Source: an uncultured Saprospiraceae bacterium (GTDB taxonomy: Bacteria > Bacteroidota > Bacteroidia > Chitinophagales > Saprospiraceae). From it: DNA of 64,000 nt. The stretch lies in the NCBI GenBank assembly GCA_938045585.1, contig CALIAU010000022.1, forward strand, positions 62,001 through 126,000, read 5' to 3'. The position numbers were made by a program, and so were the translations under genes. The notes beneath the pieces are model-generated. The model was not told the DNA's origin. It was given only the letters and a program-made list of their open reading frames with translations, and did not search any database. Within the stretch, counting starts at the first letter, position 1. Each line of letters starts with the position of its first letter. Below are positions 1 to 64,000 of the stretch, one piece after another.

Positions 1-1
1 A

Positions 2-151
<150 letters not shown>

Positions 152-162
152 TAAGAATTTAT

Positions 163-1347
163 TTGGCAACATTAGAGGCTACATATCAACATCTTAAAGG
201 AGACAAGGCCATATGGTTTATTGTTCTCTTTCTTGGAATATTTTCCATCCTTGCAGTGTATTCTGCTACCGGAAGTATGGCCTATAAGATGCGTGATGGG
301 AATACAGAATACTATTTGATTCAACAAATATTATTCATTCTCTTAGGAGCTGGACTAGTTTATACCTGTTATAGGTTAGACTACATGCATTACTCTAAGT
401 TGGCACCCTTGCTCATGTTTATTGCAGTACCCTTATTGGTTTTTACAATAGGATTTGGTACTGAGGTAAACGATGCAAGACGATGGATAACGATTCCTTG
501 GATTGATAAAACATTCCAAGTATCTGATTTCGCAAAATTGGCTCTTATTATTTATGTAGCTAGATCTATAGCAACAAAGCAGGAGTTTATTAAGGATTTT
601 AATAGTGCCTTTGTGCCAATTATTATTCCTGTAGTTCTTGTGTGCGGATTGATTGCACCAGCAGATTTTTCAGGAGCAGGATTGCTCTTTGTAACCTGTG
701 TGCTGATGATGTTTATCGGAAGGATTTCATTGAAATATGTATTCCTTCTAGTATTGATGGGTATAGGTTTATTGGGCTTACTGATTGTGCTTGGAACTCT
801 ATTTCCAGATTATGTAAGACTAGATACCTGGGTAAATAGATATAATGAATTTATGTATAACACAGATGGAGGTTATCAGATTCAGCAATCTAAAATAGCA
901 ATTGCAAGTGGAGAGTGGATAGGTTCAGGGCCAGGAAGTAGTGTGCAAAGAAATTATTTACCATCCCCGTATGCAGATTTTATTTATGCGATAATATGTG
1001 AGGAATATGGTTTGTTGGGAGGCTTAAGTATACTGGGAATATATCTCTGGTTAATGTTTAGATGTATGAGCATAATTACAGAATGTCCAAAAACGTTTGG
1101 GGCAATCTTGGCAGTAGGACTTTGTCTGAATATAGTGATACATGCTTTCGCAAACATTGCAGTGTCTGTCCACTTAGTGCCAGTGACAGGTTTGACATTA
1201 CCAGTAGTAAGTATGGGAGGAACATCAGTGTTATTTACCTGTATTTCCTTTGGGATTATTTTATCAGTGAGTAGATATGTAGAGAATGCAAAGGCACAGC
1301 GCATTGAATTGGAGAAAATGGAATTAATGAATGCGGATAATAATTAG
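163..1347 (+). CDS. ftsW: FtsW, SEDS-family septal peptidoglycan glycosyltransferase
   Basis: This 394-residue polytopic membrane protein of the SEDS family polymerises lipid II at the division septum. The family's NDARRW motif lies near residue 104, and ADFIYA (D272) matches the conserved catalytic Asp region of the large periplasmic loop. The C-terminal block PVTGLTLPVVSMGGTS (about 340-355) is typical of FtsW/RodA. The start is TTG at 163; no ATG occurs in frame until after the first membrane segment, so TTG is the most likely start. Its end overlaps murG by 17 bp, which suggests translational coupling. FtsW is preferred over RodA because of the dcw context. Confidence 0.95.
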   Translation: MATLEATYQHLKGDKAIWFIVLFLGIFSILAVYSATGSMAYKMRDGNTEYYLIQQILFILLGAGLVYTCYRLDYMHYSKLAPLLMFIAVPLLVFTIGFGTEVNDARRWITIPWIDKTFQVSDFAKLALIIYVARSIATKQEFIKDFNSAFVPIIIPVVLVCGLIAPADFSGAGLLFVTCVLMMFIGRISLKYVFLLVLMGIGLLGLLIVLGTLFPDYVRLDTWVNRYNEFMYNTDGGYQIQQSKIAIASGEWIGSGPGSSVQRNYLPSPYADFIYAIICEEYGLLGGLSILGIYLWLMFRCMSIITECPKTFGAILAVGLCLNIVIHAFANIAVSVHLVPVTGLTLPVVSMGGTSVLFTCISFGIILSVSRYVENAKAQRIELEKMELMNADNN

Positions 1348-2416
1348 CGGCGGCGGAACAGGAGGTCATGTGTTTCCTGCTATAGCGATAGCAGATGCAA
1401 TGAAACGAAAAGATCCAAATGTAGAACTACTCTTTGTAGGTGCAAATGGAAAACTTGAAATGGAAAAAGTACCCAAAGCGGGTTACAATATAGAGGGATT
1501 AGATGTAGTGGGCTTCCACAGAAAAAGAATGTGGAGGAATATAGGATTTCCTTTTAAACTGTTTAAAAGTTTAAGGAAGGCCAAAACGATCATTGAAAAA
1601 TTTAGACCAGATGTAGTTGTAGGTGTCGGTGGATATGCAAGTGGTCCTGTACTAAAGCAAGCCCAAAGAATGGGGATTGCAACGGTAATTCAGGAACAAA
1701 ATTCATACCCTGGCGTAACGAACAAATTATTAGCTAAGCAAGCAAATAAGATTTGTGTGGCCTATGACAACATGGAGAGATTTTTCCCAAAAGAAAAATT
1801 AGTGCTGACGGGAAATCCGGTGCGTATGGATTTAGCCATTGACGAATCAGATTTGCCTGCAGCGTATAAGTATTATAAAATTAACTCTGATAAGAGGACT
1901 ACACTGATCATTGGAGGAAGTTTAGGAGCGAAGTCGCTTAATGAAGCGATGAAAAATAGTTTTGCTTTCCTGGAAGAAAGAAGTGATATACAGTTCATTT
2001 GGCAGGTGGGAAAGTTGTATTACGATACGTATAAATCGTGTCGTTCTGCAAGCTTGTCAAACGTACATATACATGCTTTTATCGACCGCATGGATTTTGC
2101 TTATGGTGTAGCAGATGTTCTTATTTGTAGAGCAGGTGCTTTAACAATAGCAGAATTGGCCATGTTACAGAAAGCGGCAATTTTAGTTCCTTCCCCCAAT
2201 GTGTCAGAAGATCATCAGACAAAAAATGCAATGGCATTGGTGGAGAAAGAAGCAGCAGTATTATTGAATGATACTGCATTGGGAAAATGGGAAGAAATGA
2301 TAGTGTCGATTTTAGATGACACAGAAAAACAAAAAGTCTTGAAGAAAAATATTGAAATGTTTGGAAAGCCCAATGCGGCAAATACAATCGCTGATATAAT
2401 TATAGATCTGGTGTAA
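1331..2416 (+). CDS. murG: MurG, UDP-GlcNAc:undecaprenyl-PP-MurNAc-pentapeptide GlcNAc transferase
   Basis: This 361-residue GT28 glycosyltransferase makes lipid II from lipid I on the inner face of the cytoplasmic membrane. The N-terminus carries the glycine-rich SGGGTGGHVFPAIAIADA motif (residues 6-23). The C-terminal half has the sugar-nucleotide-binding segment CRAGALTIAELA, and the length is normal for the family. The ATG at 1331 lies inside the end of ftsW and places the glycine motif at the expected distance from the N-terminus. murC follows after only 5 bp. Confidence 0.97.
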   Translation: MRIIISGGGTGGHVFPAIAIADAMKRKDPNVELLFVGANGKLEMEKVPKAGYNIEGLDVVGFHRKRMWRNIGFPFKLFKSLRKAKTIIEKFRPDVVVGVGGYASGPVLKQAQRMGIATVIQEQNSYPGVTNKLLAKQANKICVAYDNMERFFPKEKLVLTGNPVRMDLAIDESDLPAAYKYYKINSDKRTTLIIGGSLGAKSLNEAMKNSFAFLEERSDIQFIWQVGKLYYDTYKSCRSASLSNVHIHAFIDRMDFAYGVADVLICRAGALTIAELAMLQKAAILVPSPNVSEDHQTKNAMALVEKEAAVLLNDTALGKWEEMIVSILDDTEKQKVLKKNIEMFGKPNAANTIADIIIDLV

Positions 2417-2421
2417 ATAGT

Positions 2422-3777
2422 ATGGAAAAGAAGATTGAAATATCAAAAGTGCAGAATATATACTTCGTAGGAATCGGAGGTATTGGCATGAGTGCAATAG
2501 CAAGATATTTTAATAAGCAAGGAAAAAATATAAGTGGTTACGATAAAGTAAGCACGCTCCTCACCAAAACGTTGGAAGAGGAAGGCATGAAAATCCAGTA
2601 CGAGGAGGTAGTTGACAAGGTTCCAGATGGTATTGAGTTGGTGATTTATACACCTGCGATACCCAAGGATCAAAGGATACTGACACATTTTCAAACGAAG
2701 GGATTTGTTGTTATGAAACGATCGGAAGCTTTGGGGCTGATTAGCAAGGAAACACGATGTGTTGCCATTGCAGGAACGCACGGAAAAACCAGCACGAGCT
2801 CATTAGTAACACATGTTTTGAAACATTCGGGTAAAAATCCTACTGCCTTTGTTGGTGGCATAATGAAAAATTACGCATCAAACTACATTGCTGGAGACAG
2901 TGATATAGTTGTCGTAGAAGCTGATGAATATGACAGATCATTTCTGACTCTTGAGCCAGAAATTACTGTATTGATTTCAGTAGATGCAGATCATTTAGAC
3001 ATCTACGGGAATCATGAGATAATGCTAGATAGTTTTAGAGAGTTTCTCCTTAAAACGAAAGAGAATGGCACTATAATTCTCCATACAAAAGTAGTAGAAC
3101 GTTTAGGTGCAGCTTGCTTAGATAAACTGAGAGACAAATCTATTTATGTCTTAGCCTATGGGCAAGAGATGGTTGGAATTGCAGAACAGACCAAGGTCTT
3201 TGCTCATAATACCTGTGGCTTCTTTACTGGAAATCATAATAAAGAAAATGCGATTGCAGCTTTATTGGTAGGAGAGCAGTTTGGAGTCAGTGATGAAGAG
3301 TTTATTGATGCTATTTGTTCTTTCAAGGGGATAAAAAGAAGGTTTGAAAAAGTGTATGAAAAAGGGGAGGTCGTATATGTAGATGACTATGCACATCATC
3401 CTACTGAAATTAAAGCTGCAATAAGTGCCATTAGAAAATTAGCTGGAGATAGAAAGGTGACGGGAATTTTTCAACCCCACCTGTATAGTAGAACTAGAGA
3501 TTTTCAAGATGGATTTGCGGAGGAGTTGTCAAAGTTGGATAATATCATCTTACTAGACATTTATCCAGCACGTGAATTACCAATTGCCGGAGTGAGTTCA
3601 GATATAATATTTGATAAAATTAACAATCCAAATAAACGTAAAAGCAGTAAAGAAAATTTAATACATGATCTCAATAAGAAAAAAGATAATGTGATTTTAA
3701 CGATTGGTGCAGGGGATATCGACACCTGTGTACCAATGATTAGAAAACTACTAGAACAGGAATATGGCAAAGAATAG
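2422..3777 (+). CDS. murC: MurC, UDP-N-acetylmuramate--L-alanine ligase
   Basis: This 451-residue Mur ligase attaches L-alanine to UDP-MurNAc using ATP in the cytoplasm. The N-terminal Rossmann segment reads FVGIGGIGMSAIARY, as expected for MurC. The ATP-binding loop AGTHGKTSTSS is at about residues 117-127, followed by the central EADEYDRSF and the C-terminal DDYAHHPTEI. The length is typical. The gene begins 5 bp after murG and overlaps ftsQ by 14 bp, consistent with one dcw transcript. No ddl gene lies between murC and ftsQ. Confidence 0.97.
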   Translation: MEKKIEISKVQNIYFVGIGGIGMSAIARYFNKQGKNISGYDKVSTLLTKTLEEEGMKIQYEEVVDKVPDGIELVIYTPAIPKDQRILTHFQTKGFVVMKRSEALGLISKETRCVAIAGTHGKTSTSSLVTHVLKHSGKNPTAFVGGIMKNYASNYIAGDSDIVVVEADEYDRSFLTLEPEITVLISVDADHLDIYGNHEIMLDSFREFLLKTKENGTIILHTKVVERLGAACLDKLRDKSIYVLAYGQEMVGIAEQTKVFAHNTCGFFTGNHNKENAIAALLVGEQFGVSDEEFIDAICSFKGIKRRFEKVYEKGEVVYVDDYAHHPTEIKAAISAIRKLAGDRKVTGIFQPHLYSRTRDFQDGFAEELSKLDNIILLDIYPARELPIAGVSSDIIFDKINNPNKRKSSKENLIHDLNKKKDNVILTIGAGDIDTCVPMIRKLLEQEYGKE

Positions 3778-4546
3778 CATGGTACCTAAAAAATTGATTG
3801 CACAATTACTCTCGTCCGTCTTGATGGCCGCAGTGCTTGTTATGTTGGGATTTGCAATTAATGCAAAATCAAATTCGAAGCTCAATCATTGCACTATTTC
3901 TGTAGATGCCTTAGCAGATAAGAAATATTTGATTTCTAAAAAGGATGTTAAAAATATCTTGGATAACACCCTAGGCTTTGACATTATGAATGCAGTAATA
4001 GATGATTTGGATCTGATGGTGATGGAAGCTGCAATTCTAAAAGATAAACGTGTGCTAACAGCAGAAGTGTATCTGGAACATAAAAACCAAATGGTAGTAA
4101 AAGTGGTACAGAGAAAACCGATAGTACGGATTTCAGATATGAATGCAAACAATTACTATCTCGATGAAGAAGGCAAACGTGTACCACATGTAATAAACGA
4201 AAGTGTGCGTGTGCCAGTAGTAACAGGATTTATAGATGGCTATACACAGAATTATGCGCAGATGAAAAAGAATAATCTCAACGATATCTTTTTATTAGTA
4301 AATAAAATTCGAAAAGACGATTTCTTGGCACCCCTAATCGAACAAATACATATTGAAGAAAATAAAGAAATACTCTTAGTGCCAAAAATGGGCAAAAAGA
4401 AAATCATAATAGGCAATACAGAAAACTTAGATGACAAACTCTATAATTTAAAAACCTATTACAGACAAGGAACGAAGAAAGTGGGCATTGATAAATTTGC
4501 GATTCTTGATCTGAGATATAAAAATCAAGTTGTAGGAAGAACCTAA
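3764..4546 (+). CDS. ftsQ: FtsQ/DivIB cell division protein
   Basis: This 260-residue protein has a short cytoplasmic tail, one membrane segment (about residues 12-31) and an extracytoplasmic region. That matches bitopic FtsQ, which links FtsA/FtsZ to septal wall synthesis. Sequence conservation in this family is low; the YLDEEGKRVP stretch and the beta-rich C-terminal half are consistent with the FtsQ domain. The assignment leans heavily on position between murC (14 bp overlap) and ftsA (14 bp gap). Confidence 0.85.
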   Translation: MAKNSMVPKKLIAQLLSSVLMAAVLVMLGFAINAKSNSKLNHCTISVDALADKKYLISKKDVKNILDNTLGFDIMNAVIDDLDLMVMEAAILKDKRVLTAEVYLEHKNQMVVKVVQRKPIVRISDMNANNYYLDEEGKRVPHVINESVRVPVVTGFIDGYTQNYAQMKKNNLNDIFLLVNKIRKDDFLAPLIEQIHIEENKEILLVPKMGKKKIIIGNTENLDDKLYNLKTYYRQGTKKVGIDKFAILDLRYKNQVVGRT

Positions 4547-4560
4547 AAACTATTTTAATT

Positions 4561-5871
4561 ATGAATTACTCAACAGAATATACCAGCTACGGAGACCTTG
4601 CAGTAGCCCTTGATATAGGGACGACAAAAGTGTGTGCCATTGCAGGTCATCGCAACGAATTTGGCAAAGTTGAAATCGTGGGAGTAGGGAGAGTAGACTC
4701 GCAAGGCGTATCACGGGGAGTCGTGTCAAATATTGATAAGACAGTTGCAGCTATTGCTGAGGCTATTAAAATAGCAGAACAAAACAGCGGGAAGAAATTT
4801 AAATCAGTCCATGTAGGTGTTGCAGGACAGCATATAAAAAGTTTGCACCACCATGGTATGCTGACAAGAAATGATGCTACCTCTGAAATATCCGAGACAG
4901 ATATAGAACGCCTGATTAAGGATATGTATAAGGTAGTGTTACCTCCAGGTGATAAAATACTGCATATCCTGCCTCAAGAATTTACAGTAGACAATGAGAC
5001 GGACATAACTGACCCAGTCGGTATGTCAGGGATACGTTTAGAGGCTAACTTTCATATTATAACAGGTCAGATTTCTGCATCTAGAAATATTATTAAATGT
5101 GTCGAGAAGGTAGGGCTGGATGTAAAAGATATGACGCTAGAACCGATTGCTTCCTCTGCATCTGTTCTTGGACCAGAAGAGAAAGAAGCAGGTGTTGCTA
5201 TGGTGGATATCGGTGGTGGAACTACAGATATAACCATATTCAAAGATGGTATTATCAGACACACTGCAGTAATTCCATTTGGTGGTAATGTTATCACAAA
5301 AGATATTCGTGAAGGATGTACGGTGATGAACGATCAGGCAGAGAAACTAAAAACAAAGTTTGGATCTGCATTGGCATCAGAGATAATTGATAATAGAATT
5401 ATTACCATTCCAGGATTCCGTGGAAGAGAACCAAAAGAGATCTCTGAAAAGAATTTAGCAAAAATAATTCAGGCAAGATTAGAAGAGATTTTTGATTATG
5501 TCCTATGGGAAATACGTCGATCAGGATATGAAAGAAAGCTAATAGCTGGTATCGTTTTGACAGGAGGAGGATCTTTATTGAAACACATCAATTTACTTGC
5601 AGAAAAACATACAGGATTTGAATGTCGTATAGGGAAACCTGTTGACCATCTTGCGCATGGCTATGCCGATGCATTGGCTAGTCCAATATTTGCAACGGGC
5701 ATAGGACTACTTATTACTGCGATCGAAAATATGGAAACATCTGATCAGGAAACTATGGATGTAGTGACACCATCAAACGAAACAAGGAAAGGAACAGAAA
5801 AGGAATGGATGAATAAAATTTTCAGCTATACCAAATCATTTTTTGAAAACACACCGGATTCGGATTTTTAA
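4561..5871 (+). CDS. ftsA: FtsA, actin-like division protein
   Basis: This 436-residue actin/Hsp70-fold ATPase anchors FtsZ to the membrane. Seen: the phosphate-1 motif ALDIGTTKVCAIAG near the N-terminus, GVAGQHIKS within the region expected to be the SHS2/1C domain, phosphate-2 VDIGGGTTDITIF around residue 220, and the adenosine motif IVLTGGGSLL near 335. The C-terminus WMNKIFSYTKSFFENT fits the amphipathic membrane-targeting helix known for FtsA. It is 18 bp upstream of ftsZ, as in most bacteria. Confidence 0.96.
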   Translation: MNYSTEYTSYGDLAVALDIGTTKVCAIAGHRNEFGKVEIVGVGRVDSQGVSRGVVSNIDKTVAAIAEAIKIAEQNSGKKFKSVHVGVAGQHIKSLHHHGMLTRNDATSEISETDIERLIKDMYKVVLPPGDKILHILPQEFTVDNETDITDPVGMSGIRLEANFHIITGQISASRNIIKCVEKVGLDVKDMTLEPIASSASVLGPEEKEAGVAMVDIGGGTTDITIFKDGIIRHTAVIPFGGNVITKDIREGCTVMNDQAEKLKTKFGSALASEIIDNRIITIPGFRGREPKEISEKNLAKIIQARLEEIFDYVLWEIRRSGYERKLIAGIVLTGGGSLLKHINLLAEKHTGFECRIGKPVDHLAHGYADALASPIFATGIGLLITAIENMETSDQETMDVVTPSNETRKGTEKEWMNKIFSYTKSFFENTPDSDF

Positions 5872-5889
5872 ACCCACAACAAGATTACT

Positions 5890-7329
5890 ATGTTATTTGA
5901 TATGCCAAAAAAAGAATCACACATTATAAAAGTCATCGGAGTCGGTGGTGGTGGTGGAAATGCAGTAGGTCACATGTACTCTGAAGGTATAGTAGGAGTA
6001 GACTTTGCAATATGCAACACGGATAATCAAGCCTTGGAACATAATGCAATTCCATACAAAATTCAATTAGGTATGAACCTGACTGCTGGAAACGGAGCTG
6101 GATCAAAACCTGAAGTGGGAAAACAATCATGTATCGAATCAATTGATGAGGTACGGAAGTATCTAGAAGATACGAAGATGCTTTTTATCACCGCTGGTAT
6201 GGGAGGGGGAACCGGAACTGGAGCTGCACCTATCATTGCTCAAGCAGCTAAAGAAATGGAAATTCTTACAGTTGCTATTGTAACCATTCCTTTTAAATTC
6301 GAAGGTTTGAGAAGAAAGCGACAAGCATTTGAAGGTTTAGAGAATCTAAAGAAAAATGTAGATGCAATACTTGTAATTTCTAATGATCGCTTAAGTGAAA
6401 TTTATGGAGATCTTGGAATTGGAGAGGCCTTTGCCAAAGCGGACAATATATTGACTACAGCAGCAAAGGGTATTGCTGAAATAATTACTGTACCAGGAAT
6501 CGTAAATGTAGATTTTGAAGATGTAAATACAGTAATGCGTAGTAGTGGGGTAGCTATTATGGGTAGTGCAATAAAATCAGGAACAGATAGAGCGAGACAA
6601 GCAATTCACACAGCACTTAATTCTCCTTTGTTGGAAGATAACGATATCAGAGGGGCACAACATATTCTTCTGAATATTACTTCTGGAAAGAAAGAAGTGA
6701 CAATGGCTGAAATTTCTGAAATCACTGAGTATGTGCAGGAAGAAGCAGGATACGGGACAGATCTTATCTGGGGACATTGTGTAGATGAATCATATGATGA
6801 CGAGCTAAGTGTAACTCTAATTGCAACAGGTTTTGAAGAAGGAAGACAAAAAGCAAAAGAAGCAGAAAATTCCAAAGTTGTAAAAGTAAATATGGATGGC
6901 CAGGAATTAGAAGTTATAGACTTGAATTTGTCAGAAGAGCCGGCTGCTCCTTCAAGAAGAGTAGTAGAGTTTGATACTACAGAAGTAGAACAGACAATAC
7001 GAGATATTTCCACTGGTTCCAAAACCATGACTGAAAATTCAATGGAAGAACCAACGATTCGAAGAGCAGAGTCTGTTGAAAATAATGTGAAACAAGAAAA
7101 TGAAGAAGCAAGAAGAGAATACTACCGAAACTTAAATGCAAAGGCTATGGATTCACCAAAATCCTTATCGCAAATGGAATCTGAACCAGCCTATTTAAGA
7201 AGAAATGTGCAGTTAGATGATGTGGAAGGTTCTGCATATAGCAAAGAATCAAATTTGTCGATAAGCAATGATCTGGATAAGCCGATCATTGAATCACGCA
7301 ACTCTTTTCTGCATGATAATGTAGATTAG
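5890..7329 (+). CDS. ftsZ: FtsZ, tubulin-like division GTPase
   Basis: This 479-residue protein forms the Z-ring. The GTPase domain fills roughly residues 10-330, with the tubulin signature GGGTGTGAAP near residue 105 and NTDNQAL near residue 40. A long acidic, glutamate-rich linker follows (about 340-465). The extreme C-terminus NSFLHDNVD is probably the conserved peptide that binds FtsA. The ATG at 5890 is the first in frame and gives the usual N-terminal length. It is the last gene of the dcw operon, followed by a strong terminator. Confidence 0.97.
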   Translation: MLFDMPKKESHIIKVIGVGGGGGNAVGHMYSEGIVGVDFAICNTDNQALEHNAIPYKIQLGMNLTAGNGAGSKPEVGKQSCIESIDEVRKYLEDTKMLFITAGMGGGTGTGAAPIIAQAAKEMEILTVAIVTIPFKFEGLRRKRQAFEGLENLKKNVDAILVISNDRLSEIYGDLGIGEAFAKADNILTTAAKGIAEIITVPGIVNVDFEDVNTVMRSSGVAIMGSAIKSGTDRARQAIHTALNSPLLEDNDIRGAQHILLNITSGKKEVTMAEISEITEYVQEEAGYGTDLIWGHCVDESYDDELSVTLIATGFEEGRQKAKEAENSKVVKVNMDGQELEVIDLNLSEEPAAPSRRVVEFDTTEVEQTIRDISTGSKTMTENSMEEPTIRRAESVENNVKQENEEARREYYRNLNAKAMDSPKSLSQMESEPAYLRRNVQLDDVEGSAYSKESNLSISNDLDKPIIESRNSFLHDNVD

Positions 7330-7386
7330 ACTAAATACGGATTTCGTCTTTTTATTATACTCTCTTTTATGAGATTGGTTTATTGT

Positions 7387-7417
7387 AAGCCCGGAGCCTT
7401 CCGGGCTTCTTTTTTTT
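7387..7417 (+). terminator. Rho-independent terminator of the dcw operon
   Basis: A perfect 9-bp stem (AAGCCCGGA at 7387-7395 pairing with TCCGGGCTT at 7400-7408) with a 4-nt loop is followed by C and a run of eight T. It lies 58 bp after the ftsZ stop and points away from the operon. Confidence 0.9.
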
Positions 7418-7442
7418 GGTTGAGGCTGAGGTTTATTATCCT

Positions 7443-7862
7443 CTAATTGCGTTCACCTACCAAAGTAAGTAAGCAAGTACCTTCTTGAACCATTAATGTG
7501 ATTTGATTACCTCCAGAAGGGAGAGAATTATCTGTACAACCATTATTTCCACAAACTGAGAATTCCTCATTTGTAAGAGAATAAGTTCCGTCTATGAAAA
7601 CCTCCTCACCAGTAAATTCACCCTCTAATAAGTACTCTGCTTCAAACACATTACCAAAAGTAAAAAGCATGTTCCCTGAAAAATTGAATGAGGTACCTAA
7701 TATTATATTATTTCCCTCAACAACAGATATATCTTGATCAGAGTTTTCACATGACTTCTCTAAAGAAATTATGTTATATGTTCCAGTGATTTCAATAGGG
7801 TCTTCACTACATGAGAAAAAAGCTAGAGAAAATAAAATAATTAGAGTACTTAGTTTTTTCAT
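7443..7862 (-). CDS. Small secreted lipoprotein, lipocalin-like
   Basis: A 139-residue protein with a lipoprotein signal peptide: hydrophobic segment residues 7-16 and lipobox FFSC with the lipid-accepting Cys18. After the cysteine, ITGTYNIIS and alternating short beta strands resemble small Bacteroidota lipocalin-like lipoproteins, but no catalytic motif is present. Four further cysteines (SCENS, VCGNNGC, GTCLL) could form disulfides. It is convergent with ftsZ. No specific function can be given. Confidence 0.7.
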   Translation of the reverse strand: MKKLSTLIILFSLAFFSCSEDPIEITGTYNIISLEKSCENSDQDISVVEGNNIILGTSFNFSGNMLFTFGNVFEAEYLLEGEFTGEEVFIDGTYSLTNEEFSVCGNNGCTDNSLPSGGNQITLMVQEGTCLLTLVGERN

Positions 7863-8017
7863 AATTATTCTTGTTAGAATATTGATTTAACGATTGTTAG
7901 GTAAAAATAGTGGGTGCTTAAAGTTAAATATATAGCTTATTGCCAAAATTATCGTTTAATCCATCAGATATGGTTAGTTTAGAATTCCTTACTTTTGAGA
8001 CTCTTTGTTTCTAAATA

Positions 8018-8091
8018 GGCCGCGTAGTTCAACTGGATAGAATATCGGATTTCGGCTCCGACGGTTGGGGGTTCGAATCCTCCCGCGGTCA
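8018..8091 (+). tRNA. tRNA-Arg (anticodon UCG)
   Basis: The full cloverleaf folds by eye. The acceptor stem is GGCCGCG/CGCGGTC with one G-U pair, the D stem is GTTC/GAAT, and the anticodon stem is TCGGA/TCCGA around loop TTTCGGC. The anticodon TCG is at 8052-8054. There is a 5-nt variable loop, a T stem GGGGG/CCTCC around TTCGAAT, and discriminator A at 8091. The 3' CCA is not encoded. It reads CGA arginine codons. Confidence 0.95.
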
Positions 8092-8147
8092 CTATTTCAA
8101 ATAAAGCAAGGCATATTTGGCCCTGTTATTCCTTAAAATGCAAAAAG

Positions 8148-8180
8148 AAAGGTCAAGCGATTGCTTGACCTTTTCTTTTT
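8148..8180 (+). terminator. Terminator downstream of tRNA-Arg
   Basis: Stem GGTCAAGC (8151-8158) and GCTTGACC (8163-8170) with loop GATT, extended by AAA/TTT, then a T-rich tract to 8180. It lies 56 bp after the tRNA and would end its transcript. Confidence 0.85.
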
Positions 8181-8215
8181 TCAGTTTAGTATCTGTAGTT
8201 GTATCTACATTAACT
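8181..8215 (+). repeat. Palindromic repeat, copy 1
   Basis: A 35-bp segment starting TCAGTTTAGT and ending TACATTAACT. Its reverse complement recurs at 8328-8364 with a 4-nt length difference near the middle. The unit is itself an imperfect palindrome (AGTT...AACT at the ends, TGTAG...CTACA inside). Function unknown. Confidence 0.65.
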
Positions 8216-8280
8216 AGAGGATATGTCTCCATGTCACTCGCTATTTTGACGTAGAATTTCTGAGAAGTAACATGTTTTCG

Positions 8281-8325
8281 AAAAAAAAATAAAAAAAATA
8301 AAAAAGGCCAGCTAAACAGCTGGCC
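8281..8325 (-). terminator. Strong minus-strand terminator with no obvious gene in front
   Basis: On the minus strand a perfect 8-bp hairpin (GGCCAGCT/AGCTGGCC, plus-strand arms 8306-8313 and 8318-8325, loop 4 nt) is followed by a T-rich tract of about 25 nt (8305 down to 8281). No ORF precedes it on the minus strand between 8326 and the terminator at 8879, so it may end a non-coding RNA. Confidence 0.7.
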
Positions 8326-8327
8326 AT

Positions 8328-8364
8328 AGTTAATGTAGTTATCTCTAACTACACACTAAACTGA
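8328..8364 (-). repeat. Palindromic repeat, copy 2 (inverted)
   Basis: A 37-bp inverted partner of 8181-8215. On the minus strand it contains the clean hairpin TGTAGTTA-GAGA-TAACTACA and sits directly upstream of the minus-strand terminator at 8281-8325. It could be part of a structured RNA or a protein-binding palindrome. Confidence 0.65.
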
Positions 8365-8872
8365 AATAAATCGAGCAATCTAAAACTTAGGGGTGCTAAG
8401 TGTTTTAATTAAACAGATTAGATGCCCGTATTAAAGGGTGTTCAGTGTTAAGGATATTACACAAATAGGTGTTTATGTTTATCACTGAATGTTAAATATA
8501 TCGATTTACAGCCTCTAAAGCAAGATTATTAAGATATAGCTATGATTAGAATGAGCTATTTTACATAAGCGGATGCTTTTATGCTATAAATGGTGCCAAT
8601 ATACAGAATATCATGTAGAAAAAGGTAAGGCAGTGCAAAAATGCACTGCCTCTTAGCTAACACCCTTATAATTGAGAAAATGAGAAACTTCTGCAAATAT
8701 AGATATTATTAAATCTTACAACAAGTTGAATTTAAGTCAGATCAAGTGATGATTTCGTAAATCACTGATAATGAGTGATGAGCGTATAATAAAAAGAATA
8801 TATTAATTAGTTAATCGTATAAATTGGAAAATAGACGTCATTTTAAAGTGGTATCATGAAATAGAATATATA
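8365..8872. other. ORF-free intergenic stretch with one strong hairpin
   Basis: No convincing coding frame is present on either strand. The one clear structure is a perfect 9-bp hairpin, GGCAGTGCA/TGCACTGCC (arms 8629-8637 and 8642-8650, loop AAAA). On the minus strand it is followed by TTACCTTTTT, so it could be a weak minus-strand terminator. The rest is AT-rich with many stops. It may hold small RNAs. Confidence 0.4.
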
Positions 8873-8905
8873 AAAAAAGGTCTTGATGTTTTCAAGACCT
8901 TTTTT
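8873..8905. terminator. Bidirectional terminator between DUF2853 gene and ORF-free region
   Basis: Stem GGTCTTGA (8879-8886) and TCAAGACC (8892-8899) with a 5-nt loop, preceded by an A run and followed by a T run, so it can act on both strands. It lies 18 bp beyond the stop of the minus-strand DUF2853 gene. Confidence 0.85.
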
Positions 8906-8922
8906 GTTGGGTTTAGTTTAGA

Positions 8923-9261
8923 CTACTTGAATACGGAAGTCTTCTTTAGCTCCTTTGTAAGGAGGTAATAAACAACAGCTCGGTATTTATTTCTATTCCC
9001 TTTGCCCATTGTTTTCATTACTCTATCCATAGCATTGTCTAACTTGGCACCTTCTTTTACACCAAGTTTCTTAGCACAAAATCCCTTCTTAATTCTTGTT
9101 AATTCTGCTGGATCAGATCCTGCAACGGTACTTGCATCTTTATTGTATAAAGAAGGACCACAAGCCTTAGCTACAGCTCTTAATAATTTGTCATCTACTT
9201 TTACTTTAAGCTTAGTAAGCTGTTTTGTATAGGTCGCTATACAGTCGTCAAATTTGCCCAT
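8923..9261 (-). CDS. DUF2853 family protein
   Basis: A 112-residue basic cytoplasmic protein. The segments ACGPSLYNKDASTVAGSD, ELTRIKKGFCAKKLG, DRVMKTMGKGNRNKYRA and VYYLLTKEL match the DUF2853 family as I know it. That family has no assigned biochemical role. No signal peptide or membrane segment is visible. Monocistronic: preceded by about 200 bp of AT-rich DNA and followed by a bidirectional terminator. Confidence 0.85.
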   Translation of the reverse strand: MGKFDDCIATYTKQLTKLKVKVDDKLLRAVAKACGPSLYNKDASTVAGSDPAELTRIKKGFCAKKLGVKEGAKLDNAMDRVMKTMGKGNRNKYRAVVYYLLTKELKKTSVFK

Positions 9262-9463
9262 AATCAGGTTTGTTTAAGATTAAAAAATTTCGTTAAAAGT
9301 ATAAAGAACGTGAAATATTAGAAATATTAATAATTTGACACATATAAGTTTTAATTATAATATAATTTTTTAATTATATATAAAATATATTCGTAAAGTT
9401 TATTACATTCATTTATAATAGATTAGACATTACAATTTTTTCTATTTGTATAAAATTTGAAAC

Positions 9464-9736
9464 ATGGAATTTTACGACATCAAAACATTTAACTCATCGC
9501 ATTTGATGGTTAGAGCAGAGGAAGTTTTTGGTTACGGGCAATACCTGGAGTCTTGGATAACCAAGTCACAATACAAGAAACTCTATTCTTATTCAAATTA
9601 CTATGTCGAGATCTTGTATAACAATGAACACAAGAAAATTGCTGACATTAGAGCTATAGATCTAGATACAGCTATTGATGCGTATGTTTCTAATAAACAC
9701 TTTGAACGCGAGCTAGATGCTATCAATGCACTTTAG
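9464..9736 (+). CDS. Small hypothetical protein
   Basis: A 90-residue protein beginning MEFYDIKTF and rich in Tyr, Asp and Glu, with no signal peptide, membrane segment or known motif. The segment EILYNNEHKKIADIRAI looks like a beta strand pair followed by a helix, so it is probably a small soluble fold. It lies 55 bp before the ABC transporter gene on the same strand and could share its promoter. Coding status is supported by amino-acid composition and by the lack of competing frames. Confidence 0.6.
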   Translation: MEFYDIKTFNSSHLMVRAEEVFGYGQYLESWITKSQYKKLYSYSNYYVEILYNNEHKKIADIRAIDLDTAIDAYVSNKHFERELDAINAL

Positions 9737-9791
9737 TCTAATTTTCCATTCACCAAAGATTTAATATTCCTATTTTCGCGCTGTAACTACT

Positions 9792-11585
9792 ATGGCAAGA
9801 AGAAGATTTGAAAATCGTGACAGCACTAAGATAAATCGTACTAACCTACGTAATTCACTAAAGATATTTTCATACATCAGACCACATCTCCTACATTTCA
9901 TAGTAGGAATGCTTGTTTTAGTTTTAGGGCAGTTTGCCTTTATGGCAGTACCAGGGGTGTGTGGTGAAATGGTCAATGTAGCTGTTCAAAAAGGAAAATG
10001 GGGATTTAGTATTAATCAACTAGGGACCATGCTAATGGTGCTGGTAATTTCTCAGGCAGTTTTTTCTTATATACGGACAACTACCTTTGCAGTAGTAAGC
10101 GAAAAAGGTATGTCAGATGTGCGTCGTGACTTATATCATAGATTAATTATGCAGCCTGTTACGTTTTTTGAAAGTAGCCGTGTAGGAGAGTTGTCAAGCA
10201 GAATTACTACAGATGTCGAACAATTACAAAGTGCGCTTTCCATTACCTTAGCAGAGTTTATTAGACAAATTATAACGCTTGTGGTGGGAGTGGGAATACT
10301 AGCGTATTTGACACCCAAGCTATCGTTCATAATGATACTTACCTTTCCCGTAGTGATTATTGCTGCCATGTTTTTTGGAAGATATATAAGGAAGTTATCC
10401 AAAAACAGACAAGAAGAGTTAGCAAAAACAAATACCATCGTTGAAGAGAGTTTTACAAATTTTAGTATTGTAAAAGCATTCACAAACGAATTATTTGAAA
10501 GCAAACGATATTCTGATTCTGTCGATAATGTTGTAGGAATCTCACTGAAATTTGCCCGTGTACGTGGCTTGTTTTTTGCCTTCATTATTAGTCTAATATT
10601 TGGTTGTATCTTGTTCATATTATGGAAAGGAGCCTCCATGGTGCAGGCAGGCGAAATGGAAGCAGGTAGCCTTCTGTCTTTTGTCTTATACACAATGGTG
10701 ATAGGAGGTGCAATTGCTGGTTTTGGAAATTTATATACTGCGCTGGCTGGTGCTATCGGTGCAACTGAACGCGTGCAAGAATTATTACATCAAGAAGGCG
10801 AACTAGAACTCAATGCATTTGATGAAAAGTATACACAACTCCAAGGAAATGTTGTATTTGAAAATGTTGCATTTACCTATCCAAGTCGCCCAGATGTACA
10901 AGTACTCAATGACATTGATATTTCGATTCAGTCTGGAGAAAAGGTTGCTCTAGTTGGCCAAAGTGGCTCAGGTAAATCTACCATAGTACAACTACTCATG
11001 CGGTTTTATGACCTAAATGCCGGAAGTATTAAAGTGGATGGCAAAGATATTCATAAAGAATCTCTAATAAATCTTAGACGCAATATTGCCATTGTACCGC
11101 AAGATGTGCTGCTATTTGGTGGTACAATTAGAGAAAATATTGCCTATGGGAATATACATGCAACGCAGGCAGAAATTGAACGTGCTGCAGAACAATCTAA
11201 TTGCGTAGAATTTATAAGCCAATTTCCTGAGGGGTATGAATCGATAGTAGGAGAGAGAGGCATAAAGTTATCCGGTGGGCAACGACAACGAATAGCAATC
11301 GCTCGCGCTATTCTTAAAAACCCAACTATCCTAATTTTAGATGAGGCTACCTCTTCATTGGATGCCGAATCTGAAAAAGTCGTTCAAGAGGCCTTAGACC
11401 GACTCATGCAAAACAGGACTTCCATTATTATTGCGCATAGACTAGCAACCATTAAAGAAGTAGATCGAATTTATGTCCTCGAACATGGACGCATAATAGA
11501 AAAAGGTAGGCATGAAGAACTAATGCAAATTCCGAATGGAGTGTACAAGAACTTAGCAGACCTTCAGTTTAATATGAATGTCTGA
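9792..11585 (+). CDS. ABC exporter, fused membrane and ATPase domains
   Basis: A 597-residue half-transporter. The N-terminal about 330 residues contain the membrane helices (first at about 34-55), and the C-terminal domain is the ATPase. Walker A GQSGSGKST is at 389-397, signature LSGGQRQR at 493-500, Walker B ILILDE ends at D517 with catalytic E518, and the H-loop lies in IIIAHRLAT. It resembles MsbA/ABCB-type exporters that work as homodimers. The substrate is unknown; lipid or drug export is possible. Its stop overlaps an ATG (11578) that opens the frame of the next gene. Confidence 0.9.
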   Translation: MARRRFENRDSTKINRTNLRNSLKIFSYIRPHLLHFIVGMLVLVLGQFAFMAVPGVCGEMVNVAVQKGKWGFSINQLGTMLMVLVISQAVFSYIRTTTFAVVSEKGMSDVRRDLYHRLIMQPVTFFESSRVGELSSRITTDVEQLQSALSITLAEFIRQIITLVVGVGILAYLTPKLSFIMILTFPVVIIAAMFFGRYIRKLSKNRQEELAKTNTIVEESFTNFSIVKAFTNELFESKRYSDSVDNVVGISLKFARVRGLFFAFIISLIFGCILFILWKGASMVQAGEMEAGSLLSFVLYTMVIGGAIAGFGNLYTALAGAIGATERVQELLHQEGELELNAFDEKYTQLQGNVVFENVAFTYPSRPDVQVLNDIDISIQSGEKVALVGQSGSGKSTIVQLLMRFYDLNAGSIKVDGKDIHKESLINLRRNIAIVPQDVLLFGGTIRENIAYGNIHATQAEIERAAEQSNCVEFISQFPEGYESIVGERGIKLSGGQRQRIAIARAILKNPTILILDEATSSLDAESEKVVQEALDRLMQNRTSIIIAHRLATIKEVDRIYVLEHGRIIEKGRHEELMQIPNGVYKNLADLQFNMNV

Positions 11586-11691
11586 GACAACAAGTAAAAG
11601 AAATAAATAAACACGTATCGATAATCCACATTTTGATAAAGCAGGACTCATAGCAGGGGCAATCCTATTTGCAACTATATTCTTCTTTGTT

Positions 11692-12156
11692 GTGGAAATG
11701 GATCACTTTCAAAAAATATTATCACTTAATTCCTTTGTACTTATTTTTAGCCTTCCTGCGGTTTTCTTAGTTGCTCGCTATATGATGCAACAGAAATTGG
11801 TGACACTTTTAAAGGAAAAAGTAGCACTTGGACTCTTTCTATTATTCTTTATACCAACCTTATGTATTTCATTTGCATCTTATTTAAATAGAATGCTTCA
11901 AAAAGAGCCTGGCGAACAGATTACTGTGGATACCGTTGCCCCAGAATTTAACAGCATGTATGGAATAACCTATGATGACATGATGAAGAAAGTACCTTCG
12001 CATTACCGGCTTTATTTTGAATATAATGGGGAGGCGTACGATAGAGCATTTAAAAAACATCCTTGTAATCCCGAAATCAGTAACTCTTCTTCCTGTTTTA
12101 TCGTCGTAAAGAAAGGAGGCTTGGGCTTTCATGTGATAAATCTGAATAATAAATAG
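11692..12156 (+). CDS. Multi-pass membrane protein with disrupted 5' end
   Basis: The frame shown starts at GTG 11692 and gives 154 residues with two membrane segments (about 15-33 and 41-64) and a C-terminal soluble part with two cysteines. The same frame upstream encodes DNPHFDKAGLIAGAILF, then ATIFFFVVEM: a third hydrophobic helix that looks genuine. Still further up it starts with ATG 11578, overlapping the ABC gene, but is broken by TAA at 11608-11610. The gene is therefore either started at a non-standard codon, or is a recent pseudogene or sequence error. No family recognised. Confidence 0.55.
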   Translation: MEMDHFQKILSLNSFVLIFSLPAVFLVARYMMQQKLVTLLKEKVALGLFLLFFIPTLCISFASYLNRMLQKEPGEQITVDTVAPEFNSMYGITYDDMMKKVPSHYRLYFEYNGEAYDRAFKKHPCNPEISNSSSCFIVVKKGGLGFHVINLNNK

Positions 12157-12168
12157 TAATTTTACATT

Positions 12169-12804
12169 ATGACTTTTACTAATATGAAAAATATAACTCT
12201 AATTGGCCTATTTACCTTAGTTTTCGCTAGCACCTGTGTAGCTCAATTTGGAATCGGTCTGACTGTGAGTAATGATCTATACAATCGTTATCAAAATCCA
12301 GAAGATGATATTGAATATACAGGCTCAGGAAGTTTTCTCCTAAATTTGGGTGTTGGTCCTAAAATTTGGTTAGGAGGAGAGGATTTTTCCATCTCTGCTG
12401 AGGCACAAGCCACCATTGGCTTATTTGGACTTGCTATAAAAGATTTTAAAGGATTAGGGAGTGCCTCGTTTCCGCTTATAGGTCGACTAAACTTTGGTGG
12501 ACTTTCTGGTTTAAATAAAGAGGGCAAATTTGGTTGGTCTGTAGGCGGTGGATTACAATTTAATAGAACAGAACTGTATTTCGTATCTGGTGATTTCAAA
12601 GATCAGGGCGGTACAAGAGAATTATTTAAAACCTACGTTGGCGAGTTTGCCTATGGCTTTGGACTTTCTGGATTTACAGCTGCTGGTGTCTTGCGAATAG
12701 GATACAATAGTGAGACAAAAGCGAACACTGTCAATTTGGGACTACAATATGATTTCAACATTCCAAAACTGAAAGAAATTGCTAATCCTGCGAGCGCACT
12801 CTAA
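12169..12804 (+). CDS. Secreted protein, possible outer-membrane beta-barrel
   Basis: A 211-residue protein with a signal peptide ending ...STCVAQ. A second ATG at 12184 (MKNITLIGLF) gives a more standard signal peptide and may be the true start. The mature part has alternating glycine/aromatic strands such as FLLNLGVGPKIWLGG, GWSVGGGLQFN and FGLSGFTAAGVLRIGY, typical of small outer-membrane barrels. No specific family recognised. Its stop overlaps the murB start (TAATG), suggesting co-transcription. Confidence 0.7.
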   Translation: MTFTNMKNITLIGLFTLVFASTCVAQFGIGLTVSNDLYNRYQNPEDDIEYTGSGSFLLNLGVGPKIWLGGEDFSISAEAQATIGLFGLAIKDFKGLGSASFPLIGRLNFGGLSGLNKEGKFGWSVGGGLQFNRTELYFVSGDFKDQGGTRELFKTYVGEFAYGFGLSGFTAAGVLRIGYNSETKANTVNLGLQYDFNIPKLKEIANPASAL

Positions 12805-13811
12805 TGGATCTAAAAACCAATTTCTCATTAAAAGAATACAATAGCTTTGGTATAGATGTAAATGCATCACATTTTTGCGCTATTCATAGCGAAGATCAAC
12901 TAAAAGAAATACTAAAGAAGATCTCTCAACCCATATTTGTACTTGGCGGTGGCAGTAATTTGTTACTAACCAAAGATCTTAATGCTACAGTCCTTTATAA
13001 CCAGATAAAAGGAATCGAACGTGTGGCAGAAAATGAGAAAACAATTCTTATTAAAGTAGGAGGAGGAGTGGTATGGGATGATTGTGTTTCCTGGGCGGTA
13101 GCACATTCTTATGCTGGAATAGAAAACCTATCTCTGATTCCTGGTTCAGTTGGCGCAGCACCCATCCAAAATATTGGAGCCTATGGTGTTGAAGTAAAAG
13201 ATGTATTTATATCCCTAGATGCCATTGATCTAAATACAGGTAAAAAAGTATCTTTTAAAAAAGAAGACTGTGGCTTTGCATACAGAAATTCAGTATTCAA
13301 AAATCAATATAAAGGTCAATTTTTTATCAGCTATGTCTATCTAGAGTTGCAAAAAGAAGCGAAACTCAATCTTGCATATGGTGCCATAAAAGAAAAACTG
13401 GCAGAACAAAAGATAAGCGAACCTACAATAAAGGATGTAAGTGATACAGTAAAAGCAATTCGAAGGATGAAATTGCCAGACCCAGCAGAACTTGGAAACT
13501 CAGGAAGCTTTTTCAAGAACCCTGTTATTTCAGAAGAGGAGTTTCAACGATTAGCTTCTGAATTTTCTGATCTAAAGTATTACGCCCAAGAGGATGGAAA
13601 TTATAAGATTCCTGCAGGTTGGCTTATTGAAGAATGTGGATGGAAAGGGAAGCGGATTGGAAATACTGGCTCCTATGCAAAACAGGCTTTGGTCATAGTA
13701 AATTACGGGGATGCCTCTGGAGAAGAAGTAGAACAACATGCGCTGAATGTAAAGAAGTCTGTGTATGCTAAATTCGGTATCTTACTTGAAGCAGAAGTGA
13801 ATATTCTGTAA
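12804..13811 (+). CDS. murB: MurB, UDP-N-acetylenolpyruvoylglucosamine reductase
   Basis: This 335-residue FAD enzyme reduces the enolpyruvyl ether to give UDP-MurNAc, using NADPH. The FAD-binding motifs FVLGGGSNLL and GSVGAAPIQNIGAYG are visible. The catalytic serine lies in LGNSGSFFKNP, and the C-terminus ends LLEAEVNIL with the conserved catalytic Glu. The length and C-terminal layout match type I (E. coli-like) MurB. It is coupled to the preceding gene by a TAATG overlap and convergent with the glycosylase gene 7 bp downstream. Confidence 0.97.
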   Translation: MDLKTNFSLKEYNSFGIDVNASHFCAIHSEDQLKEILKKISQPIFVLGGGSNLLLTKDLNATVLYNQIKGIERVAENEKTILIKVGGGVVWDDCVSWAVAHSYAGIENLSLIPGSVGAAPIQNIGAYGVEVKDVFISLDAIDLNTGKKVSFKKEDCGFAYRNSVFKNQYKGQFFISYVYLELQKEAKLNLAYGAIKEKLAEQKISEPTIKDVSDTVKAIRRMKLPDPAELGNSGSFFKNPVISEEEFQRLASEFSDLKYYAQEDGNYKIPAGWLIEECGWKGKRIGNTGSYAKQALVIVNYGDASGEEVEQHALNVKKSVYAKFGILLEAEVNIL

Positions 13812-13818
13812 TAATAAT

Positions 13819-14409
13819 TTAATGTAAAGCTATTTCAACGCGTTTTTTTAATACGGGCAAAACATCTTTTTTAAACCAAGGGTTTTTTTTCATCCAAATA
13901 TTATTTCTTGGCGATGGGTGGGGGAGAACAAAATATTCAGGTAAATACTCTTCAAAATGCAATACTCTTTGTGTTAGACTTCTCTGTTTATCCTTTAGAT
14001 AGTAGTCTTGGGCATACTTACCAATCAATAAGCTAAGTTGGATATTTGGAATCAAATCGAAAATTTGATTGTGCCATAAGGGAGCGCATTCTTTTCTTGG
14101 AGGGAGATCACCTGTTTTTCCTTTACCCGGGTAACAAAAGCCCATAGGAACAATCGCCAGAATGTTGGGGTCATAAAAACCTGTACTATCCATGCCCATC
14201 CAGCTTCTTAAATTTTGTCCACTTTTATCATCCCAGGGAATACCTGTTCTATGTACGATTGACCCTGGTGCCTGGCCGATAAGAGCAATTTTGGATTGCG
14301 CATTAAAAGATACAACAGGTCTAGGTGCATGTGGTAGCTGGGCTGCACATTCTTGGCAGCTTTTTATTTTTTGAATAAGATGATTAGCCTTATCATATTG
14401 ATTAGCCAT
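13819..14409 (-). CDS. Uracil-DNA glycosylase superfamily protein, family-4-like with iron-sulfur cysteines
   Basis: This 196-residue protein has the superfamily motifs GQAPG (residues 45-49) and HPSPRN near the C-terminus. These are the water-activating and base-recognition loops of uracil-DNA glycosylases that remove uracil from DNA. Four cysteines, C18, C21, C92 and C108, are spaced as in family 4 (UDGa) enzymes, where they bind a 4Fe-4S cluster. It is the last gene of a minus-strand series after an amidase and an MCE gene, without obvious functional link. Confidence 0.8.
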   Translation of the reverse strand: MANQYDKANHLIQKIKSCQECAAQLPHAPRPVVSFNAQSKIALIGQAPGSIVHRTGIPWDDKSGQNLRSWMGMDSTGFYDPNILAIVPMGFCYPGKGKTGDLPPRKECAPLWHNQIFDLIPNIQLSLLIGKYAQDYYLKDKQRSLTQRVLHFEEYLPEYFVLPHPSPRNNIWMKKNPWFKKDVLPVLKKRVEIALH

Positions 14410-14458
14410 AGGACCTTAAGATATGCTAATATTTGCTGCTTATAAGCAGGCAAGGAAT

Positions 14459-15520
14459 TTAGTTCTTTTGCTTGAAAGCGGGATCGTCCTCCGGATAAAC
14501 ATATTCGCTTTTGTCCTTTCCTCCAAACACAGATACCTTCACATATCTACTCGGATTTAATCGAAGATCTTGTAATAAAAGCGAAAGGTTTCTTGAAGTC
14601 TTCTCCATATTCTCATACAACTGCTTGTCATTGATCAGACGGGCGAGTGTGCCCTCCCCATCATTGACCTTAGCCATGATATTGTTTAAATTAACGACGG
14701 ACTTTTGAGCCTCTTCCATCGTCTTTTGTACTTCAGCAAGTGAGGCAGTAGCCTGATCTATGGTGCCATTTGTTTTGTTTACTGTCTCACTTAATTTAAC
14801 CTCAGCAAACTGTCTGCTTGCCATATTGAGATTAGAAATCATGCTAGTAATCTTTTCATTATTAGCATTTAGATTGGATGAGATAGAAGCCATGTTCTTA
14901 AATGTGGTATTCAATTCATCCTTAGAATTATACAATACACTATTTAAGTTGCTCGTAACCTTGGTTAGGTTATTTGTAATTATTTCTAAATTTCGAATAC
15001 TTGCATCAAGTGGTGCATCAGAATCTTCAGCGCCCAGTTTCCCAATAGTAGAATTCAGTGAACTACCAATAGCATCTGCATATTCCGTTACCTCATCAGT
15101 ACCTACCATCGAACCAATTAACCCTAATGCAGAACCATTTATTTCAGAACCACTTTGTAGGCAGTTATCGCCAGTACACATTTTTTCAAATTCCAAGTCA
15201 ATGAATTTGCCGCTAATAGGATTTAGCGCCTTGAGTAAGGCTTTAGCATCCTGTGGAACCTTGATATCAGATTTTATATCGTACTCTACTCGTATTTTAC
15301 TGACATCCTCAGGTGATAGTTTAATACCAGTAACCGAACCTACCTCATATCCATTTACCATAACAGGGGAGGCGACCGTAAGGTCTTTTACATTGTCATA
15401 ATACGTGTAAAAGGAGTTGTTATTTGCTAGCACATTATTTCCAACAACAAAAAGATAACCCCAAATAACAATACCCAAAGTCAACAATGTGAATATACCT
15501 ATCTTAATTTCCTTGCCCAT
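14459..15520 (-). CDS. MCE/MlaD domain protein, lipid transport component
   Basis: A 353-residue protein with one N-terminal membrane anchor (about residues 7-28) followed by an MCE domain at about 35-120, with YYDNVKDLTVASPVMVNG and EVGSVTGI. The remainder (about 150-325) is a long, probably coiled-coil helical region rich in Asn, Ser and Leu. MlaD-like proteins form periplasmic rings that shuttle phospholipids between membranes. No MlaE/MlaF permease or ATPase partner is adjacent. It lies 41 bp downstream of the amidase gene on the same strand. Confidence 0.88.
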   Translation of the reverse strand: MGKEIKIGIFTLLTLGIVIWGYLFVVGNNVLANNNSFYTYYDNVKDLTVASPVMVNGYEVGSVTGIKLSPEDVSKIRVEYDIKSDIKVPQDAKALLKALNPISGKFIDLEFEKMCTGDNCLQSGSEINGSALGLIGSMVGTDEVTEYADAIGSSLNSTIGKLGAEDSDAPLDASIRNLEIITNNLTKVTSNLNSVLYNSKDELNTTFKNMASISSNLNANNEKITSMISNLNMASRQFAEVKLSETVNKTNGTIDQATASLAEVQKTMEEAQKSVVNLNNIMAKVNDGEGTLARLINDKQLYENMEKTSRNLSLLLQDLRLNPSRYVKVSVFGGKDKSEYVYPEDDPAFKQKN

Positions 15521-15561
15521 AAAAACTGTCTGTCCTTAAAGCGCACAAATTAGGAAAGATA

Positions 15562-17253
15562 TTACTCCTCCTTTGCTATTTCTTTTGCTTTTTCGATGTT
15601 TCGCTGGATATTTTCGTCATATCGCACAAGAAATGCGCCTTTTACTCCCTTTTTGATTAAATCCAATTTGTAATCCAAGGCTTCTTGCATATTATCAAAA
15701 TGGCCACTGATATACTTATACAATCCTGCTTCAAAGAAGGATGTATATGGAATATCTCGTAGACCCATATTTGTAATAGGATTACATAACTCGCGTGTTG
15801 CTGCGATTTGGATACTATAGAAGACATTGCCTTGTACCTGGGCAGTGTTCTTTTGTGTGGCAATGGTACTACCTGAATACGAACGCACTATATTTCCAGA
15901 GTTATATGCAGCCGCATTGTTTGTCCTTATATTTTGCCTTGTTTGCGTTTCTTGCCTTGTAGGACTCTGGTATGTTTGCCTGTGTGGCGTAGAATACGTT
16001 TGCTGGATAGGGGCGGAGTATGTTTGCTTTGTCGGTGAAGAGTAATTCTCTTGTTGCTGTTTAGGAACATTACTAGCTCTTGCCGGAGCATGGGTGAAGA
16101 TGCCTGAGCTAGGTTTAATTGGAGCAGTAGAACGTTCTTCTTTTTTGGGAGCTGCATTCTTTGCCGGAGCATGGGTGTATATCCCAGAACTGGCATAGGC
16201 ATCTTGTGTATTTTTCTGAGTCTTTGTAATCGCTTCGGAATTCGTGTTCTTCTTTGGTGTAGTGATTTGTGTTTTAGGTGGATTTGATTTCTTAGGTGCA
16301 ACTGCTATTTCTTGCATGGCATTTGCTTCCTCTCTAAAGGAGTAGGCATCATGTGCTGCATGTACCTCTAAGGCAGCACTCTTTCGAGAATCGATATATC
16401 TACTTAGGCCGTTAATTATAGCTTCTACAATTTTTGCCTTACCATTATCTGAACGTAAAAATTTTTCATCTTGGCTGTTTGTCAAGTAACCCGTCTCTAC
16501 TAGAATACTAGGCATAGTCGCCTTTCTTAAAACATAAAATCCAGCTTGCTTGACACCTCGACTTTTAGAAAGAGCACCCTCTGAAAAGGCATTTTCTATC
16601 TCTGCTGCAATGGCAATACTATTATCCAAATTTTCATTTTGATACATGGATAAGAAAATATGACCCTCAGGAGATTCAGGATCGAAATCATCATATGTAG
16701 GATCATAATTGTCTTCTAATTGGAGGGATGCATTTTCTCGTTTAGCCGTTTTTAAATTCTCCTCTGCCTTGTGTAAACCCATGACATAGGTTTCTGTTCC
16801 TCTTACATTGGATTGTGGAAAGGAATTACAGTGGATAGAGATAAATAAATCCGCATTGTTTTTATTTGCCACCTTTGCTCGTAAACTTAATGGAACAAAA
16901 ACATCCTCAGTTCTTGTATATATTACTTTAATATTTGGGAAATGAGTACGTATCTGCTCTCCTAACATAAGAGAAATATCAAGGGCAATATGTTTTTCTT
17001 GGGAATGATGACCCAAGCAGCCACTATCCTTGCCTCCATGACCTGCATCAATAACAATTGTTTTTAAAGGTGGATCAACATTTGCTAACTTTGTTAATAC
17101 CGAGTTAAAACCAGCATTAATCGGTGAGGAAGCGGAACTTATGCTGCATAGAAGCAGACAAATAAACGTTATTTGTAAGTGTAGTTTTCCCAATTGGAAG
17201 TATATATTTGAAAAAATATAATATGAAGGTAAATAAATGCTATAATATAACAT
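15562..17253 (-). CDS. N-acetylmuramoyl-L-alanine amidase with C-terminal SPOR-like domain
   Basis: This 563-residue protein cleaves the amide bond between MurNAc and the stem peptide. The Amidase_3 domain starts at TIVIDAGHGGKDSG; predicted zinc ligands are H72, E86 and H141, with the catalytic Glu in SILVETGYL. A low-complexity Pro/Gln/Thr linker with two copies of a SSGIxTHAPA motif and several YSxPxxQT repeats leads to a SPOR-like C-terminus (from about 480) that may bind septal wall. The start is uncertain: TTG at 17193 gives a cleaner signal peptide (MGKLHLQITF) than the ATG at 17253. Divergent from lptD. Confidence 0.9.
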   Translation of the reverse strand: MLYYSIYLPSYYIFSNIYFQLGKLHLQITFICLLLCSISSASSPINAGFNSVLTKLANVDPPLKTIVIDAGHGGKDSGCLGHHSQEKHIALDISLMLGEQIRTHFPNIKVIYTRTEDVFVPLSLRAKVANKNNADLFISIHCNSFPQSNVRGTETYVMGLHKAEENLKTAKRENASLQLEDNYDPTYDDFDPESPEGHIFLSMYQNENLDNSIAIAAEIENAFSEGALSKSRGVKQAGFYVLRKATMPSILVETGYLTNSQDEKFLRSDNGKAKIVEAIINGLSRYIDSRKSAALEVHAAHDAYSFREEANAMQEIAVAPKKSNPPKTQITTPKKNTNSEAITKTQKNTQDAYASSGIYTHAPAKNAAPKKEERSTAPIKPSSGIFTHAPARASNVPKQQQENYSSPTKQTYSAPIQQTYSTPHRQTYQSPTRQETQTRQNIRTNNAAAYNSGNIVRSYSGSTIATQKNTAQVQGNVFYSIQIAATRELCNPITNMGLRDIPYTSFFEAGLYKYISGHFDNMQEALDYKLDLIKKGVKGAFLVRYDENIQRNIEKAKEIAKEE

Positions 17254-17260
17254 AACTCCT

Positions 17261-20008
17261 TTGCGTCGAATATTTTATATAATAATTATTTTTTTAATAT
17301 GTGTCCAGAGTAATTCTGTTCTTGCACAAGAATTGAAATCTGACACTATTTCTGACACAACAATAATTGAAGAGGGGCTTATCAGAGACAGTTTGTCTTT
17401 AGATACTATACCAAAAAACATACCTGATTTTTCAGAGCAGAGAGATTCACTACCAATTTCTACTGGGCCAGTAATTAGTGAAGAGGCACCAGACGAACCT
17501 ATTAATTACGGAGCCAAGGATACAACATGGTTTGATAATGTAAATAGTGATATTCACCTTTATGGGGATGCTTATGTTACATATGAAAACTATGATCTAA
17601 AGGCTGGCTATATCATTTTTGACTTTGATAATAATATAGCACATGCTATGAGCATTAAAGACGATGCAGGACATCAAGTCCAGCCACCCACTTTTAATGA
17701 TGGAACCAAGGAGGTTATCTATGATGAACTCAAATTTAATTTTAAAACGAAAAAGGGAATTGTTTATAATGCCATTTCTCAAGAAGGCAATATGTACCTC
17801 CATGGGGCTAAAACAAAATTCGTTAGTGCAGAAGGGAATGATGATATTGAAGATGATATAGTCTATAATCAAGATGCCTTAGTTACCACCTGCAACCATG
17901 AAAACCCACATTGGGGAATACGTACAAGCAAACTCAAGTTAATTCCAGATAAAATAGCCGTAATTGGACCTGCAAATCTTGAGATCGGAGGGGTTCCTAC
18001 GCCTCTATTTATTCCATTTGGATTTTTTCCACTTTCTGAAGGAGCTTCTACAGGATTTCTTTTTCCTAGTCAATATGGCGTTGACGAAAATCTAGGAATA
18101 GGTGTGCGAGATATCGGTTGGTACTTTCCTCTTAATGAATACATCGATTTATCCGTTACAGCAGATATTTACAGCAGAGGAACCTGGGGGATTAATTTAA
18201 AAAGTAACTACAAAAAACGATATAAATATACGGGTAGCATTAATCTAGAGTTTAATGATCTGAAATCAGAAAGTTTAGAAACGGGACAAACCCTATCCAA
18301 TAAAAGTATCGGAATTAAGTTTATACATACCCAAGACGCTAAGGCACATCCTTATATGAATTTGTCTGGGGATATAAATTTTGAAACAAATAATAATAGC
18401 AGGAATAATTATAATGATGCTGGGTCTGTTCTTACAAATATCTATACTTCTAACCTTAGATTTAGACACGATTTACCGAATACCCCGCTGAAGTTAAATA
18501 TTGGGCTTTCACATAATCAGAATACAAATACAAATATTGTAAATGTTACTCTCCCAGATATCGATTTGAGTATGCGACCAATTACACCATTCAAAAAGAG
18601 AAATAGGGGAGGAAATGCAGAGAAATGGTTTGAAAGAATCACCTTTAATTATGGAACTAAGATTAGAAACTATGTATCCACAACAGATTCTACCTTCTTC
18701 TCCAAGCAAACCTTAGATGATCTTATCACGGGGATGGATACGGATATGAGCACCAGTGTTAACTTTAAAGCATTCTCTTATCTAAATATAAATCCCAGCG
18801 TAAGCTACAGTGAAACCTGGTATTTACAAGATATCTCAAAAGTATACAATGAGGAAGACGCATCTTTTGAAGATGTGATTTCAAGAGGATTGCAACGTTA
18901 CTATACCTACAACGCAAATGTCAGTGCGACTACACAACTCTTTGGTACCCTTTTAATTCCAAAGGGTAAGGTCAAGGGAATCCGTACTACAATAAAACCC
19001 ACCTTTGGATTTGGTTTTACTCCAAATACGCGAGAACGTTTTGAACAGCTAGCCTTTTCCCCTGATGGACGGGATTCTACCTTTTTTAGTCCCTTTCCAG
19101 CACAACCCTTTTCAGCTAGTTTAAATGGGCCAAGTATGCGTTTCAATTATAACTTTAGGAACAATATAGAAGTGAAATATTTTTCTAGTAAAGATTCCAC
19201 AGACAAGAAATTTAAGCCCTTAGAAACAATAACAGTCAGAGGAGATTATAACTTTCAAGCGGACTCATTAAATTGGAGTCGGGTGCGCGTAAGCTCTTCG
19301 ACCAATTTGTTTCAAGGTATGACGAATTTAACCTATGGATTTACCTTTGACCCCTATGAAGAAACGGAGAATAACAGCAGCATTAATACACCAGTACTTA
19401 GTTCTAGAGGTAAACTCTTAAGAATGGAAGAGGGACTCATTGGAATACGAAATAGCTTCTCATTATCGCGCATAAAGAAACTCTTTTTTAAAACGAGTTC
19501 CTCGTCCAATAAAAATTCTGCAACAGATAAGGACAAACCAGGAGAACGGCCTATTGATAAGGTGACGCCAGATAGTTTTGATCTATCTGGAATAGAAGAC
19601 TTAAACAAGCCGAGTAAGAAGAAACCGGAAGTAAAAAAGGAAAAGCCTTCTTTCTTTGGACTATTTGAAAATTTATCGTTTACACACGATTGGAAATATA
19701 CCTTCAAAGAAGATGGTGGGATAGACACAAGTTTTACCAGTATTCATTCTATAGGGGTACGTGGTTCCTTTCCATTAACTGATAATTGGGACATAAGTAT
19801 TAATAATCTTAATTATGACTTTGTCCGCGGTGGATTGAACTATCCCTCTTTTACCTTTTCTAGAAAGCTGCATTGCTGGTATATGAATTTTGCTTGGCAA
19901 CCTAATAGAGGGAGTTATAACTTCTTTATTGGGGTGAGTTCAAATGAATTCAACTTCCTCAAATATAACTACGGGGAAAACAATTTTGGAGCTGGGGCCT
20001 TCCGATAA
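17261..20008 (+). CDS. lptD: LptD, LPS-assembly outer-membrane protein
   Basis: This 915-residue protein inserts lipopolysaccharide into the outer leaflet together with LptE, encoded here at 59415-59936. A signal peptide (MRRIFYIIIIFLI..VLAQ) precedes an acidic stretch, then an OstA/LptA-like jellyroll of about 90-240 (DIHLYGDAYVTYENYDLKAG). The long C-terminal beta-barrel includes the PxPLFIPFGFFP motif typical of Bacteroidota LptD. The start is TTG at 17261, only 7 bp from the divergent amidase ATG; no upstream ATG is in frame. Length is normal for the group. Confidence 0.9.
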   Translation: MRRIFYIIIIFLICVQSNSVLAQELKSDTISDTTIIEEGLIRDSLSLDTIPKNIPDFSEQRDSLPISTGPVISEEAPDEPINYGAKDTTWFDNVNSDIHLYGDAYVTYENYDLKAGYIIFDFDNNIAHAMSIKDDAGHQVQPPTFNDGTKEVIYDELKFNFKTKKGIVYNAISQEGNMYLHGAKTKFVSAEGNDDIEDDIVYNQDALVTTCNHENPHWGIRTSKLKLIPDKIAVIGPANLEIGGVPTPLFIPFGFFPLSEGASTGFLFPSQYGVDENLGIGVRDIGWYFPLNEYIDLSVTADIYSRGTWGINLKSNYKKRYKYTGSINLEFNDLKSESLETGQTLSNKSIGIKFIHTQDAKAHPYMNLSGDINFETNNNSRNNYNDAGSVLTNIYTSNLRFRHDLPNTPLKLNIGLSHNQNTNTNIVNVTLPDIDLSMRPITPFKKRNRGGNAEKWFERITFNYGTKIRNYVSTTDSTFFSKQTLDDLITGMDTDMSTSVNFKAFSYLNINPSVSYSETWYLQDISKVYNEEDASFEDVISRGLQRYYTYNANVSATTQLFGTLLIPKGKVKGIRTTIKPTFGFGFTPNTRERFEQLAFSPDGRDSTFFSPFPAQPFSASLNGPSMRFNYNFRNNIEVKYFSSKDSTDKKFKPLETITVRGDYNFQADSLNWSRVRVSSSTNLFQGMTNLTYGFTFDPYEETENNSSINTPVLSSRGKLLRMEEGLIGIRNSFSLSRIKKLFFKTSSSSNKNSATDKDKPGERPIDKVTPDSFDLSGIEDLNKPSKKKPEVKKEKPSFFGLFENLSFTHDWKYTFKEDGGIDTSFTSIHSIGVRGSFPLTDNWDISINNLNYDFVRGGLNYPSFTFSRKLHCWYMNFAWQPNRGSYNFFIGVSSNEFNFLKYNYGENNFGAGAFR

Positions 20009-20019
20009 ACATACTCTAC

Positions 20020-20052
20020 AAAAAAAAGCGGCTAGAACTAATTCTATCCGCT
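20020..20052 (-). terminator. Minus-strand-oriented terminator hairpin after lptD
   Basis: Hairpin arms AGCGGCTAGAA (20027-20037) and TTCTATCCGCT (20042-20052) have one mismatch. They are bordered on the left by an A run, so the U tract exists only on the minus strand. It could end a minus-strand RNA from the ORF-free region to its right, or merely stabilise the lptD mRNA end. Confidence 0.55.
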
Positions 20053-20186
20053 GGTAATGCTAATAAGGGTATAATTTGTATTAAGGGTGATTCTAAATAA
20101 TCTAGTTTCTCATGCTCGATTATTAATAGAATTAAAGCTAAGAGGTTTCGTGTTTCTCGTCTTTAAGACGCCCTCTTATGTAGAAG

Positions 20187-20254
20187 TCACGCTAATTCAT
20201 CTTCTAAAATGTTAAATGACGCTTTTTTAACATTTCGAGGAATTAGGGCGTGAT
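20187..20254 (+). ncRNA. Candidate structured RNA element (long hairpin)
   Basis: An inner perfect 10-bp stem, AAATGTTAAA (20207-20216) with TTTAACATTT (20226-20235), is enclosed by an outer stem. The outer stem pairs TCACGCTAATTC (from 20187) with GAATTAGGGCGTGA, with a 2-nt bulge. The two stems stack around a small internal loop. About 240 nt downstream lies a plus-strand terminator, so this may be the 5' domain of a small RNA. Not assigned to any known family. Confidence 0.35.
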
Positions 20255-20497
20255 ATCAATGCTTTTAGGCTGCGGAATACCCTCAAATTCAGCACTTTAA
20301 CAGCTCCAAATGTTAAAGTTTCATAGATTTTTCCCTTTCTAAGCTATAAAATGTGACCTAGCCTTTAATAACAGAGTCAGAAAAAAACTAACATACAGGT
20401 AATGTTAGATTCTAGGTTTCAATTATCCGTTTGAAAAATAAGGTTTCAATTGTTTTCTAATGGATCATATGTATTTATACATAGTTTAGAATAAAAT

Positions 20498-20527
20498 AGA
20501 GCAGGATGAGAATTCTGCTCTTTTTTT
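20498..20527 (+). terminator. Plus-strand terminator in ORF-free region
   Basis: Arms AGAGCAG (20498-20504) and CTGCTCT (20515-20521) with a 10-nt loop are followed by a T run to 20527. No ORF precedes it after lptD, so it probably ends a small RNA or a very long lptD 3' UTR. Confidence 0.7.
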
Positions 20528-20685
20528 ATGTTAAAATTGAATGTTAAGTTTAGATGTATGTGGCTTTCAAACCATTTCCACGTCTAGAAATATGTAAGTC
20601 AAATGATGCAAGATGATTTACTTCAAATTGTAACATCGATTGCCTAATCGATCGATTTAAGATTGAATGAGAATGTTACTGGATA

Positions 20686-20718
20686 AGGTGGTGTGAGTAT
20701 TCACGCTACCTTTTTTTT
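20686..20718 (+). terminator. Second plus-strand terminator in ORF-free region
   Basis: Stem GGTGGTGTGA with TCACGCTACC (one G-U and one non-canonical position) around loop GTAT, followed by eight T (20711-20718). It is about 190 bp after the previous terminator with no ORF between, suggesting a second small transcript. Confidence 0.7.
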
Positions 20719-20765
20719 ATTGGGAAATATAATATCGGAAATTTGATTCCGTTTTATCTAATGCT

Positions 20766-21656
20766 ATGCAATGGATTCTGATATTACTTTTATTGTTCCC
20801 TTATCTAAGCAGCGTTTCGCAATCTGATGACGTAGAATTCAGAAATGTAGAGGCACGTTTTGTTTCTATACCAGATGCTGTGCATGCATACCATCCAGGT
20901 GCAGAAGAATATCCTACCTATGAAATAGTCAAATTAGATAGAGTTTGGTATCCAGAACGTGATTACTTTGATTGGTTTGGCGATGTAGATTTACAAGATT
21001 CTTTTGCAATATTTTTTACGGGAGAACTCGTATTTCCAGAAGATAGCTGGTATAATATGAGTTTACACTCTGACGATGGTTCTATTCTTTGGTTAAACGA
21101 TAAAGAAATTTTAAATAATGATGGGAATCATCCTATGCGCTATCGAGAACAGCTAGAGTATTGTTACACAGAAAAAGAGTATCAGTTCAAGATTTGGTAT
21201 TTCCAAGATTATCCGGAAAAGATGGGGATCGAATTTAATGTGCAAAAAATCGACACAATAGATAAGGAAATCCCACAAGAACAAATCGTCTTAGAAGAAC
21301 CAAAAGAAGAACGCATAGTCTTAGATGCGCAGGTCTTATTCAAAACAGATTCTCATCGTCTTTCAAAAGAGGGTAGAGTTGTAATTGATTCCATTGGAAG
21401 GAAACTCACATCTATTATGGATGCTGACTTCTTAATCGAAGGGCACACCGACAATACAGGCACAGATGTATATAATCAAGCACTGTCATTAAAACGCGCA
21501 AATGCAGTAAAAAAGAGAATTGCCTTACAACAGCTTCCCACACAAGCAAAGATTATTACCAAGGCCTATGGTTCCTCCATGCCCATTTCTGATAATGAAA
21601 CAGAGAAAGGCCGCATGCAAAATAGACGGGTAGAAATTAAAATTTTGTATAAGTAG
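20766..21656 (+). CDS. Secreted PA14-like plus OmpA-like protein
   Basis: A 296-residue protein with an N-terminal signal peptide (residues 1-19). The middle (about 30-155) looks like a PA14 fold: SLHSDDGSILWLNDKEIL then YQFKIWYFQDYPEKMGIEF. PA14 domains typically bind carbohydrate. The C-terminal about 105 residues are OmpA-like: LFKTDSHRLSKEG, IEGHTDNTG, YNQALSLKRANAV and MQNRRVEIKI, which bind peptidoglycan. It likely links the wall to a periplasmic or surface glycan. Monocistronic. Confidence 0.85.
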   Translation: MQWILILLLLFPYLSSVSQSDDVEFRNVEARFVSIPDAVHAYHPGAEEYPTYEIVKLDRVWYPERDYFDWFGDVDLQDSFAIFFTGELVFPEDSWYNMSLHSDDGSILWLNDKEILNNDGNHPMRYREQLEYCYTEKEYQFKIWYFQDYPEKMGIEFNVQKIDTIDKEIPQEQIVLEEPKEERIVLDAQVLFKTDSHRLSKEGRVVIDSIGRKLTSIMDADFLIEGHTDNTGTDVYNQALSLKRANAVKKRIALQQLPTQAKIITKAYGSSMPISDNETEKGRMQNRRVEIKILYK

Positions 21657-21736
21657 TGGATAAGACAAGTATTATGTGACTACGCAGTCATTCAATTCGT
21701 CATAAGAGTATTATTCACAAATTATACAAGTAATAT

Positions 21737-22171
21737 ATGTTTGACAGTTTAAAAAGAATGGCAATGCAAAGACTTGCTCAGAAAATGATGAGCAATGTGT
21801 TAAGTCCTGAAGCAACATCTGCAGCAGCAGAAGAAGGTGCAGGAGCAGTAATGGAGTCAATAAAAGCAAAATTGGCTGGCGGAAACATTGACCAGGTTAA
21901 AGAATTATTTTCAGGAAATGCTGACATGGAATCAAATGATTTATTCCAGAATGCTAAAGCGAAATTATCCGAAGTACTTCAGAGCAAGGGAATGAGCGCT
22001 GAAGAAGCAGAAACAGAGGCAGCAAATACAGCTCCTGACCTTATAAACGGATTGAAAGAAAAGTTTTTATCTCAGGATGAGGCTGACAGCGAATTTAACT
22101 TGGAAAGTTTAACAAAACTTATCCCAGGAAACGCAGGAGACCTACTGAATAAAGCAAAGAATTTATTCTAA
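21737..22171 (+). CDS. Small Ala/Glu-rich helical protein, unknown function
   Basis: A 144-residue protein beginning MFDSLKRMAMQRLAQKMM and continuing with amphipathic helices rich in Ala, Glu, Lys and Leu. It ends in a hydrophobic/basic helix (GDLLNKAKNLF). No signal peptide or catalytic motif is seen. The composition resembles the DUF937-like protein at 37109-37708 but clear sequence identity is not evident. Followed closely by a terminator, so probably transcribed alone. Confidence 0.7.
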   Translation: MFDSLKRMAMQRLAQKMMSNVLSPEATSAAAEEGAGAVMESIKAKLAGGNIDQVKELFSGNADMESNDLFQNAKAKLSEVLQSKGMSAEEAETEAANTAPDLINGLKEKFLSQDEADSEFNLESLTKLIPGNAGDLLNKAKNLF

Positions 22172-22193
22172 TACTGTTTTGAGTAAAAAGTGT

Positions 22194-22227
22194 AGAGCGA
22201 TGCCGTCAGGTGTCGCTCTTTTTTTTT
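22194..22227 (+). terminator. Rho-independent terminator
   Basis: Arms AGAGCGA (22194-22200) and TCGCTCT (22213-22219), with inner GCC/GGT pairs, are followed by a run of about nine T. It lies 22 bp after the stop of the preceding gene. Confidence 0.85.
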
Positions 22228-22288
22228 GCCAATACACAAAGGGGTTCAATTGCATAAAATTCAATAACTTTAGTTAAAACACTATGCT

Positions 22289-23842
22289 ATGAATTTTAAA
22301 TGGGTAATTCTACTTTTTCTTTTTGCAATTGGATGCAAACAGAGTCTAGATAATACAGCTGAGGGTCAGACTGCAATTAAATTAGGAGATATATCCTTAG
22401 ATGTTACAGGTAAAGAAATTGCCCAAGAAGCGTTTAAAAATGGACTCCTCCTCATGCATAGTTTTGAATTTAAAGACGCAGCAAAGAAATTCCAAGAAGC
22501 ACAAGCTCTAGATAGCACATTTGCAATGGCTTATTGGGGCGAAGCAATGAGCCATAATCATCCTTTATGGAGAGAACAAGATAAAGAGGAGGCGCTGAAC
22601 ATTTTAGCAAAATTGGGAGATACACCTGAATTGCAAAAGGAAAAATTTGTCACTCCATTAGAAAAAGATCTTTGTCAAGCAATTCATATTCTATATGGCA
22701 AAGGAACCAAAAAAGAAAATGATCTTGCCTATTCTGAATTTCTAGCCGACTTACACAAGAAGTATCCAGATAATCATGAAGTTGCTTCCTTTTATGCACT
22801 TTCATTATTAGGTGCAGTAAAAGGAGGAAGAGATTTTGAAATGTATGCCAAAGGAGCAAAAATTGCCCAATCTATAATTGATGAAAACCCAAACCACCCA
22901 GGAGCACTACACTATCTTATTCATAGCTATGATGATCCAGATAATGCACCCAAAGCACTAGATGCGGCTACACGCTATTCTAAGGTAGCTCCAGATGCAG
23001 CTCATGCCTTACACATGCCCTCTCATATTTATGTGGCTATGGGAATGTGGGACGAAGTTATTTCTTCTAATATCGCTTCATGGAATGCAAGCTTAAACAG
23101 AAAAGAAAGATTGGACTTGGATAATGATGCTTTAAATTACCATGCATTTAAGTGGCAGATGTATGGCCACTTACAGAAAGGTGAATTCGCAAAAGCAAAA
23201 ACCTTAGTAGAAGATATGCAGAGCTATTGTTATGCAAAGCCTAGTTCCAAAGCAGTAGCCCATCTTGTTATGATGAAAGGTGCTTATTTTAATGAAACAG
23301 AAGATTGGAATGATCCCCTGTTTCAAGATACCGTGGACTATTCTACCTTGGCAATTCAACTCTTAGGGGCCTACAGTTACACACAGGCGCGCTATGCCTT
23401 TGCAAAAAAAGACCATGCAACAATTACACAACTGATAGATCATCTCGAAGAAGAAATTGGTCTTGCAACTAACGAGGCCTTAATTGGAAACCCTCAGATG
23501 TGTAGTGGAGGCTCATACGGAAAAGGGAGAGCAACACAGGTTCATGTCAATAGGGCAGAAGTCATGAAATTAGAAATGGAAGCACTACGTGCCATCTTAC
23601 TGAACAAACCCTACGAGGCTGAAAAATTTATGATAGCAGCTGCAGAACTAGAAGACAACACAAGTTATGCCTATGGCCCACCTGAAATTGTAAAACCTTC
23701 GCATGAATTGTATGCGGAATGGCTGATGGAAGAAGGCAGGTATAAGGATGCAGAAAAGCAATACAAAAAAGTCTTGAATCGAGCACCTAAACGATTACTC
23801 GTGCTGGAAGGCTTGGAAGAGATTGCTAAATTGTCTTCCTGA
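22289..23842 (+). CDS. TPR-repeat lipoprotein
   Basis: A 517-residue protein with a lipoprotein signal (lipobox FAIGC, Cys16), so probably anchored to an envelope membrane. TPR-like helical pairs run through it, for example FKDAAKKFQEAQALDSTFAMA (first 20 residues of that segment fit a TPR) and the last unit YKDAEKQYKKVLNRAPKRLL near the C-terminus. The HALHMPSHIYVAMGMWDE segment is conserved in related TPR lipoproteins as I recall, but no enzymatic role is known. TPR proteins usually act as protein-binding scaffolds. Confidence 0.8.
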   Translation: MNFKWVILLFLFAIGCKQSLDNTAEGQTAIKLGDISLDVTGKEIAQEAFKNGLLLMHSFEFKDAAKKFQEAQALDSTFAMAYWGEAMSHNHPLWREQDKEEALNILAKLGDTPELQKEKFVTPLEKDLCQAIHILYGKGTKKENDLAYSEFLADLHKKYPDNHEVASFYALSLLGAVKGGRDFEMYAKGAKIAQSIIDENPNHPGALHYLIHSYDDPDNAPKALDAATRYSKVAPDAAHALHMPSHIYVAMGMWDEVISSNIASWNASLNRKERLDLDNDALNYHAFKWQMYGHLQKGEFAKAKTLVEDMQSYCYAKPSSKAVAHLVMMKGAYFNETEDWNDPLFQDTVDYSTLAIQLLGAYSYTQARYAFAKKDHATITQLIDHLEEEIGLATNEALIGNPQMCSGGSYGKGRATQVHVNRAEVMKLEMEALRAILLNKPYEAEKFMIAAAELEDNTSYAYGPPEIVKPSHELYAEWLMEEGRYKDAEKQYKKVLNRAPKRLLVLEGLEEIAKLSS

Positions 23843-23908
23843 TTTAGATTATATGTATATACAATTGACCTTATTCAATTACTTATTACACAATTCAAAT
23901 AGTACAAG

Positions 23909-25882
23909 ATGAAGTATATTATTACTGGGTGGTTCCTGTTCTTTTTATTCCAAATCCAAGCAGAAACCTACTATGTTACAGTTCTTGGTACCGATCTTAA
24001 TTCTGGATTAACAGAAGAAGACGCTTGGAGCCTAGAACATGCGTTTGCAAGCGCTATAGCAGGAGATATTGTGTACGTAAAATCGGGTAACTATGGTGCA
24101 TTAAATTTAGTTGTTGCTAATCAGGGTACACAAGCAGAACCCATTCAATTTATAGGATATAAAAATACTGCAAATGATATTAATAGTGCAATGGGTTCTA
24201 CTCGAGTGTATGGGGATCCATTAGATGCAAATGAGATGCCTCTGCTAGTGGGGTCTGAGGAAGAAAATGCTGAGTTTTTAGGGACGGGGATATGGGTAGG
24301 AAAAGATTATGTGAACATTTTAAATTTCCAAATTACTAAATACAAAAATGGATGTCTTACAACCGGTGATGGATGTTTGATAAAGAATGTAATTGTACAT
24401 CAGGTAGGTGATTTTAACCCAGAGCATACCTATGTTCCAGGCGGTGATGTGAGTGCATTTTTAAATTATAGTGGAAAAGGGATTCTAGTCTATGGAGATT
24501 ATGTGAAAGTACAAGATTGCTTAGTTGTAAACGCAGGAGCAGAAGGATATACATTTTCTAATAGTGATTTTGTAGAACATGCATATAATGCTGTGTATTC
24601 GGACACAGAAATAAATCCTTGTGATTATTATTACCTGCTTGCAAATGGTACGAGCAATAATACCTTGGAGCATATCTATGTGGAAAGAGTAGGCCCCTTA
24701 GTACACAGCGGTCATGGTTTAGTGTACAAGGTTGACGCCCAGGAGAATGTCGCCTCCCATTGTACAATCATAGGTACCAAGATAGAATTACAATACATAG
24801 AAGTTAAAAACAACATCTTTACGGACTGCCATATTACACCTGGAAGTGATGGGAAAGGAGAAATAAGAATTGCAAACGCAGCCCACCACAATACCTTCGT
24901 CAATTGTTCAGTAGATGGTGCGCAGGGTGTAACGTTTAGTGATACCTCAGAAGATCCCAATGAAAACGCTGGCAACAATAACGATTTTGTGAATTGCACC
25001 TTCTCTAATATGAATTCGGCCATTAATTGGCATTGGTATTCTACTAGTTATGAAGAGTCGGCCGCCTTCGACAATACCTTTTATAATTGTGTTTTTTATA
25101 ATCTCAATTACTTATTTATGGTAGACAGAGCAAACTATGGAAACGCTTTGGTAAATTGTATAATACAAGATGTTGCTGAGGAACGCTATGCCTGGTATCC
25201 GAGCATACATAGTGATCTGGTGCTTGATTTTGATTATGGAAATTCAAATTTGTACAATGCATTTACCCCCTCTGTGGGTGGAGCAGATATTACTACGCAA
25301 GATCCTATGTTCGCTGATCCTGCAAATGGTGACTTTAGTTTGGATGCAAACAGTCCACTTATTGATGCAGCAGAAACAACTATACATAATTATGATATTA
25401 ATGGAGTAAACAGACCGCAAGGAGCAGGTTTTGATTTTGGCTTGCATGAAACTGGAGAGACAGATCTCAGTAATACCCTAACTATGATACCTACTATTCT
25501 TGGTGGAGAGTCTTTCCTTAGTTTTGTTGTCGATGTGCAAGAATTAAACAATACGGATACGGAAGGCACTATCACCGTAATATTTGCAAAAGATGATAGG
25601 TTTAGTTTTGACTGGGATACTGCACTAACACAGATTGGTCCATTATCAGTTCAGAATGCTGACTGGACCTATGATGATACTAATAATGCATTCCATATTT
25701 TTAATACAGTTCTACCTGTAGAACAATTGTCAGGCACCTCTTTTGGAATTTTGGCTATGTACGATCCCCAGGGAACTTCTGGTCAGACAAACTTTACCAC
25801 CACCATTTTAGCTGGAAGTGGGGGTGAAGAGAATGGACTAAATAACACAGATGCAGAAACAATTATTTTCAATTCTAATTAA
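23909..25882 (+). CDS. Secreted right-handed beta-helix protein
   Basis: A 657-residue protein with a signal peptide (about 1-18). The N-terminal part (about 20-510) has the start TYYVTVLGTDLNSGLTEED.AWSLEHA and repeating short strands with conserved Asn (YNCVFYN, FVNCTFSN) typical of parallel beta-helix proteins such as polysaccharide lyases or DUF1565 proteins. The C-terminal about 140 residues form an Ig-like sandwich. No T9SS sorting tail is visible, so it is probably periplasmic or exported another way. The glycan target is unknown. Confidence 0.75.
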   Translation: MKYIITGWFLFFLFQIQAETYYVTVLGTDLNSGLTEEDAWSLEHAFASAIAGDIVYVKSGNYGALNLVVANQGTQAEPIQFIGYKNTANDINSAMGSTRVYGDPLDANEMPLLVGSEEENAEFLGTGIWVGKDYVNILNFQITKYKNGCLTTGDGCLIKNVIVHQVGDFNPEHTYVPGGDVSAFLNYSGKGILVYGDYVKVQDCLVVNAGAEGYTFSNSDFVEHAYNAVYSDTEINPCDYYYLLANGTSNNTLEHIYVERVGPLVHSGHGLVYKVDAQENVASHCTIIGTKIELQYIEVKNNIFTDCHITPGSDGKGEIRIANAAHHNTFVNCSVDGAQGVTFSDTSEDPNENAGNNNDFVNCTFSNMNSAINWHWYSTSYEESAAFDNTFYNCVFYNLNYLFMVDRANYGNALVNCIIQDVAEERYAWYPSIHSDLVLDFDYGNSNLYNAFTPSVGGADITTQDPMFADPANGDFSLDANSPLIDAAETTIHNYDINGVNRPQGAGFDFGLHETGETDLSNTLTMIPTILGGESFLSFVVDVQELNNTDTEGTITVIFAKDDRFSFDWDTALTQIGPLSVQNADWTYDDTNNAFHIFNTVLPVEQLSGTSFGILAMYDPQGTSGQTNFTTTILAGSGGEENGLNNTDAETIIFNSN

Positions 25883-25897
25883 CACAGTAGATCTTCT

Positions 25898-25930
25898 CAG
25901 GGAATACCCTGTATTTATATTTTTTTCAAG
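25898..25930 (+). terminator. Weak terminator after beta-helix gene
   Basis: A short perfect hairpin CAGGG-AATA-CCCTG (25898-25911) is followed by an AT-rich tract with a seven- to eight-T run. It is 15 bp beyond the stop codon. The five-pair stem makes it only a moderate candidate. Confidence 0.5.
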
Positions 25931-25988
25931 AATTTGCTGCACGATTAGGGAGTAGCTTACGTTACATTGTTGAAGTAAGTAATATCCT

Positions 25989-26888
25989 ATGCAACAAAAT
26001 TATCTCATCGTAGAAGGGGGCGGATTCAAAACAGCATTTACGGCTGGAATATTAGATGCCTTTATCACAAATAACTTTTATCCATTCAATAATTATATAG
26101 GTGTCTCAGGTGGGGCCGTAGCCGTTTCCTATTATCTCAGCAGACAATATCGCTACACTGTCAATGCCATGAAGATATTAGCAAAAGATGAAAATTTCCT
26201 TAACTACAAACGGACCTTTGGTGAGCAAGGCTATATGGATATAGATTTCCTAGCTAAAGTGGCTCAAAATAAGGTCCCCTTTGATATAGAAAAGGCAGTG
26301 CGCCTTACGAGAGAAGCTAAGGTCTATTTTGTTGTCACAAATAGAGAGGACGGACATCCAGAATATCTTAGACCCATTCTAGAAAACTGGTTGGATGCGG
26401 TTGTTGCTTCAAGTACACTTCCCTTTGTAACCAAGGGACTACATCGCCTAGATAATAAAATGTATTTCGATGGCGGATGGTCAGATGCCCTGCCAGTCAA
26501 ATGGGCTTACAAGAATGGCGCTAAAAAAATATTGGTTCTTCGGACTCGACCTGCTACAATAAAGTCGACACAATCTTGGTCAGACTATTTTGGCTCCATA
26601 TATCATAAAGCAAGTCCGCATCTTAGAGAAACATTTGCACATTGCCACAGTAGATATAATGAGGCTATTGATTTTATGGCAAACCCACCATCGGATCTTT
26701 CTATCGAACAAATCTCACCTATCAAGCTTCTGAAAAGTGGCACCTATTCTTACACTAAGCGAACAATCATGCGTGATTACAGATATGGTTTAGATAAGGG
26801 CTTGGCCTATTTGAATGCATCCCGAATGCAAGAACATACAGAGAAAGAAGAAAGTCGTTTTGAAGAAATAAAGATGCCAAAGGTATAA
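25989..26888 (+). CDS. Patatin-like phospholipase
   Basis: A 299-residue cytoplasmic serine hydrolase of the patatin family. The oxyanion loop reads VEGGGFKTAFTAGILDAF (residues 8-25). The nucleophile elbow is GVSGG with Ser40, and the catalytic dyad Asp is D161 in YFDGGWSDALP. Members of this YjjU-like group are predicted lipid acyl hydrolases; the substrate here is unknown. No signal peptide is present. It is flanked by a weak terminator and an interspersed repeat and appears monocistronic. Confidence 0.88.
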   Translation: MQQNYLIVEGGGFKTAFTAGILDAFITNNFYPFNNYIGVSGGAVAVSYYLSRQYRYTVNAMKILAKDENFLNYKRTFGEQGYMDIDFLAKVAQNKVPFDIEKAVRLTREAKVYFVVTNREDGHPEYLRPILENWLDAVVASSTLPFVTKGLHRLDNKMYFDGGWSDALPVKWAYKNGAKKILVLRTRPATIKSTQSWSDYFGSIYHKASPHLRETFAHCHSRYNEAIDFMANPPSDLSIEQISPIKLLKSGTYSYTKRTIMRDYRYGLDKGLAYLNASRMQEHTEKEESRFEEIKMPKV

Positions 26889-26914
26889 GCATACTTTCTA
26901 GAATGCTAAGATAT

Positions 26915-27130
26915 TTTTTTGGGCATAACCCTATGTAATCTTTACGATTACATAGCGTCGCAGTACTCCGGGCTCGCTTATTCCGCTCGGTATTCTAGCC
27001 TCCTTCAGATGCTAGAACACTTTCACCCTCTGTGTTGCTTATGCGAATTGATAGCCCCAGAGAATCTGTTAAAATTGCACCCCTTGATATCAACGCGGAC
27101 AATTCACTTAGTCTTAATTTTTAAAGTGTA
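26915..27130 (+). repeat. Interspersed GGGCATRACCC-type repeat element, non-coding
   Basis: The element begins TTTTTGGGCATAACCCTA, shared with one mismatch by 62668-62685 and in looser form with the reverse strand at 37891-37907. It contains the inverted repeat ATGTAATC-TTTAC-GATTACAT (26933-26953) and a second, TCTAGC/GCTAGA. Compared with its surroundings it is relatively GC-rich. A 70-residue frame across it is not believable as a gene. Similar intergenic repeats occur in many Bacteroidota; their role is unknown. The right boundary is uncertain. Confidence 0.5.
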
Positions 27131-27168
27131 AGGGTATATGTTGTTTAAAGCATCTTCTAAGAAACAAG

Positions 27169-27885
27169 ATGTCTATGAAAAATCAATTACTTACCCTTGT
27201 CACATTATTTTTAGTGTTTCAACTAACACAAGCTCAGAATACGGTAAATGGTTTTGTTGTAAGTTCTGAAACGAATGATGCTATACTTTTTGGTTCAGTT
27301 GCTCTTTGGCAAGAAGAAAAACTTATAAAAGGAACAGAAACAAACTTAGAAGGATTCTTCGAAATAGAAGACATTCCTGATGGTAATTATAGACTAGAGT
27401 TTTCCTATGTAGGCTATACAACTCTCAGTGTACCCGTAGAGCTAGCAAAGGGCAGAACGGATCACAATGTCTATGCAATAGAAGAAGGCCTTATGCTGGA
27501 AGAAATAGTTGTCATCGATAGCTGTGTTCGTTTATATCGCTGTCCTCACTCTGGTTGTGGGAATACAGTCTGTAGCAATTGCTTCGAAACGTATGATGAC
27601 GAGAGACCAGTATGGAGAGAGAAAAATGATAGCGTTTCTGATGTATCTACAAACATTTTAATCTATCCTAATCCGGCCAGAGATTATATTCATGTCAGAG
27701 TAGATGAAAATATCAAATTAATTAGCATTGTAGATGGAGTTGGTCGAAATAAAGTACAGGTACAAAACACGAATAGCGAACTTCTTACCTTGCCGGTTGC
27801 AGGTCTGAGAGAAGGGAATTATTTCCTGAATACAATAAATAAAGATGGCTCAGTAAAAGTTGAACAGTTTGTAAAAGTAGATTAG
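27169..27885 (+). CDS. Secreted T9SS protein with carboxypeptidase-like regulatory domain
   Basis: A 238-residue protein. A signal peptide (1-22) precedes a CarboxypepD_reg-like domain (about 25-100: NTVNGFVVSSETNDAILFGS, FSYVGYTTLSVPV). A short cysteine-rich insert (CVRLYRCPHSGCG, CSNCF) could bind metal or form disulfides. The last about 75 residues are a type A T9SS sorting domain with IYPNPARDYIHV and GNYFLNT. It should be secreted and attached to the cell surface. Function beyond that is unknown. Confidence 0.8.
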   Translation: MSMKNQLLTLVTLFLVFQLTQAQNTVNGFVVSSETNDAILFGSVALWQEEKLIKGTETNLEGFFEIEDIPDGNYRLEFSYVGYTTLSVPVELAKGRTDHNVYAIEEGLMLEEIVVIDSCVRLYRCPHSGCGNTVCSNCFETYDDERPVWREKNDSVSDVSTNILIYPNPARDYIHVRVDENIKLISIVDGVGRNKVQVQNTNSELLTLPVAGLREGNYFLNTINKDGSVKVEQFVKVD

Positions 27886-27904
27886 TAGTAATTTCTAGGA
27901 ATAA

Positions 27905-28012
27905 GGAATTCAAGATGATGAAACTTACTTTTCAGGTGTCGGTCATGTGAAAGCTATTTCAAATGATGGGAATGAAACAGATATTAAGATTAGGTTTAGA
28001 GTAGCGAAATAA
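27905..28012 (+). pseudogene. Possible C-terminal gene remnant
   Basis: The frame from after a stop at 27902 to TAA at 28010-28012 encodes about 35 residues, with GVGHVKAISNDGNETDIKI then RFRVAK, which looks like a real beta-rich protein C-terminus. There is no start codon and no upstream coding sequence in frame, so this may be a leftover of a deleted gene. It lies next to the 28 kb repeat cluster, where rearrangement is plausible. Weak evidence. Confidence 0.3.
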
Positions 28013-28013
28013 A

Positions 28014-28155
28014 CCAAGATGCCGCGAAACCATGAAACCTGCCTTCCCAGGAACGCAGGCAGGCCGTGAAACCGCGAAACCATGAAACCGTGAAACCACG
28101 AAACCTGCCTTCCAAAGAACGCAGGCAGGCCCGCCTTTCCAGGAACGAAGCCAGG
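28014..28155. repeat. Phased CCRYGAAA octamer array with 26-bp palindromic units
   Basis: Octamers matching CCRYGAAA occur head to tail at 28022, 28030, 28064, 28072, 28080, 28088 and 28096. They are interrupted by 26-bp units at 28038-28063, 28104-28129 and 28130-28155. The 26-mers share CCTGCCTTCC and end AACGCAGGCAGG; the third is degenerate. All elements abut without gaps. A degenerate octamer precedes at 28014. The array sits between two genes and encodes nothing convincing. Confidence 0.85.
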
Positions 28156-28163
28156 CCGCCCAA

Positions 28164-29132
28164 CTAAACAATTATATCACTTATTTTCCCAGCAACCTCT
28201 AATCCAGAATTTCTCCCAGTGTCTTCTAGCAGAACTTGTTTGTTTTTTTTATCATACAAGCGCACATTTAATTTAGCTGTCATGCTTTCCTCAATACGTG
28301 CGTCCATGAATCCAAGAATAGGTGCGGCTAACTCCGTAGCAGCTTCTCTGTTGGCAAAAATTTCTAATAGGTAATTTCTGTTTTCTAGTATTATCTCTAC
28401 CTTCTCTTTGTCTGCATATGACTTACGCAATTTTGTCATATTATAAGTAGTAAATTCTATAGTGCGATCATAGAGGAAAACACCTGCAATAAAACCTACA
28501 AAGGAATTCATCAGCCAAGGGATCTTAGCTACGGATGCTTTTAGAGATATTCTCTCATTACTAAAATGATTGCTTTGCATCCATATATATCCGCTGGGAA
28601 AAGAACGGCCCCAGTCTTTTTCGCAATAGCCCCTGCCATTTGTAAAATCGATTTCTTCTCCTTTTATATCTAGGCTACCTTCTATACTGTGGTCCATGCT
28701 CAGAATGCCATGATAACATTGCATAAAGGGAACAAAAGAAAAGGGACCCATGATACCCGGTGAATACCAAGAGTTAGACCAAGGCACACGTTGTTTAAAC
28801 CGAAGACTACCATGCACATTAGGAAGTTGTAGATCTATCTTATCAGCAGAGAAAAAATTCTTTTCTAGTTGTAATTGGAATGCACCCTTAGTAGGAATAA
28901 ATTGTTCTGCATCAAATTTAAAGTAGTCGGCACTTAAGTTTTTACCATCCAAGACCTGCACAAAGGCTTGTTTGTTTCCATTTTCATCCATTGCAATACC
29001 CGGAATAAACGCAAAGGCCTTATTTTCATCCGCATTAACAATCTTATAATACCATCCTTCAAAGTAGCGTTTCGTTTTTCCCCAGCCATGATACTGCTCA
29101 GAATGAAAAAGAGCTTGAAGATTTGCTAGCAT
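28164..29132 (-). CDS. Tocopherol cyclase-like family protein
   Basis: This 322-residue protein matches the tocopherol-cyclase-like family: KRYFEGWYYKIVN near residue 22, GPFSFVPFMQCYHGILSMDH around 130-150, and GRGYCEKDWGRSFPSGYIWMQ at about 170-190. In plants and cyanobacteria the family makes tocopherol; bacterial members outside those groups mostly have unknown roles, possibly in lipid or carotenoid chemistry. No signal peptide. It lies downstream of the DUF1295 gene on the same strand, 117 bp away. Confidence 0.8.
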   Translation of the reverse strand: MLANLQALFHSEQYHGWGKTKRYFEGWYYKIVNADENKAFAFIPGIAMDENGNKQAFVQVLDGKNLSADYFKFDAEQFIPTKGAFQLQLEKNFFSADKIDLQLPNVHGSLRFKQRVPWSNSWYSPGIMGPFSFVPFMQCYHGILSMDHSIEGSLDIKGEEIDFTNGRGYCEKDWGRSFPSGYIWMQSNHFSNERISLKASVAKIPWLMNSFVGFIAGVFLYDRTIEFTTYNMTKLRKSYADKEKVEIILENRNYLLEIFANREAATELAAPILGFMDARIEESMTAKLNVRLYDKKNKQVLLEDTGRNSGLEVAGKISDIIV

Positions 29133-29249
29133 GGAATTCTTTTTGGTATTAGTTTATAATAGCACTTGCTTTATAAGGGAAGTTAGTTTTTTCTAAGGAG
29201 AGTATAGTCTAGTATTGACTAATTTGTCCTTAGTTCTTTTCTTCAAAAC

Positions 29250-29999
29250 TCAGTAAATGTAAGGGAACAGATACCAAGACCTTTCTTTATAGTCTTTAAA
29301 TTCCTCTTGTAATCCATATCTGTTTTCCCATTTTTCTCTTAACAATGGAATGCCACTAAAACGTATTAAAATAAAGCTTATCCATATTGGACTCAAAAAT
29401 GCTAGGTATCCATAAGAAGAGGAGAGAGCTGCTATACTTAATCCTATCCAAAATATAATTTCACCTGTATAGTTTGGATGTCTTATCTTTTTCCACAGCC
29501 CTGTCTGCATAAATTTATCCGGAAAATTATTTTTGAACTTATACTTCTGATTGTCAGCTATAGTCTCTATGCCTAATCCAACTAGAGCTATGCCAACACC
29601 TAAAAAGAAAATCAAGTCTAATTTTGGATTCTGATTTGCAAAAACTAGCAAAGCGGATATACTTACGAGTACACAGGTCAAAGCCTGCATCGTCCAAAAC
29701 CCTAAAAATTTGAAAAAATAAGGTCGCAGGCTGTCAAACCTATCATCTCTTCCAATCGCATGCACTCTGCGCATGAGAAAACCTCCAAGACGTACAGCCC
29801 ATGCCACTATTAATCCTGCCATAATGTAATGGGCAAGATGCTTTTCAGAATAAACCAAACCTGTTACTGCAATAGCTATAAAGGTCAAAGAATAGGTCAT
29901 GTCTGTTAGCTTGTCTGTCTGCAAACTATAAGCAATTATGAAGAAGACTAGATTTAGTCCTATTGCAATGATGAGAGTATATGCGATGAGCGTAGACAT
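29250..29999 (-). CDS. DUF1295 membrane protein, steroid 5-alpha-reductase-like
   Basis: A 249-residue multi-pass membrane protein with about six to seven hydrophobic segments. The C-terminal motif IRHPNYTGEIIFWIGLSI and the YRERSW-like end KDYKERSWYLFPYIY are typical of the DUF1295/ICMT-like superfamily. These resemble enoyl reductases or methyltransferases of lipids, but this group is uncharacterised. It lies between the MFS and the tocopherol-cyclase-like genes, all on the minus strand. Confidence 0.8.
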   Translation of the reverse strand: MSTLIAYTLIIAIGLNLVFFIIAYSLQTDKLTDMTYSLTFIAIAVTGLVYSEKHLAHYIMAGLIVAWAVRLGGFLMRRVHAIGRDDRFDSLRPYFFKFLGFWTMQALTCVLVSISALLVFANQNPKLDLIFFLGVGIALVGLGIETIADNQKYKFKNNFPDKFMQTGLWKKIRHPNYTGEIIFWIGLSIAALSSSYGYLAFLSPIWISFILIRFSGIPLLREKWENRYGLQEEFKDYKERSWYLFPYIY

Positions 30000-30054
30000 A
30001 TAGGACTAACAGAGAGGCTTGGAAAATGTTTATCTTAATTTAGAATTATTGGAC

Positions 30055-31227
30055 CTAAGATTTATGTAAGGCCATTAAACCAAATAGGGGACCCAGTGCT
30101 AATATCCAATACGACCAATTTCCAACATTGCTTAAAACAAGAATACTTAATAATTGGATGCTGACTATCGTAATGGCAAAACCCAGACAGTTCACTATTG
30201 TCAAAGCAGTTCCCTTTATGTCTGCGTTTGCGTTTTGAGCAACAAGAGTAGAAAACATAGGGGAGTCTGCTATGACTACAATACCCCAAATTAAGAGAAA
30301 GAGAAGGAACAGAGTAAATGAAGCTACATGAATAGAAAAGGGTGCAATAAGACAACAAATTCCAGATAGAGCTAATGCAATTGTAGCAGTTTTTTTTGGC
30401 CCAATACGTTCGGAAATATAGCCAGCCAAAAAGCAGGATGGGCCACCAATAGCAATTACAAAAAAAGCGTATAAGGAGATATTGATGTCATCTAAACTAT
30501 GTGTTTTTGCATATTGAACTAAGAGTATCGGCACAAAGGCCCAAAAGCTATATAACTCCCACATATGCCCAAAGTAACCAAAGGCAGCTTGCTTGAATTT
30601 TTTGTTTTCAAATACACGCCTAACTGCCGATAAATCTATTCCTTTCCCCTGCTCCCTATAGGGCCCATCAGGAACTAGAATTATCATTAAAAACCCACCC
30701 ACTGCAGCAAGAGCACTTGTAGCATATATTACAAAGGTCCATGAAAAATCCAATTGAACGCCTTTTACTAAATGTGGTAAGGCAGTACCTAATACGAGTG
30801 CACCTACAAGAAAGCCAAGTGATTTGCCTAATCCCTTGTCAAAATAATCCGTCGCTATCTTCATGCCTACTGGATAGATGCCAGCTAAGAAAAAACCTAT
30901 GAACGAACGAATGGCTATCAAGGAGAATAAATTGTTATCATCAAGTAACATCCCTAAATTTAAAATCGCACCCAAAATTGCACTGATAAAAAATACTTTA
31001 GAAGGAGAGAATCTATCGACTATAGTTAGTAGTGCAAATACAAGTGTTCCTACAATAAAACCAAACTGAACAGCAGAGGTAAGATGACCTAGTGCGCTGG
31101 CCTCTAACTTGTATATCTCTATCAATTGATCCATGACAGCATTGCCAGCAAACCAAAGAGAGGTACAGCAAAATTGTGCAACTACAATTACAAATAGGAC
31201 TAAGCTATATGACTTCTTAGCTTCTAT
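30055..31227 (-). CDS. MFS transporter with apparent non-AUG start
   Basis: The ATG at 31134 (359 residues) begins inside the predicted first helix. The same frame continues upstream as SYSLVLFVIVVAQFCCT, then SLWFAGNAV, a typical MFS first segment. No ATG, GTG or TTG occurs in frame; the likely start is ATA at 31227-31225, overlapping the preceding TAG stop in the form ATAG. That gives 390 residues. The rest has about 11 helices and an RIGPKKT-type loop. The substrate is unknown. It is probably co-transcribed with the serine hydrolase. Confidence 0.8.
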   Translation of the reverse strand: MEAKKSYSLVLFVIVVAQFCCTSLWFAGNAVMDQLIEIYKLEASALGHLTSAVQFGFIVGTLVFALLTIVDRFSPSKVFFISAILGAILNLGMLLDDNNLFSLIAIRSFIGFFLAGIYPVGMKIATDYFDKGLGKSLGFLVGALVLGTALPHLVKGVQLDFSWTFVIYATSALAAVGGFLMIILVPDGPYREQGKGIDLSAVRRVFENKKFKQAAFGYFGHMWELYSFWAFVPILLVQYAKTHSLDDINISLYAFFVIAIGGPSCFLAGYISERIGPKKTATIALALSGICCLIAPFSIHVASFTLFLLFLLIWGIVVIADSPMFSTLVAQNANADIKGTALTIVNCLGFAITIVSIQLLSILVLSNVGNWSYWILALGPLFGLMALHKS

Positions 31228-32372
31228 AAAGCTTCTTTTATCATACCAAGAATTTTATTTGCTTGGGAAGGTTGACACCAACGCATGACTATCACAAGAT
31301 TTTGATCAGGTTCTATGATAATGTAATTACCTCCAAAACCAGCACCATAAAATCCAGTATTACTTAAGTTGCTCATTCGGTTTTCACCACTTGTTTTGTT
31401 GAGCCACCACATATAGCCATAAGCAGGATTAGCTGTAGATGGATTCGTAGCAGCTGTAAGCCAATTTTCAGATATTAATTGTTTGCCCTGCCAATTCCCC
31501 TTGTTCATGCATAGTAATCCAAAACGGGCATGATCTTCCGTACTTATAAAGATACCACCACCAGAATGCCCTCCACCACTTACGGATTGCATCTGTATAC
31601 CATCTACATTAGTCCATGAGTTGTCATAACCATACCAGCGCCAAGTATCAGAAGCGCCAATAGGATCCATAATGTACTCTTTCAATACCTGAGGTAGGGG
31701 TTTGCGCCAAACCTGAAGCAAACTATACGCAAGTAAGTTTACACGCACATCATTATATTCCATTTCTGTTCCAGGTTCTGCTAAGCTGGCTTTTCTCCAA
31801 CTATGCACATCACCTGTCTTGGGTGGTCTATCGTTCCAGTCATAGCCTCCCCATAATTGCCCAGACCAGGCAGAAGACTGATTTAGTAAATGTTCCCAGT
31901 TAATTTTTTCATTATGACTCCCAGTAAATTTTTCATCCCAGATATAATCTTGCATCTTGTCTTGCACGGATCGTATCAGACCATGATCCACCGCAAGACC
32001 AGCAACTGTAGATAGATAAGATTTAGTTACACTGAAGGTCATGTCTACGCGTTTCGTATCACCCCATTTTGCCACACAGTAGCCATTTTTCAGAATCATT
32101 CCTGTTGGGCCACCTCTTCGCTTTGTGGGTCCTAGAATCTTATGATAGGGTTCGCGTTCAAATCCTTTTAATATTGCTTGGCGCAAATCAACAGGCCCGG
32201 TATATTCACTTGCAATCACCGAATCGATAGCAGTATTAAGTTTGTCTTCATCTATGCCAAAGTCCTTTGGCGACTTTTCTTCCCAACTGTGTTTTTCGGG
32301 GAAGTACATGTTACTTTGTGTGTTTGCAGCAGCAAATACAAAGAGTAAGATTAGAGTAAAGCTGTATTTCAT
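31224..32372 (-). CDS. Secreted serine hydrolase, beta-lactamase class C family
   Basis: A 382-residue protein with a signal peptide (1-19). The active-site motif SVTK is at 114-117, the second-motif region has Tyr206 (EYNDVR), and the third motif is HSGGG at 269-273 in place of the usual KTG. This fold covers beta-lactamases, esterases and D-amino-peptidases. Tight coupling to an MFS gene suggests a hydrolase plus uptake unit. The natural substrate is unknown; true antibiotic resistance is unlikely. Start ATG at 32372. Confidence 0.85.
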   Translation of the reverse strand: MKYSFTLILLFVFAAANTQSNMYFPEKHSWEEKSPKDFGIDEDKLNTAIDSVIASEYTGPVDLRQAILKGFEREPYHKILGPTKRRGGPTGMILKNGYCVAKWGDTKRVDMTFSVTKSYLSTVAGLAVDHGLIRSVQDKMQDYIWDEKFTGSHNEKINWEHLLNQSSAWSGQLWGGYDWNDRPPKTGDVHSWRKASLAEPGTEMEYNDVRVNLLAYSLLQVWRKPLPQVLKEYIMDPIGASDTWRWYGYDNSWTNVDGIQMQSVSGGGHSGGGIFISTEDHARFGLLCMNKGNWQGKQLISENWLTAATNPSTANPAYGYMWWLNKTSGENRMSNLSNTGFYGAGFGGNYIIIEPDQNLVIVMRWCQPSQANKILGMIKEAL

Positions 32373-32479
32373 ATTTTGAATGTATAGAATTCTTTGTGAA
32401 ACGTCTATCAGAACTTAGCCAATTGTCTTGCGTAGCTCCTTTTGGCGAGTCGATTTTCATTTAAAATTAAGATACAATT

Positions 32480-33376
32480 TTAAGCAGACTTATACTTTTT
32501 CAATTCTTTGATAAAGTTATTAATGACTGGATTTCTATTGTCGCTATTCCACACAGCTGTCAGTGTTGTACGCTGAGGAATCTTATCTAATTCAATAAAT
32601 TTTACGCCTTTCATATGTTTAAATTGAAGAGACTTAGGAACAATAGAGATTCCAAATCCGTGCTCCACCATTTTATAAATGGAATTAGAATGAATGGTTT
32701 TATGAGAGATAATAGGTGTAAATCCACTCCCGTCAAATATCTGCATAACCTTCTCGTAATAGGAAGGACTATACTTAGGATCAAATAATATAAAGGACTC
32801 GTCTTTTAACTGAGACATGCGTTTAAAGTTCTTTTGATGGAGTGGGTGCTTGGAGGGGAGTACTAAACAAAAGGCCTCCTTAAGTACTGCGTGTTTCTTG
32901 AGCCCTCTAGGTACTCTTTCTAAGCGCACAAATCCCACATCAATTTCTTTGTTCAAAAGGCTGTGTATCTGATCTGTATTATCCATTTCTTTTAAATTGA
33001 ATCCGAGAGTTGGAAACTGTTTGCGGTGCGCTACTAAGAGATTTGGAATAATCTCCTGCATGGCCGAACCCACATATCCTAGACTTAAATCCCCCTGTAA
33101 ACCATCATGTAGTAATTTTGAATGATGCAGAATGTCCTGCAAGCCTTGCATATACTTAGCAAGTTCTTCTTTTAGAAATTGTCCGCTAGGGGTAAGCGCT
33201 ACATGCCTGTTATTTCGATCAAACAATTGTGTAGCCAGTCCTGTTTCCATTTCCTTTATTTGCTTACTGAGTCCAGGCTGAGAGATATATAATCGTTCAG
33301 CTGCCTTTCTAAAATGTAAATCTTCCGCCACAGCAAGAAAATACCGAATATGTCTTAATTCTAATTGATAATTCAT
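32480..33376 (-). CDS. LysR-type transcriptional regulator
   Basis: A 298-residue regulator when started from the ATG at 33376; a TTG three codons upstream is less likely. The N-terminal winged helix is clear: ELRHIRYFLAVAEDLHFRKA, then QPGLSKQIKEMETGLATQLF. The rest is a periplasmic-binding-like ligand domain. It is divergent from hutH-hutU and upstream of the serine hydrolase, so it may control either or both. A perfect palindrome at 33383-33399 lies next to its start. Confidence 0.9.
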   Translation of the reverse strand: MNYQLELRHIRYFLAVAEDLHFRKAAERLYISQPGLSKQIKEMETGLATQLFDRNNRHVALTPSGQFLKEELAKYMQGLQDILHHSKLLHDGLQGDLSLGYVGSAMQEIIPNLLVAHRKQFPTLGFNLKEMDNTDQIHSLLNKEIDVGFVRLERVPRGLKKHAVLKEAFCLVLPSKHPLHQKNFKRMSQLKDESFILFDPKYSPSYYEKVMQIFDGSGFTPIISHKTIHSNSIYKMVEHGFGISIVPKSLQFKHMKGVKFIELDKIPQRTTLTAVWNSDNRNPVINNFIKELKKYKSA

Positions 33377-33382
33377 AGTTAT

Positions 33383-33399
33383 CAATATAGCTAATATTG
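33383..33399. promoter_or_regulatory. Possible LysR operator
   Basis: A perfect palindrome CAATAT-AGCTA-ATATTG (6-bp arms, 5-nt spacer) lies in the short region between the divergent LysR and hutH genes, 7 bp from the LysR ATG. Its T-N11-A layout fits LysR-type boxes. AT-rich sequence makes chance possible. Confidence 0.4.
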
Positions 33400-33454
33400 T
33401 GTATTGTTAGTTATTATATATTAAATTAATTTAAAGGAATCAAAATCTGAGAAT

Positions 33455-34951
33455 ATGCGCTTTAAATATGGTATAGATGAGCTAACCGTGGCAAAGATGG
33501 ATGCCATTATGCAGGGTGATTTAGAAACCGAATTAACAGAGGAGGCCAAGAAGAAAGTAATTAGCTGCAGGGCAAATGTAGAAGCCATGGCGCAATCTAA
33601 TAAAGCTGTCTATGGAATAAATACGGGATTTGGTCCTCTATGTGATACTCAGATATCGCCAGATGACACTTCTAAATTACAAGAAAACCTGCTCATTTCT
33701 CATGCAGTTGGTGTAGGTAAACCTATAGAAGGACAACTTTCAAAGATCATGATGATCTCTAAGATACATGCACTTTGTCAAGGCTACTCTGGGATTCGAT
33801 TAGAAGTGATAGAACGTATTTTGTTTTTTATAGAAAACGATTTGCTTCCTGTGGTACCTGAACAGGGTTCGGTAGGGGCTTCAGGTGACCTTGCCCCACT
33901 GTCTCATTTGTTTTTACCTCTGCTAGGAGAAGGGGAGTTCTGGGTAGAGGGTAAAATCGTCTCGGCTAAAATTGTTTTAGAGCAACATGGATTACAAGCT
34001 ATACGCTTGGAAGCAAAAGAAGGATTGGCACTGATAAATGGAACGCAATTTATACTCGCGCATGCAGTACTTGGCTTATTGAAAATGCACTATCTCTTAG
34101 ATCTTGCTGATCTAGCAGCTGCGATGAGCTTAGAAGGATTTCAGGGGAGTGCTGCTCCTTATAAGGAAGAACTCCATAGAATCAGACCCTTCAAAGGAAC
34201 CATGGAGGTGGCAGAACGTATGCGCATGTTTTTGAAGGATTCAGAAAATTTAGAAAATCACTTCGAATGTGATCGAGTGCAAGATCCGTATTCCTTGCGC
34301 TGTGTTCCCCAGGTACATGGGGCATCAAGAAATGCCTACTACCATCTTAAGGAGTTAACCGAAATTGAAATGAATTCGGTTACGGACAATCCGATTGTCT
34401 TAAGTAGCGAAGAAGCAATTTCAGGTGGTAACTTTCATGGCCAACCGCTTGCGATGGCATTGGATTATGCTTCTATAGCAGCTTCTGAACTTGGAAATAT
34501 TTCTGATAGGCGTTCTTATCTTTTATTAGAGGGGAAATATGGTCTACCGCGTTTGCTGACTGAAAGTGGGGGCTTAAATTCTGGACTCATGATACCTCAA
34601 TATACCTGTGCCGCATTGGTCACTGAAAATAAATCCTTATGTTTTCCACCCTCAGCTGATAGTGTGCCTACCTCCTTGGGTCAAGAAGATCATGTGTCCA
34701 TGGGAAGTATCTCTGGAAGAAAGTTTAATCAAATCCTAGTTAACATAGAAAAGATTCTTGCAATCGAATTAATGTACGCAGCGCAGGCCTTGGAATTTAG
34801 AAGACCCTTAGAATCTTCAGTTATAATAGAAAAAAACCACGCTCTCATTAGAACAAAGGTGGCGAAGTTAGAAGAAGATCGCTTATTAAAACATGATATA
34901 GATGCAATGATATCTCTAGTAGAAGAAAAAGCATTTATAGTCCAAAAGTAA
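33455..34951 (+). CDS. hutH: HutH, histidine ammonia-lyase
   Basis: This 498-residue lyase removes ammonia from L-histidine to give urocanate. The self-forming MIO cofactor motif Ala142-Ser143-Gly144 is in GSVGASGDLAPLSH, at the same position as in characterised bacterial HutH. Other family motifs are INTGFGPL near residue 55 and GGNFHGQPLAMALD around 330. The gene is divergent from a LysR regulator and followed after 10 bp by hutU. Histidase is preferred over tyrosine or phenylalanine lyase because of the hutU partner and length. Confidence 0.95.
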   Translation: MRFKYGIDELTVAKMDAIMQGDLETELTEEAKKKVISCRANVEAMAQSNKAVYGINTGFGPLCDTQISPDDTSKLQENLLISHAVGVGKPIEGQLSKIMMISKIHALCQGYSGIRLEVIERILFFIENDLLPVVPEQGSVGASGDLAPLSHLFLPLLGEGEFWVEGKIVSAKIVLEQHGLQAIRLEAKEGLALINGTQFILAHAVLGLLKMHYLLDLADLAAAMSLEGFQGSAAPYKEELHRIRPFKGTMEVAERMRMFLKDSENLENHFECDRVQDPYSLRCVPQVHGASRNAYYHLKELTEIEMNSVTDNPIVLSSEEAISGGNFHGQPLAMALDYASIAASELGNISDRRSYLLLEGKYGLPRLLTESGGLNSGLMIPQYTCAALVTENKSLCFPPSADSVPTSLGQEDHVSMGSISGRKFNQILVNIEKILAIELMYAAQALEFRRPLESSVIIEKNHALIRTKVAKLEEDRLLKHDIDAMISLVEEKAFIVQK

Positions 34952-34961
34952 AAAGAATAGC

Positions 34962-36959
34962 ATGACGTTTAAAGAACAAATACTGCAGGGTATTCCCAGT
35001 AATTTACCTGCGAAAAAATCCTATCCAGAGGGTGTAAATAGAGCACCTAAAAGGAAAGATATTTTAAGTGCGGATGAAAAACGATTAGCGATAAGAAATG
35101 CACTCAGATATTTTCCTGCGGAATGGCATAAAGAATTGTCAACAGAATTTGCAGAGGAGTTACAAAATTATGGACGTATTTATATGCATCGATTTAAGCC
35201 GGATTATGAAATCTATGCTAGACCAATTTCGGAGTATCCCTATATGTCCCAGCAGGCTGCAGCTATCATGTTGATGATTCAGAACAACTTGAATCCAGCA
35301 GTAGCTCAACATCCAGAAGAACTTATCACCTATGGCGGGAATGGCTCTGTGTTTCAAAATTGGGCGCAGTACCTCTTAACGATGCAATATCTCGCAACAA
35401 TGAACGAGACACAAACACTGCATATGTATTCAGGTCATCCATTGGGCCTTTTTCCTTCGTCCCCACAGGCGCCTAGAGTAGTTGTAAGTAATGGCATGAT
35501 GATTCCAAATTATTCAAAACCAGATGATTGGGAGAAGTATAATGCGCTTGGTGTTACGCAGTATGGTCAGATGACCGCCGGCTCATACATGTATATAGGC
35601 CCTCAGGGTATAGTACATGGAACTACAATTACTGTAATGAATGCCTTCCGTAAAATGCTTGATCAAGGCGATACGCCCAAAGGCAAAATCTTTTTAACTG
35701 CAGGATTAGGCGGAATGAGTGGTGCGCAACCTAAGGCAGGAAATATTTCTGATTGCATCACTATCTGTGCAGAGGTAAACCCTAAGGCAGCTCGCAAACG
35801 GCACCAGCAAGGATGGGTAGATGTCTTGGTTGAAAATATGGATGACCTATTGTCCAGAGTGAGAGAGGCACAAGAGCATAAGGAAGTGGTGTCTATTGCT
35901 TACATCGGAAATGTAGTTGACATATGGGAACGCTTTGATGAAGAGGGTATATTCATTCATGTTGGATCGGATCAAACCTCCTTACATATCCCATGGACAG
36001 GAGGATACTATCCCGTAGATCTTTCTTATGAGGAATCAAATCGGCTAATTCGCGAGGAACCCGAAGAATTTAAAGAAAGGGTGCAGGCCTCATTGCGACG
36101 ACATGCGGCAGCGATAAATAAGCATACAAATAAAGGCACGTATTTCTTTGATTATGGCAATGCATTTTTACTAGAAGCTTCTCGGGCGGGAGCAGAGGTT
36201 ATGGCAGAAAATAAGATTGACTTTAAATATCCTTCCTATGTGCAAGATATCCTAGGTCCAATGTGTTTTGACTATGGCTTTGGTCCCTTCCGTTGGGTCT
36301 GTGCTTCTGGAAAACCAGAAGACTTAGATGCTACTGATAATATTGCCATACGTGTATTGGAAGAAATAAAAAAGACTGCACCGCAAGAAATACAATTACA
36401 GATGCAGGATAATATCACCTGGCTACAAAATGCAAAGGCTAATAAACTAGTTGTAGGCTCACAAGCGCGTATACTGTATGCCGATGCAGAAGGCCGTATA
36501 AAAATAGCCCAAGCATTTAACCAGGCAATTGAAAATGGAGAAATTGGACCTGTCATCTTAGGTAGAGATCATCATGATGTAAGTGGTACAGACTCTCCAT
36601 TTAGAGAAACCTCAAATATTTATGATGGTAGCAAATTTACTGCGGACATGGCTATTCATAATGTCATTGGGGATAGTTTTCGTGGAGCAACTTGGGTATC
36701 CATACACAATGGTGGAGGAGTAGGCTGGGGAGAAGTTATGAATGGTGGCTTTGGAATGCTCTTAGATGGTAGCGAAGAAGCGGAAGCGCGCTTAAAAAGT
36801 ATGTTGTTTTATGATGTGAACAATGGGATAGCAAGACGGTCTTGGGCCAGAAATGCAGAGGCCAATTTTGCGATTAAACGTGAAATGGAACGCAGTCCAA
36901 ATTTAAAAGTCACTCTTGCAAATACAGTGGATAACGGTCTCATAGAAGCAATGTTTTAA
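34962..36959 (+). CDS. hutU: HutU, urocanate hydratase
   Basis: This 665-residue NAD-dependent enzyme converts urocanate to imidazolone propionate. The family blocks YGGNGSVFQNWAQYLLTMQY, LTAGLGGMSGAQPKA, DILGPMCFDYGFGPFRWVC and GRDHHDVSGTDSPF are visible. It is longer than the roughly 555-residue E. coli-type enzyme, matching the long form seen in Bacteroidota and Firmicutes. It is co-transcribed with hutH (10-bp gap). hutI and hutG are not in this window, so later pathway steps must be encoded elsewhere. Confidence 0.93.
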   Translation: MTFKEQILQGIPSNLPAKKSYPEGVNRAPKRKDILSADEKRLAIRNALRYFPAEWHKELSTEFAEELQNYGRIYMHRFKPDYEIYARPISEYPYMSQQAAAIMLMIQNNLNPAVAQHPEELITYGGNGSVFQNWAQYLLTMQYLATMNETQTLHMYSGHPLGLFPSSPQAPRVVVSNGMMIPNYSKPDDWEKYNALGVTQYGQMTAGSYMYIGPQGIVHGTTITVMNAFRKMLDQGDTPKGKIFLTAGLGGMSGAQPKAGNISDCITICAEVNPKAARKRHQQGWVDVLVENMDDLLSRVREAQEHKEVVSIAYIGNVVDIWERFDEEGIFIHVGSDQTSLHIPWTGGYYPVDLSYEESNRLIREEPEEFKERVQASLRRHAAAINKHTNKGTYFFDYGNAFLLEASRAGAEVMAENKIDFKYPSYVQDILGPMCFDYGFGPFRWVCASGKPEDLDATDNIAIRVLEEIKKTAPQEIQLQMQDNITWLQNAKANKLVVGSQARILYADAEGRIKIAQAFNQAIENGEIGPVILGRDHHDVSGTDSPFRETSNIYDGSKFTADMAIHNVIGDSFRGATWVSIHNGGGVGWGEVMNGGFGMLLDGSEEAEARLKSMLFYDVNNGIARRSWARNAEANFAIKREMERSPNLKVTLANTVDNGLIEAMF

Positions 36960-37108
36960 CTTTCTAGAAGACATATTTGAAAGAACTTATCAACAAGTTT
37001 AAATAAGCCAATATTTATGGAACTAAAGCCTTCAAATAATTGCTAATTTCATGTAAACTATTCTATTTCCCTTAAGGGATTATTTTAACATTTAAACTAA
37101 ACATAATA

Positions 37109-37708
37109 ATGGCGAATTTATTAAACGAGCTAAGTAGGCATCTAAATGATGACGTAATTATCCAATTAACAAGACAAATCGGTGCGAAGGACGCCAATGT
37201 AGTAAAAAAGGCAGCGTTTGGAATCGGTGAAATGTTGCTTGATGCTATTTCTAGAAATGCAAACAATCAACAACGTGGAGGTGGACTATTCGGAGCAATT
37301 GAAAAAGATCATGATGGAGGTATCTTAGGTGATCTAATGGGTGTGCTTTCTGGAAAGAAACAGGTTAATAATCCATCTACCTTGAATGGAGAAGGAATTA
37401 TTAGTCATTTATTAGGAAAACAACAATTAGAGGCAGCTCAGTTAATAAGTCAGCATAGTGGATTACATATTTTTAAATCAGGTGTTCTTATGCAATTAAT
37501 TGCTCCTGTAGTAATGGGAGTAGTAGGACAAAAGCAGCGTTCAGGTGGTTTAGACCTAGGTGGACTTGCAAGAGTATTACTCGGTGGTGGTCAACAACAA
37601 GCACAGAGCCCAACTGGAGGCATGTTAGGCAAATTACTTGACCGTGATGGTGATGGTTCTATGATGGATGACTTATTAAATATTGGAATGAATATTTTAA
37701 AGAAATAA
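37109..37708 (+). CDS. DUF937-like protein
   Basis: A 199-residue protein. The first part, LSRHLNDDVIIQLTRQIGA and KKAAFGIGEMLLDAI, plus GLFGAIEKDHDGGILGDL and GIISHLLGKQQ, match the DUF937/YidB-like pattern. The C-terminus has GLARVLLGGG and DRDGDGSMMDDLLNIG, an EF-hand-like acidic loop often found in this group. No signal peptide or enzymatic motif. Ends about 30 bp before a strong terminator, so probably monocistronic. Confidence 0.8.
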   Translation: MANLLNELSRHLNDDVIIQLTRQIGAKDANVVKKAAFGIGEMLLDAISRNANNQQRGGGLFGAIEKDHDGGILGDLMGVLSGKKQVNNPSTLNGEGIISHLLGKQQLEAAQLISQHSGLHIFKSGVLMQLIAPVVMGVVGQKQRSGGLDLGGLARVLLGGGQQQAQSPTGGMLGKLLDRDGDGSMMDDLLNIGMNILKK

Positions 37709-37740
37709 GTATACCCTAATAAGCTTATTACAGTTTAAAG

Positions 37741-37777
37741 AAAAAGAGCGATGTGTATATACACATCGCTCTTTTTT
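37741..37777. terminator. Strong bidirectional terminator
   Basis: An almost perfect palindrome: AAAAAGAGCGATGTGTAT (37741-37758) pairs with ATACACATCGCTCTTTTT (37759-37776). It yields a stem of up to 16 bp with a run of T on both strands. It ends the DUF937-like gene. Confidence 0.9.
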
Positions 37778-37786
37778 ATCAGTTAA

Positions 37787-37907
37787 AGCCTTGCGTGAGT
37801 CTGCCTGGATTGTGGACGTAGTCCAGACCCGCTAGGGGCCGACCGAATAGGGAGCAAGGAAGGGAGCGACCTGACTGAGCTAGCGAGGGAAAGGGCACGC
37901 CCAAATT
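37787..37907 (-). repeat. Interspersed repeat element, reverse orientation
   Basis: Read on the minus strand it begins AAATTTGGGCGTGCCCT and ends in a segment near TCACGCAAGGC. This is the layout of GGGCGTGCCC...CTCACGC repeats that I know from many Bacteroidota genomes. It is markedly richer in G and C than its flanks and has no believable ORF. Related in its opening to the elements at 26915 and 62668. Confidence 0.55.
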
Positions 37908-38037
37908 TCTATAACAATAAAAATGAAAAACTTTTCAAAGCGGAACACGCTTGTGTGTCTAACAATATATGTTTCGTAGGTAGTAAAAGAAGTGCACCAT
38001 CCAATTATTACGTAATTACCTTTCGTCCTATTTAGTA

Positions 38038-38072
38038 ACAAAAAAAAAGGAGCCTACGTGCGTAAGCTCCTT
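38038..38072 (-). terminator. Terminator of the SdrD-repeat gene
   Basis: On the minus strand, arms AAGGAGCTTAC and GTAGGCTCCTT (plus coordinates 38062-38072 and 38047-38057, one G-U pair) with loop GCAC are followed by about nine T. It lies 20 bp beyond the stop of the 1084-residue gene. Confidence 0.85.
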
Positions 38073-38092
38073 GATTCTAATGTCCAATATAT

Positions 38093-41000
38093 TTACTGTT
38101 TAAAAATCTGCATTGATTTAGAAACATGTTTATTCGTAATCGTAATTATATATAAACCAGAATTTAAACTTTCCATATTAATGGACTTATTCTGGATAGT
38201 GCCCGACTGGACAAGTTTTCCGTTTGTATTAAACACTGCATAGCTTCCGCCATCTACAGATGTAAATATCTGTGAAGTAAATGGATTAGGGAATACTTTG
38301 AATTCAGACTGTTCTAAATCAATAGTTCTAATTTCTGTATACGTTATTGTATTATCAAAGTCTACTTGTTTGAGCTTATAGTAGTTTACACCTACACTTG
38401 GATTCTTGTGCGTGTAGGTATAAGCAGATAGTTGCGTTGTATTGCCATTTCCTTTCACTCTACCCACAGCAACAAAGTCAAGACCATTTTCACTATGTAA
38501 GATTTCAAAGTAATCGTTATTCGTCTCGCTAGCAGTTCTCCAATTCAATTCTACTTCATCCCTTGATAGCCTAGCTGTGAAATCAATAAGTTCTACATCC
38601 AGAGCTACTATAAAGTATCCAAAATCAGCTGTGTTATGGTCATCGTCAGTGCCTAGTACAACATCTATTGCATGATCGAATCCACCATCTTCATCATAAG
38701 TTTGCGTATAAGCATCTAATACACCTTTAGTAATATTACATGGGTCTACTTCGATGCTATAATTACCTGGTGGGAGATTATCAAACATGTATTCACCATT
38801 TCCGTCAGTAGTTGTAGTGATAGGCATCCCATTGCTATCTAGTACGGGCATTCCCATAGCATCTAAAAGATTGAGTATAACTCCTGGGATAGGACCTTCT
38901 CCTGGGTCTAGGACTCCATCACCGTTATCATCTTCCCAAATAAGGTTACTTATACTAGAGTTTCCTTGATATCCAAAGTCTTCCAAAACTGCGTTTTCGC
39001 CTGGTCCTAAAGTTACCTCAGATGTACTATCAAATGCTCCGTCTGGATCTCCTGTGTTCGTATAACCAGCTGGTGGCGTCACAGTTACAGTATAGTCACC
39101 CGGCGGTAAATCAACAAATTCATATTTTCCGCTGGCATTTGTTACTGCTGTTCCAATAACTGCTCCTGTGGCATCTGTAAGAGTTACAGTTACCCCTGCA
39201 ATTCCCATTTCTCCAGGATCTTGTACTCCATCTCCGTTTGTATCCTCCCAAATAAAGTCTCCAATAGATCCATTTCCTTGGTATCCAAAATCTTGATCAT
39301 CATTATCTTCTCCTGGTGCTAAAGTAACAGCTGCAGTATCGTCAAATGCGCCATTCGGATCTGCTGTATTGTCATATCCGGCTGGAGGCGTTACAGTTAC
39401 TGTATAATCACCTGGCGGTAAATTTTCAAAATCATAATTCCCCATGGCATCTGTCACCGCTGTACCTACCACTGCACCTGTTGCATCTGTAAGAGTTACG
39501 GTCACCCCTGCAATTCCCATTTCTCCAGGATCCTCTACACCATTTCCATTTGTATCTTCAAAAATAGTGTCTCCAATTGATCCGGTCCCTTGGTAACCAA
39601 AATCTTCTACATCAATATCTTCTCCCGCTCCTAGAGTAACTTCTGTTGTGCTATCAAATGTACCATCAGGATCTCCCGTATTTACATATCCAGCAGGAGG
39701 TGTCACTGTAACTGTATAATCACCTGGAGGCAAATTTTCAAAATCGTAATTCCCCATAGCATCAGTCACTGCAGTACCAACTACAGCACCATTTTCATCT
39801 GTTAATGTAACTGTTACGCCTGCTATTCCTGTTTCACTTGGATCTTGTATTCCGTCTCCGTTTGTATCTTCCCAAATTGTATCACCAATAGAACCTGTTC
39901 CTTGATAACCAAAATCTTCTACATCAATATCTTCCCCAAGCCCTAATGTAACATCAGTTGTGCTATCAAATGTGCCATCTGGATCTCCCGTGTTTGCATA
40001 TCCAGCTGGAGGAGTAACGGTAACGGTGTAATCACCCGGCGGTAAATTTTCAAAATCATAATTCCCCATGGCATCCGTTATCGCAGTAGCTACTACATTG
40101 CCATTTGCATCTGTAAGTGTTACTGTAACTCCTGCAATTCCCATTTCACCGGGATCTTGCAAGCCATCTCCGTTTGTATCTTCCCAGATATAATCTCCAA
40201 TAGAGCCTGTTCCACTTAGACCAAAATCTGCTGTCTCATGTGTACCACCATCCGGTAAAGAAACGATGGTTGTATTATCCGGTGATGCTGTTCCACTATC
40301 TTCATCAAAAGTAGCATTGTAACCTGCTGGTGGAATTATCTCTACAGTATAGTCACCTGGCGGTAAAAATCCTGAATTCCATTCACCATTTGCATCTGTT
40401 ACCACAGAGGCAAGAAGCGTTCCGCCACTTGAATATATGTTTACTGTTACTCCAGGAATTGGAGCTTCGTTTGCATCTTGTATACCATCCATATTTAAAT
40501 CTAGCCATACATAGTCACCAATAGAAGATGGTTCTCCTTCTCCTGTAAACTGTACTTCTCCTGGATTTGGACAGTTTGCTCCAGCATCACCACTTACAAC
40601 AACTATCGTGTTACAAACCTGCTCTACTGTGGCGCCGTTATCAAAAATCCAGAAGTTGGATGTACCGATTGCTCCACCTCCGGAACCATCTCCAAATCCT
40701 ACGGCTCCTTCTCCACAGACAGAGGCATTTGGACCGTTGATAATATGATCATCATCTAACGCATAGCAAACGCCACTTTCTATCAACCAAAAGCTGTTAT
40801 CATTTTGTCTTACGTCATCACTAAAATATGCCTCAGCACCATCATACATATGCCACACCGAATCATCGTTCAATTCCACATCAGAACCACCATTATGACA
40901 GTCCGCTAAGCCTCCTGTCAATATGGTTCCATCTGCGCATTGTGCTTCATCAGCCCCTGGGTCTGACGGGGAATTAATCACTATACAACCAACGCAGGCT

Positions 41001-41347
41001 AGAGTATCCATGTAAAATGTACCATATACTTCTACGATTGCATTATTGTTCAATATAAGTCCATCACTAGGATCACCAGCACTAAAGTTTAATGTTCCTT
41101 CTATCACAAGACTTCCTGTTAAAGTAAATGGGTCGCTTGCCGGTGTGGAAGGATCTGCATCTGTAAATGTAACAGTCGTTCCGGCTGAAATAATAATATC
41201 ATCCGTACTGGATGGAAGTGAACAACTCGCAGGTAGACCCCAGGTGGCACAATCATTCCAATCACCGTCTGTGACTGAAACATATTGACTGTAGGCAGTT
41301 TGTTGAATACATAATAAGGAAAGGAGGAAAAGTATAGATAGTCTCAT
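38093..41347 (-). CDS. Giant surface protein with SdrD B-like repeats and T9SS sorting domain
   Basis: A 1084-residue protein: signal peptide (1-20), a unique N-terminal region (to about 273), six tandem SdrD B-like domains at about 274-905, and a C-terminal T9SS type A domain. Repeat hallmarks are GSIGDxIWEDTNGDGxQDPG and the DFENLPPGDYTV segment. The Asp/Asn-rich loops fit calcium binding, as known for SdrD B. The tail has FKVFPNPFTSQIF. It probably forms a rigid stalk for adhesion. Monocistronic, with its own terminator. Confidence 0.9.
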   Translation of the reverse strand: MRLSILFLLSLLCIQQTAYSQYVSVTDGDWNDCATWGLPASCSLPSSTDDIIISAGTTVTFTDADPSTPASDPFTLTGSLVIEGTLNFSAGDPSDGLILNNNAIVEVYGTFYMDTLACVGCIVINSPSDPGADEAQCADGTILTGGLADCHNGGSDVELNDDSVWHMYDGAEAYFSDDVRQNDNSFWLIESGVCYALDDDHIINGPNASVCGEGAVGFGDGSGGGAIGTSNFWIFDNGATVEQVCNTIVVVSGDAGANCPNPGEVQFTGEGEPSSIGDYVWLDLNMDGIQDANEAPIPGVTVNIYSSGGTLLASVVTDANGEWNSGFLPPGDYTVEIIPPAGYNATFDEDSGTASPDNTTIVSLPDGGTHETADFGLSGTGSIGDYIWEDTNGDGLQDPGEMGIAGVTVTLTDANGNVVATAITDAMGNYDFENLPPGDYTVTVTPPAGYANTGDPDGTFDSTTDVTLGLGEDIDVEDFGYQGTGSIGDTIWEDTNGDGIQDPSETGIAGVTVTLTDENGAVVGTAVTDAMGNYDFENLPPGDYTVTVTPPAGYVNTGDPDGTFDSTTEVTLGAGEDIDVEDFGYQGTGSIGDTIFEDTNGNGVEDPGEMGIAGVTVTLTDATGAVVGTAVTDAMGNYDFENLPPGDYTVTVTPPAGYDNTADPNGAFDDTAAVTLAPGEDNDDQDFGYQGNGSIGDFIWEDTNGDGVQDPGEMGIAGVTVTLTDATGAVIGTAVTNASGKYEFVDLPPGDYTVTVTPPAGYTNTGDPDGAFDSTSEVTLGPGENAVLEDFGYQGNSSISNLIWEDDNGDGVLDPGEGPIPGVILNLLDAMGMPVLDSNGMPITTTTDGNGEYMFDNLPPGNYSIEVDPCNITKGVLDAYTQTYDEDGGFDHAIDVVLGTDDDHNTADFGYFIVALDVELIDFTARLSRDEVELNWRTASETNNDYFEILHSENGLDFVAVGRVKGNGNTTQLSAYTYTHKNPSVGVNYYKLKQVDFDNTITYTEIRTIDLEQSEFKVFPNPFTSQIFTSVDGGSYAVFNTNGKLVQSGTIQNKSINMESLNSGLYIITITNKHVSKSMQIFKQ
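38946..40526 (-). repeat. Tandem 312-bp repeats encoding SdrD B-like domains
   Basis: The DNA encoding the SIGD start of each unit recurs at 38946, 39258, 39570, 39882, 40194 and 40515. Four intervals are exactly 312 bp (104 residues) and the last is 321 bp. Middle units are nearly identical in protein sequence, implying recent duplication or gene conversion. The outer units are more divergent. Confidence 0.85.
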
Positions 41348-41763
41348 TACTAAATTATTTATAGAATAATTAAAAATTGAATTCGAAAATTCTTTTAAAA
41401 ATGTAATAAGGGGTATAAAGTAATAAGGGGGTATAAAGTAAAAAGGGAGATTAATGGAAATTGTATCTACTATTCATAAACATGACACTACAAAGACTAG
41501 TCACCCTAAGAGAAAAGCCTTAAAGTTTACAAATTTTGTAAAAAAAGGGAAGCCACTGAGCAAAAGTGCAATCTTTTAAAATTAGTAGATATATAGTGTG
41601 ACTTTATTTAATTGTTTTCAACGACCAGTATTTAAAGGGCTTTAGTTTCTTGCTCTTTTGGAAAGAGTCTTTTCAATGTCGGATAAGTTACATTTCTTGG
41701 AATTTAGTAAAATTGGGAACGGATGCTGTAAATCTTATGTTTTACTCCTTTTTAAATGCATAA
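41348..41763. other. Intergenic region with short tandem repeat
   Basis: About 415 bp between two minus-strand genes. A short tandem repeat lies at 41404-41449: TAATAAGGGGTATAAAG then TAATAAGGGGGTATAAAG, followed by a partial third unit TAAAAAGGGAG. Most of the remainder is AT-rich with no ORF; it should contain the promoter of the SdrD-repeat gene. Confidence 0.6.
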
Positions 41764-42411
41764 CTAATGCAAGTCCACATGTTTAATTCCAGCTATAATT
41801 CTATGATCGAGAAAATTTTCCTCTGGTGGAATAGGGCAAGAATAACCTGTCGTATATGAACAATAGGGTTGATACGATAAATTAAAATCTATGACAATCT
41901 TTGTTTTGTCTTCAGGTATCTGAACGTCAATGTATCTACCACCTCCATAAGTTTCTTCGCCTGATGTTAGATCAGTGAAAGGAATGAAGAGAGAATTTTC
42001 GTAGCCAGGATATGTGCTTACACTTTTATATAGAAGCAGGGAATAGGGGGTTCCGTCAAGTGTGAAACTGGCCTTACCATAGATTTTATATTTTGCAATC
42101 CTGCTTGTACTCGTCTTCATACCTATCTTTTTAGGATTGTCATACACTTCAAAATCTGCTGTAATTCTGTACTTATCCGCATAAGGGAAAAAAGGGTGAT
42201 ATCCTCCTTGTATGAATTTTTCTCTTTGAGTTTCACTCAGTATGGACTTTTCCTTATCTGCATACGTGCTATTCAATTCTTGTTGATGTTGATAAGCAAA
42301 CTCTTTTGGCGTTAAATTAGAGCTGTCAATTTCATATTGTTTTTGAGCCATTTTAGGTGTACAGGCTACAAAGCATAGTAGAAAGAATAATGCGAATTGC
42401 GAGAATCTCAT
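41764..42411 (-). CDS. DUF1684 family lipoprotein
   Basis: A 215-residue lipoprotein (lipobox LCFVAC, Cys17). The motifs PYADKYRITADFEVYDN, TSGEETYGGGRYIDV, NLSYQPYCSYTTGYSCPIPP and EENFLDHRI match DUF1684, whose role is unknown. It lies 69 bp downstream of the TonB-dependent receptor gene on the same strand and may be part of the same transcript. It is preceded by its own AT-rich gap, so a separate promoter is also possible. Confidence 0.85.
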   Translation of the reverse strand: MRFSQFALFFLLCFVACTPKMAQKQYEIDSSNLTPKEFAYQHQQELNSTYADKEKSILSETQREKFIQGGYHPFFPYADKYRITADFEVYDNPKKIGMKTSTSRIAKYKIYGKASFTLDGTPYSLLLYKSVSTYPGYENSLFIPFTDLTSGEETYGGGRYIDVQIPEDKTKIVIDFNLSYQPYCSYTTGYSCPIPPEENFLDHRIIAGIKHVDLH

Positions 42412-42480
42412 TTTGTTATTTTTTGACTAACATAATTAAAACTAAGAAATATCTATTAGAAGTCTGCATTCCTTAAATGC

Positions 42481-45111
42481 CTAGAGTTGCATGCGAATAG
42501 AAAAATTTGGTGTAAACCCAATTCCCTGTCTATCATAAAATGCTAATTCAAATGGTGTTTTGGTATAGTCAATATAATATTGTCTTTTAATAACATTAGT
42601 TCTATTGTACACATTTTGAATATGCAGGCCAAACTCCACCCATCGTTTTTTCTCATTTCCATATTGCCATTTATACAATAAAGAAAGATCTAAGTTGTGA
42701 TAAGGAGCTACCGTTTCTCTCAATAAATTATCGTACTCAATCCCATAGTAGAGGCTCGGTTCGGTAATCGTAATAAACTCTCTGCCTACAGAAAAATATC
42801 TTCCAGAATTGTATTTCCATCTGCTTGAAACTGTCCAATCTTTTTTATTAAAAGATTGCATGAAGGAGAGTTTGTGTCTTTGTGTAAAAGGACTCTTTAT
42901 TTCAAATTCTTCTTTCTGTTTTACTTCAAGATTTTCATCTGTTAATTCATAGGTCCATATACACCGCCAATGCTTGTTCTGAAAATGACTGGAAAATTCA
43001 AGACCACGTACAGATAAATCTGCAAAGGCAAAAGGATCTTCTTCAACGGCAAAATCGAGTGCGGAAGTCCAAATGTTTTCAGCTTTCTTAGTGTATGCAT
43101 CTACAGTTAATTTCCAGCGATCAAACATATATTTTAGACCAATACTAGTTTGTTCATTTTGGACAACCCAGATAAAGTTATCCGATTCTGGTCTTTCATC
43201 TGATAAATACCATATACCTTTTTCTACTTCTAGAACAGAGGTGAATAATCGTCTATTTAAATTTTGGTGAAATTTTCCATAGTGGGCATGTAGGGTAAGT
43301 TTTGAGTTTAGTGTATGTGATATATGAATACGGGGTTCAATGAACTTCCTATCTACTAAGCTAAAACCAAAATCAGAATATCGGATACCTGTTTCAATGA
43401 GGGTCCTAGGTATAAATTTCCACTGCCCACGTAAAAATGCACTCTGTTCATTTGTGCTTGCTCCATTAATAACATTAATTAAACCCTGAGCACGTACACG
43501 CGTTGTGTCCAAAAATAGAACATCCCATTCTTCTTGCTGAACGCCTAGTTTTACATCTATCCACTTATGCGAGTAATTTAAATCAATACTATATTGCTCC
43601 TGATCTACATCATTTTCCCTGAATTGATCCCTGCCCAATTTTTTCCCAATATCCTTGGAGAATAAATAGTGATTCCTATACCTACTTCCAGTATATAAGG
43701 CATTTAAATGTAACTTACTAGAGAACCTATGTTTGGCTGTGATACTCCATCCGATATTTGATATTTGTAGATCATCTTTCTTAGTTGCATCGTCAAAAAA
43801 CCCATCAAAATAAGAGTATTCAAATCGATTTCTGATACTCAGTAGGGAAGCAGAAATTTCAGTTTTATCACTGATATTATAATTCATAAGAAAGGACAGA
43901 TCATCAAAACTAAAACGTCGCTCTATCTGTTCCTGTCCTCTAATCCCAAAAAAGTCGATATAAAATTGATCGTTTTCTAATTGACCAAATTGAAAGCTTT
44001 GATCAAAATAATTATTGTAAACCGAAGAGTTAAATAAATAGTTATGTGATTTTCGATATGCTATTTTTGCTGATAATTTATCTTTTATAATTGGAAGCTG
44101 AAGACCGATGTTGCCATAAATAAGATCAGAAAAAATACGCACTTTAAAATCATTGTTCGCTTTCACACTTGATTTCAAAAGTATAGAACCGGAAGCCTGA
44201 CCTGATTGATCAGCTGAGCTCCCATTTCTTGTTATATGGATATCGTCTACCATAAATGGATTGACGCCACTTACTTTTCCATAAAACAAACTGGTTTGTA
44301 ATAGCCTAATATTATTCCACTTATAGCTTACCTGATCGGGAGGCCCTCCTCTTATTTGTAGGTCATTAAGAGACTCGCTGGTACTATGAATGCCTGGAAG
44401 TAGCTGGGCTTTTTGTAAAAGATCCTGATCAGAGACACCTGCTATGTCTATGTCATGCAATGTCTCTTGATTTTCTAAGCGATTAGTACGATGTGTACTC
44501 AAAAAATCGCGAATGATAATTTCACCAAGGATATGATTTGCATTATCCAGGACAATCAGACCTCCATTTTTTATGGCACGCATTTTTATTGTACGTGTGG
44601 CGTAACCAATAAATGAAATGTTCATTTCTTCTTCTTCTGAGAAGAATCCTTTTACAGTGCATCTTCCATCAATATCTGCTTGAAATAGAAGATCAAGTGC
44701 AGGAAAGTGAATGTTGCAAAAAGGAAGGGTCTCGTCATCCGTATTTTTTATAGTAAAGCTATAAGTGGGAGACTCAATAGGCGATGCGTCTTTTTTAGTA
44801 AGCGCATAGATATTATTTTCTAAAGGAAGAATATGGATATGTAATTTCTGCTCCACCTGATTCAGAATGTCAAGTATATCTCCTGAAACAGAAAAACTAT
44901 GTACTTTCTCTTTGAGTAGACTATTATCATAGTTAAAATCTAAAGAAAGTGTGTTTGCCAATTTATCAAAAACTTCCTTCTCAGATTTTTCCTTAAAACG
45001 AATATGATTTTGGCCCACTAATGATTTAGCACACAAACAAATTATAACAACTAATAAGATTCTACTTATTCCTGCTAAATAGAATGGTATGTTCTGATTG
45101 TTTGGATTCAT
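42481..45111 (-). CDS. TonB-dependent outer-membrane receptor with STN domain
   Basis: This 876-residue receptor has a signal sequence, then an STN-type N-terminal signalling domain (about 35-105: FKEKSEKEVFDKLAN). A carboxypeptidase-like insert follows (about 110-190), then the plug (LRGGPPDQVSYKWNNIRLL) and a 22-strand-type barrel. STN domains contact an anti-sigma factor, here FecR encoded just upstream with a 50-bp overlap. The ligand is not evident. No SusD partner is present, so it is a FecA-like signalling receptor rather than a Sus pair. Confidence 0.9.
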   Translation of the reverse strand: MNPNNQNIPFYLAGISRILLVVIICLCAKSLVGQNHIRFKEKSEKEVFDKLANTLSLDFNYDNSLLKEKVHSFSVSGDILDILNQVEQKLHIHILPLENNIYALTKKDASPIESPTYSFTIKNTDDETLPFCNIHFPALDLLFQADIDGRCTVKGFFSEEEEMNISFIGYATRTIKMRAIKNGGLIVLDNANHILGEIIIRDFLSTHRTNRLENQETLHDIDIAGVSDQDLLQKAQLLPGIHSTSESLNDLQIRGGPPDQVSYKWNNIRLLQTSLFYGKVSGVNPFMVDDIHITRNGSSADQSGQASGSILLKSSVKANNDFKVRIFSDLIYGNIGLQLPIIKDKLSAKIAYRKSHNYLFNSSVYNNYFDQSFQFGQLENDQFYIDFFGIRGQEQIERRFSFDDLSFLMNYNISDKTEISASLLSIRNRFEYSYFDGFFDDATKKDDLQISNIGWSITAKHRFSSKLHLNALYTGSRYRNHYLFSKDIGKKLGRDQFRENDVDQEQYSIDLNYSHKWIDVKLGVQQEEWDVLFLDTTRVRAQGLINVINGASTNEQSAFLRGQWKFIPRTLIETGIRYSDFGFSLVDRKFIEPRIHISHTLNSKLTLHAHYGKFHQNLNRRLFTSVLEVEKGIWYLSDERPESDNFIWVVQNEQTSIGLKYMFDRWKLTVDAYTKKAENIWTSALDFAVEEDPFAFADLSVRGLEFSSHFQNKHWRCIWTYELTDENLEVKQKEEFEIKSPFTQRHKLSFMQSFNKKDWTVSSRWKYNSGRYFSVGREFITITEPSLYYGIEYDNLLRETVAPYHNLDLSLLYKWQYGNEKKRWVEFGLHIQNVYNRTNVIKRQYYIDYTKTPFELAFYDRQGIGFTPNFSIRMQL

Positions 45112-45988
45112 ATGGTAAGCTAGTCTCTATAAATCGAATACATTTTTCTAAGTCATTTGTAGGTAAGATACCAGTAAAAACATCTTTAGAAATACTTTGC
45201 TCTAAGTTAAAGTTGATCTTATAAAATCGCTCCAAATCTCTAAACACAATTTCAATAGGCATTGTTTGATAGGCTCTATAATTTTCTCTCCAATCTTTTC
45301 TTTCCTTAGACTCTGCCCGCACATCTTGTAAATTAGAATCTAGAATTAGTATAGACTGATCCTGAGTAATTTCTTCTGACTTTCCCGTATTATCACTTAC
45401 ACGAACCCTTCCTTCCTTGCAGTACACTTGCATATACTTATTATCAATACTCCATACATCAAACTGAGTTCCTAGAACTTCTATTTTACCTGCCTCTGTC
45501 TCTACGATAAATGGAACACCTTTATTCACTTCAAAAAATGCTTGACCCTCTAATGCAATATGTCTTTTAGTCTGCCAGTCGCCGTCTGCATATGCAAGCG
45601 AACTGTTCGGGCCTATAAGCACCTTAGAACCATCTGCAAATGCAATTGGGGTGTTTGCATTAAACCTTGTTTCTACTTCTTTTAGATTATTTCCGAAAAA
45701 AAGAGAATAGGCTAGAAAGCCCAGGAGAGACAGGATAACTAAGCCAAATATATATTTTAACCAATTTGCTTTTGAAGAATGAACTGACTTTGTATTGTTT
45801 ATTCTTTTTTGTGCAAGATTATCCCATATTTCTTCTCGCGGCTTTACAGAAATAGTGTAATCTTCTTGCTTCGACAGGAGTGCTTGTAAGTAGTCCATAT
45901 CGTAGCTTTCTTCCAATAGAAGACTTTCTTCATCACTTATTTCATGGGAAAGCCATTTTGCTAATAGTATATCATGAGATGTGCTCAT
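45062..45988 (-). CDS. FecR-family anti-sigma factor
   Basis: A 308-residue protein with a cytoplasmic N-terminus, one membrane segment (about 75-95: YIFGLVILSLLGFLAYSLF) and a periplasmic FecR domain. That domain has FADGSKVLIGPNSSLAY, EGQAFFEVNKG.PFIVET and VLGTQFDV, followed by a DUF4974-like end. It receives the signal from the STN domain of the overlapping TonB receptor and controls the ECF sigma factor encoded upstream, from which it is separated by 31 bp. Confidence 0.92.
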   Translation of the reverse strand: MSTSHDILLAKWLSHEISDEESLLLEESYDMDYLQALLSKQEDYTISVKPREEIWDNLAQKRINNTKSVHSSKANWLKYIFGLVILSLLGFLAYSLFFGNNLKEVETRFNANTPIAFADGSKVLIGPNSSLAYADGDWQTKRHIALEGQAFFEVNKGVPFIVETEAGKIEVLGTQFDVWSIDNKYMQVYCKEGRVRVSDNTGKSEEITQDQSILILDSNLQDVRAESKERKDWRENYRAYQTMPIEIVFRDLERFYKINFNLEQSISKDVFTGILPTNDLEKCIRFIETSLPYESKQSEHTILFSRNK

Positions 45989-46019
45989 ATATTATAAAAC
46001 GTTTTTTCTGGTCTAAACC

Positions 46020-46526
46020 CTACCTAGGTAATTGTATTTTATTTTCTAATAAATGTTTAAGTGCCTTAGACATGCGTTTTTCTACAGCTTTTACGCCAAT
46101 TCCTATAGATTCTGCAATTTCTTTGTAACTGAGTTTGTCAAAACGATGTAGGATAAATACCTCCTTGCTAGCTGGACTCATTGCATCCATGACCTGTTCT
46201 AATTTGGTTTTGAATTCTTGCTCCTCTAAAAGAAATTGCGCATCCTGTGTCTCTACACTTGAATCGTTCGTTTGCTGCACATGCTTGAGACGTACTTGGT
46301 TTTTCCTATAGGCATCTATCTGCAATCGTTTAGCTGTTGTAAACAAAAAAGACTTTGCCTTTTCTTCTTGTACTTTGCTGCAATTGTTCCACAATCTTAA
46401 AAAACAGTTCTGTACCTCATCAGCTGCCAATTCCATATCAAGGCCACGTGCTTGCAAGAAGTGCTGCAAAGGGATTTGCCACCTATCAAAAACCCTGCGA
46501 AATATATGTTCTGAACAGACACCCAT
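46020..46526 (-). CDS. ECF-type RNA polymerase sigma factor
   Basis: A 168-residue sigma-70 family factor with region 2 (ELAADEVQNCFLRLWNNC, then FLFTTAKRLQIDAYRK) and region 4 (LEQVMDAMSPASKEVFILHR, then LSYKEIAESIGIGVKAVEKR). It lacks region 3 and fits the Bacteroidota FecI-like group. It is the first gene of the sigma-FecR-receptor set. It starts 98 bp from the divergent GH74-GH9 gene, so it may control its own operon and possibly the enzyme. Confidence 0.93.
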   Translation of the reverse strand: MGVCSEHIFRRVFDRWQIPLQHFLQARGLDMELAADEVQNCFLRLWNNCSKVQEEKAKSFLFTTAKRLQIDAYRKNQVRLKHVQQTNDSSVETQDAQFLLEEQEFKTKLEQVMDAMSPASKEVFILHRFDKLSYKEIAESIGIGVKAVEKRMSKALKHLLENKIQLPR

Positions 46527-46624
46527 TATAATTTTTATTTAAGTGGTAGGGTATTAGAGTACAAGCACGTTATACTCACAAGTAATAAGAACCCAATTTA
46601 CTCAAAGCACTAAAATTAATCATT

Positions 46625-49600
46625 ATGAAAAAGAGATTATTATTCATTCTTACTATTTCGAGTTTATCTTTCTTTTTACAAGCCCAAGGGACATGGTCTA
46701 CATTGAAAACTGGGGCGGGTGGATGGATAACGGGTATGGACATACATCCAGATGGTACAAAATTTATTCGTTCTGACGTGGGAGGAGCTTATCGACTAGA
46801 CAATGGTTCCAATACATGGAAACAAATTGTTACAAATACCTCCATGCCAGCCTCTGACGTGCATTGGTCTAAATATCAAGGTGTCCTTAGCCTTGTCACA
46901 GCACCCTCCAATGTAAATCGTTGTTATATGGCCTATCATAATACCATATATAGTTCAGATAACCAAGGGGAGAATTGGGAACGAACGAATTTTCCAAATT
47001 TATTTATAGAGCCAAATTCGGATTATTCGAAATTGGCAGGTGAACGCCTTGCAGTGGATCCTCTGAATGAGAATCGTGTCTATTTTGGTAGTATAAATAG
47101 AGGATTATTTTTCACAGAGGATGGTGTAAATTGGTCTAAGATAAATGCAGTACCAAATGGAACCGAAGAAAGAGGAATACGGTCGATAGTCTTTGATACG
47201 AGTTCTGGAAATTCAGGGAATGCAACAAATAATATTTATGTAGCAGTAGATGGAGAGGGTATATTTAGATCCACGGATGCAGGAGCAAATTTTTTAAATA
47301 TAACAAATGGTCTATTTACGCATAATGATCCCATGTTTTTGGATATGGAAATTGATGGTGCAGGGAACCTATATATAACAGGTTCAGATAAGACAGATGA
47401 TGGATCTATTGAATCTATTGGAATGTTTCACTTTGATGGAGAAAATTGGACACAGAAGTTTAATGAAGATCTAAGCATTTCCTATTCTGAAATAGCTATT
47501 GATCCAAATAACTACGATAAGATCATGTTATTTTCTGAAGGATTTAGTGATACCTGGCTTACATCAAATATTATGTCTTCTGCGCCACAATGGGAAAAAA
47601 GAGCAATGCAGAGGAATGCACAAAATGTGCCATGGATGGAGTGGACGGAAACAACTTGGTTTACTCTAGGAGAAATTGAATTTGATCCGATTATTGAAAA
47701 CAGAGTATGGATTTCCTTTGGAACAGGGACTTACTATATCGATGATGATGGATCAAACCCTATGATATGGAATGAGTCTTCAATAGGCCAAGAACATTTA
47801 GTGTCAAACGATGTAGTCAGTTTTTCGAATGGAAATAGTCTAACTGCACATTGGGATTTTCCTGTCTTCTTACATACACCTGAAAATAACTATCCAGAAA
47901 AGCATTTGCCCACAGATCGATTTAATTCTTGTTGGGATTTATCGCAAAGTCCGACTGATGAAAATTTTGTAACTGCATTAATTGAAGATAATAGATATTG
48001 CTGTTGGGATGAGGAAACAAGAAGTAGTGTATATAGTGAAGATGGAGGCCTTAGCTGGAATACCTTCCCGAGTATGCCGGAGGGTGAATTTGATCTAATT
48101 TTTGGACAAATTGAAGTGTCTGCTCAAGATAATAATAATCTAATATGGCTGCCGGGAGGCAATCGGAGTCCCTACATTAGTTTTGATAAAGGGAGCACAT
48201 GGCAAGAATCTGAACTGCCAGGAGCATCCGAAAATTGCTGCCTATCAGAACCGTTTTTCAAAAGAAAGGCTTTGATAGCAGATAAGGTAGCGGCACATAC
48301 CTTTTATATTTATGACTGGGGTTCTGGTGATGTCTTTGTTACTTCTGATGGAGGTTCCAATTGGAATAGAAATGCTTCCGTACTCCCTGCTTGGTCATTT
48401 AACGCTAAGATTACATCCGTGCCAGGAAAAGAAGGACACTTATTTTTTGTAAATGGACCTGAAGAATCTGAAGATTTAATCGAAGGATTATTTAGATCCA
48501 CGGATGGAGGTTCTACTTGGACAGAAATTGAAGCTACGACGAAGGTGCTTAATGTAAGTATTGGAAAGGCTGCACCCAATGCAATTTATGAGACAGTTTA
48601 TATCTGCGGAGAAGTAGATGGCGTTTTTGGATATTATAAATCTACTGATAATTGTATGAGTTGGTCCTCATTGGGTAAGTATCCACTCGGCATATATGAT
48701 TGGCCAGTAGTCATGGAAGCAAATCCATTTGAGTATGGAAATCTAAAGATCGGTTTTAAAGGGAATGGATTTGTAGAATACTCTGAAGAGATAGACATGG
48801 AACCAGTTGTTACAGAGCATATCCATTTAGACCAATTTGGCTATAAACCTGATTTCACAAAAGTTGCTGTTATTTCTGATCCACAGGTTGGATATAATTC
48901 AGATGCTAATTACACGCCTGGTTCTCTTTTGAAAGTGATTGATGAAAGTTCGGGTAATACGGTTTTTTCTGGAGAACCAATTCTCTGGAGTGGGGGAGCA
49001 ACACATGGACAATCGGGTGATAGAGGATGGCATTTTGATTTCAGTAGTCTTACTGCACCAGGTAGTTACCATATTTTAGATGAAGAGAATAATACGATGT
49101 CTTATAGTTTTGAAATTTCGGAATCAGTGTATAATAATGTATTAAAGGCAGCAACGAAAATGTTTTATTACAATAGATGTAATATGGCGAAAGAGACACC
49201 GTACGCTGAGTCACCGTGGACAGATGGTAATAATTTCAATAACAATTTGCAAGATGAAAACGCACGCTATATTTATGATCAAGGAAATGCTAGTCTAGAA
49301 AAAGATCTTTCAGGTGGATGGTTTGATGCGGGGGATTATAATAAGTATGTCACCTTTGCGCATAGTACCGTACATAACCTCTTAACTGCCTACGAAGAAA
49401 ACCCTATGGTCTTTGGTGATAATTGGAATCTGCCTGAATCCGGAAATGGTATTCCAGATCTTTTAGATGAAATAAATTGGGAATTAGAATGGTTAGAGAA
49501 AATGTCAAATGAAGATGGTTCTGTACATATTAAAATGGGCAGTAAGAACTTTTCCGAGAACATAAGTAGTCCGCCAAGTGCAAATTTTGATCAACGATAT

Positions 49601-51166
49601 TATGGACCAATTTGTTCAGCAGCATCCATAGCGGTAGCATCTATGTTCGCCCACGCTGCTGTTGCCTATGAACATATAGAAGGTCTTCAAACATATGGAA
49701 ATAGCTTAGAGCTGCAAGCTGTAACAGCCTTTGATTATTTCTTAGAAAAGAAAAATGCAAATGATCTCGATACGGCCTGCGATGATGGATCAATAGTGGC
49801 TGGCGATGCAGACTGGGAAGCAGACTTTCAAAATGAAATTGCATTGATTGCCGCAGTATATCTGTTTGAGTTAACGGGTCAGTCTATCTATGGAAATTAT
49901 ATTATCGAGAATGTCTTTGATGCACAGGCCGTTCAAAACACTTGGATGGGGCCATACACAAATCAAGTCATGGAAGCGCTCTTTCATTATACTACCTTGT
50001 CAACAGCGGATGCAACCACAGCTAGCACTATTTTAAATGCTGTAAATCCGCATGTGTCACAGGATTGGGATGGTTTTTATGGACAGAACGATTTAGATCT
50101 CTATCGTTCTTATATGCCTGATTGGTCATATCATTGGGGATCCAATTTACCCAAGGCTGAATATGGTAATTTGAATAAGATGGTTGTAAAGTATGGGATA
50201 AACCCATCAGATAATGATTCCTATCTGCAAAAAGCAGAAGAACTAGTACATTATTTTCATGGGGTAAATCCATTAGGAAAAGTCTACCTGTCTAATATGG
50301 CAAGTTTAGGAGCAGAGAATAGTGTCGACGAATTATATCACACATGGTTCTATGATGGTACGGAATATGATAACGTGCAAGACTCCTATGGACCTGCACC
50401 AGGTTTCATGCCAGGTGGACCTAATCAAAATTATAGCTTTAGTGAAAACACACCTCCTTTTGGTCAGCCCGCGCAAAAATCTTACATGGATTTTAATACA
50501 GGATATCCAGATGCCTCATGGGAGATTACAGAACCTGCTATTTATTATCAAGCAGCATATGTACGTTTATTAGCAGGCTTTGCAAATGGGGATGTAACGC
50601 TTCCTGTAAACCTCTTAAGTTTTGATGCCTATTTATCTGGTGAAGATGTAGAGTTAGAGTGGTCTACGAGCAATGAAGTAAATACAGACCGATTTGAAGT
50701 AGAAGTGTCATTAGATGGATCTGTGTTTAGTACGGTAGGAGAGAGAACTGCTGCTGGTAATACTACGAGTGTAGAAATGTATACTTATACAGATGAAGAT
50801 GTCACTACTGTCTATGCTGGAGCTACAGTTCTTTACTATAGATTACGTATTGTAGATCAGAATGGAAGTTTTACTTTCTCAGATGTCCGATCTATAGACT
50901 TGGAAAGTACAAGAGTTACTGAAACGGAGCCATCTAATCTTAAAATATATCCTAATCCTGTTAGAAATGAATTACGTATAGAATCATTGGATGGGAAGGA
51001 TATAACTAGGATTACAATCTTGAATATTTTAGGTAAAACTGTTTTAACAAAAGATGCATTTGGTCAAAATCTAAGGCTCGATGTATCAAGTTTAGAAACG
51101 AGTAGCTATTTAATATTAGTGGAATTCGATAATAGAGTGGAAAAACAAATGTTCATTAAATCATAG
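46625..51166 (+). CDS. Secreted GH74-like plus GH9 multidomain glucanase with T9SS tail
   Basis: A 1513-residue protein with a signal peptide (1-20). Residues about 22-725 are a beta-propeller with GH74-like start (GGWITGMDIHPDGTKFIRSD, then VGGAYR) and repeated STDGG/SEDGG turns. An Ig-like CelD_N domain follows (about 731-830). The GH9 catalytic domain is about 840-1310, with GGWFDAGDYNKY near 896, VNPLGKVYL near 1210 and SWEITEPAIYYQAAY carrying the predicted acid Glu near 1303. A T9SS type A tail ends the protein (IYPNPVRNEL near 1438). Predicted to cut beta-1,4-glucan or xyloglucan. Confidence 0.9.
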   Translation: MKKRLLFILTISSLSFFLQAQGTWSTLKTGAGGWITGMDIHPDGTKFIRSDVGGAYRLDNGSNTWKQIVTNTSMPASDVHWSKYQGVLSLVTAPSNVNRCYMAYHNTIYSSDNQGENWERTNFPNLFIEPNSDYSKLAGERLAVDPLNENRVYFGSINRGLFFTEDGVNWSKINAVPNGTEERGIRSIVFDTSSGNSGNATNNIYVAVDGEGIFRSTDAGANFLNITNGLFTHNDPMFLDMEIDGAGNLYITGSDKTDDGSIESIGMFHFDGENWTQKFNEDLSISYSEIAIDPNNYDKIMLFSEGFSDTWLTSNIMSSAPQWEKRAMQRNAQNVPWMEWTETTWFTLGEIEFDPIIENRVWISFGTGTYYIDDDGSNPMIWNESSIGQEHLVSNDVVSFSNGNSLTAHWDFPVFLHTPENNYPEKHLPTDRFNSCWDLSQSPTDENFVTALIEDNRYCCWDEETRSSVYSEDGGLSWNTFPSMPEGEFDLIFGQIEVSAQDNNNLIWLPGGNRSPYISFDKGSTWQESELPGASENCCLSEPFFKRKALIADKVAAHTFYIYDWGSGDVFVTSDGGSNWNRNASVLPAWSFNAKITSVPGKEGHLFFVNGPEESEDLIEGLFRSTDGGSTWTEIEATTKVLNVSIGKAAPNAIYETVYICGEVDGVFGYYKSTDNCMSWSSLGKYPLGIYDWPVVMEANPFEYGNLKIGFKGNGFVEYSEEIDMEPVVTEHIHLDQFGYKPDFTKVAVISDPQVGYNSDANYTPGSLLKVIDESSGNTVFSGEPILWSGGATHGQSGDRGWHFDFSSLTAPGSYHILDEENNTMSYSFEISESVYNNVLKAATKMFYYNRCNMAKETPYAESPWTDGNNFNNNLQDENARYIYDQGNASLEKDLSGGWFDAGDYNKYVTFAHSTVHNLLTAYEENPMVFGDNWNLPESGNGIPDLLDEINWELEWLEKMSNEDGSVHIKMGSKNFSENISSPPSANFDQRYYGPICSAASIAVASMFAHAAVAYEHIEGLQTYGNSLELQAVTAFDYFLEKKNANDLDTACDDGSIVAGDADWEADFQNEIALIAAVYLFELTGQSIYGNYIIENVFDAQAVQNTWMGPYTNQVMEALFHYTTLSTADATTASTILNAVNPHVSQDWDGFYGQNDLDLYRSYMPDWSYHWGSNLPKAEYGNLNKMVVKYGINPSDNDSYLQKAEELVHYFHGVNPLGKVYLSNMASLGAENSVDELYHTWFYDGTEYDNVQDSYGPAPGFMPGGPNQNYSFSENTPPFGQPAQKSYMDFNTGYPDASWEITEPAIYYQAAYVRLLAGFANGDVTLPVNLLSFDAYLSGEDVELEWSTSNEVNTDRFEVEVSLDGSVFSTVGERTAAGNTTSVEMYTYTDEDVTTVYAGATVLYYRLRIVDQNGSFTFSDVRSIDLESTRVTETEPSNLKIYPNPVRNELRIESLDGKDITRITILNILGKTVLTKDAFGQNLRLDVSSLETSSYLILVEFDNRVEKQMFIKS

Positions 51167-51190
51167 TTTGGTAAACTACGTACAAAATCA

Positions 51191-51228
51191 AATGCCCTCT
51201 TAGTTAATCTATCTAAGGGGGCATTTTA
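51191..51228 (+). terminator. Terminator of the GH74-GH9 gene
   Basis: Arms AATGCCCTCTTAG (51191-51203) and CTAAGGGGGCATT (51213-51225) with a 9-nt loop and one G-U pair, followed by TTT. It is 24 bp after the stop and overlaps the very end of the convergent bestrophin gene. Confidence 0.7.
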
Positions 51229-52260
51229 CATCAATATACCATCTTTAGCTTTGATAGCTGGAGGTAGATCTGTTTCTCCTAGCATTTGAACAAGATCAAT
51301 TTCTATCACTCTACATAGAGACATCATAGGAATATCATTTGCTAAACCTTGAAAGGGGTTTTCTGAATAGTCTGCAACGTTTTCCATCATTACAAATATC
51401 CAACCTATTAAAACAGCAATTGGAACTGATGGCCATAGGGTATGATGTCCAATTTTCATTAATTCAGGTACCATACTAAAGGGGAGTAGTATGATAAAAA
51501 TTCCTACAAAATACCTACTCATATTTGCATATTGACGTGGAAGAGGGAATTTTTTTATGCGTTCGTTTTTACCCTGTAAAGTGTAGAAACTTTTAAGGAG
51601 ATTCACCATCTCCATATGTCTGAAATCTTCAATGTAGCCCTGCTCTCTAAGCTTTGCTAAATCTCTAGACTGTTCATTTATAATTTGGGTGGCCGTGTTT
51701 ACTGAACCCACGAGTCGATCATGTTCTGCATCAGGTAAAAAGGATCGTAATTCTTTTTTAGTGTGTTCATCATCAAGCAGTCCTATGCCAAATTTTTCTT
51801 GATATTTTTTAATACGTTTAGTAGTGAATCCACCCTGACTCACATGCTCCCAAGGAGTGGCCACCAAGAGCTGACTGCGATGGGCGTACAACCAAGCGAT
51901 ATGTCGATAAATAAGTCTCTGTTTGATAGCGTGAATCTCATCTGAGGATAGTTTATTTTCTGCAAATAAATTACTTACAAATCCATCTACCATCATACCC
52001 CAAGACCGACTATCATTTACAATGCCACCCCATATTTTTCTAGCCTCCCACATCCTGTCATAGGATTGATTATTTTTAAAACCTACATAAAATGCGACTG
52101 CGGTACCTACTACAGAAACAGGTAGCCAGGGGATGTTTACATGGATTAGATTATAATCGTATAGTAAGGCTACGCCACCCATAAGGAGGCTTAGCCATAC
52201 TACATGTCGGAGTGTCCAACTAAGCAGGTTCTTTAAACCTATTCCCTTAGTTACTATCAT
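51226..52260 (-). CDS. Bestrophin-family anion channel
   Basis: A 344-residue membrane protein matching bacterial bestrophins: an N-terminal helix pair (SLLMGGVALLYDY), GTAVAFYVGFKNNQSYDR and MWEARKIWGGIVNDSRSW. The second membrane pair is in the C-terminal half (YFVGIFIILLPFSMVP), and ENPFQGLANDIPM lies close to the C-terminus. Bestrophins form pentameric chloride or bicarbonate channels. It lies 3 bp downstream of a carbonic anhydrase gene, which favours bicarbonate as the transported ion. Confidence 0.85.
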   Translation of the reverse strand: MIVTKGIGLKNLLSWTLRHVVWLSLLMGGVALLYDYNLIHVNIPWLPVSVVGTAVAFYVGFKNNQSYDRMWEARKIWGGIVNDSRSWGMMVDGFVSNLFAENKLSSDEIHAIKQRLIYRHIAWLYAHRSQLLVATPWEHVSQGGFTTKRIKKYQEKFGIGLLDDEHTKKELRSFLPDAEHDRLVGSVNTATQIINEQSRDLAKLREQGYIEDFRHMEMVNLLKSFYTLQGKNERIKKFPLPRQYANMSRYFVGIFIILLPFSMVPELMKIGHHTLWPSVPIAVLIGWIFVMMENVADYSENPFQGLANDIPMMSLCRVIEIDLVQMLGETDLPPAIKAKDGILM

Positions 52261-52263
52261 CTT

Positions 52264-52830
52264 TTAAAGGAAGTCTACCTTACCAGAATCTAAATTATAA
52301 TAGGCTGGTAATATTTTTACGTCTCCTTTTTCTACAAACGAACGAATAATGGAAGATCTATTGATAAGCTCGGTTGCATTTAGTTGCGCATTTTTCTTTA
52401 CTACGGTATTAATGTCAGCACCATCGTCAGTTGCATCTAGAGCAGGAGCGATGTGACTTAATAAGTGATTCAAATTATATCCGTTATCGCCTCCAGCAGC
52501 AGCAGCCGTTACAGCTCCACAGCTTTGGTGTCCAAGTACAACAATTACCTTAGAACCACAATGCGCAACCGCGTATTCTATACTCGCTATAGAAGAACTG
52601 TTGGCTACATTTCCAGCAACACGCACAACAAATAATTCACCTAGCCCAGTGTCAAAGGCAAGCTCAGGCACTACGCGACTATCTGCACAACTAAGAACAA
52701 TTGCATAGGGTTGTTGTCCCTTAGTCAGCTCTGTTCTACGTGCAGTGTCGTTTAATTTTCCATCTAATTTGTCAGCAATGAATCTTTCATTACCGTCCTC
52801 AAGTCTTTGTTTAATATCGTTAATAGTCAT
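52264..52830 (-). CDS. Beta-class carbonic anhydrase
   Basis: This 188-residue zinc enzyme interconverts carbon dioxide and bicarbonate. Zinc ligands Cys48 (CADSR), His101 and Cys104 (GHQSCG) and the catalytic dyad Asp50/Arg52 are present. No signal peptide, so it should be cytoplasmic. It is upstream of, and almost touching, the bestrophin gene, so the two are surely co-transcribed. Confidence 0.95.
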   Translation of the reverse strand: MTINDIKQRLEDGNERFIADKLDGKLNDTARRTELTKGQQPYAIVLSCADSRVVPELAFDTGLGELFVVRVAGNVANSSSIASIEYAVAHCGSKVIVVLGHQSCGAVTAAAAGGDNGYNLNHLLSHIAPALDATDDGADINTVVKKNAQLNATELINRSSIIRSFVEKGDVKILPAYYNLDSGKVDFL

Positions 52831-52968
52831 AATTAAAAGTTCAATATTTTAGAATTAAACGAATATAGAAATCTTAGCAGGATTAAATGTAAATATTTAG
52901 GCAAAAATACGTCTTCCTACACCTATTTTAAACACAAAGATTCCTTAAACACTTGGAAAACGAATGAT

Positions 52969-53940
52969 TTACTCGAATGGGTATTTGATACCAGTCATAG
53001 AACGTATTTCATCTAAAACTTGAATGAGTTGAATACTATCTTGATGTGACCAATGTATGCTTTCCATTTGATTATTTTGAATAGCTGCATAGCATTCTTC
53101 TATTTCATGCGTGTAGCCCCTGCCTACTTTACTATGGTGATAGATGTTTCTTAGACCATCCTTTTCTAAGGTATAGCTATCTGGTTCGTGCCACCGTTTG
53201 TTGATATAGATACGGCCTTTAGTTCCTTCTATTTTGGCTACCATATCAGATGCTCTATGAAAGCCTCCAATAAGATGAGCATCGCAATTCTCATAGTCAA
53301 AACTAATCTCTGTTTGTAGATCTACTCCTGTTGTGTGTAAGATAGAACTTGCCCTTATTTTTTTAGGTATACCTTTGAGAAAGTAGGAGAGAAAGACTGG
53401 ATAAATACCTACGTCTAATAAAGCACCTCCGGCTAAATGAGGGTTTAATAATCGACTCTCATCTGGATCATTTCTGTACATTGAAAATTCAGCATCGATA
53501 TGCCTGACTTCTCCTATAAGTCCGGAATCAATTTTCTTTTTTACCTCTAATATGCATGGATTAAAACGAGTCCAAAGTGCCTCCATTAAAAATCGTTGAT
53601 TCTCTTTTGCACAATCGATTATTGCTTTAAGCTGTGCTGAGTTCACAGCTATGGGTTTTTCGCACAGCACATGTTTTCCTGCCTGCAGTGCATCTATGGC
53701 ATATGTATGATGACTATTGTGTGGAGTGGCAACATAGATGATCTCAACGTGAGGATCTTCTAGGAGTTCTGCATAAGATCCATAGGCACGCTCTGCCTTA
53801 TGGTGTTTAACGAATGCATTGGCCTTGTCCAAACTTCTAGATCCTACTGCATACACTGAGTTGTTTTGTACTAATTGTACATCTTCACAAAACTTATCTG
53901 CTATGTTTCCTAAGCCTAATATGCCCCAACGTAAATGCAC
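52969..53940 (-). CDS. Gfo/Idh/MocA family oxidoreductase
   Basis: A 323-residue NAD(P)-dependent enzyme. The N-terminal Rossmann fold reads RWGILGLGNIADKF, followed by VATPHNSHHTYAIDALQAGK, CEKPIAVN (with the catalytic Lys) and the C-terminal substrate domain. Family members oxidise or reduce sugars and polyols. Alone on the minus strand between the carbonic anhydrase and a PKD lipoprotein. Close to the xylose genes, so a pentose substrate is possible, but this is only context. Confidence 0.9.
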   Translation of the reverse strand: MHLRWGILGLGNIADKFCEDVQLVQNNSVYAVGSRSLDKANAFVKHHKAERAYGSYAELLEDPHVEIIYVATPHNSHHTYAIDALQAGKHVLCEKPIAVNSAQLKAIIDCAKENQRFLMEALWTRFNPCILEVKKKIDSGLIGEVRHIDAEFSMYRNDPDESRLLNPHLAGGALLDVGIYPVFLSYFLKGIPKKIRASSILHTTGVDLQTEISFDYENCDAHLIGGFHRASDMVAKIEGTKGRIYINKRWHEPDSYTLEKDGLRNIYHHSKVGRGYTHEIEECYAAIQNNQMESIHWSHQDSIQLIQVLDEIRSMTGIKYPFE

Positions 53941-53966
53941 CTCTTTTTCTTTTTATTAAAATATCA

Positions 53967-54002
53967 AAAAAAAAACGGACTTGGAGAAAATCCAAGCCCG
54001 TT
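53967..54002 (-). terminator. Terminator of the PKD lipoprotein gene
   Basis: On the minus strand AACGGGCTTGGA/TCCAAGTCCGTT (plus arms 53974-53985 and 53991-54002, one mismatch) with a 5-nt loop is followed by about nine T. It lies 20 bp past the stop of the gene at 54022-55590. Confidence 0.85.
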
Positions 54003-54021
54003 ATACATCGTGTACGTATTC

Positions 54022-55590
54022 TTATTGTTCGAATCTAAAATCACTGTAGTAAACTTCTCCTGACTCAGCATGCCCTGCGCCTCCAAATTCAAGAATGACT
54101 AGGTCAATATCATTTCTGACACCACAAGCTACACTCGTGTCATCCAATGCGCCTGCAAAGTCCAAAGTTACGGTCGTCCATGTGTCTAATGGAAGATCTG
54201 ATTCTGTTGCTGTTGTCCAACAACACCAAAATTCTTGATCTTCAGAAGCATCACCTAACTTTATTATAAGTTGATTTGCTAAGGCACCATTGAAGTCATT
54301 TGTACTTGGTACATATACATCTACTGTTGCCTTAGAGAATGTGTATGTTCCACAATCATCAAATAGAATATCAGCATCTCTTGACCATAATTTTAAATCC
54401 GTGAAACCACCATCAGCATCTGTTCTTGTGTATTTTGTACAAGCAACACCATCAATGCTTTGATCATATTCTAGGATACTAGAAGAGCTTACCTCGTCAA
54501 CACCTGTGCCTACATTTCCTTCCGTATCAAATCCGTGTGAAATATCCGCAGAGGAAATTTCATCTGAAAAATCTACGGGAACAAAAATATTTCCGTTAGG
54601 ACGTATCTCAGGAGTAGTGCCTCCATAAGATGCAAACGTGAAATAGTGTAAATTCACACTTCCGTCAAAATCGTTATCCGCTACTACGTTTCTTAGAACT
54701 AAATAAGATACATCACCCTCCGTGAATGTTCTATGGATAGTATATGTAATTCCATTTCCTACATCGTGACTTGACTCTCCTGATTTAAATCTTGGATTGG
54801 AAATATGTGCACCTGAACCAATTACTTCAAGAGTACTAGCCGCTTCGTCGATCACATAATTTTGTGTTGTTTTTACGAAATCACTTACATCAACACCATC
54901 AGCTCGTACTGGTAGGTTACCATCAACAAGATCAATATTTACCTCGTTAAATGCTGTTCCTGCCCAAATTCCAAACTCACCCCAGAAGTCTCCATTCCAA
55001 TCAATATTATACGTACCATCTGCATTAAACGTGTACACATCATTCGCCGCTGAAAATCGTTGCGCTAAGGAATTTTGACAAACAAAAGCGCCATCTACCT
55101 GTAGGTCACCTAGATTAAACCAAGGCGCTACAACCTGTGGGTCATAATCCCAAGAACCATCGTCCGGTCCTAGGTGAAAAGCAACAAAATCTTCTCTAGC
55201 AAGTACCCAGTCCTTACCGCTTATAAAGTTAAATAATGGACCTCCACTAGAAGTTCCTTCTTCTACTGTGATAGATGAAGAAGTCATATCCGTACCATCA
55301 TCATTGGTAACAGTAAGACTTACAGTGTAGGTTCCATCCGCAGCATAGGTATGCGTAGGGTTCTCATCCGTGGATGAATTAGAATCTCCAAAATTCCACT
55401 CAAAAGATTCACCTCTTAATGAAGTATTCGTAAACGTAGCAGTTAGTCCGCTAGTTGTTGAAGTAAATGCAGCTTCGGGTCCGTTTTCTGAACCCTCGCC
55501 ATCTTTTCCACATGAGGAAATGATAAACATCATACTTGCAATTGCACATACAAAAAGTATGTTTAGATTAAAAATTTTAAATTTTTTCAT
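54022..55590 (-). CDS. PKD-domain lipoprotein, likely glycan-binding
   Basis: A 522-residue lipoprotein (lipobox IISSC, Cys27) with a PKD domain at about 38-112 (FEWNFGDSNSSTDENPTHTY and YTVSLTVTNDDG). Two following regions are beta-sandwich-like and rich in aromatic residues, the last resembling carbohydrate-binding modules (TWTTVTLDFAGALDD, then VYYSDFRFE). No catalytic residues recognised. It lies 81 bp downstream of xylA on the same strand, so it may bind a xylose-containing glycan at the surface. It has its own terminator. Confidence 0.75.
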   Translation of the reverse strand: MKKFKIFNLNILFVCAIASMMFIISSCGKDGEGSENGPEAAFTSTTSGLTATFTNTSLRGESFEWNFGDSNSSTDENPTHTYAADGTYTVSLTVTNDDGTDMTSSSITVEEGTSSGGPLFNFISGKDWVLAREDFVAFHLGPDDGSWDYDPQVVAPWFNLGDLQVDGAFVCQNSLAQRFSAANDVYTFNADGTYNIDWNGDFWGEFGIWAGTAFNEVNIDLVDGNLPVRADGVDVSDFVKTTQNYVIDEAASTLEVIGSGAHISNPRFKSGESSHDVGNGITYTIHRTFTEGDVSYLVLRNVVADNDFDGSVNLHYFTFASYGGTTPEIRPNGNIFVPVDFSDEISSADISHGFDTEGNVGTGVDEVSSSSILEYDQSIDGVACTKYTRTDADGGFTDLKLWSRDADILFDDCGTYTFSKATVDVYVPSTNDFNGALANQLIIKLGDASEDQEFWCCWTTATESDLPLDTWTTVTLDFAGALDDTSVACGVRNDIDLVILEFGGAGHAESGEVYYSDFRFEQ

Positions 55591-55671
55591 TGTAATTAAT
55601 AGTCTTTTATAAAGAAATCTGGTTAGGATTTCATTTGGTATGGTTTCAATTTAATCGTTATTAAATTAGGT

Positions 55672-56982
55672 CTAAATATACATGTTAATAAGTTGCTCAA
55701 ATAATTCTTGTTTTCCACTTCGTTGCTCCGGTTCTCCCACTTCTATCGCATAGTTTCTCAACTCTTCAAACGTAAGTTTTGAATTTTCAAAGTCCAACCC
55801 TTTTCCTTCCACAAATGAACTATATCGATTACTGCGTAGTGCACTATAGTCCGAATTTTTTAAAATTTCATTTGCCGTAATCAAGGCTCTAGCAAAAGCA
55901 TCCATGCCTGAAATATGAGCGATAAACAAATCTTGATAATCCGTGGAATTTCGTCTAAGCTTAGCATCAAAGTTTATACCACCAGATGTTAAACCCTTAG
56001 ACTGCAGAAAGATAAGCATCATTTGTGTAAGCTCATAGATATCTATAGGAAATTGGTCCGTATCCCAACCATTTTGATAATCGCCTCTATTTGCGTCAAT
56101 ACTTGCTAAAACACCTGCATTTGCTGCAATCTGCATCTCATGTTCCATAGTATGTCCCGCAAGAGTGGCATGATTAACCTCTAAATTAAGAGCAAAATCA
56201 TCCAAAAGCTCATATTCTCGTAAGAATCCAATGACCGTTGCCGCATCAAAATCATACTGATGTTTGCTAGGTTCCATAGGTTTCGGCTCTATTAAGAAGG
56301 TGCCTGTAAAACCATGCGATCTTCCATAGTCTTTTGCCATATGTAGGAATCGAGCAAGATGGTCCAACTCCTTTTTAATATTTGTATTTAGTATGGAATT
56401 GTAACCTTCACGACCTCCCCAGAAAACATAATTTTCACCTCCTAGCTTAATGGTAGCATCAATTGCTGCTTTTACTTGGACGGCTGCACGCGCAACGACT
56501 TTGAAATCTGGATTTGTAGCAGCACCATTCATGTACCTTGGATGCGAAAATAAATTTGCTGTACCCCAAAGTAATTTGACACCAGTATCAGCTTGTTTTT
56601 CTCTAGCGTAATCTGTAATTTTTTCAAGTCGCGATTCGTATTCTTGAATGCTGTCTCCTTCGTCCACCAAGTCGATATCATGAAAACAATAATAGGGGAC
56701 ACCTAATTTTGTAATAAACTCAAAAGCGGCATCCATCTTATCTTTAGCACGCTCCATAGGATCTTTGGATTCTAACCAAGGCATTGGACGTGTAGGAGAC
56801 CCGAAAGGATCTGCACCACTACCGCAGAAGCTGTGCCAATAGGCTACAGCAAATCTAAAATGGTCTTTCATGGATTTCCCGTCCACTAATTTGTTCTCAT
56901 CATACCACCGGAAGGCAAGTGGATTCTTACTGTTTCTTCCTTCGAATTGTATTTTTTCAATATCAGTAAAATATGTGCGCAC
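55672..56982 (-). CDS. xylA: Xylose isomerase
   Basis: A 436-residue enzyme converting D-xylose to D-xylulose in the cytoplasm. The family blocks are [62 protein letters not shown] and [18 protein letters not shown], which carry the metal-binding residues. The length matches the class II (longer) xylose isomerases. It begins 1 bp after the xylB stop, so the two are one operon, xylB first. Confidence 0.97.
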
Positions 56983-56983
56983 G

Positions 56984-58474
56984 TTACTTGTTTTTAATGA
57001 GAGTATTTAAATCATTTTTCCATATTTGATATGCATTCTCATACGCACTATCCTTTGTAGTTGGAGAAAATGTTTGTATGAATGGAGTATTAGCTACTGC
57101 TTCCTTAAAGTCGGAGTAAAATCCCTGTGCTATTCCACTAGCTTTAGCAGCACCATCAGCACCTGTAGTATCCATCACCTGTATTTCGCAGCCTAAAAAT
57201 TCGGCAATGGTACTAGAGAAAACAGGAGACTGGAATAAGTTATCATTACCAACACGGATATGCTGCGGATCCACGCCCAATTCTTGCAGTATATGAATAC
57301 CATACACAAAGGCAAAGGCAATACCCTCTAGACCTGCGCGGATTATATGATCCTTGGTGTGTAGAGCAAATTGTAAATTATTTAATTGAGCACCTGTTTG
57401 CAAGTTATTTAGCATGCGTTCCGCTCCGTTGCCAAAGGGGATCATACGTAAACCTAGCGAACCAACAGGTATGTTTGCAATCCTAGATTCTAATTCTGCA
57501 TATGTTTTTTTTGTACTGTGGATTTGCTTTCTAATCCAAGCATATTGACTCCCCGCACCATTTATGCACAGGAGTTGCCCTATACGTATTTGCTCTTTGC
57601 TATGATTGACATGGGCAAAACTATTGATACGTTGTTTGCTATCTGTTTTTAACTGATCAGAGACGCCATATACCACACCAGATGTACCTCCTGTAGCAGC
57701 TATTTCTCCGGGCTCAAGTATAGATAAAGAAAGGGCATTATTTGCTTGGTCTCCTGCTCGATATGTAACTGGAATGCCCTGCGCTAATCCCGTTGCTTTT
57801 GAGGCAGAATTAGATGTGACTCCTTGCTCACTTGTGCAAGGGAGAATTTCAGGAAGAAGACTTGCATCTATATTAAAGTGTTCTAAAATTTTCTTTGAAA
57901 CAACATGTTGTCTAAAGTCCCAAAAAATACCCTCAGAAAGGCCGCTCATACTTGTAGTAATATTTTCCGTTAAACGCATGGCAATGTAATCACCGGGCAA
58001 CATTATCTTATGAATCTTAGAGTAATTTTCTGGTTCGTGTTCTTGTACCCAGGCCAATTTTGCAGCGGTAAAGTTGCCCGGACTATTAAGTAGGTGCTCA
58101 AGGCAGTAGGACGAACCCAGTTCTTTATAGGCGGAATCGCCGTAGGGGATGGCACGGCTATCACACCAAATAATTGCAGGTCGAATGATTTGCTTGTGTT
58201 TATCTACAAGTACCAAGCCATGCATCTGATAAGAAATACCAATAGAAGAAATCTGATTTCTAGTCTCAGGAAATTCTGCCAATAATTGTTTGCTCGTATG
58301 ACAAACAGCTTTCCACCATTCTTCCGGGTCTTGCTCAGCCCATCCAGCCTTTATTGCAGTAATAGGCATTTCGCTTTCTGGATATTGAGCTATACCCAAT
58401 CTTGCTCCAGACGCAAGATTAACCAAGGCCGCTTTTATGGAAGAACTTCCTATGTCATATCCTATGGCATACAT
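56984..58474 (-). CDS. xylB: Xylulokinase
   Basis: A 496-residue FGGY-family kinase phosphorylating D-xylulose. The N-terminal [16 protein letters not shown] carries the phosphate-binding motif. The segment [20 protein letters not shown] contains the conserved catalytic Asp, and GGTSGVVYG and [20 protein letters not shown] follow. The partner gene xylA decides the substrate among FGGY sugars. The 5' flank has an inverted repeat that may be an operator. Confidence 0.95.
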
Positions 58475-58515
58475 GCTCAGCTATTCAATTTATACTATTT
58501 AAGAATTATAGAAGG

Positions 58516-58543
58516 ATATCTTTTTCAAGGCCTTTAAAGATAT
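58516..58543. promoter_or_regulatory. Inverted repeat upstream of xylB
   Basis: ATATCTTT (58516-58523) and AAAGATAT (58536-58543) form 8-bp inverted arms 12 bp apart, about 40 bp upstream of the xylB start. It could be a repressor site or a 5' UTR hairpin. The AT-rich background lowers confidence. Confidence 0.35.
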
Positions 58544-58690
58544 AAATTAAAACGAAAGAGATTGGACACTTTAGCCCGATTCAGAAGCAAATAGAAGCTG
58601 CTCCGAAAATTAAATATTTTTGCTGATATAAATTAAACGCACGAATTCTTTTCTTTACTTGATTATTGAAATTGCATATGAAAATCTATT

Positions 58691-59317
58691 ATGAAAAAAA
58701 ATTACATTCCTGGCTTATCAATATTGCTATTCTCTATTATTACGACCTGCGGACTACAAGCTCAAACTAAAATTGGTTTAAGAAGTGGTCTTAATATTAG
58801 TAATTTGAATTATTACTTTAATGAGAATAAAGTGGAAGATCAGGAAGCACAAAATAAAATTGAATTAGGTATCTTCTTGGAACAAGGATTACATTCAAAA
58901 TTTGATTATGTATTTGAAGTGAATTATTTTGAGTCAGGAATCTCTATTCCATCTATTCCTTTTAACTTAACCACCAAATCTTTAGAAAGCAATTCTATTC
59001 TTAAGTTTAGAATATTAAAAGGCAGCTTTGAACCAAATGTATTCGCCGGAATAGGAATCAACAGATATCTTCAAGCGAAAGATTCACAGGGTTTTACTTA
59101 TGACTTTCAAGAAGATGATATTCATGCATTTGGAATTGGCTATTTACTAGGATTCCAATTTGATTATAATATTAAAAAGAACGTGATATTTTTTGATGCA
59201 AGATTTAAAAATAGTCTGAGCAACTTTATTGACAATGCAACAAATGAAGATTTTACAATTCAAGTAAAGAAACAAGAAACAGTATTAAGTCTAGGATTCA
59301 AATATAAATTGAATTAG
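58691..59317 (+). CDS. Outer-membrane beta-barrel protein (PorT-like)
   Basis: A 208-residue protein with a signal peptide (MKKNYIPGLSILLFSI..LQAQ). The rest has the alternating pattern of an eight-stranded outer-membrane barrel: KIGLRSGLNISNLNYYFN, EVNYFESGIS, NVFAGIGIN and a final VLSLGFKYKLN. Small barrels like this include PorT of the T9SS, but no specific signature was confirmed. Divergent from xylB with a 216-bp gap. Confidence 0.75.
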   Translation: MKKNYIPGLSILLFSIITTCGLQAQTKIGLRSGLNISNLNYYFNENKVEDQEAQNKIELGIFLEQGLHSKFDYVFEVNYFESGISIPSIPFNLTTKSLESNSILKFRILKGSFEPNVFAGIGINRYLQAKDSQGFTYDFQEDDIHAFGIGYLLGFQFDYNIKKNVIFFDARFKNSLSNFIDNATNEDFTIQVKKQETVLSLGFKYKLN

Positions 59318-59414
59318 CAAGTAATCGGTTTTAAATCTAAAGGTGAGCGGAGAAATTAATTACATCAAATACAAATTTATGGTAGAATCTTCAAGACCCT
59401 GGTGCAGAGAATCC

Positions 59415-59936
59415 CTACCAATTACTAAACGCATCATTAAACACCTTCTCCAAAATATCATCCAAAATGATTTCTATCAAACCATCCTGTACACTTGTCA
59501 AATCCTGATCGCTTTCAAAATCTTCAAACTCTGAATAGTTCTTCGTGTAGTTTTGTTTTTCATCACTAATCAGTTCGTAGTTTACCCTTGCGCTAATATC
59601 AAGTCGGTTAAGTAGGGTAGTGTTACCTTCAATAGGAGCAGCCGGATTGATCGTATATCTGGTAATGTTACCGCTAAAAATAATATCTGGATTTTCATCA
59701 TCGTACTTAAGACGCGACTCATCACGTATTTTATTGATCAGTGTAGTTGTAAATAGTATGTCTAGATCCGAGGGAGCAATAGAGGCGGATTGGTCTAGAA
59801 TAAAATCTTCTACGTAAAAAGTCTTGATACTGGAATCAATAGATGTACCCTTGAATGAAAAGCTGCAGCCGCTGATTATACAACAAGCAAAACACAAGAT
59901 ATAGTATAAGGCAATTCTAGTTTTCAATGATGTCAA
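59415..59936 (-). CDS. lptE: LptE-like LPS-assembly lipoprotein
   Basis: A 173-residue lipoprotein (lipobox IISGC, Cys24) with the SFSFKGTSIDSSIKTFYVED start seen in Bacteroidota LptE. It continues with the LptE-like repeats LINKIRDESRLKYDDENPDI and FSGNITRYTINPAAP, and a helical C-terminus. LptE plugs the LptD barrel (encoded here at 17261-20008) during LPS insertion. It overlaps the upstream sigma-54 activator gene by 20 bp, implying co-expression. Confidence 0.88.
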   Translation of the reverse strand: MTSLKTRIALYYILCFACCIISGCSFSFKGTSIDSSIKTFYVEDFILDQSASIAPSDLDILFTTTLINKIRDESRLKYDDENPDIIFSGNITRYTINPAAPIEGNTTLLNRLDISARVNYELISDEKQNYTKNYSEFEDFESDQDLTSVQDGLIEIILDDILEKVFNDAFSNW

Positions 59937-61158
59937 ATTCTTTAATCTTACGATACAGCGTACGCTCAGAAATTCCTAAATCCTCAGCCGCATCCTTTCT
60001 CCTTCCTTTGTGTTTGTCTAAGGCCTTTATAATGAGTTCCTTGGTTTTGGCTTCTAGAGATAAACTTTCTTCAATAATTTCTGTCTCTTCGTATTCTTTC
60101 ACTTCCTGCGCACTTATTATAACGGGCCGAGAGGCATTTAGCTGCTCCTTATGTAAACTATCTTCATGTAAGATGGTTGGCAGGTCTGCATGTACTTCCT
60201 GACCAGGTGCTAGTTTCGGAAAGTCTAAATCATTCGTCCGAGCCAGTTCGTAGACGAGATTTTTTAAATCAGACAGGTCTCCTTTCATGTCCAAAAGAAA
60301 CTTATACAAGATTTCTCGTTCTTCAAAGGTCTCTCCATTCGAACCCTTACTTGTTACGCTAGGTAAATTGCGTTTAGAAAGATGGGGCGCAAATTCTAAT
60401 AAACGTTCTGCTGTTACGAGTTTATTGTCAGACAGAATTGACATTTGTTCAGCTAGGTTTTTTAGCTCTCGAATGTTACCTGGCCAAGGATAGTTTTTTA
60501 AAATCAACTTGGCGTTCTCATCTAGTTGGATAGGCTCCATGCGATATTTCTCGGCGATATCCATGGTAAACTTGCGCATCAGTATATTGATATCATCCTT
60601 GCGCTCCATGAGTGATGGTATTGCAATAGGAACTGTATTCAGACGATAATAGAGATCCTCTCTAAACTTGCCCTTCTTTATTTTATCCTCTAAGTTTACG
60701 TTCGTGGCAGCGATAACACGCACATCCGTTTTTTGTACAGAAGACGATCCCACACGAATAAACTCTCCACTTTCTAAAACCCGCAGTAAATATGCCTGAG
60801 TGTCTAAGGGCATTTCTCCGATTTCATCAAGAAAAATTGTTCCCCCATTCACCGTTTCAAAATATCCCTTTCTATCGCTTGTTGCACCTGTGAAGGCTCC
60901 TTTTTCATGTCCAAACAATTCAGAATTGATGGTACCCTCAGGAATAGCACCACAGTTAATACCTATCAGTTTATTGTGCTTGCGCTTGCTTTGATCATGA
61001 ATGATTTTAGAAAACACATCCTTACCTACACCACTCGCACCGCGTATAAGCACACTCAGTTCGGTGCCAGCAACGCGGATAGCATTTTCTAAGGCGCGAT
61101 CCAGTAATTCAGATCTACCTATAATTCCATATCGTAGTTTTGTACTTTGAATATTCAT
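59917..61158 (-). CDS. Sigma-54-dependent transcriptional activator without receiver domain
   Basis: A 413-residue activator starting directly with the AAA+ domain. Walker A is GASGVGKD at 40-47 (GESGTGKE is more usual), the sigma-54 contact loop GAFTGA is at 87-92, and Walker B with D111-E112 is in GGTIFLDEIGE. The C-terminus carries a Fis-type helix-turn-helix (KDAAEDLGISERTLYRKIKE). With no N-terminal sensor it may be controlled by level or by a partner protein. It lies between miaB and lptE with short gaps or overlap. Confidence 0.92.
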   Translation of the reverse strand: MNIQSTKLRYGIIGRSELLDRALENAIRVAGTELSVLIRGASGVGKDVFSKIIHDQSKRKHNKLIGINCGAIPEGTINSELFGHEKGAFTGATSDRKGYFETVNGGTIFLDEIGEMPLDTQAYLLRVLESGEFIRVGSSSVQKTDVRVIAATNVNLEDKIKKGKFREDLYYRLNTVPIAIPSLMERKDDINILMRKFTMDIAEKYRMEPIQLDENAKLILKNYPWPGNIRELKNLAEQMSILSDNKLVTAERLLEFAPHLSKRNLPSVTSKGSNGETFEEREILYKFLLDMKGDLSDLKNLVYELARTNDLDFPKLAPGQEVHADLPTILHEDSLHKEQLNASRPVIISAQEVKEYEETEIIEESLSLEAKTKELIIKALDKHKGRRKDAAEDLGISERTLYRKIKEFDIIEN

Positions 61159-61160
61159 CT

Positions 61161-62612
61161 TTATACAATCTTACCTAACATCGTGTTACTCGTTGCAGAA
61201 GTGATTTCCACATTTACATAATCACCTACCTTATAGTCTCCTTTTTTAGGAAAAACGATCAACAAGAAACCACTGTTTCTACCTTTAAAATCTTTGTCTG
61301 ATTTTTTAGAATCTCCCTCTATCAAAACCCGATAAGTTTTACCAATGGTCGATAGGTTATTTGCATGGGATATTTCTTTTTGTTTCTGTACAATTTCTTT
61401 CAGTCTTCTCTTTTTTACTTCCAAGGGAACATCATCTTCATACTTACGTTCTGCCAAAGTCCCCGGACGTTCAGAATAATAGAACATATAAGACAGACAA
61501 TAGTTCGCGTACTCCATCATGCTGAGCGTTTCTTGATGATCCTCCTCCGTCTCTGTACAGAAACCAGCAATAACATCTGAAGAGATAGAGCAATCAGGAA
61601 TAATCTCACGGATCCTGTCTATCTTTTGCTTGTACCAAGGCCTGTCATAGGTCCTATTCATTAATTTTAATATCCTACTACTACCTGACTGTACAGGAAG
61701 GTGTATATAGTTGCATATATTTTCATGATCGCGTATCGCATACATGACCTCGTCCGTGATATCCTTAGGATGCGAGGTCGAAAATCGGATGCGTAAATCA
61801 GGATGTATTTTTGAAACCAGCACAAGTAATTGCGCAAAGTTGACTACTTCTTTTGTTTCAGGATTTTCCCACTTGTAAGAATCTACATTTTGCCCCAGCA
61901 AAGTAACTTCTTTATAGCCCCGCTTAAATAAATCTTCTGCCTCTGCTAAGATGGAAAACACATCTCTACTACGTTCTCTTCCGCGGGTAAATGGAACCAC
62001 ACAGAACGAACACATATTGTCGCAGCCACGCATGATAGAAATAAAAGAAGTAACTCCATTGCTATCCAGACGTACAGGCGAAATATCTGCATAGGTTTCT
62101 TCTCGAGAGAGTAGGACATTGATGGTACGTTCACCTCCCTTGGCCGTGTCAATGAGCTTAGGTAGGTCGCGATAAGCATCTGGACCTACAACGATATCTA
62201 CGAGCTTTTCCTCATCCAGAAATTTACTCTTTAAACGTTCCGCCATACAGCCCAGAACACCCACCAGTGTCGCTGGTTTATTCTTTTTCACCTGATTAAA
62301 AACCGTCAATCTCTGACGTACATTTTGCTCCGCCTTTTCGCGTATGCTGCAGGTATTAATCAGTATCAAATCCGCACTTGCCATTTCCTTAGTCGGGAAA
62401 TAATTCTCCTCACGTAGGATAGATGCAACGACCTCTGTATCCGAGAAATTCATTGCACAACCGTATGATTCTACATAAAACTGCTTGGCATCTGCCGGTA
62501 TTTGCGTCTCCGCAGTTAATACCTCTCCCTGCTTAGATTCGTCAGGTATATAGTCATCTGTGGCGATTGCCTCCTTTTTCTGCATGTATTTTCCTGTTTT
62601 TGAGCTCGGCAA
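61161..62612 (-). CDS. miaB: MiaB, tRNA methylthiotransferase
   Basis: A 483-residue radical-SAM enzyme that adds a methylthio group to i6A37 of tRNAs reading UNN codons. An N-terminal extension of about 40 residues precedes the UPF0004 domain ([19 protein letters not shown]). The radical-SAM cysteines are in [19 protein letters not shown] (CxxxCxxC). The C-terminal TRAM domain ends the protein ([11 protein letters not shown]). It is first in a miaB-activator-lptE transcript. Confidence 0.95.
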
Positions 62613-62667
62613 AGATACGACATTAGAGAATGAATGACAAATTGTCAGGTAATAGTATCTATGCTTA

Positions 62668-62690
62668 ATTTTTGGGCATGACCCTAGGCT
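62668..62690 (+). repeat. Short copy of the GGGCATRACCC repeat
   Basis: ATTTTTGGGCATGACCCTAGGCT matches the opening of the element at 26915 over about 18 bp with one mismatch, but the rest of the element is not obvious here. It lies in the ORF-free gap between miaB and the T9SS fragment. Confidence 0.5.
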
Positions 62691-62820
62691 CTTTTGCTTG
62701 TATTAGTCATATTCTCTTGTTGGTTTATAAATAGAGTAGAGCTTGAGCTTAGCTGAGCATCTAACTATCTTCAGTGGTGGGGCATTTGCGAGAAGACAAG
62801 CTAAAGGAACATCTTGGAAA

Positions 62821-63792
62821 CTATCGAACCAGTGTTACATTCCCAGTTCTAACTCCCTGTGTTCCATCTTTAAAGCGGAGGATAGCCGACCATATGTAAA
62901 CTCCTTCTACAGAGGCCTGGGTATTTCGTGTACCATCCCAACCCTCATTAGCTTGGTTAGCCTGAATGTTTGATTTTTGGAACATTAAATTCCCCCATCT
63001 GTCATAAATTTCAAAACGCGCAATATCAAAGCTTAGATTACCCTGCAAGAAGAAGGAATTATTAGCACCTCCACTATTAGGATTAAAAACATTAGGAGCA
63101 TATATCTGTATATCGACTAGCTTCAATCCTAACTGATCACTTACGCTACAACCAGTTGCATTTTCTAGCGTCAGAGAAAGCTGCGTATCTGAGATACCTT
63201 GAATGCGTAGGTTTTTGCAAGTAGGACAATCCAGAGCTTGCATATTGTCACTTGCCCATTTAAATGCTCGTATAGGCGATTGGCTTACAAACTGAGGTTC
63301 TATTGTAATGGTTTCACCGAGCTCTAGAGAAATGTCATCGCCTAGTTCCAGACTAATTTCATCCAAGCTAACTAGGGCAGTAGCAACAGTCTGATCACAG
63401 TCCGTAGTTATGGTAACTTGGTATGAACCCTCTCGATCCACTATAATTTCTTCCGTTGTTTCGCCGGTACTCCATAAGTAAGAATTTGCTCCGTACACAC
63501 CTGCGTGGATTGTTGTTTCACCTCCTTCGCATATACCAAAAAACTGATTGTCTATTTCAGAACTTAGTGCTTCTATAGAAAAGATTGTCGCATCATTTGG
63601 AATTGCTGTAGATGGATCATCTGATAACACAGAATCAAACTCTAAATCATCTAAGCGAATTCCTGATAAGATCACTTGATTAAGAAAGTCTCCTACATTT
63701 GCATCCTCATTTATCCTCAGTACAACTTCAAATGACAGAACGAGGCGATAAACCATAGCCAAACTATTTTTGAATCTGCTAGTTCTGACCAA
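62821..63792 (-). CDS. T9SS type B C-terminal domain protein, N-terminus lost
   Basis: The frame gives up to 323 residues. The genuine part probably starts near LSFEVVLRINEDANVG (about 63740); the residues before it are the symporter region read out of frame, with no signal peptide. The body has Ig-like sequences (ANSYLWSTGETTEEIIVDRE). The C-terminus is a gliding-motility (CHU_C, type B) T9SS domain: PNVFNPNSGGANNSFFLQG, then RWGNLMFQKS and YIWSAILRFKDG. The N-terminal part of the protein appears to have been replaced or deleted. Confidence 0.75.
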   Translation of the reverse strand: MVRTSRFKNSLAMVYRLVLSFEVVLRINEDANVGDFLNQVILSGIRLDDLEFDSVLSDDPSTAIPNDATIFSIEALSSEIDNQFFGICEGGETTIHAGVYGANSYLWSTGETTEEIIVDREGSYQVTITTDCDQTVATALVSLDEISLELGDDISLELGETITIEPQFVSQSPIRAFKWASDNMQALDCPTCKNLRIQGISDTQLSLTLENATGCSVSDQLGLKLVDIQIYAPNVFNPNSGGANNSFFLQGNLSFDIARFEIYDRWGNLMFQKSNIQANQANEGWDGTRNTQASVEGVYIWSAILRFKDGTQGVRTGNVTLVR

Positions 63793-64000
63793 TTATATTG
63801 ATGGCTCGGTAGTTTTTCAACAAAACCACTAATTCCCCCTACTTGTTTTAAAGATAAAAAAGCTAAGATAATAGCAACAGGAATCATTATTATCAGCTGC
63901 ATAAAATCACTTGCTACCACTGCCCATGATCCTCCAATAAGAGAGATAATGAGAACAGTAATTCCAACAGCGAGAACTGTCATTTCCATACTTACCCCAA
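63717..64000 (-). CDS. Sodium:solute symporter, internal fragment truncated by a frame end
   Basis: The minus-strand frame is open to the window's right edge. It encodes at least 94 residues, including VLAVGITVLIISLIGGSWAV, then SDFMQLIIMIP and IVWLWFIA, typical of the middle of sodium:solute symporters (SSS family). The fragment then ends prematurely in SFCHLKLY at 63717, exactly where a different gene's C-terminal part begins. Normal members have many more helices after this point. So this is a broken gene or an assembly junction. Confidence 0.7.
   Translation of the reverse strand, partial: GVSMEMTVLAVGITVLIISLIGGSWAVVASDFMQLIIMIPVAIILAFLSLKQVGGISGFVEKLPSHQYNWSELADSKIVWLWFIASFCHLKLY

Follow-up and report, generated by a model that had tools for sequence, protein, structure and literature searches.

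The 64,000-nucleotide stretch of an uncultured Saprospiraceae genome analysed here (the window) appears to hold a sensing circuit that is complete in itself and serves a single surface enzyme, made up of a TonB-dependent receptor (TBDR), a FecR-type anti-sigma, an ECF sigma factor, a promoter-like motif, and two transcription units; we give this reading a probability of about three in four. In the proposed circuit, the STN-bearing TBDR would bind a ligand outside the cell, most likely an oligosaccharide that the enzyme itself frees from beta-1,4-glucan, and the STN domain would relay the signal to FecR by a FecA-like transfer. FecR would then free or activate the sigma factor, which would recognise GTAGGGT-N15-CGTWW as its promoter and transcribe the divergent GH74-GH9 gene as well as fecR-TBDR, the latter giving positive feedback. 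The encoded enzyme would be exported by the T9SS, probably to the surface, and its two catalytic modules on one chain would cut beta-1,4-glucan. The observations behind this reading are the domain make-up, the conserved catalytic residues, the conserved gene set, the spacing and placement of the motif, and its two exact sites in the genome.

The enzyme consists, in order, of a signal peptide, GH74, a CelD_N Ig domain, GH9, a spacer, and a T9SS type A tail (Table 1); the FN3-like label of the spacer was assigned by eye. Domain searches confirmed the earlier note on this DNA, which had read a GH74-like propeller, an Ig domain, GH9 motifs, and a T9SS tail in a single frame. The C-terminal sorting domain scored 34.4 bits with TIGR04183 against a cut-off of 23, so the claim of a T9SS-tailed enzyme was borne out, and the protein is a predicted T9SS type A cargo that would be exported and located at the surface. 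In the GH9 domain, the motifs DAGD (901-904), NPLG (within 1212-1222), and TEPAIYYQ (1302-1309) were found, and D904 and E1303, which we take to be the catalytic residues, were kept in 75 of 75 aligned sequences. The GH74 similarity spans the whole two-propeller domain (residues 22-728), with residues 22-717 matching 10-689 of PDB 6p2m (1.3e-46) and residues 24-728 matching 13-737 of PDB 2cn2 (1.4e-42). D51 aligned to a position occupied by D in 2cn2 and by A in 2cn3, and D411 aligned to the Asp of SAVGD in solved GH74 enzymes; the two are presumably the catalytic pair (D70/D480 of 2cn2), with which their spacing agrees. The propeller can be aligned with solved GH74 enzymes, Asp pair included, and is more than a sortilin/BNR fold, so the first refuting condition set in the earlier note does not apply. 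The fusion protein retains the catalytic pairs of both GH74 and GH9.

Table 1. Features of the enzyme gene, the divergent regulatory gene set, and the predicted promoters (positions in the window).
Feature	Position	Strand	Remarks
GH74-CelD_N-GH9-FN3-like-T9SS CTD protein	46625..51166	+	1513 aa, ATG start
GH74 domain	46688..48775	+	residues 22-717; catalytic Asp candidates D51, D411
CelD_N Ig-like domain	48812..49075	+	residues 730-817; 1.6e-12
GH9 domain	49130..50572	+	residues 836-1316; PF00759 3.6e-50; catalytic candidates D904, E1303
T9SS type A C-terminal domain	50945..51160	+	residues 1441-1512; PF18962 3.9e-10, TIGR04183 1.6e-8
Predicted ECF promoter of enzyme gene	46546..46572	+	GTAGGGT-N15-CGTTA, 79 bp before ATG
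ECF sigma factor, FecI-like	46020..46526	-	168 aa
Predicted ECF promoter of fecR-TBDR	45997..46023	-	GTAGGGT-N15-CGTTT, 35 bp before FecR ATG, begins at sigma gene 3' end
FecR-type anti-sigma	45062..45988	-	308 aa
TonB-dependent receptor (TBDR)	42481..45111	-	876 aa; STN-like (about 35-110), NTE/CarbopepD_reg-like (113-195), plug, barrel
DUF1684 protein, after TBDR	41764..42411	-	

Sigma factor, FecR, and TonB receptor form one gene set at the locus, and the sigma and enzyme genes are divergent and separated by 98 bp, as had been noted earlier. The STN domain then assigned to the receptor was not detected with Pfam, which found STN in one of 22 aligned receptors, and was recovered by structure prediction only. 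In the model, residues 35-110 match the FecA signalling domain 1zzv (Z 8.7, rmsd 2.9, 77 aligned) and the signalling domains of PupA, FpvA, and FoxA, and secretin N0 domains are an equally good match to these residues (4jtm, Z 9.1); as modelled, the receptor N-terminus has a FecA-like signalling fold (STN-like). The Plug match of the window receptor was 20.1 bits, under the cut-off of 23.9, but at E ≤ 0.01 Plug was detected in 21 of the 22 receptors in the alignment; no NCBIfam model was matched by the window receptor at the same E-value limit. There is no SusD beside it, the four PF07980 matches of the genome being on contigs C24, C1, C6, and C14 and the window on C22; given these four SusD genes elsewhere, SusCD uptake could serve the products of the enzyme. 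Among the loci listed, the DUF1684 gene beside the set was seen again only in G082, a genome of the same genus.

The combination was called unusual in the earlier note. This holds for the fusion, which was found in at least 7 of 298 family genomes, the window included, and by matched span only in the own genome among 395 genomes of the phylum, both counts being lower bounds because two candidates per genome were scored. It does not hold for the principle, since ECF control of glycan genes via TonB receptors is known, as an excerpt of PMC10766802 describes. In all seven fusion loci (the window, L001, and L058-L062), the sigma-FecR-TBDR set adjoins the enzyme, even where the domain order is swapped to GH9-GH74 (L062), and it also adjoins the GH9-only gene of G082. 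The other six fusion loci that were found share this arrangement, so it goes beyond chance. When a gene was called linked if a sigma relative lay no more than 5 kb away and the locus also held a TBDR relative, 7/7 fusions were linked vs 5/68 GH9-only and 2/8 GH74-only genes, and a chance neighbourhood was rejected; these groups are not random samples, because several sets, as well as L200 (one of the two GH74-only loci that are linked), were retrieved through their TBDR.

A quick GH9 tree placed the fusions in three separate parts, one comprising the window clade and G066, one G074, and one G245. Five changes of the fusion label are needed, of which starred branches force three, counts that rest on 14 labelled of 75 rows, and the three forced changes may represent one gain and two losses. 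In a quick GH74 tree, the seven fusions come together only in groups that include two unfused genes as well (support 90 for the smallest). The trees cannot tell apart repeated fusion, loss, and domain exchange. The receptor tree excludes TBDRs covering under 70% (e.g., L197 of G267).

The motif GTAGGGT-N15-CGTWW has two exact copies in the 4.31 Mb home genome, both at this locus, and none in the reversed control. About 1.4 exact matches are expected from base composition, so two are not many, and the weight rests on their position. Allowing one mismatch gave 33 matches vs 83 in the reversed control, and over the 298 genomes there was no genome-wide enrichment, the counts, judged by eye among the matches listed, being not above those of the reversed pattern; the motif claim is therefore confined to exact sites and placement. 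ECF promoters in Flavobacterium psychrophilum are considered to be marked by a CGT box at -10, according to an excerpt of PMC9723704. Judged from sequence, the motif is most simply a promoter of this sigma factor, and with this interpretation the induction inferred at first becomes testable. That the predicted promoter is exact only twice in the genome suggests a circuit dedicated to one enzyme. Induction of the enzyme through the set, as the earlier note had proposed, is backed by the conserved linkage and the shared promoter-like motif.

Across relatives, the motif was scored from 300 bp upstream to 60 bp inside each gene and was defined from nine loci, namely the seven fusion genes and two of the three linked GH9-only genes that carry it. 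It occurs at 7/7 fusion genes and 3/5 linked GH9-only genes and, among genes not used in the definition, at 22/32 FecR genes (FecR-TBDR), 2/2 linked GH74-only genes, and 3/63 unlinked GH9 genes. It was found at 0/6 unlinked GH74, 0/32 sigma, and 0/33 TBDR genes, and at 3/1012 other ORFs, namely a FecR (L174) and two proteins each encoded divergently from its own set (L202, with GEVED and T9SS domains, and L203). Identical proteins were counted once, except in the class of other ORFs, and L002-L025, several of which are the same contigs as G loci, were excluded. G087 (L120) was scored as linked although its enzyme is 1.6 kb off, G196 (L074) was scored as a miss with the motif about 865 bp ahead of the ORF, and the contig-end sets L174, L188, and L189 cannot display an upstream neighbour. 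Of the spacers from 8 to 25 tested, 15 is the only one that occurs, and the motif is oriented toward its target, within about 150 bp of most starts.

These features bear on whether the two-block motif might instead be an operator of a separate DNA-binding regulator and no sigma promoter. An operator would suit the 10 of 32 FecR genes that have no motif, that of G087 among them though the G087 enzyme has it, and the promoter role is deduced from sequence. Orientation and position, the single spacing of a non-palindromic motif, and a downstream block that contains CGT, the sequence expected in an ECF -10 box, argue for a sigma promoter, and we regard an operator as improbable.

The motif also precedes unlinked GH9 genes in G149 and G213, where the set lies elsewhere, and a divergent GH9-T9SS protein in G034 and G050, where GH9 is unlinked to the set; the last two genomes also have window-type GH9 genes without the motif (L111, L114). 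In G095 the motif stands before GH9 (L083), yet the sigma factor is only 37% identical. Other secreted proteins (DUF1800, reprolysin) are also served by the motif in relatives. The recurrence at unlinked GH9 genes in these first four genomes speaks against the set serving an unrelated ligand, such as an iron chelate, and lying beside an otherwise regulated enzyme by chance or for other reasons. Such a role would fit a broad receptor family, with relatives at E ≤ 1e-30 in 107 of the 298 genomes of the family when three candidates each were scored, and sets of the same receptor clade without a GH9/GH74 neighbour. With all seven fusions linked to the set and a motif common to both operons with no third exact copy in the genome, we consider it very unlikely. 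A broader form of the preferred circuit, which we advance tentatively and at a little under even odds, is that of a private sigma circuit with a lineage-specific promoter code. Its whole regulon here would be its own sensor operon and one two-headed glucanase, the family-wide code would follow GH9/GH74 through fusion, swapped order, domain loss, and relocation, and the active site of the GH74 clade would have changed.

The substrate proposed earlier, xyloglucan, was not supported. GH31 (PF01055) was not found in the own genome (97.96% complete), and 6 of 14 control genomes gave a match; furthermore, Trp410 replaces the Gly that precedes the GH74 catalytic Asp (HWD motif), and among 15 aligned GH74s of the family, the one in the window included, 14 have Trp at this position. 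For these two reasons a plain xyloglucan role of the enzyme appears doubtful, and the Trp may indicate a substrate other than xyloglucan in this GH74 clade. A Gly governing what fits at the -1 subsite is G465 in an excerpt of PMC8245568, and Trp410 might lie at such a position. The same circuit might accordingly be aimed at cellulose or a different beta-glucan with few branches, from plants, algae, or biofilms, with GH74 clearing or nicking glucan chains and xyloglucan incidental. The missing GH31, the Trp, and the occurrence of the same control on GH9 with or without GH74 all fit this alternative. On the other side, xyloglucanase is the name of most tellingly named solved GH74 relatives (one, 7kn8, is named cellulase), and xyloglucan action is possible for GH9, as in BoGH9A (6dht) and, in the excerpt of PMC8245568, XacEgl9; we rate the alternative as a serious contender, somewhat less probable than its negation. 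The unusual HWD motif and a same-genus relative that manages without GH74 could also mean that the GH74 part is catalytically dead and serves GH9 as a glucan-binding platform, but D51 and D411 are retained in 15/15 aligned sequences, which makes this unlikely.

The preferred circuit resembles several known systems, described here from excerpts of the cited papers. As in FecI-FecR-FecA of E. coli, the sigma factor, a FecR-type anti-sigma, and a TonB receptor with a signalling domain form one gene set, but it is linked here to a secreted glycanase and there to an iron transporter. In E. coli, fecA is driven by FecI and fecIR by sigma70 (PMC9249621), whereas here one predicted sigma site falls between the sigma gene and fecR and the other precedes the enzyme gene. 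In the atypical cellulose PUL chu_1276-1280 of Cytophaga hutchinsonii, an ECF sigma regulates an outer-membrane protein required for cellulose, the cluster includes an endoglucanase, and the SusC/SusD pair is not involved (PMC12016534). That system likewise belongs to Bacteroidota; it is a multi-gene cluster, unlike the one bimodular enzyme divergent from the sensor here. Bacteroides PULs also combine an ECF sigma and anti-sigma with glycan genes, often with TonB-dependent SusC/D transporters (PMC10766802), whereas this locus has no SusD and a receptor without an NCBIfam match. The Xanthomonas xyloglucan locus (XyGUL) places GH74 near TonB-dependent transporters, xylose isomerase, and xylulokinase (PMC8245568), a likeness in the pairing of GH74 with a TonB-dependent transporter that does not extend to GH31, and a GH74-GH9 fusion was not seen in the excerpted description. 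Solved GH74 (6p2m, 2cn2, 6p2l) and GH9 (3x17, BoGH9A 6dht) enzymes share domain-wide similarity and catalytic residues with this protein, which differs in carrying both on one polypeptide and in the Trp before the GH74 catalytic acid.

Each component is of a known kind. In a limited literature search at the level of titles and abstract starts, the GH74-GH9 fusion, a SusD-less single-enzyme circuit, and the promoter were not seen among the papers listed. The analysis replaces a guess based on neighbouring genes with a prediction at the promoter level, and the motif would provide a sequence signature by which glucanases and further secreted proteins belonging to this sigma group could be located in Saprospiraceae. 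GH74 and GH9, which occur joined in either order, make a natural design for an enzyme with two activities, and the locus points to a logic of glycan sensing in Bacteroidota in which SusD is absent from the locus.

Profile and structure-sequence searches showed that the enzyme of the window, a single frame of 1513 residues, contains a complete GH74 domain followed by CelD_N (Ig) and GH9 domains and a type A T9SS tail. Pfam labels the propeller Sortilin-Vps10 (3.3e-16). However, the earlier note had read it as GH74-like, and this assignment held: residues 24–728 aligned with 2cn2 (named as a beta-1,4-xyloglucan hydrolase), the E value to 6p2m was 1.3e-46, and, with whole-domain alignment to solved GH74 enzymes and both catalytic Asp residues kept, the propeller is GH74 and not merely a sortilin/BNR fold. 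We take D51 and D411 (GH74) and D904 and E1303 (GH9) to be the catalytic residues; the first pair was invariant in 15/15 aligned GH74 sequences of the family Saprospiraceae and the second in 75/75 aligned sequences. The residue aligned with D51 is Asp in 2cn2 and Ala in 2cn3. In the four solved GH74 enzymes compared, Gly precedes the catalytic acid (MGD, VGD, VGD and LGD), and in our enzyme it is replaced by Trp410 (HWD). Trp occupies this position in 14 of the 15 family sequences, the window's included, and may alter fit or specificity at the GH74 cleavage site.

Coordinates of features in the window and in loci (L numbers) fetched from other searched genomes (G numbers)
Feature	Source	Position	Strand
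Enzyme ORF	window	46625-51166	+
Trp410 codon	window	47852-47854	+
DUF1684 gene	window	41764-42411	-
1084-aa protein, SdrD-like repeats, apparent T9SS tail by eye	window	38093-41347	-
Gfo/Idh/MocA oxidoreductase, xylose isomerase, xylulokinase (by eye)	window	52969-58474	-
GEVED/T9SS-tailed protein divergent from related set, motif upstream; no glycanase domain by Pfam		L202:4263-6605	-
Protein similar in place and length to that of L202, divergent from related set, same motif		L203:4125-6464	-
Divergent GH9 proteins, long N-terminal part and T9SS tail	G034, G050	L269:1777-4422, L272:1770-4418	
DUF1800 proteins under the motif	G050, G149, G213	L271:625-2541, L273:2520-4445, L277:2666-4522	
DUF1800 protein after related sigma-FecR-TBDR set	G106	L201:8266-9984	

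GH74 and GH9 shared one frame in at least 7 of 298 family genomes, and among 395 Bacteroidota genomes the fusion was found by matched span in the window's genome alone, both counts being lower bounds because scoring was confined to two candidates per genome and only part of the long frames were opened. The order is GH74-GH9 in six (the window's genome, G248, G144, G052, G066 and G074) and GH9-GH74 in G245, where a domain scan confirmed the domains. G082, of the same genus, has the GH9 part only (77% identical). In quick trees, the fusion GH9 domains fell in three separate parts, and the smallest group with all seven fusion GH74 domains (support 90) included two unfused ones, a pattern that fits repeated fusion, loss or domain exchange alike. 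Three loci (L064, L070 and L110) encode other large GH9 or GH74 proteins of the family, with CBM4/9-type or CBM9 modules in place of a second catalytic domain.

The enzyme gene is separated by 98 bp from a divergent ECF sigma gene, followed by genes for a FecR anti-sigma factor, a TonB-dependent receptor (TBDR) and a DUF1684 protein. This sigma-FecR-TBDR set adjoins 7/7 fusions, 5/68 GH9-only genes and 2/8 GH74-only genes, and the linkage is kept despite receptor divergence to ~31% identity and swapped domain order. Within its genome, the TBDR has no close paralogue (next relatives, 22–28% identical over parts), and the nearest other sigma is 31% identical at best. No SusD lies at the locus; the genome's four SusD genes sit on other contigs. 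In an AlphaFold model of the first 330 TBDR residues, confident only to about residue 193, residues 35–110 resembled the FecA signalling domain (Z 8.7, rmsd 2.9, 77 aligned) and those of PupA, FpvA and FoxA; secretin N0 domains fit likewise (Z 9.1). Residues 113–195 resembled a SusC NTE domain (9hfj; Z 11.8, rmsd 2.2, 80 aligned). Pfam STN was detected in 1 of 22 aligned receptors; despite this, the modelled fold points to a transducer-like build. Among the compared loci shown, the DUF1684 gene recurs only in G082, whose protein carries an additional N-terminal part.

A predicted ECF promoter motif, GTAGGGT-N15-CGTWW, was read from intergenic sequence at nine loci counted as linked (sigma relative within 5 kb and TBDR relative in the locus): the seven fusions, G082 and G039. 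In all nine, GTAGGGT is followed 15 bases later by CGTT or CGTA, oriented toward the enzyme. Scanning all fetched loci revealed the motif at non-defining places, namely upstream of FecR-TBDR, GH74-only and unlinked GH9 genes. Within 300 bp upstream and 60 bp inside the gene, it preceded 22/32 FecR genes, GH74-only genes when linked (2/2; unlinked, 0/6), GH9-only genes (linked, 3/5, two of these defining; unlinked, 3/63) and 7/7 fusions, all defining and thus not independent. The corresponding counts were 0/32 for sigma genes, 0/33 for TBDR genes and 3/1012 for other ORFs, the three being one FecR (L174) and, at L202 and L203, two proteins that each diverge from the set of their locus. When spacers of 8 to 25 were tried, 15 alone occurred: 15/83 enzymes, 23/33 FecR and 2/1076 others, sigma and TBDR genes included. 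By simple base composition, the chance of the motif in a 360-bp window is 6e-5; no combined probability is given because related loci are not independent. In Flavobacterium psychrophilum, a promoter of ECF type whose -10 box is CGT has been described (PMC9723704).

In the window's genome, the exact motif occurs twice, before fecR-TBDR and before the enzyme, and its reversed control 0 times. Since ~1.4 exact matches are expected by base composition, the evidence is the location of the sites, not their number. With one mismatch allowed, this genome gave 33 matches vs. 83 for the reversed control, i.e., no signal, and in the 298 family genomes, judged by eye on the matches listed, the motif showed no enrichment as such over that control.

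From the observed sequence, fold, linkage and motif, we propose that a ligand outside the cell would bind the TBDR, whose STN-like domain would signal to FecR and FecR to the sigma factor; the latter, which we infer to match the motif, would drive transcription of fecR-TBDR and the enzyme gene, and the T9SS would export the enzyme, presumably to the cell surface. Xyloglucan is one candidate substrate only, and about the same likelihood goes to cellulose or some other beta-glucan with few branches. GH31 (PF01055) gave no match in the genome (97.96% complete; control genomes positive, 6/14). The three genes read by eye as a Gfo/Idh/MocA oxidoreductase, a xylose isomerase and a xylulokinase are found beyond the enzyme gene, at a distance of ~2 to 7 kb; a Xanthomonas xyloglucan locus likewise has the latter two nearby (PMC8245568), and no relatives of these two were labelled in the compared linked loci.

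Each component of the locus is already known. Regulation of glycan genes by ECF sigma factors is an established principle in Bacteroides (PMC10766802), and in Cytophaga hutchinsonii an ECF sigma controls cellulose use via an atypical cluster, SusC/SusD pairs being uninvolved (PMC12016534). A limited literature search found no GH74-GH9 fusion, no such motif as promoter code and no regulon of one enzyme plus sensor.

In the receptor tree, all seven fusion sets belonged to one clade, which comprised 19 sets from 18 genomes. In 10 of the 18, the set has a neighbouring GH9 and/or GH74 gene that carries the motif inside the counted window; in four more (G149, G213, G034 and G050) the motif lies ahead of an unlinked GH9, and in G196 it lies ~865 bp upstream of its gene. 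The motif-bearing GH9-T9SS proteins of G034 and G050 are of a divergent type missed by the family fusion search (55% identical mutually), and the GH9 genes of the window's type there (L111 and L114) lack the motif. The exceptions were G160, G219 and G263; the G160 set is at a contig end, and its GH9 genes (L068 and L069) lack the motif. We also fetched 20 orphan sites from seven clade genomes (G034, G039, G050, G149, G213, G219 and G263), 18 of which fall outside ORFs of ≥150 codons. At 16, an ORF of ≥150 aa starts within 400 bp downstream, and all 16 products satisfy a crude hydrophobicity rule for secretion, as do 305/874 control ORFs. A domain scan of 12 of the 16 (L272 and L277 among them) found three DUF1800, two GH9 proteins, one reprolysin-type peptidase and T9SS-tailed proteins; the L274 and L285 products had no domain match. 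DUF1800 is tied to this signalling group through both motif and set neighbourhood. The sigma group thus appears to drive secreted proteins, with GH9 or GH74 often among them; going by exact sites, the enzyme appears to be the sole secreted target of its sigma factor in the window's genome.
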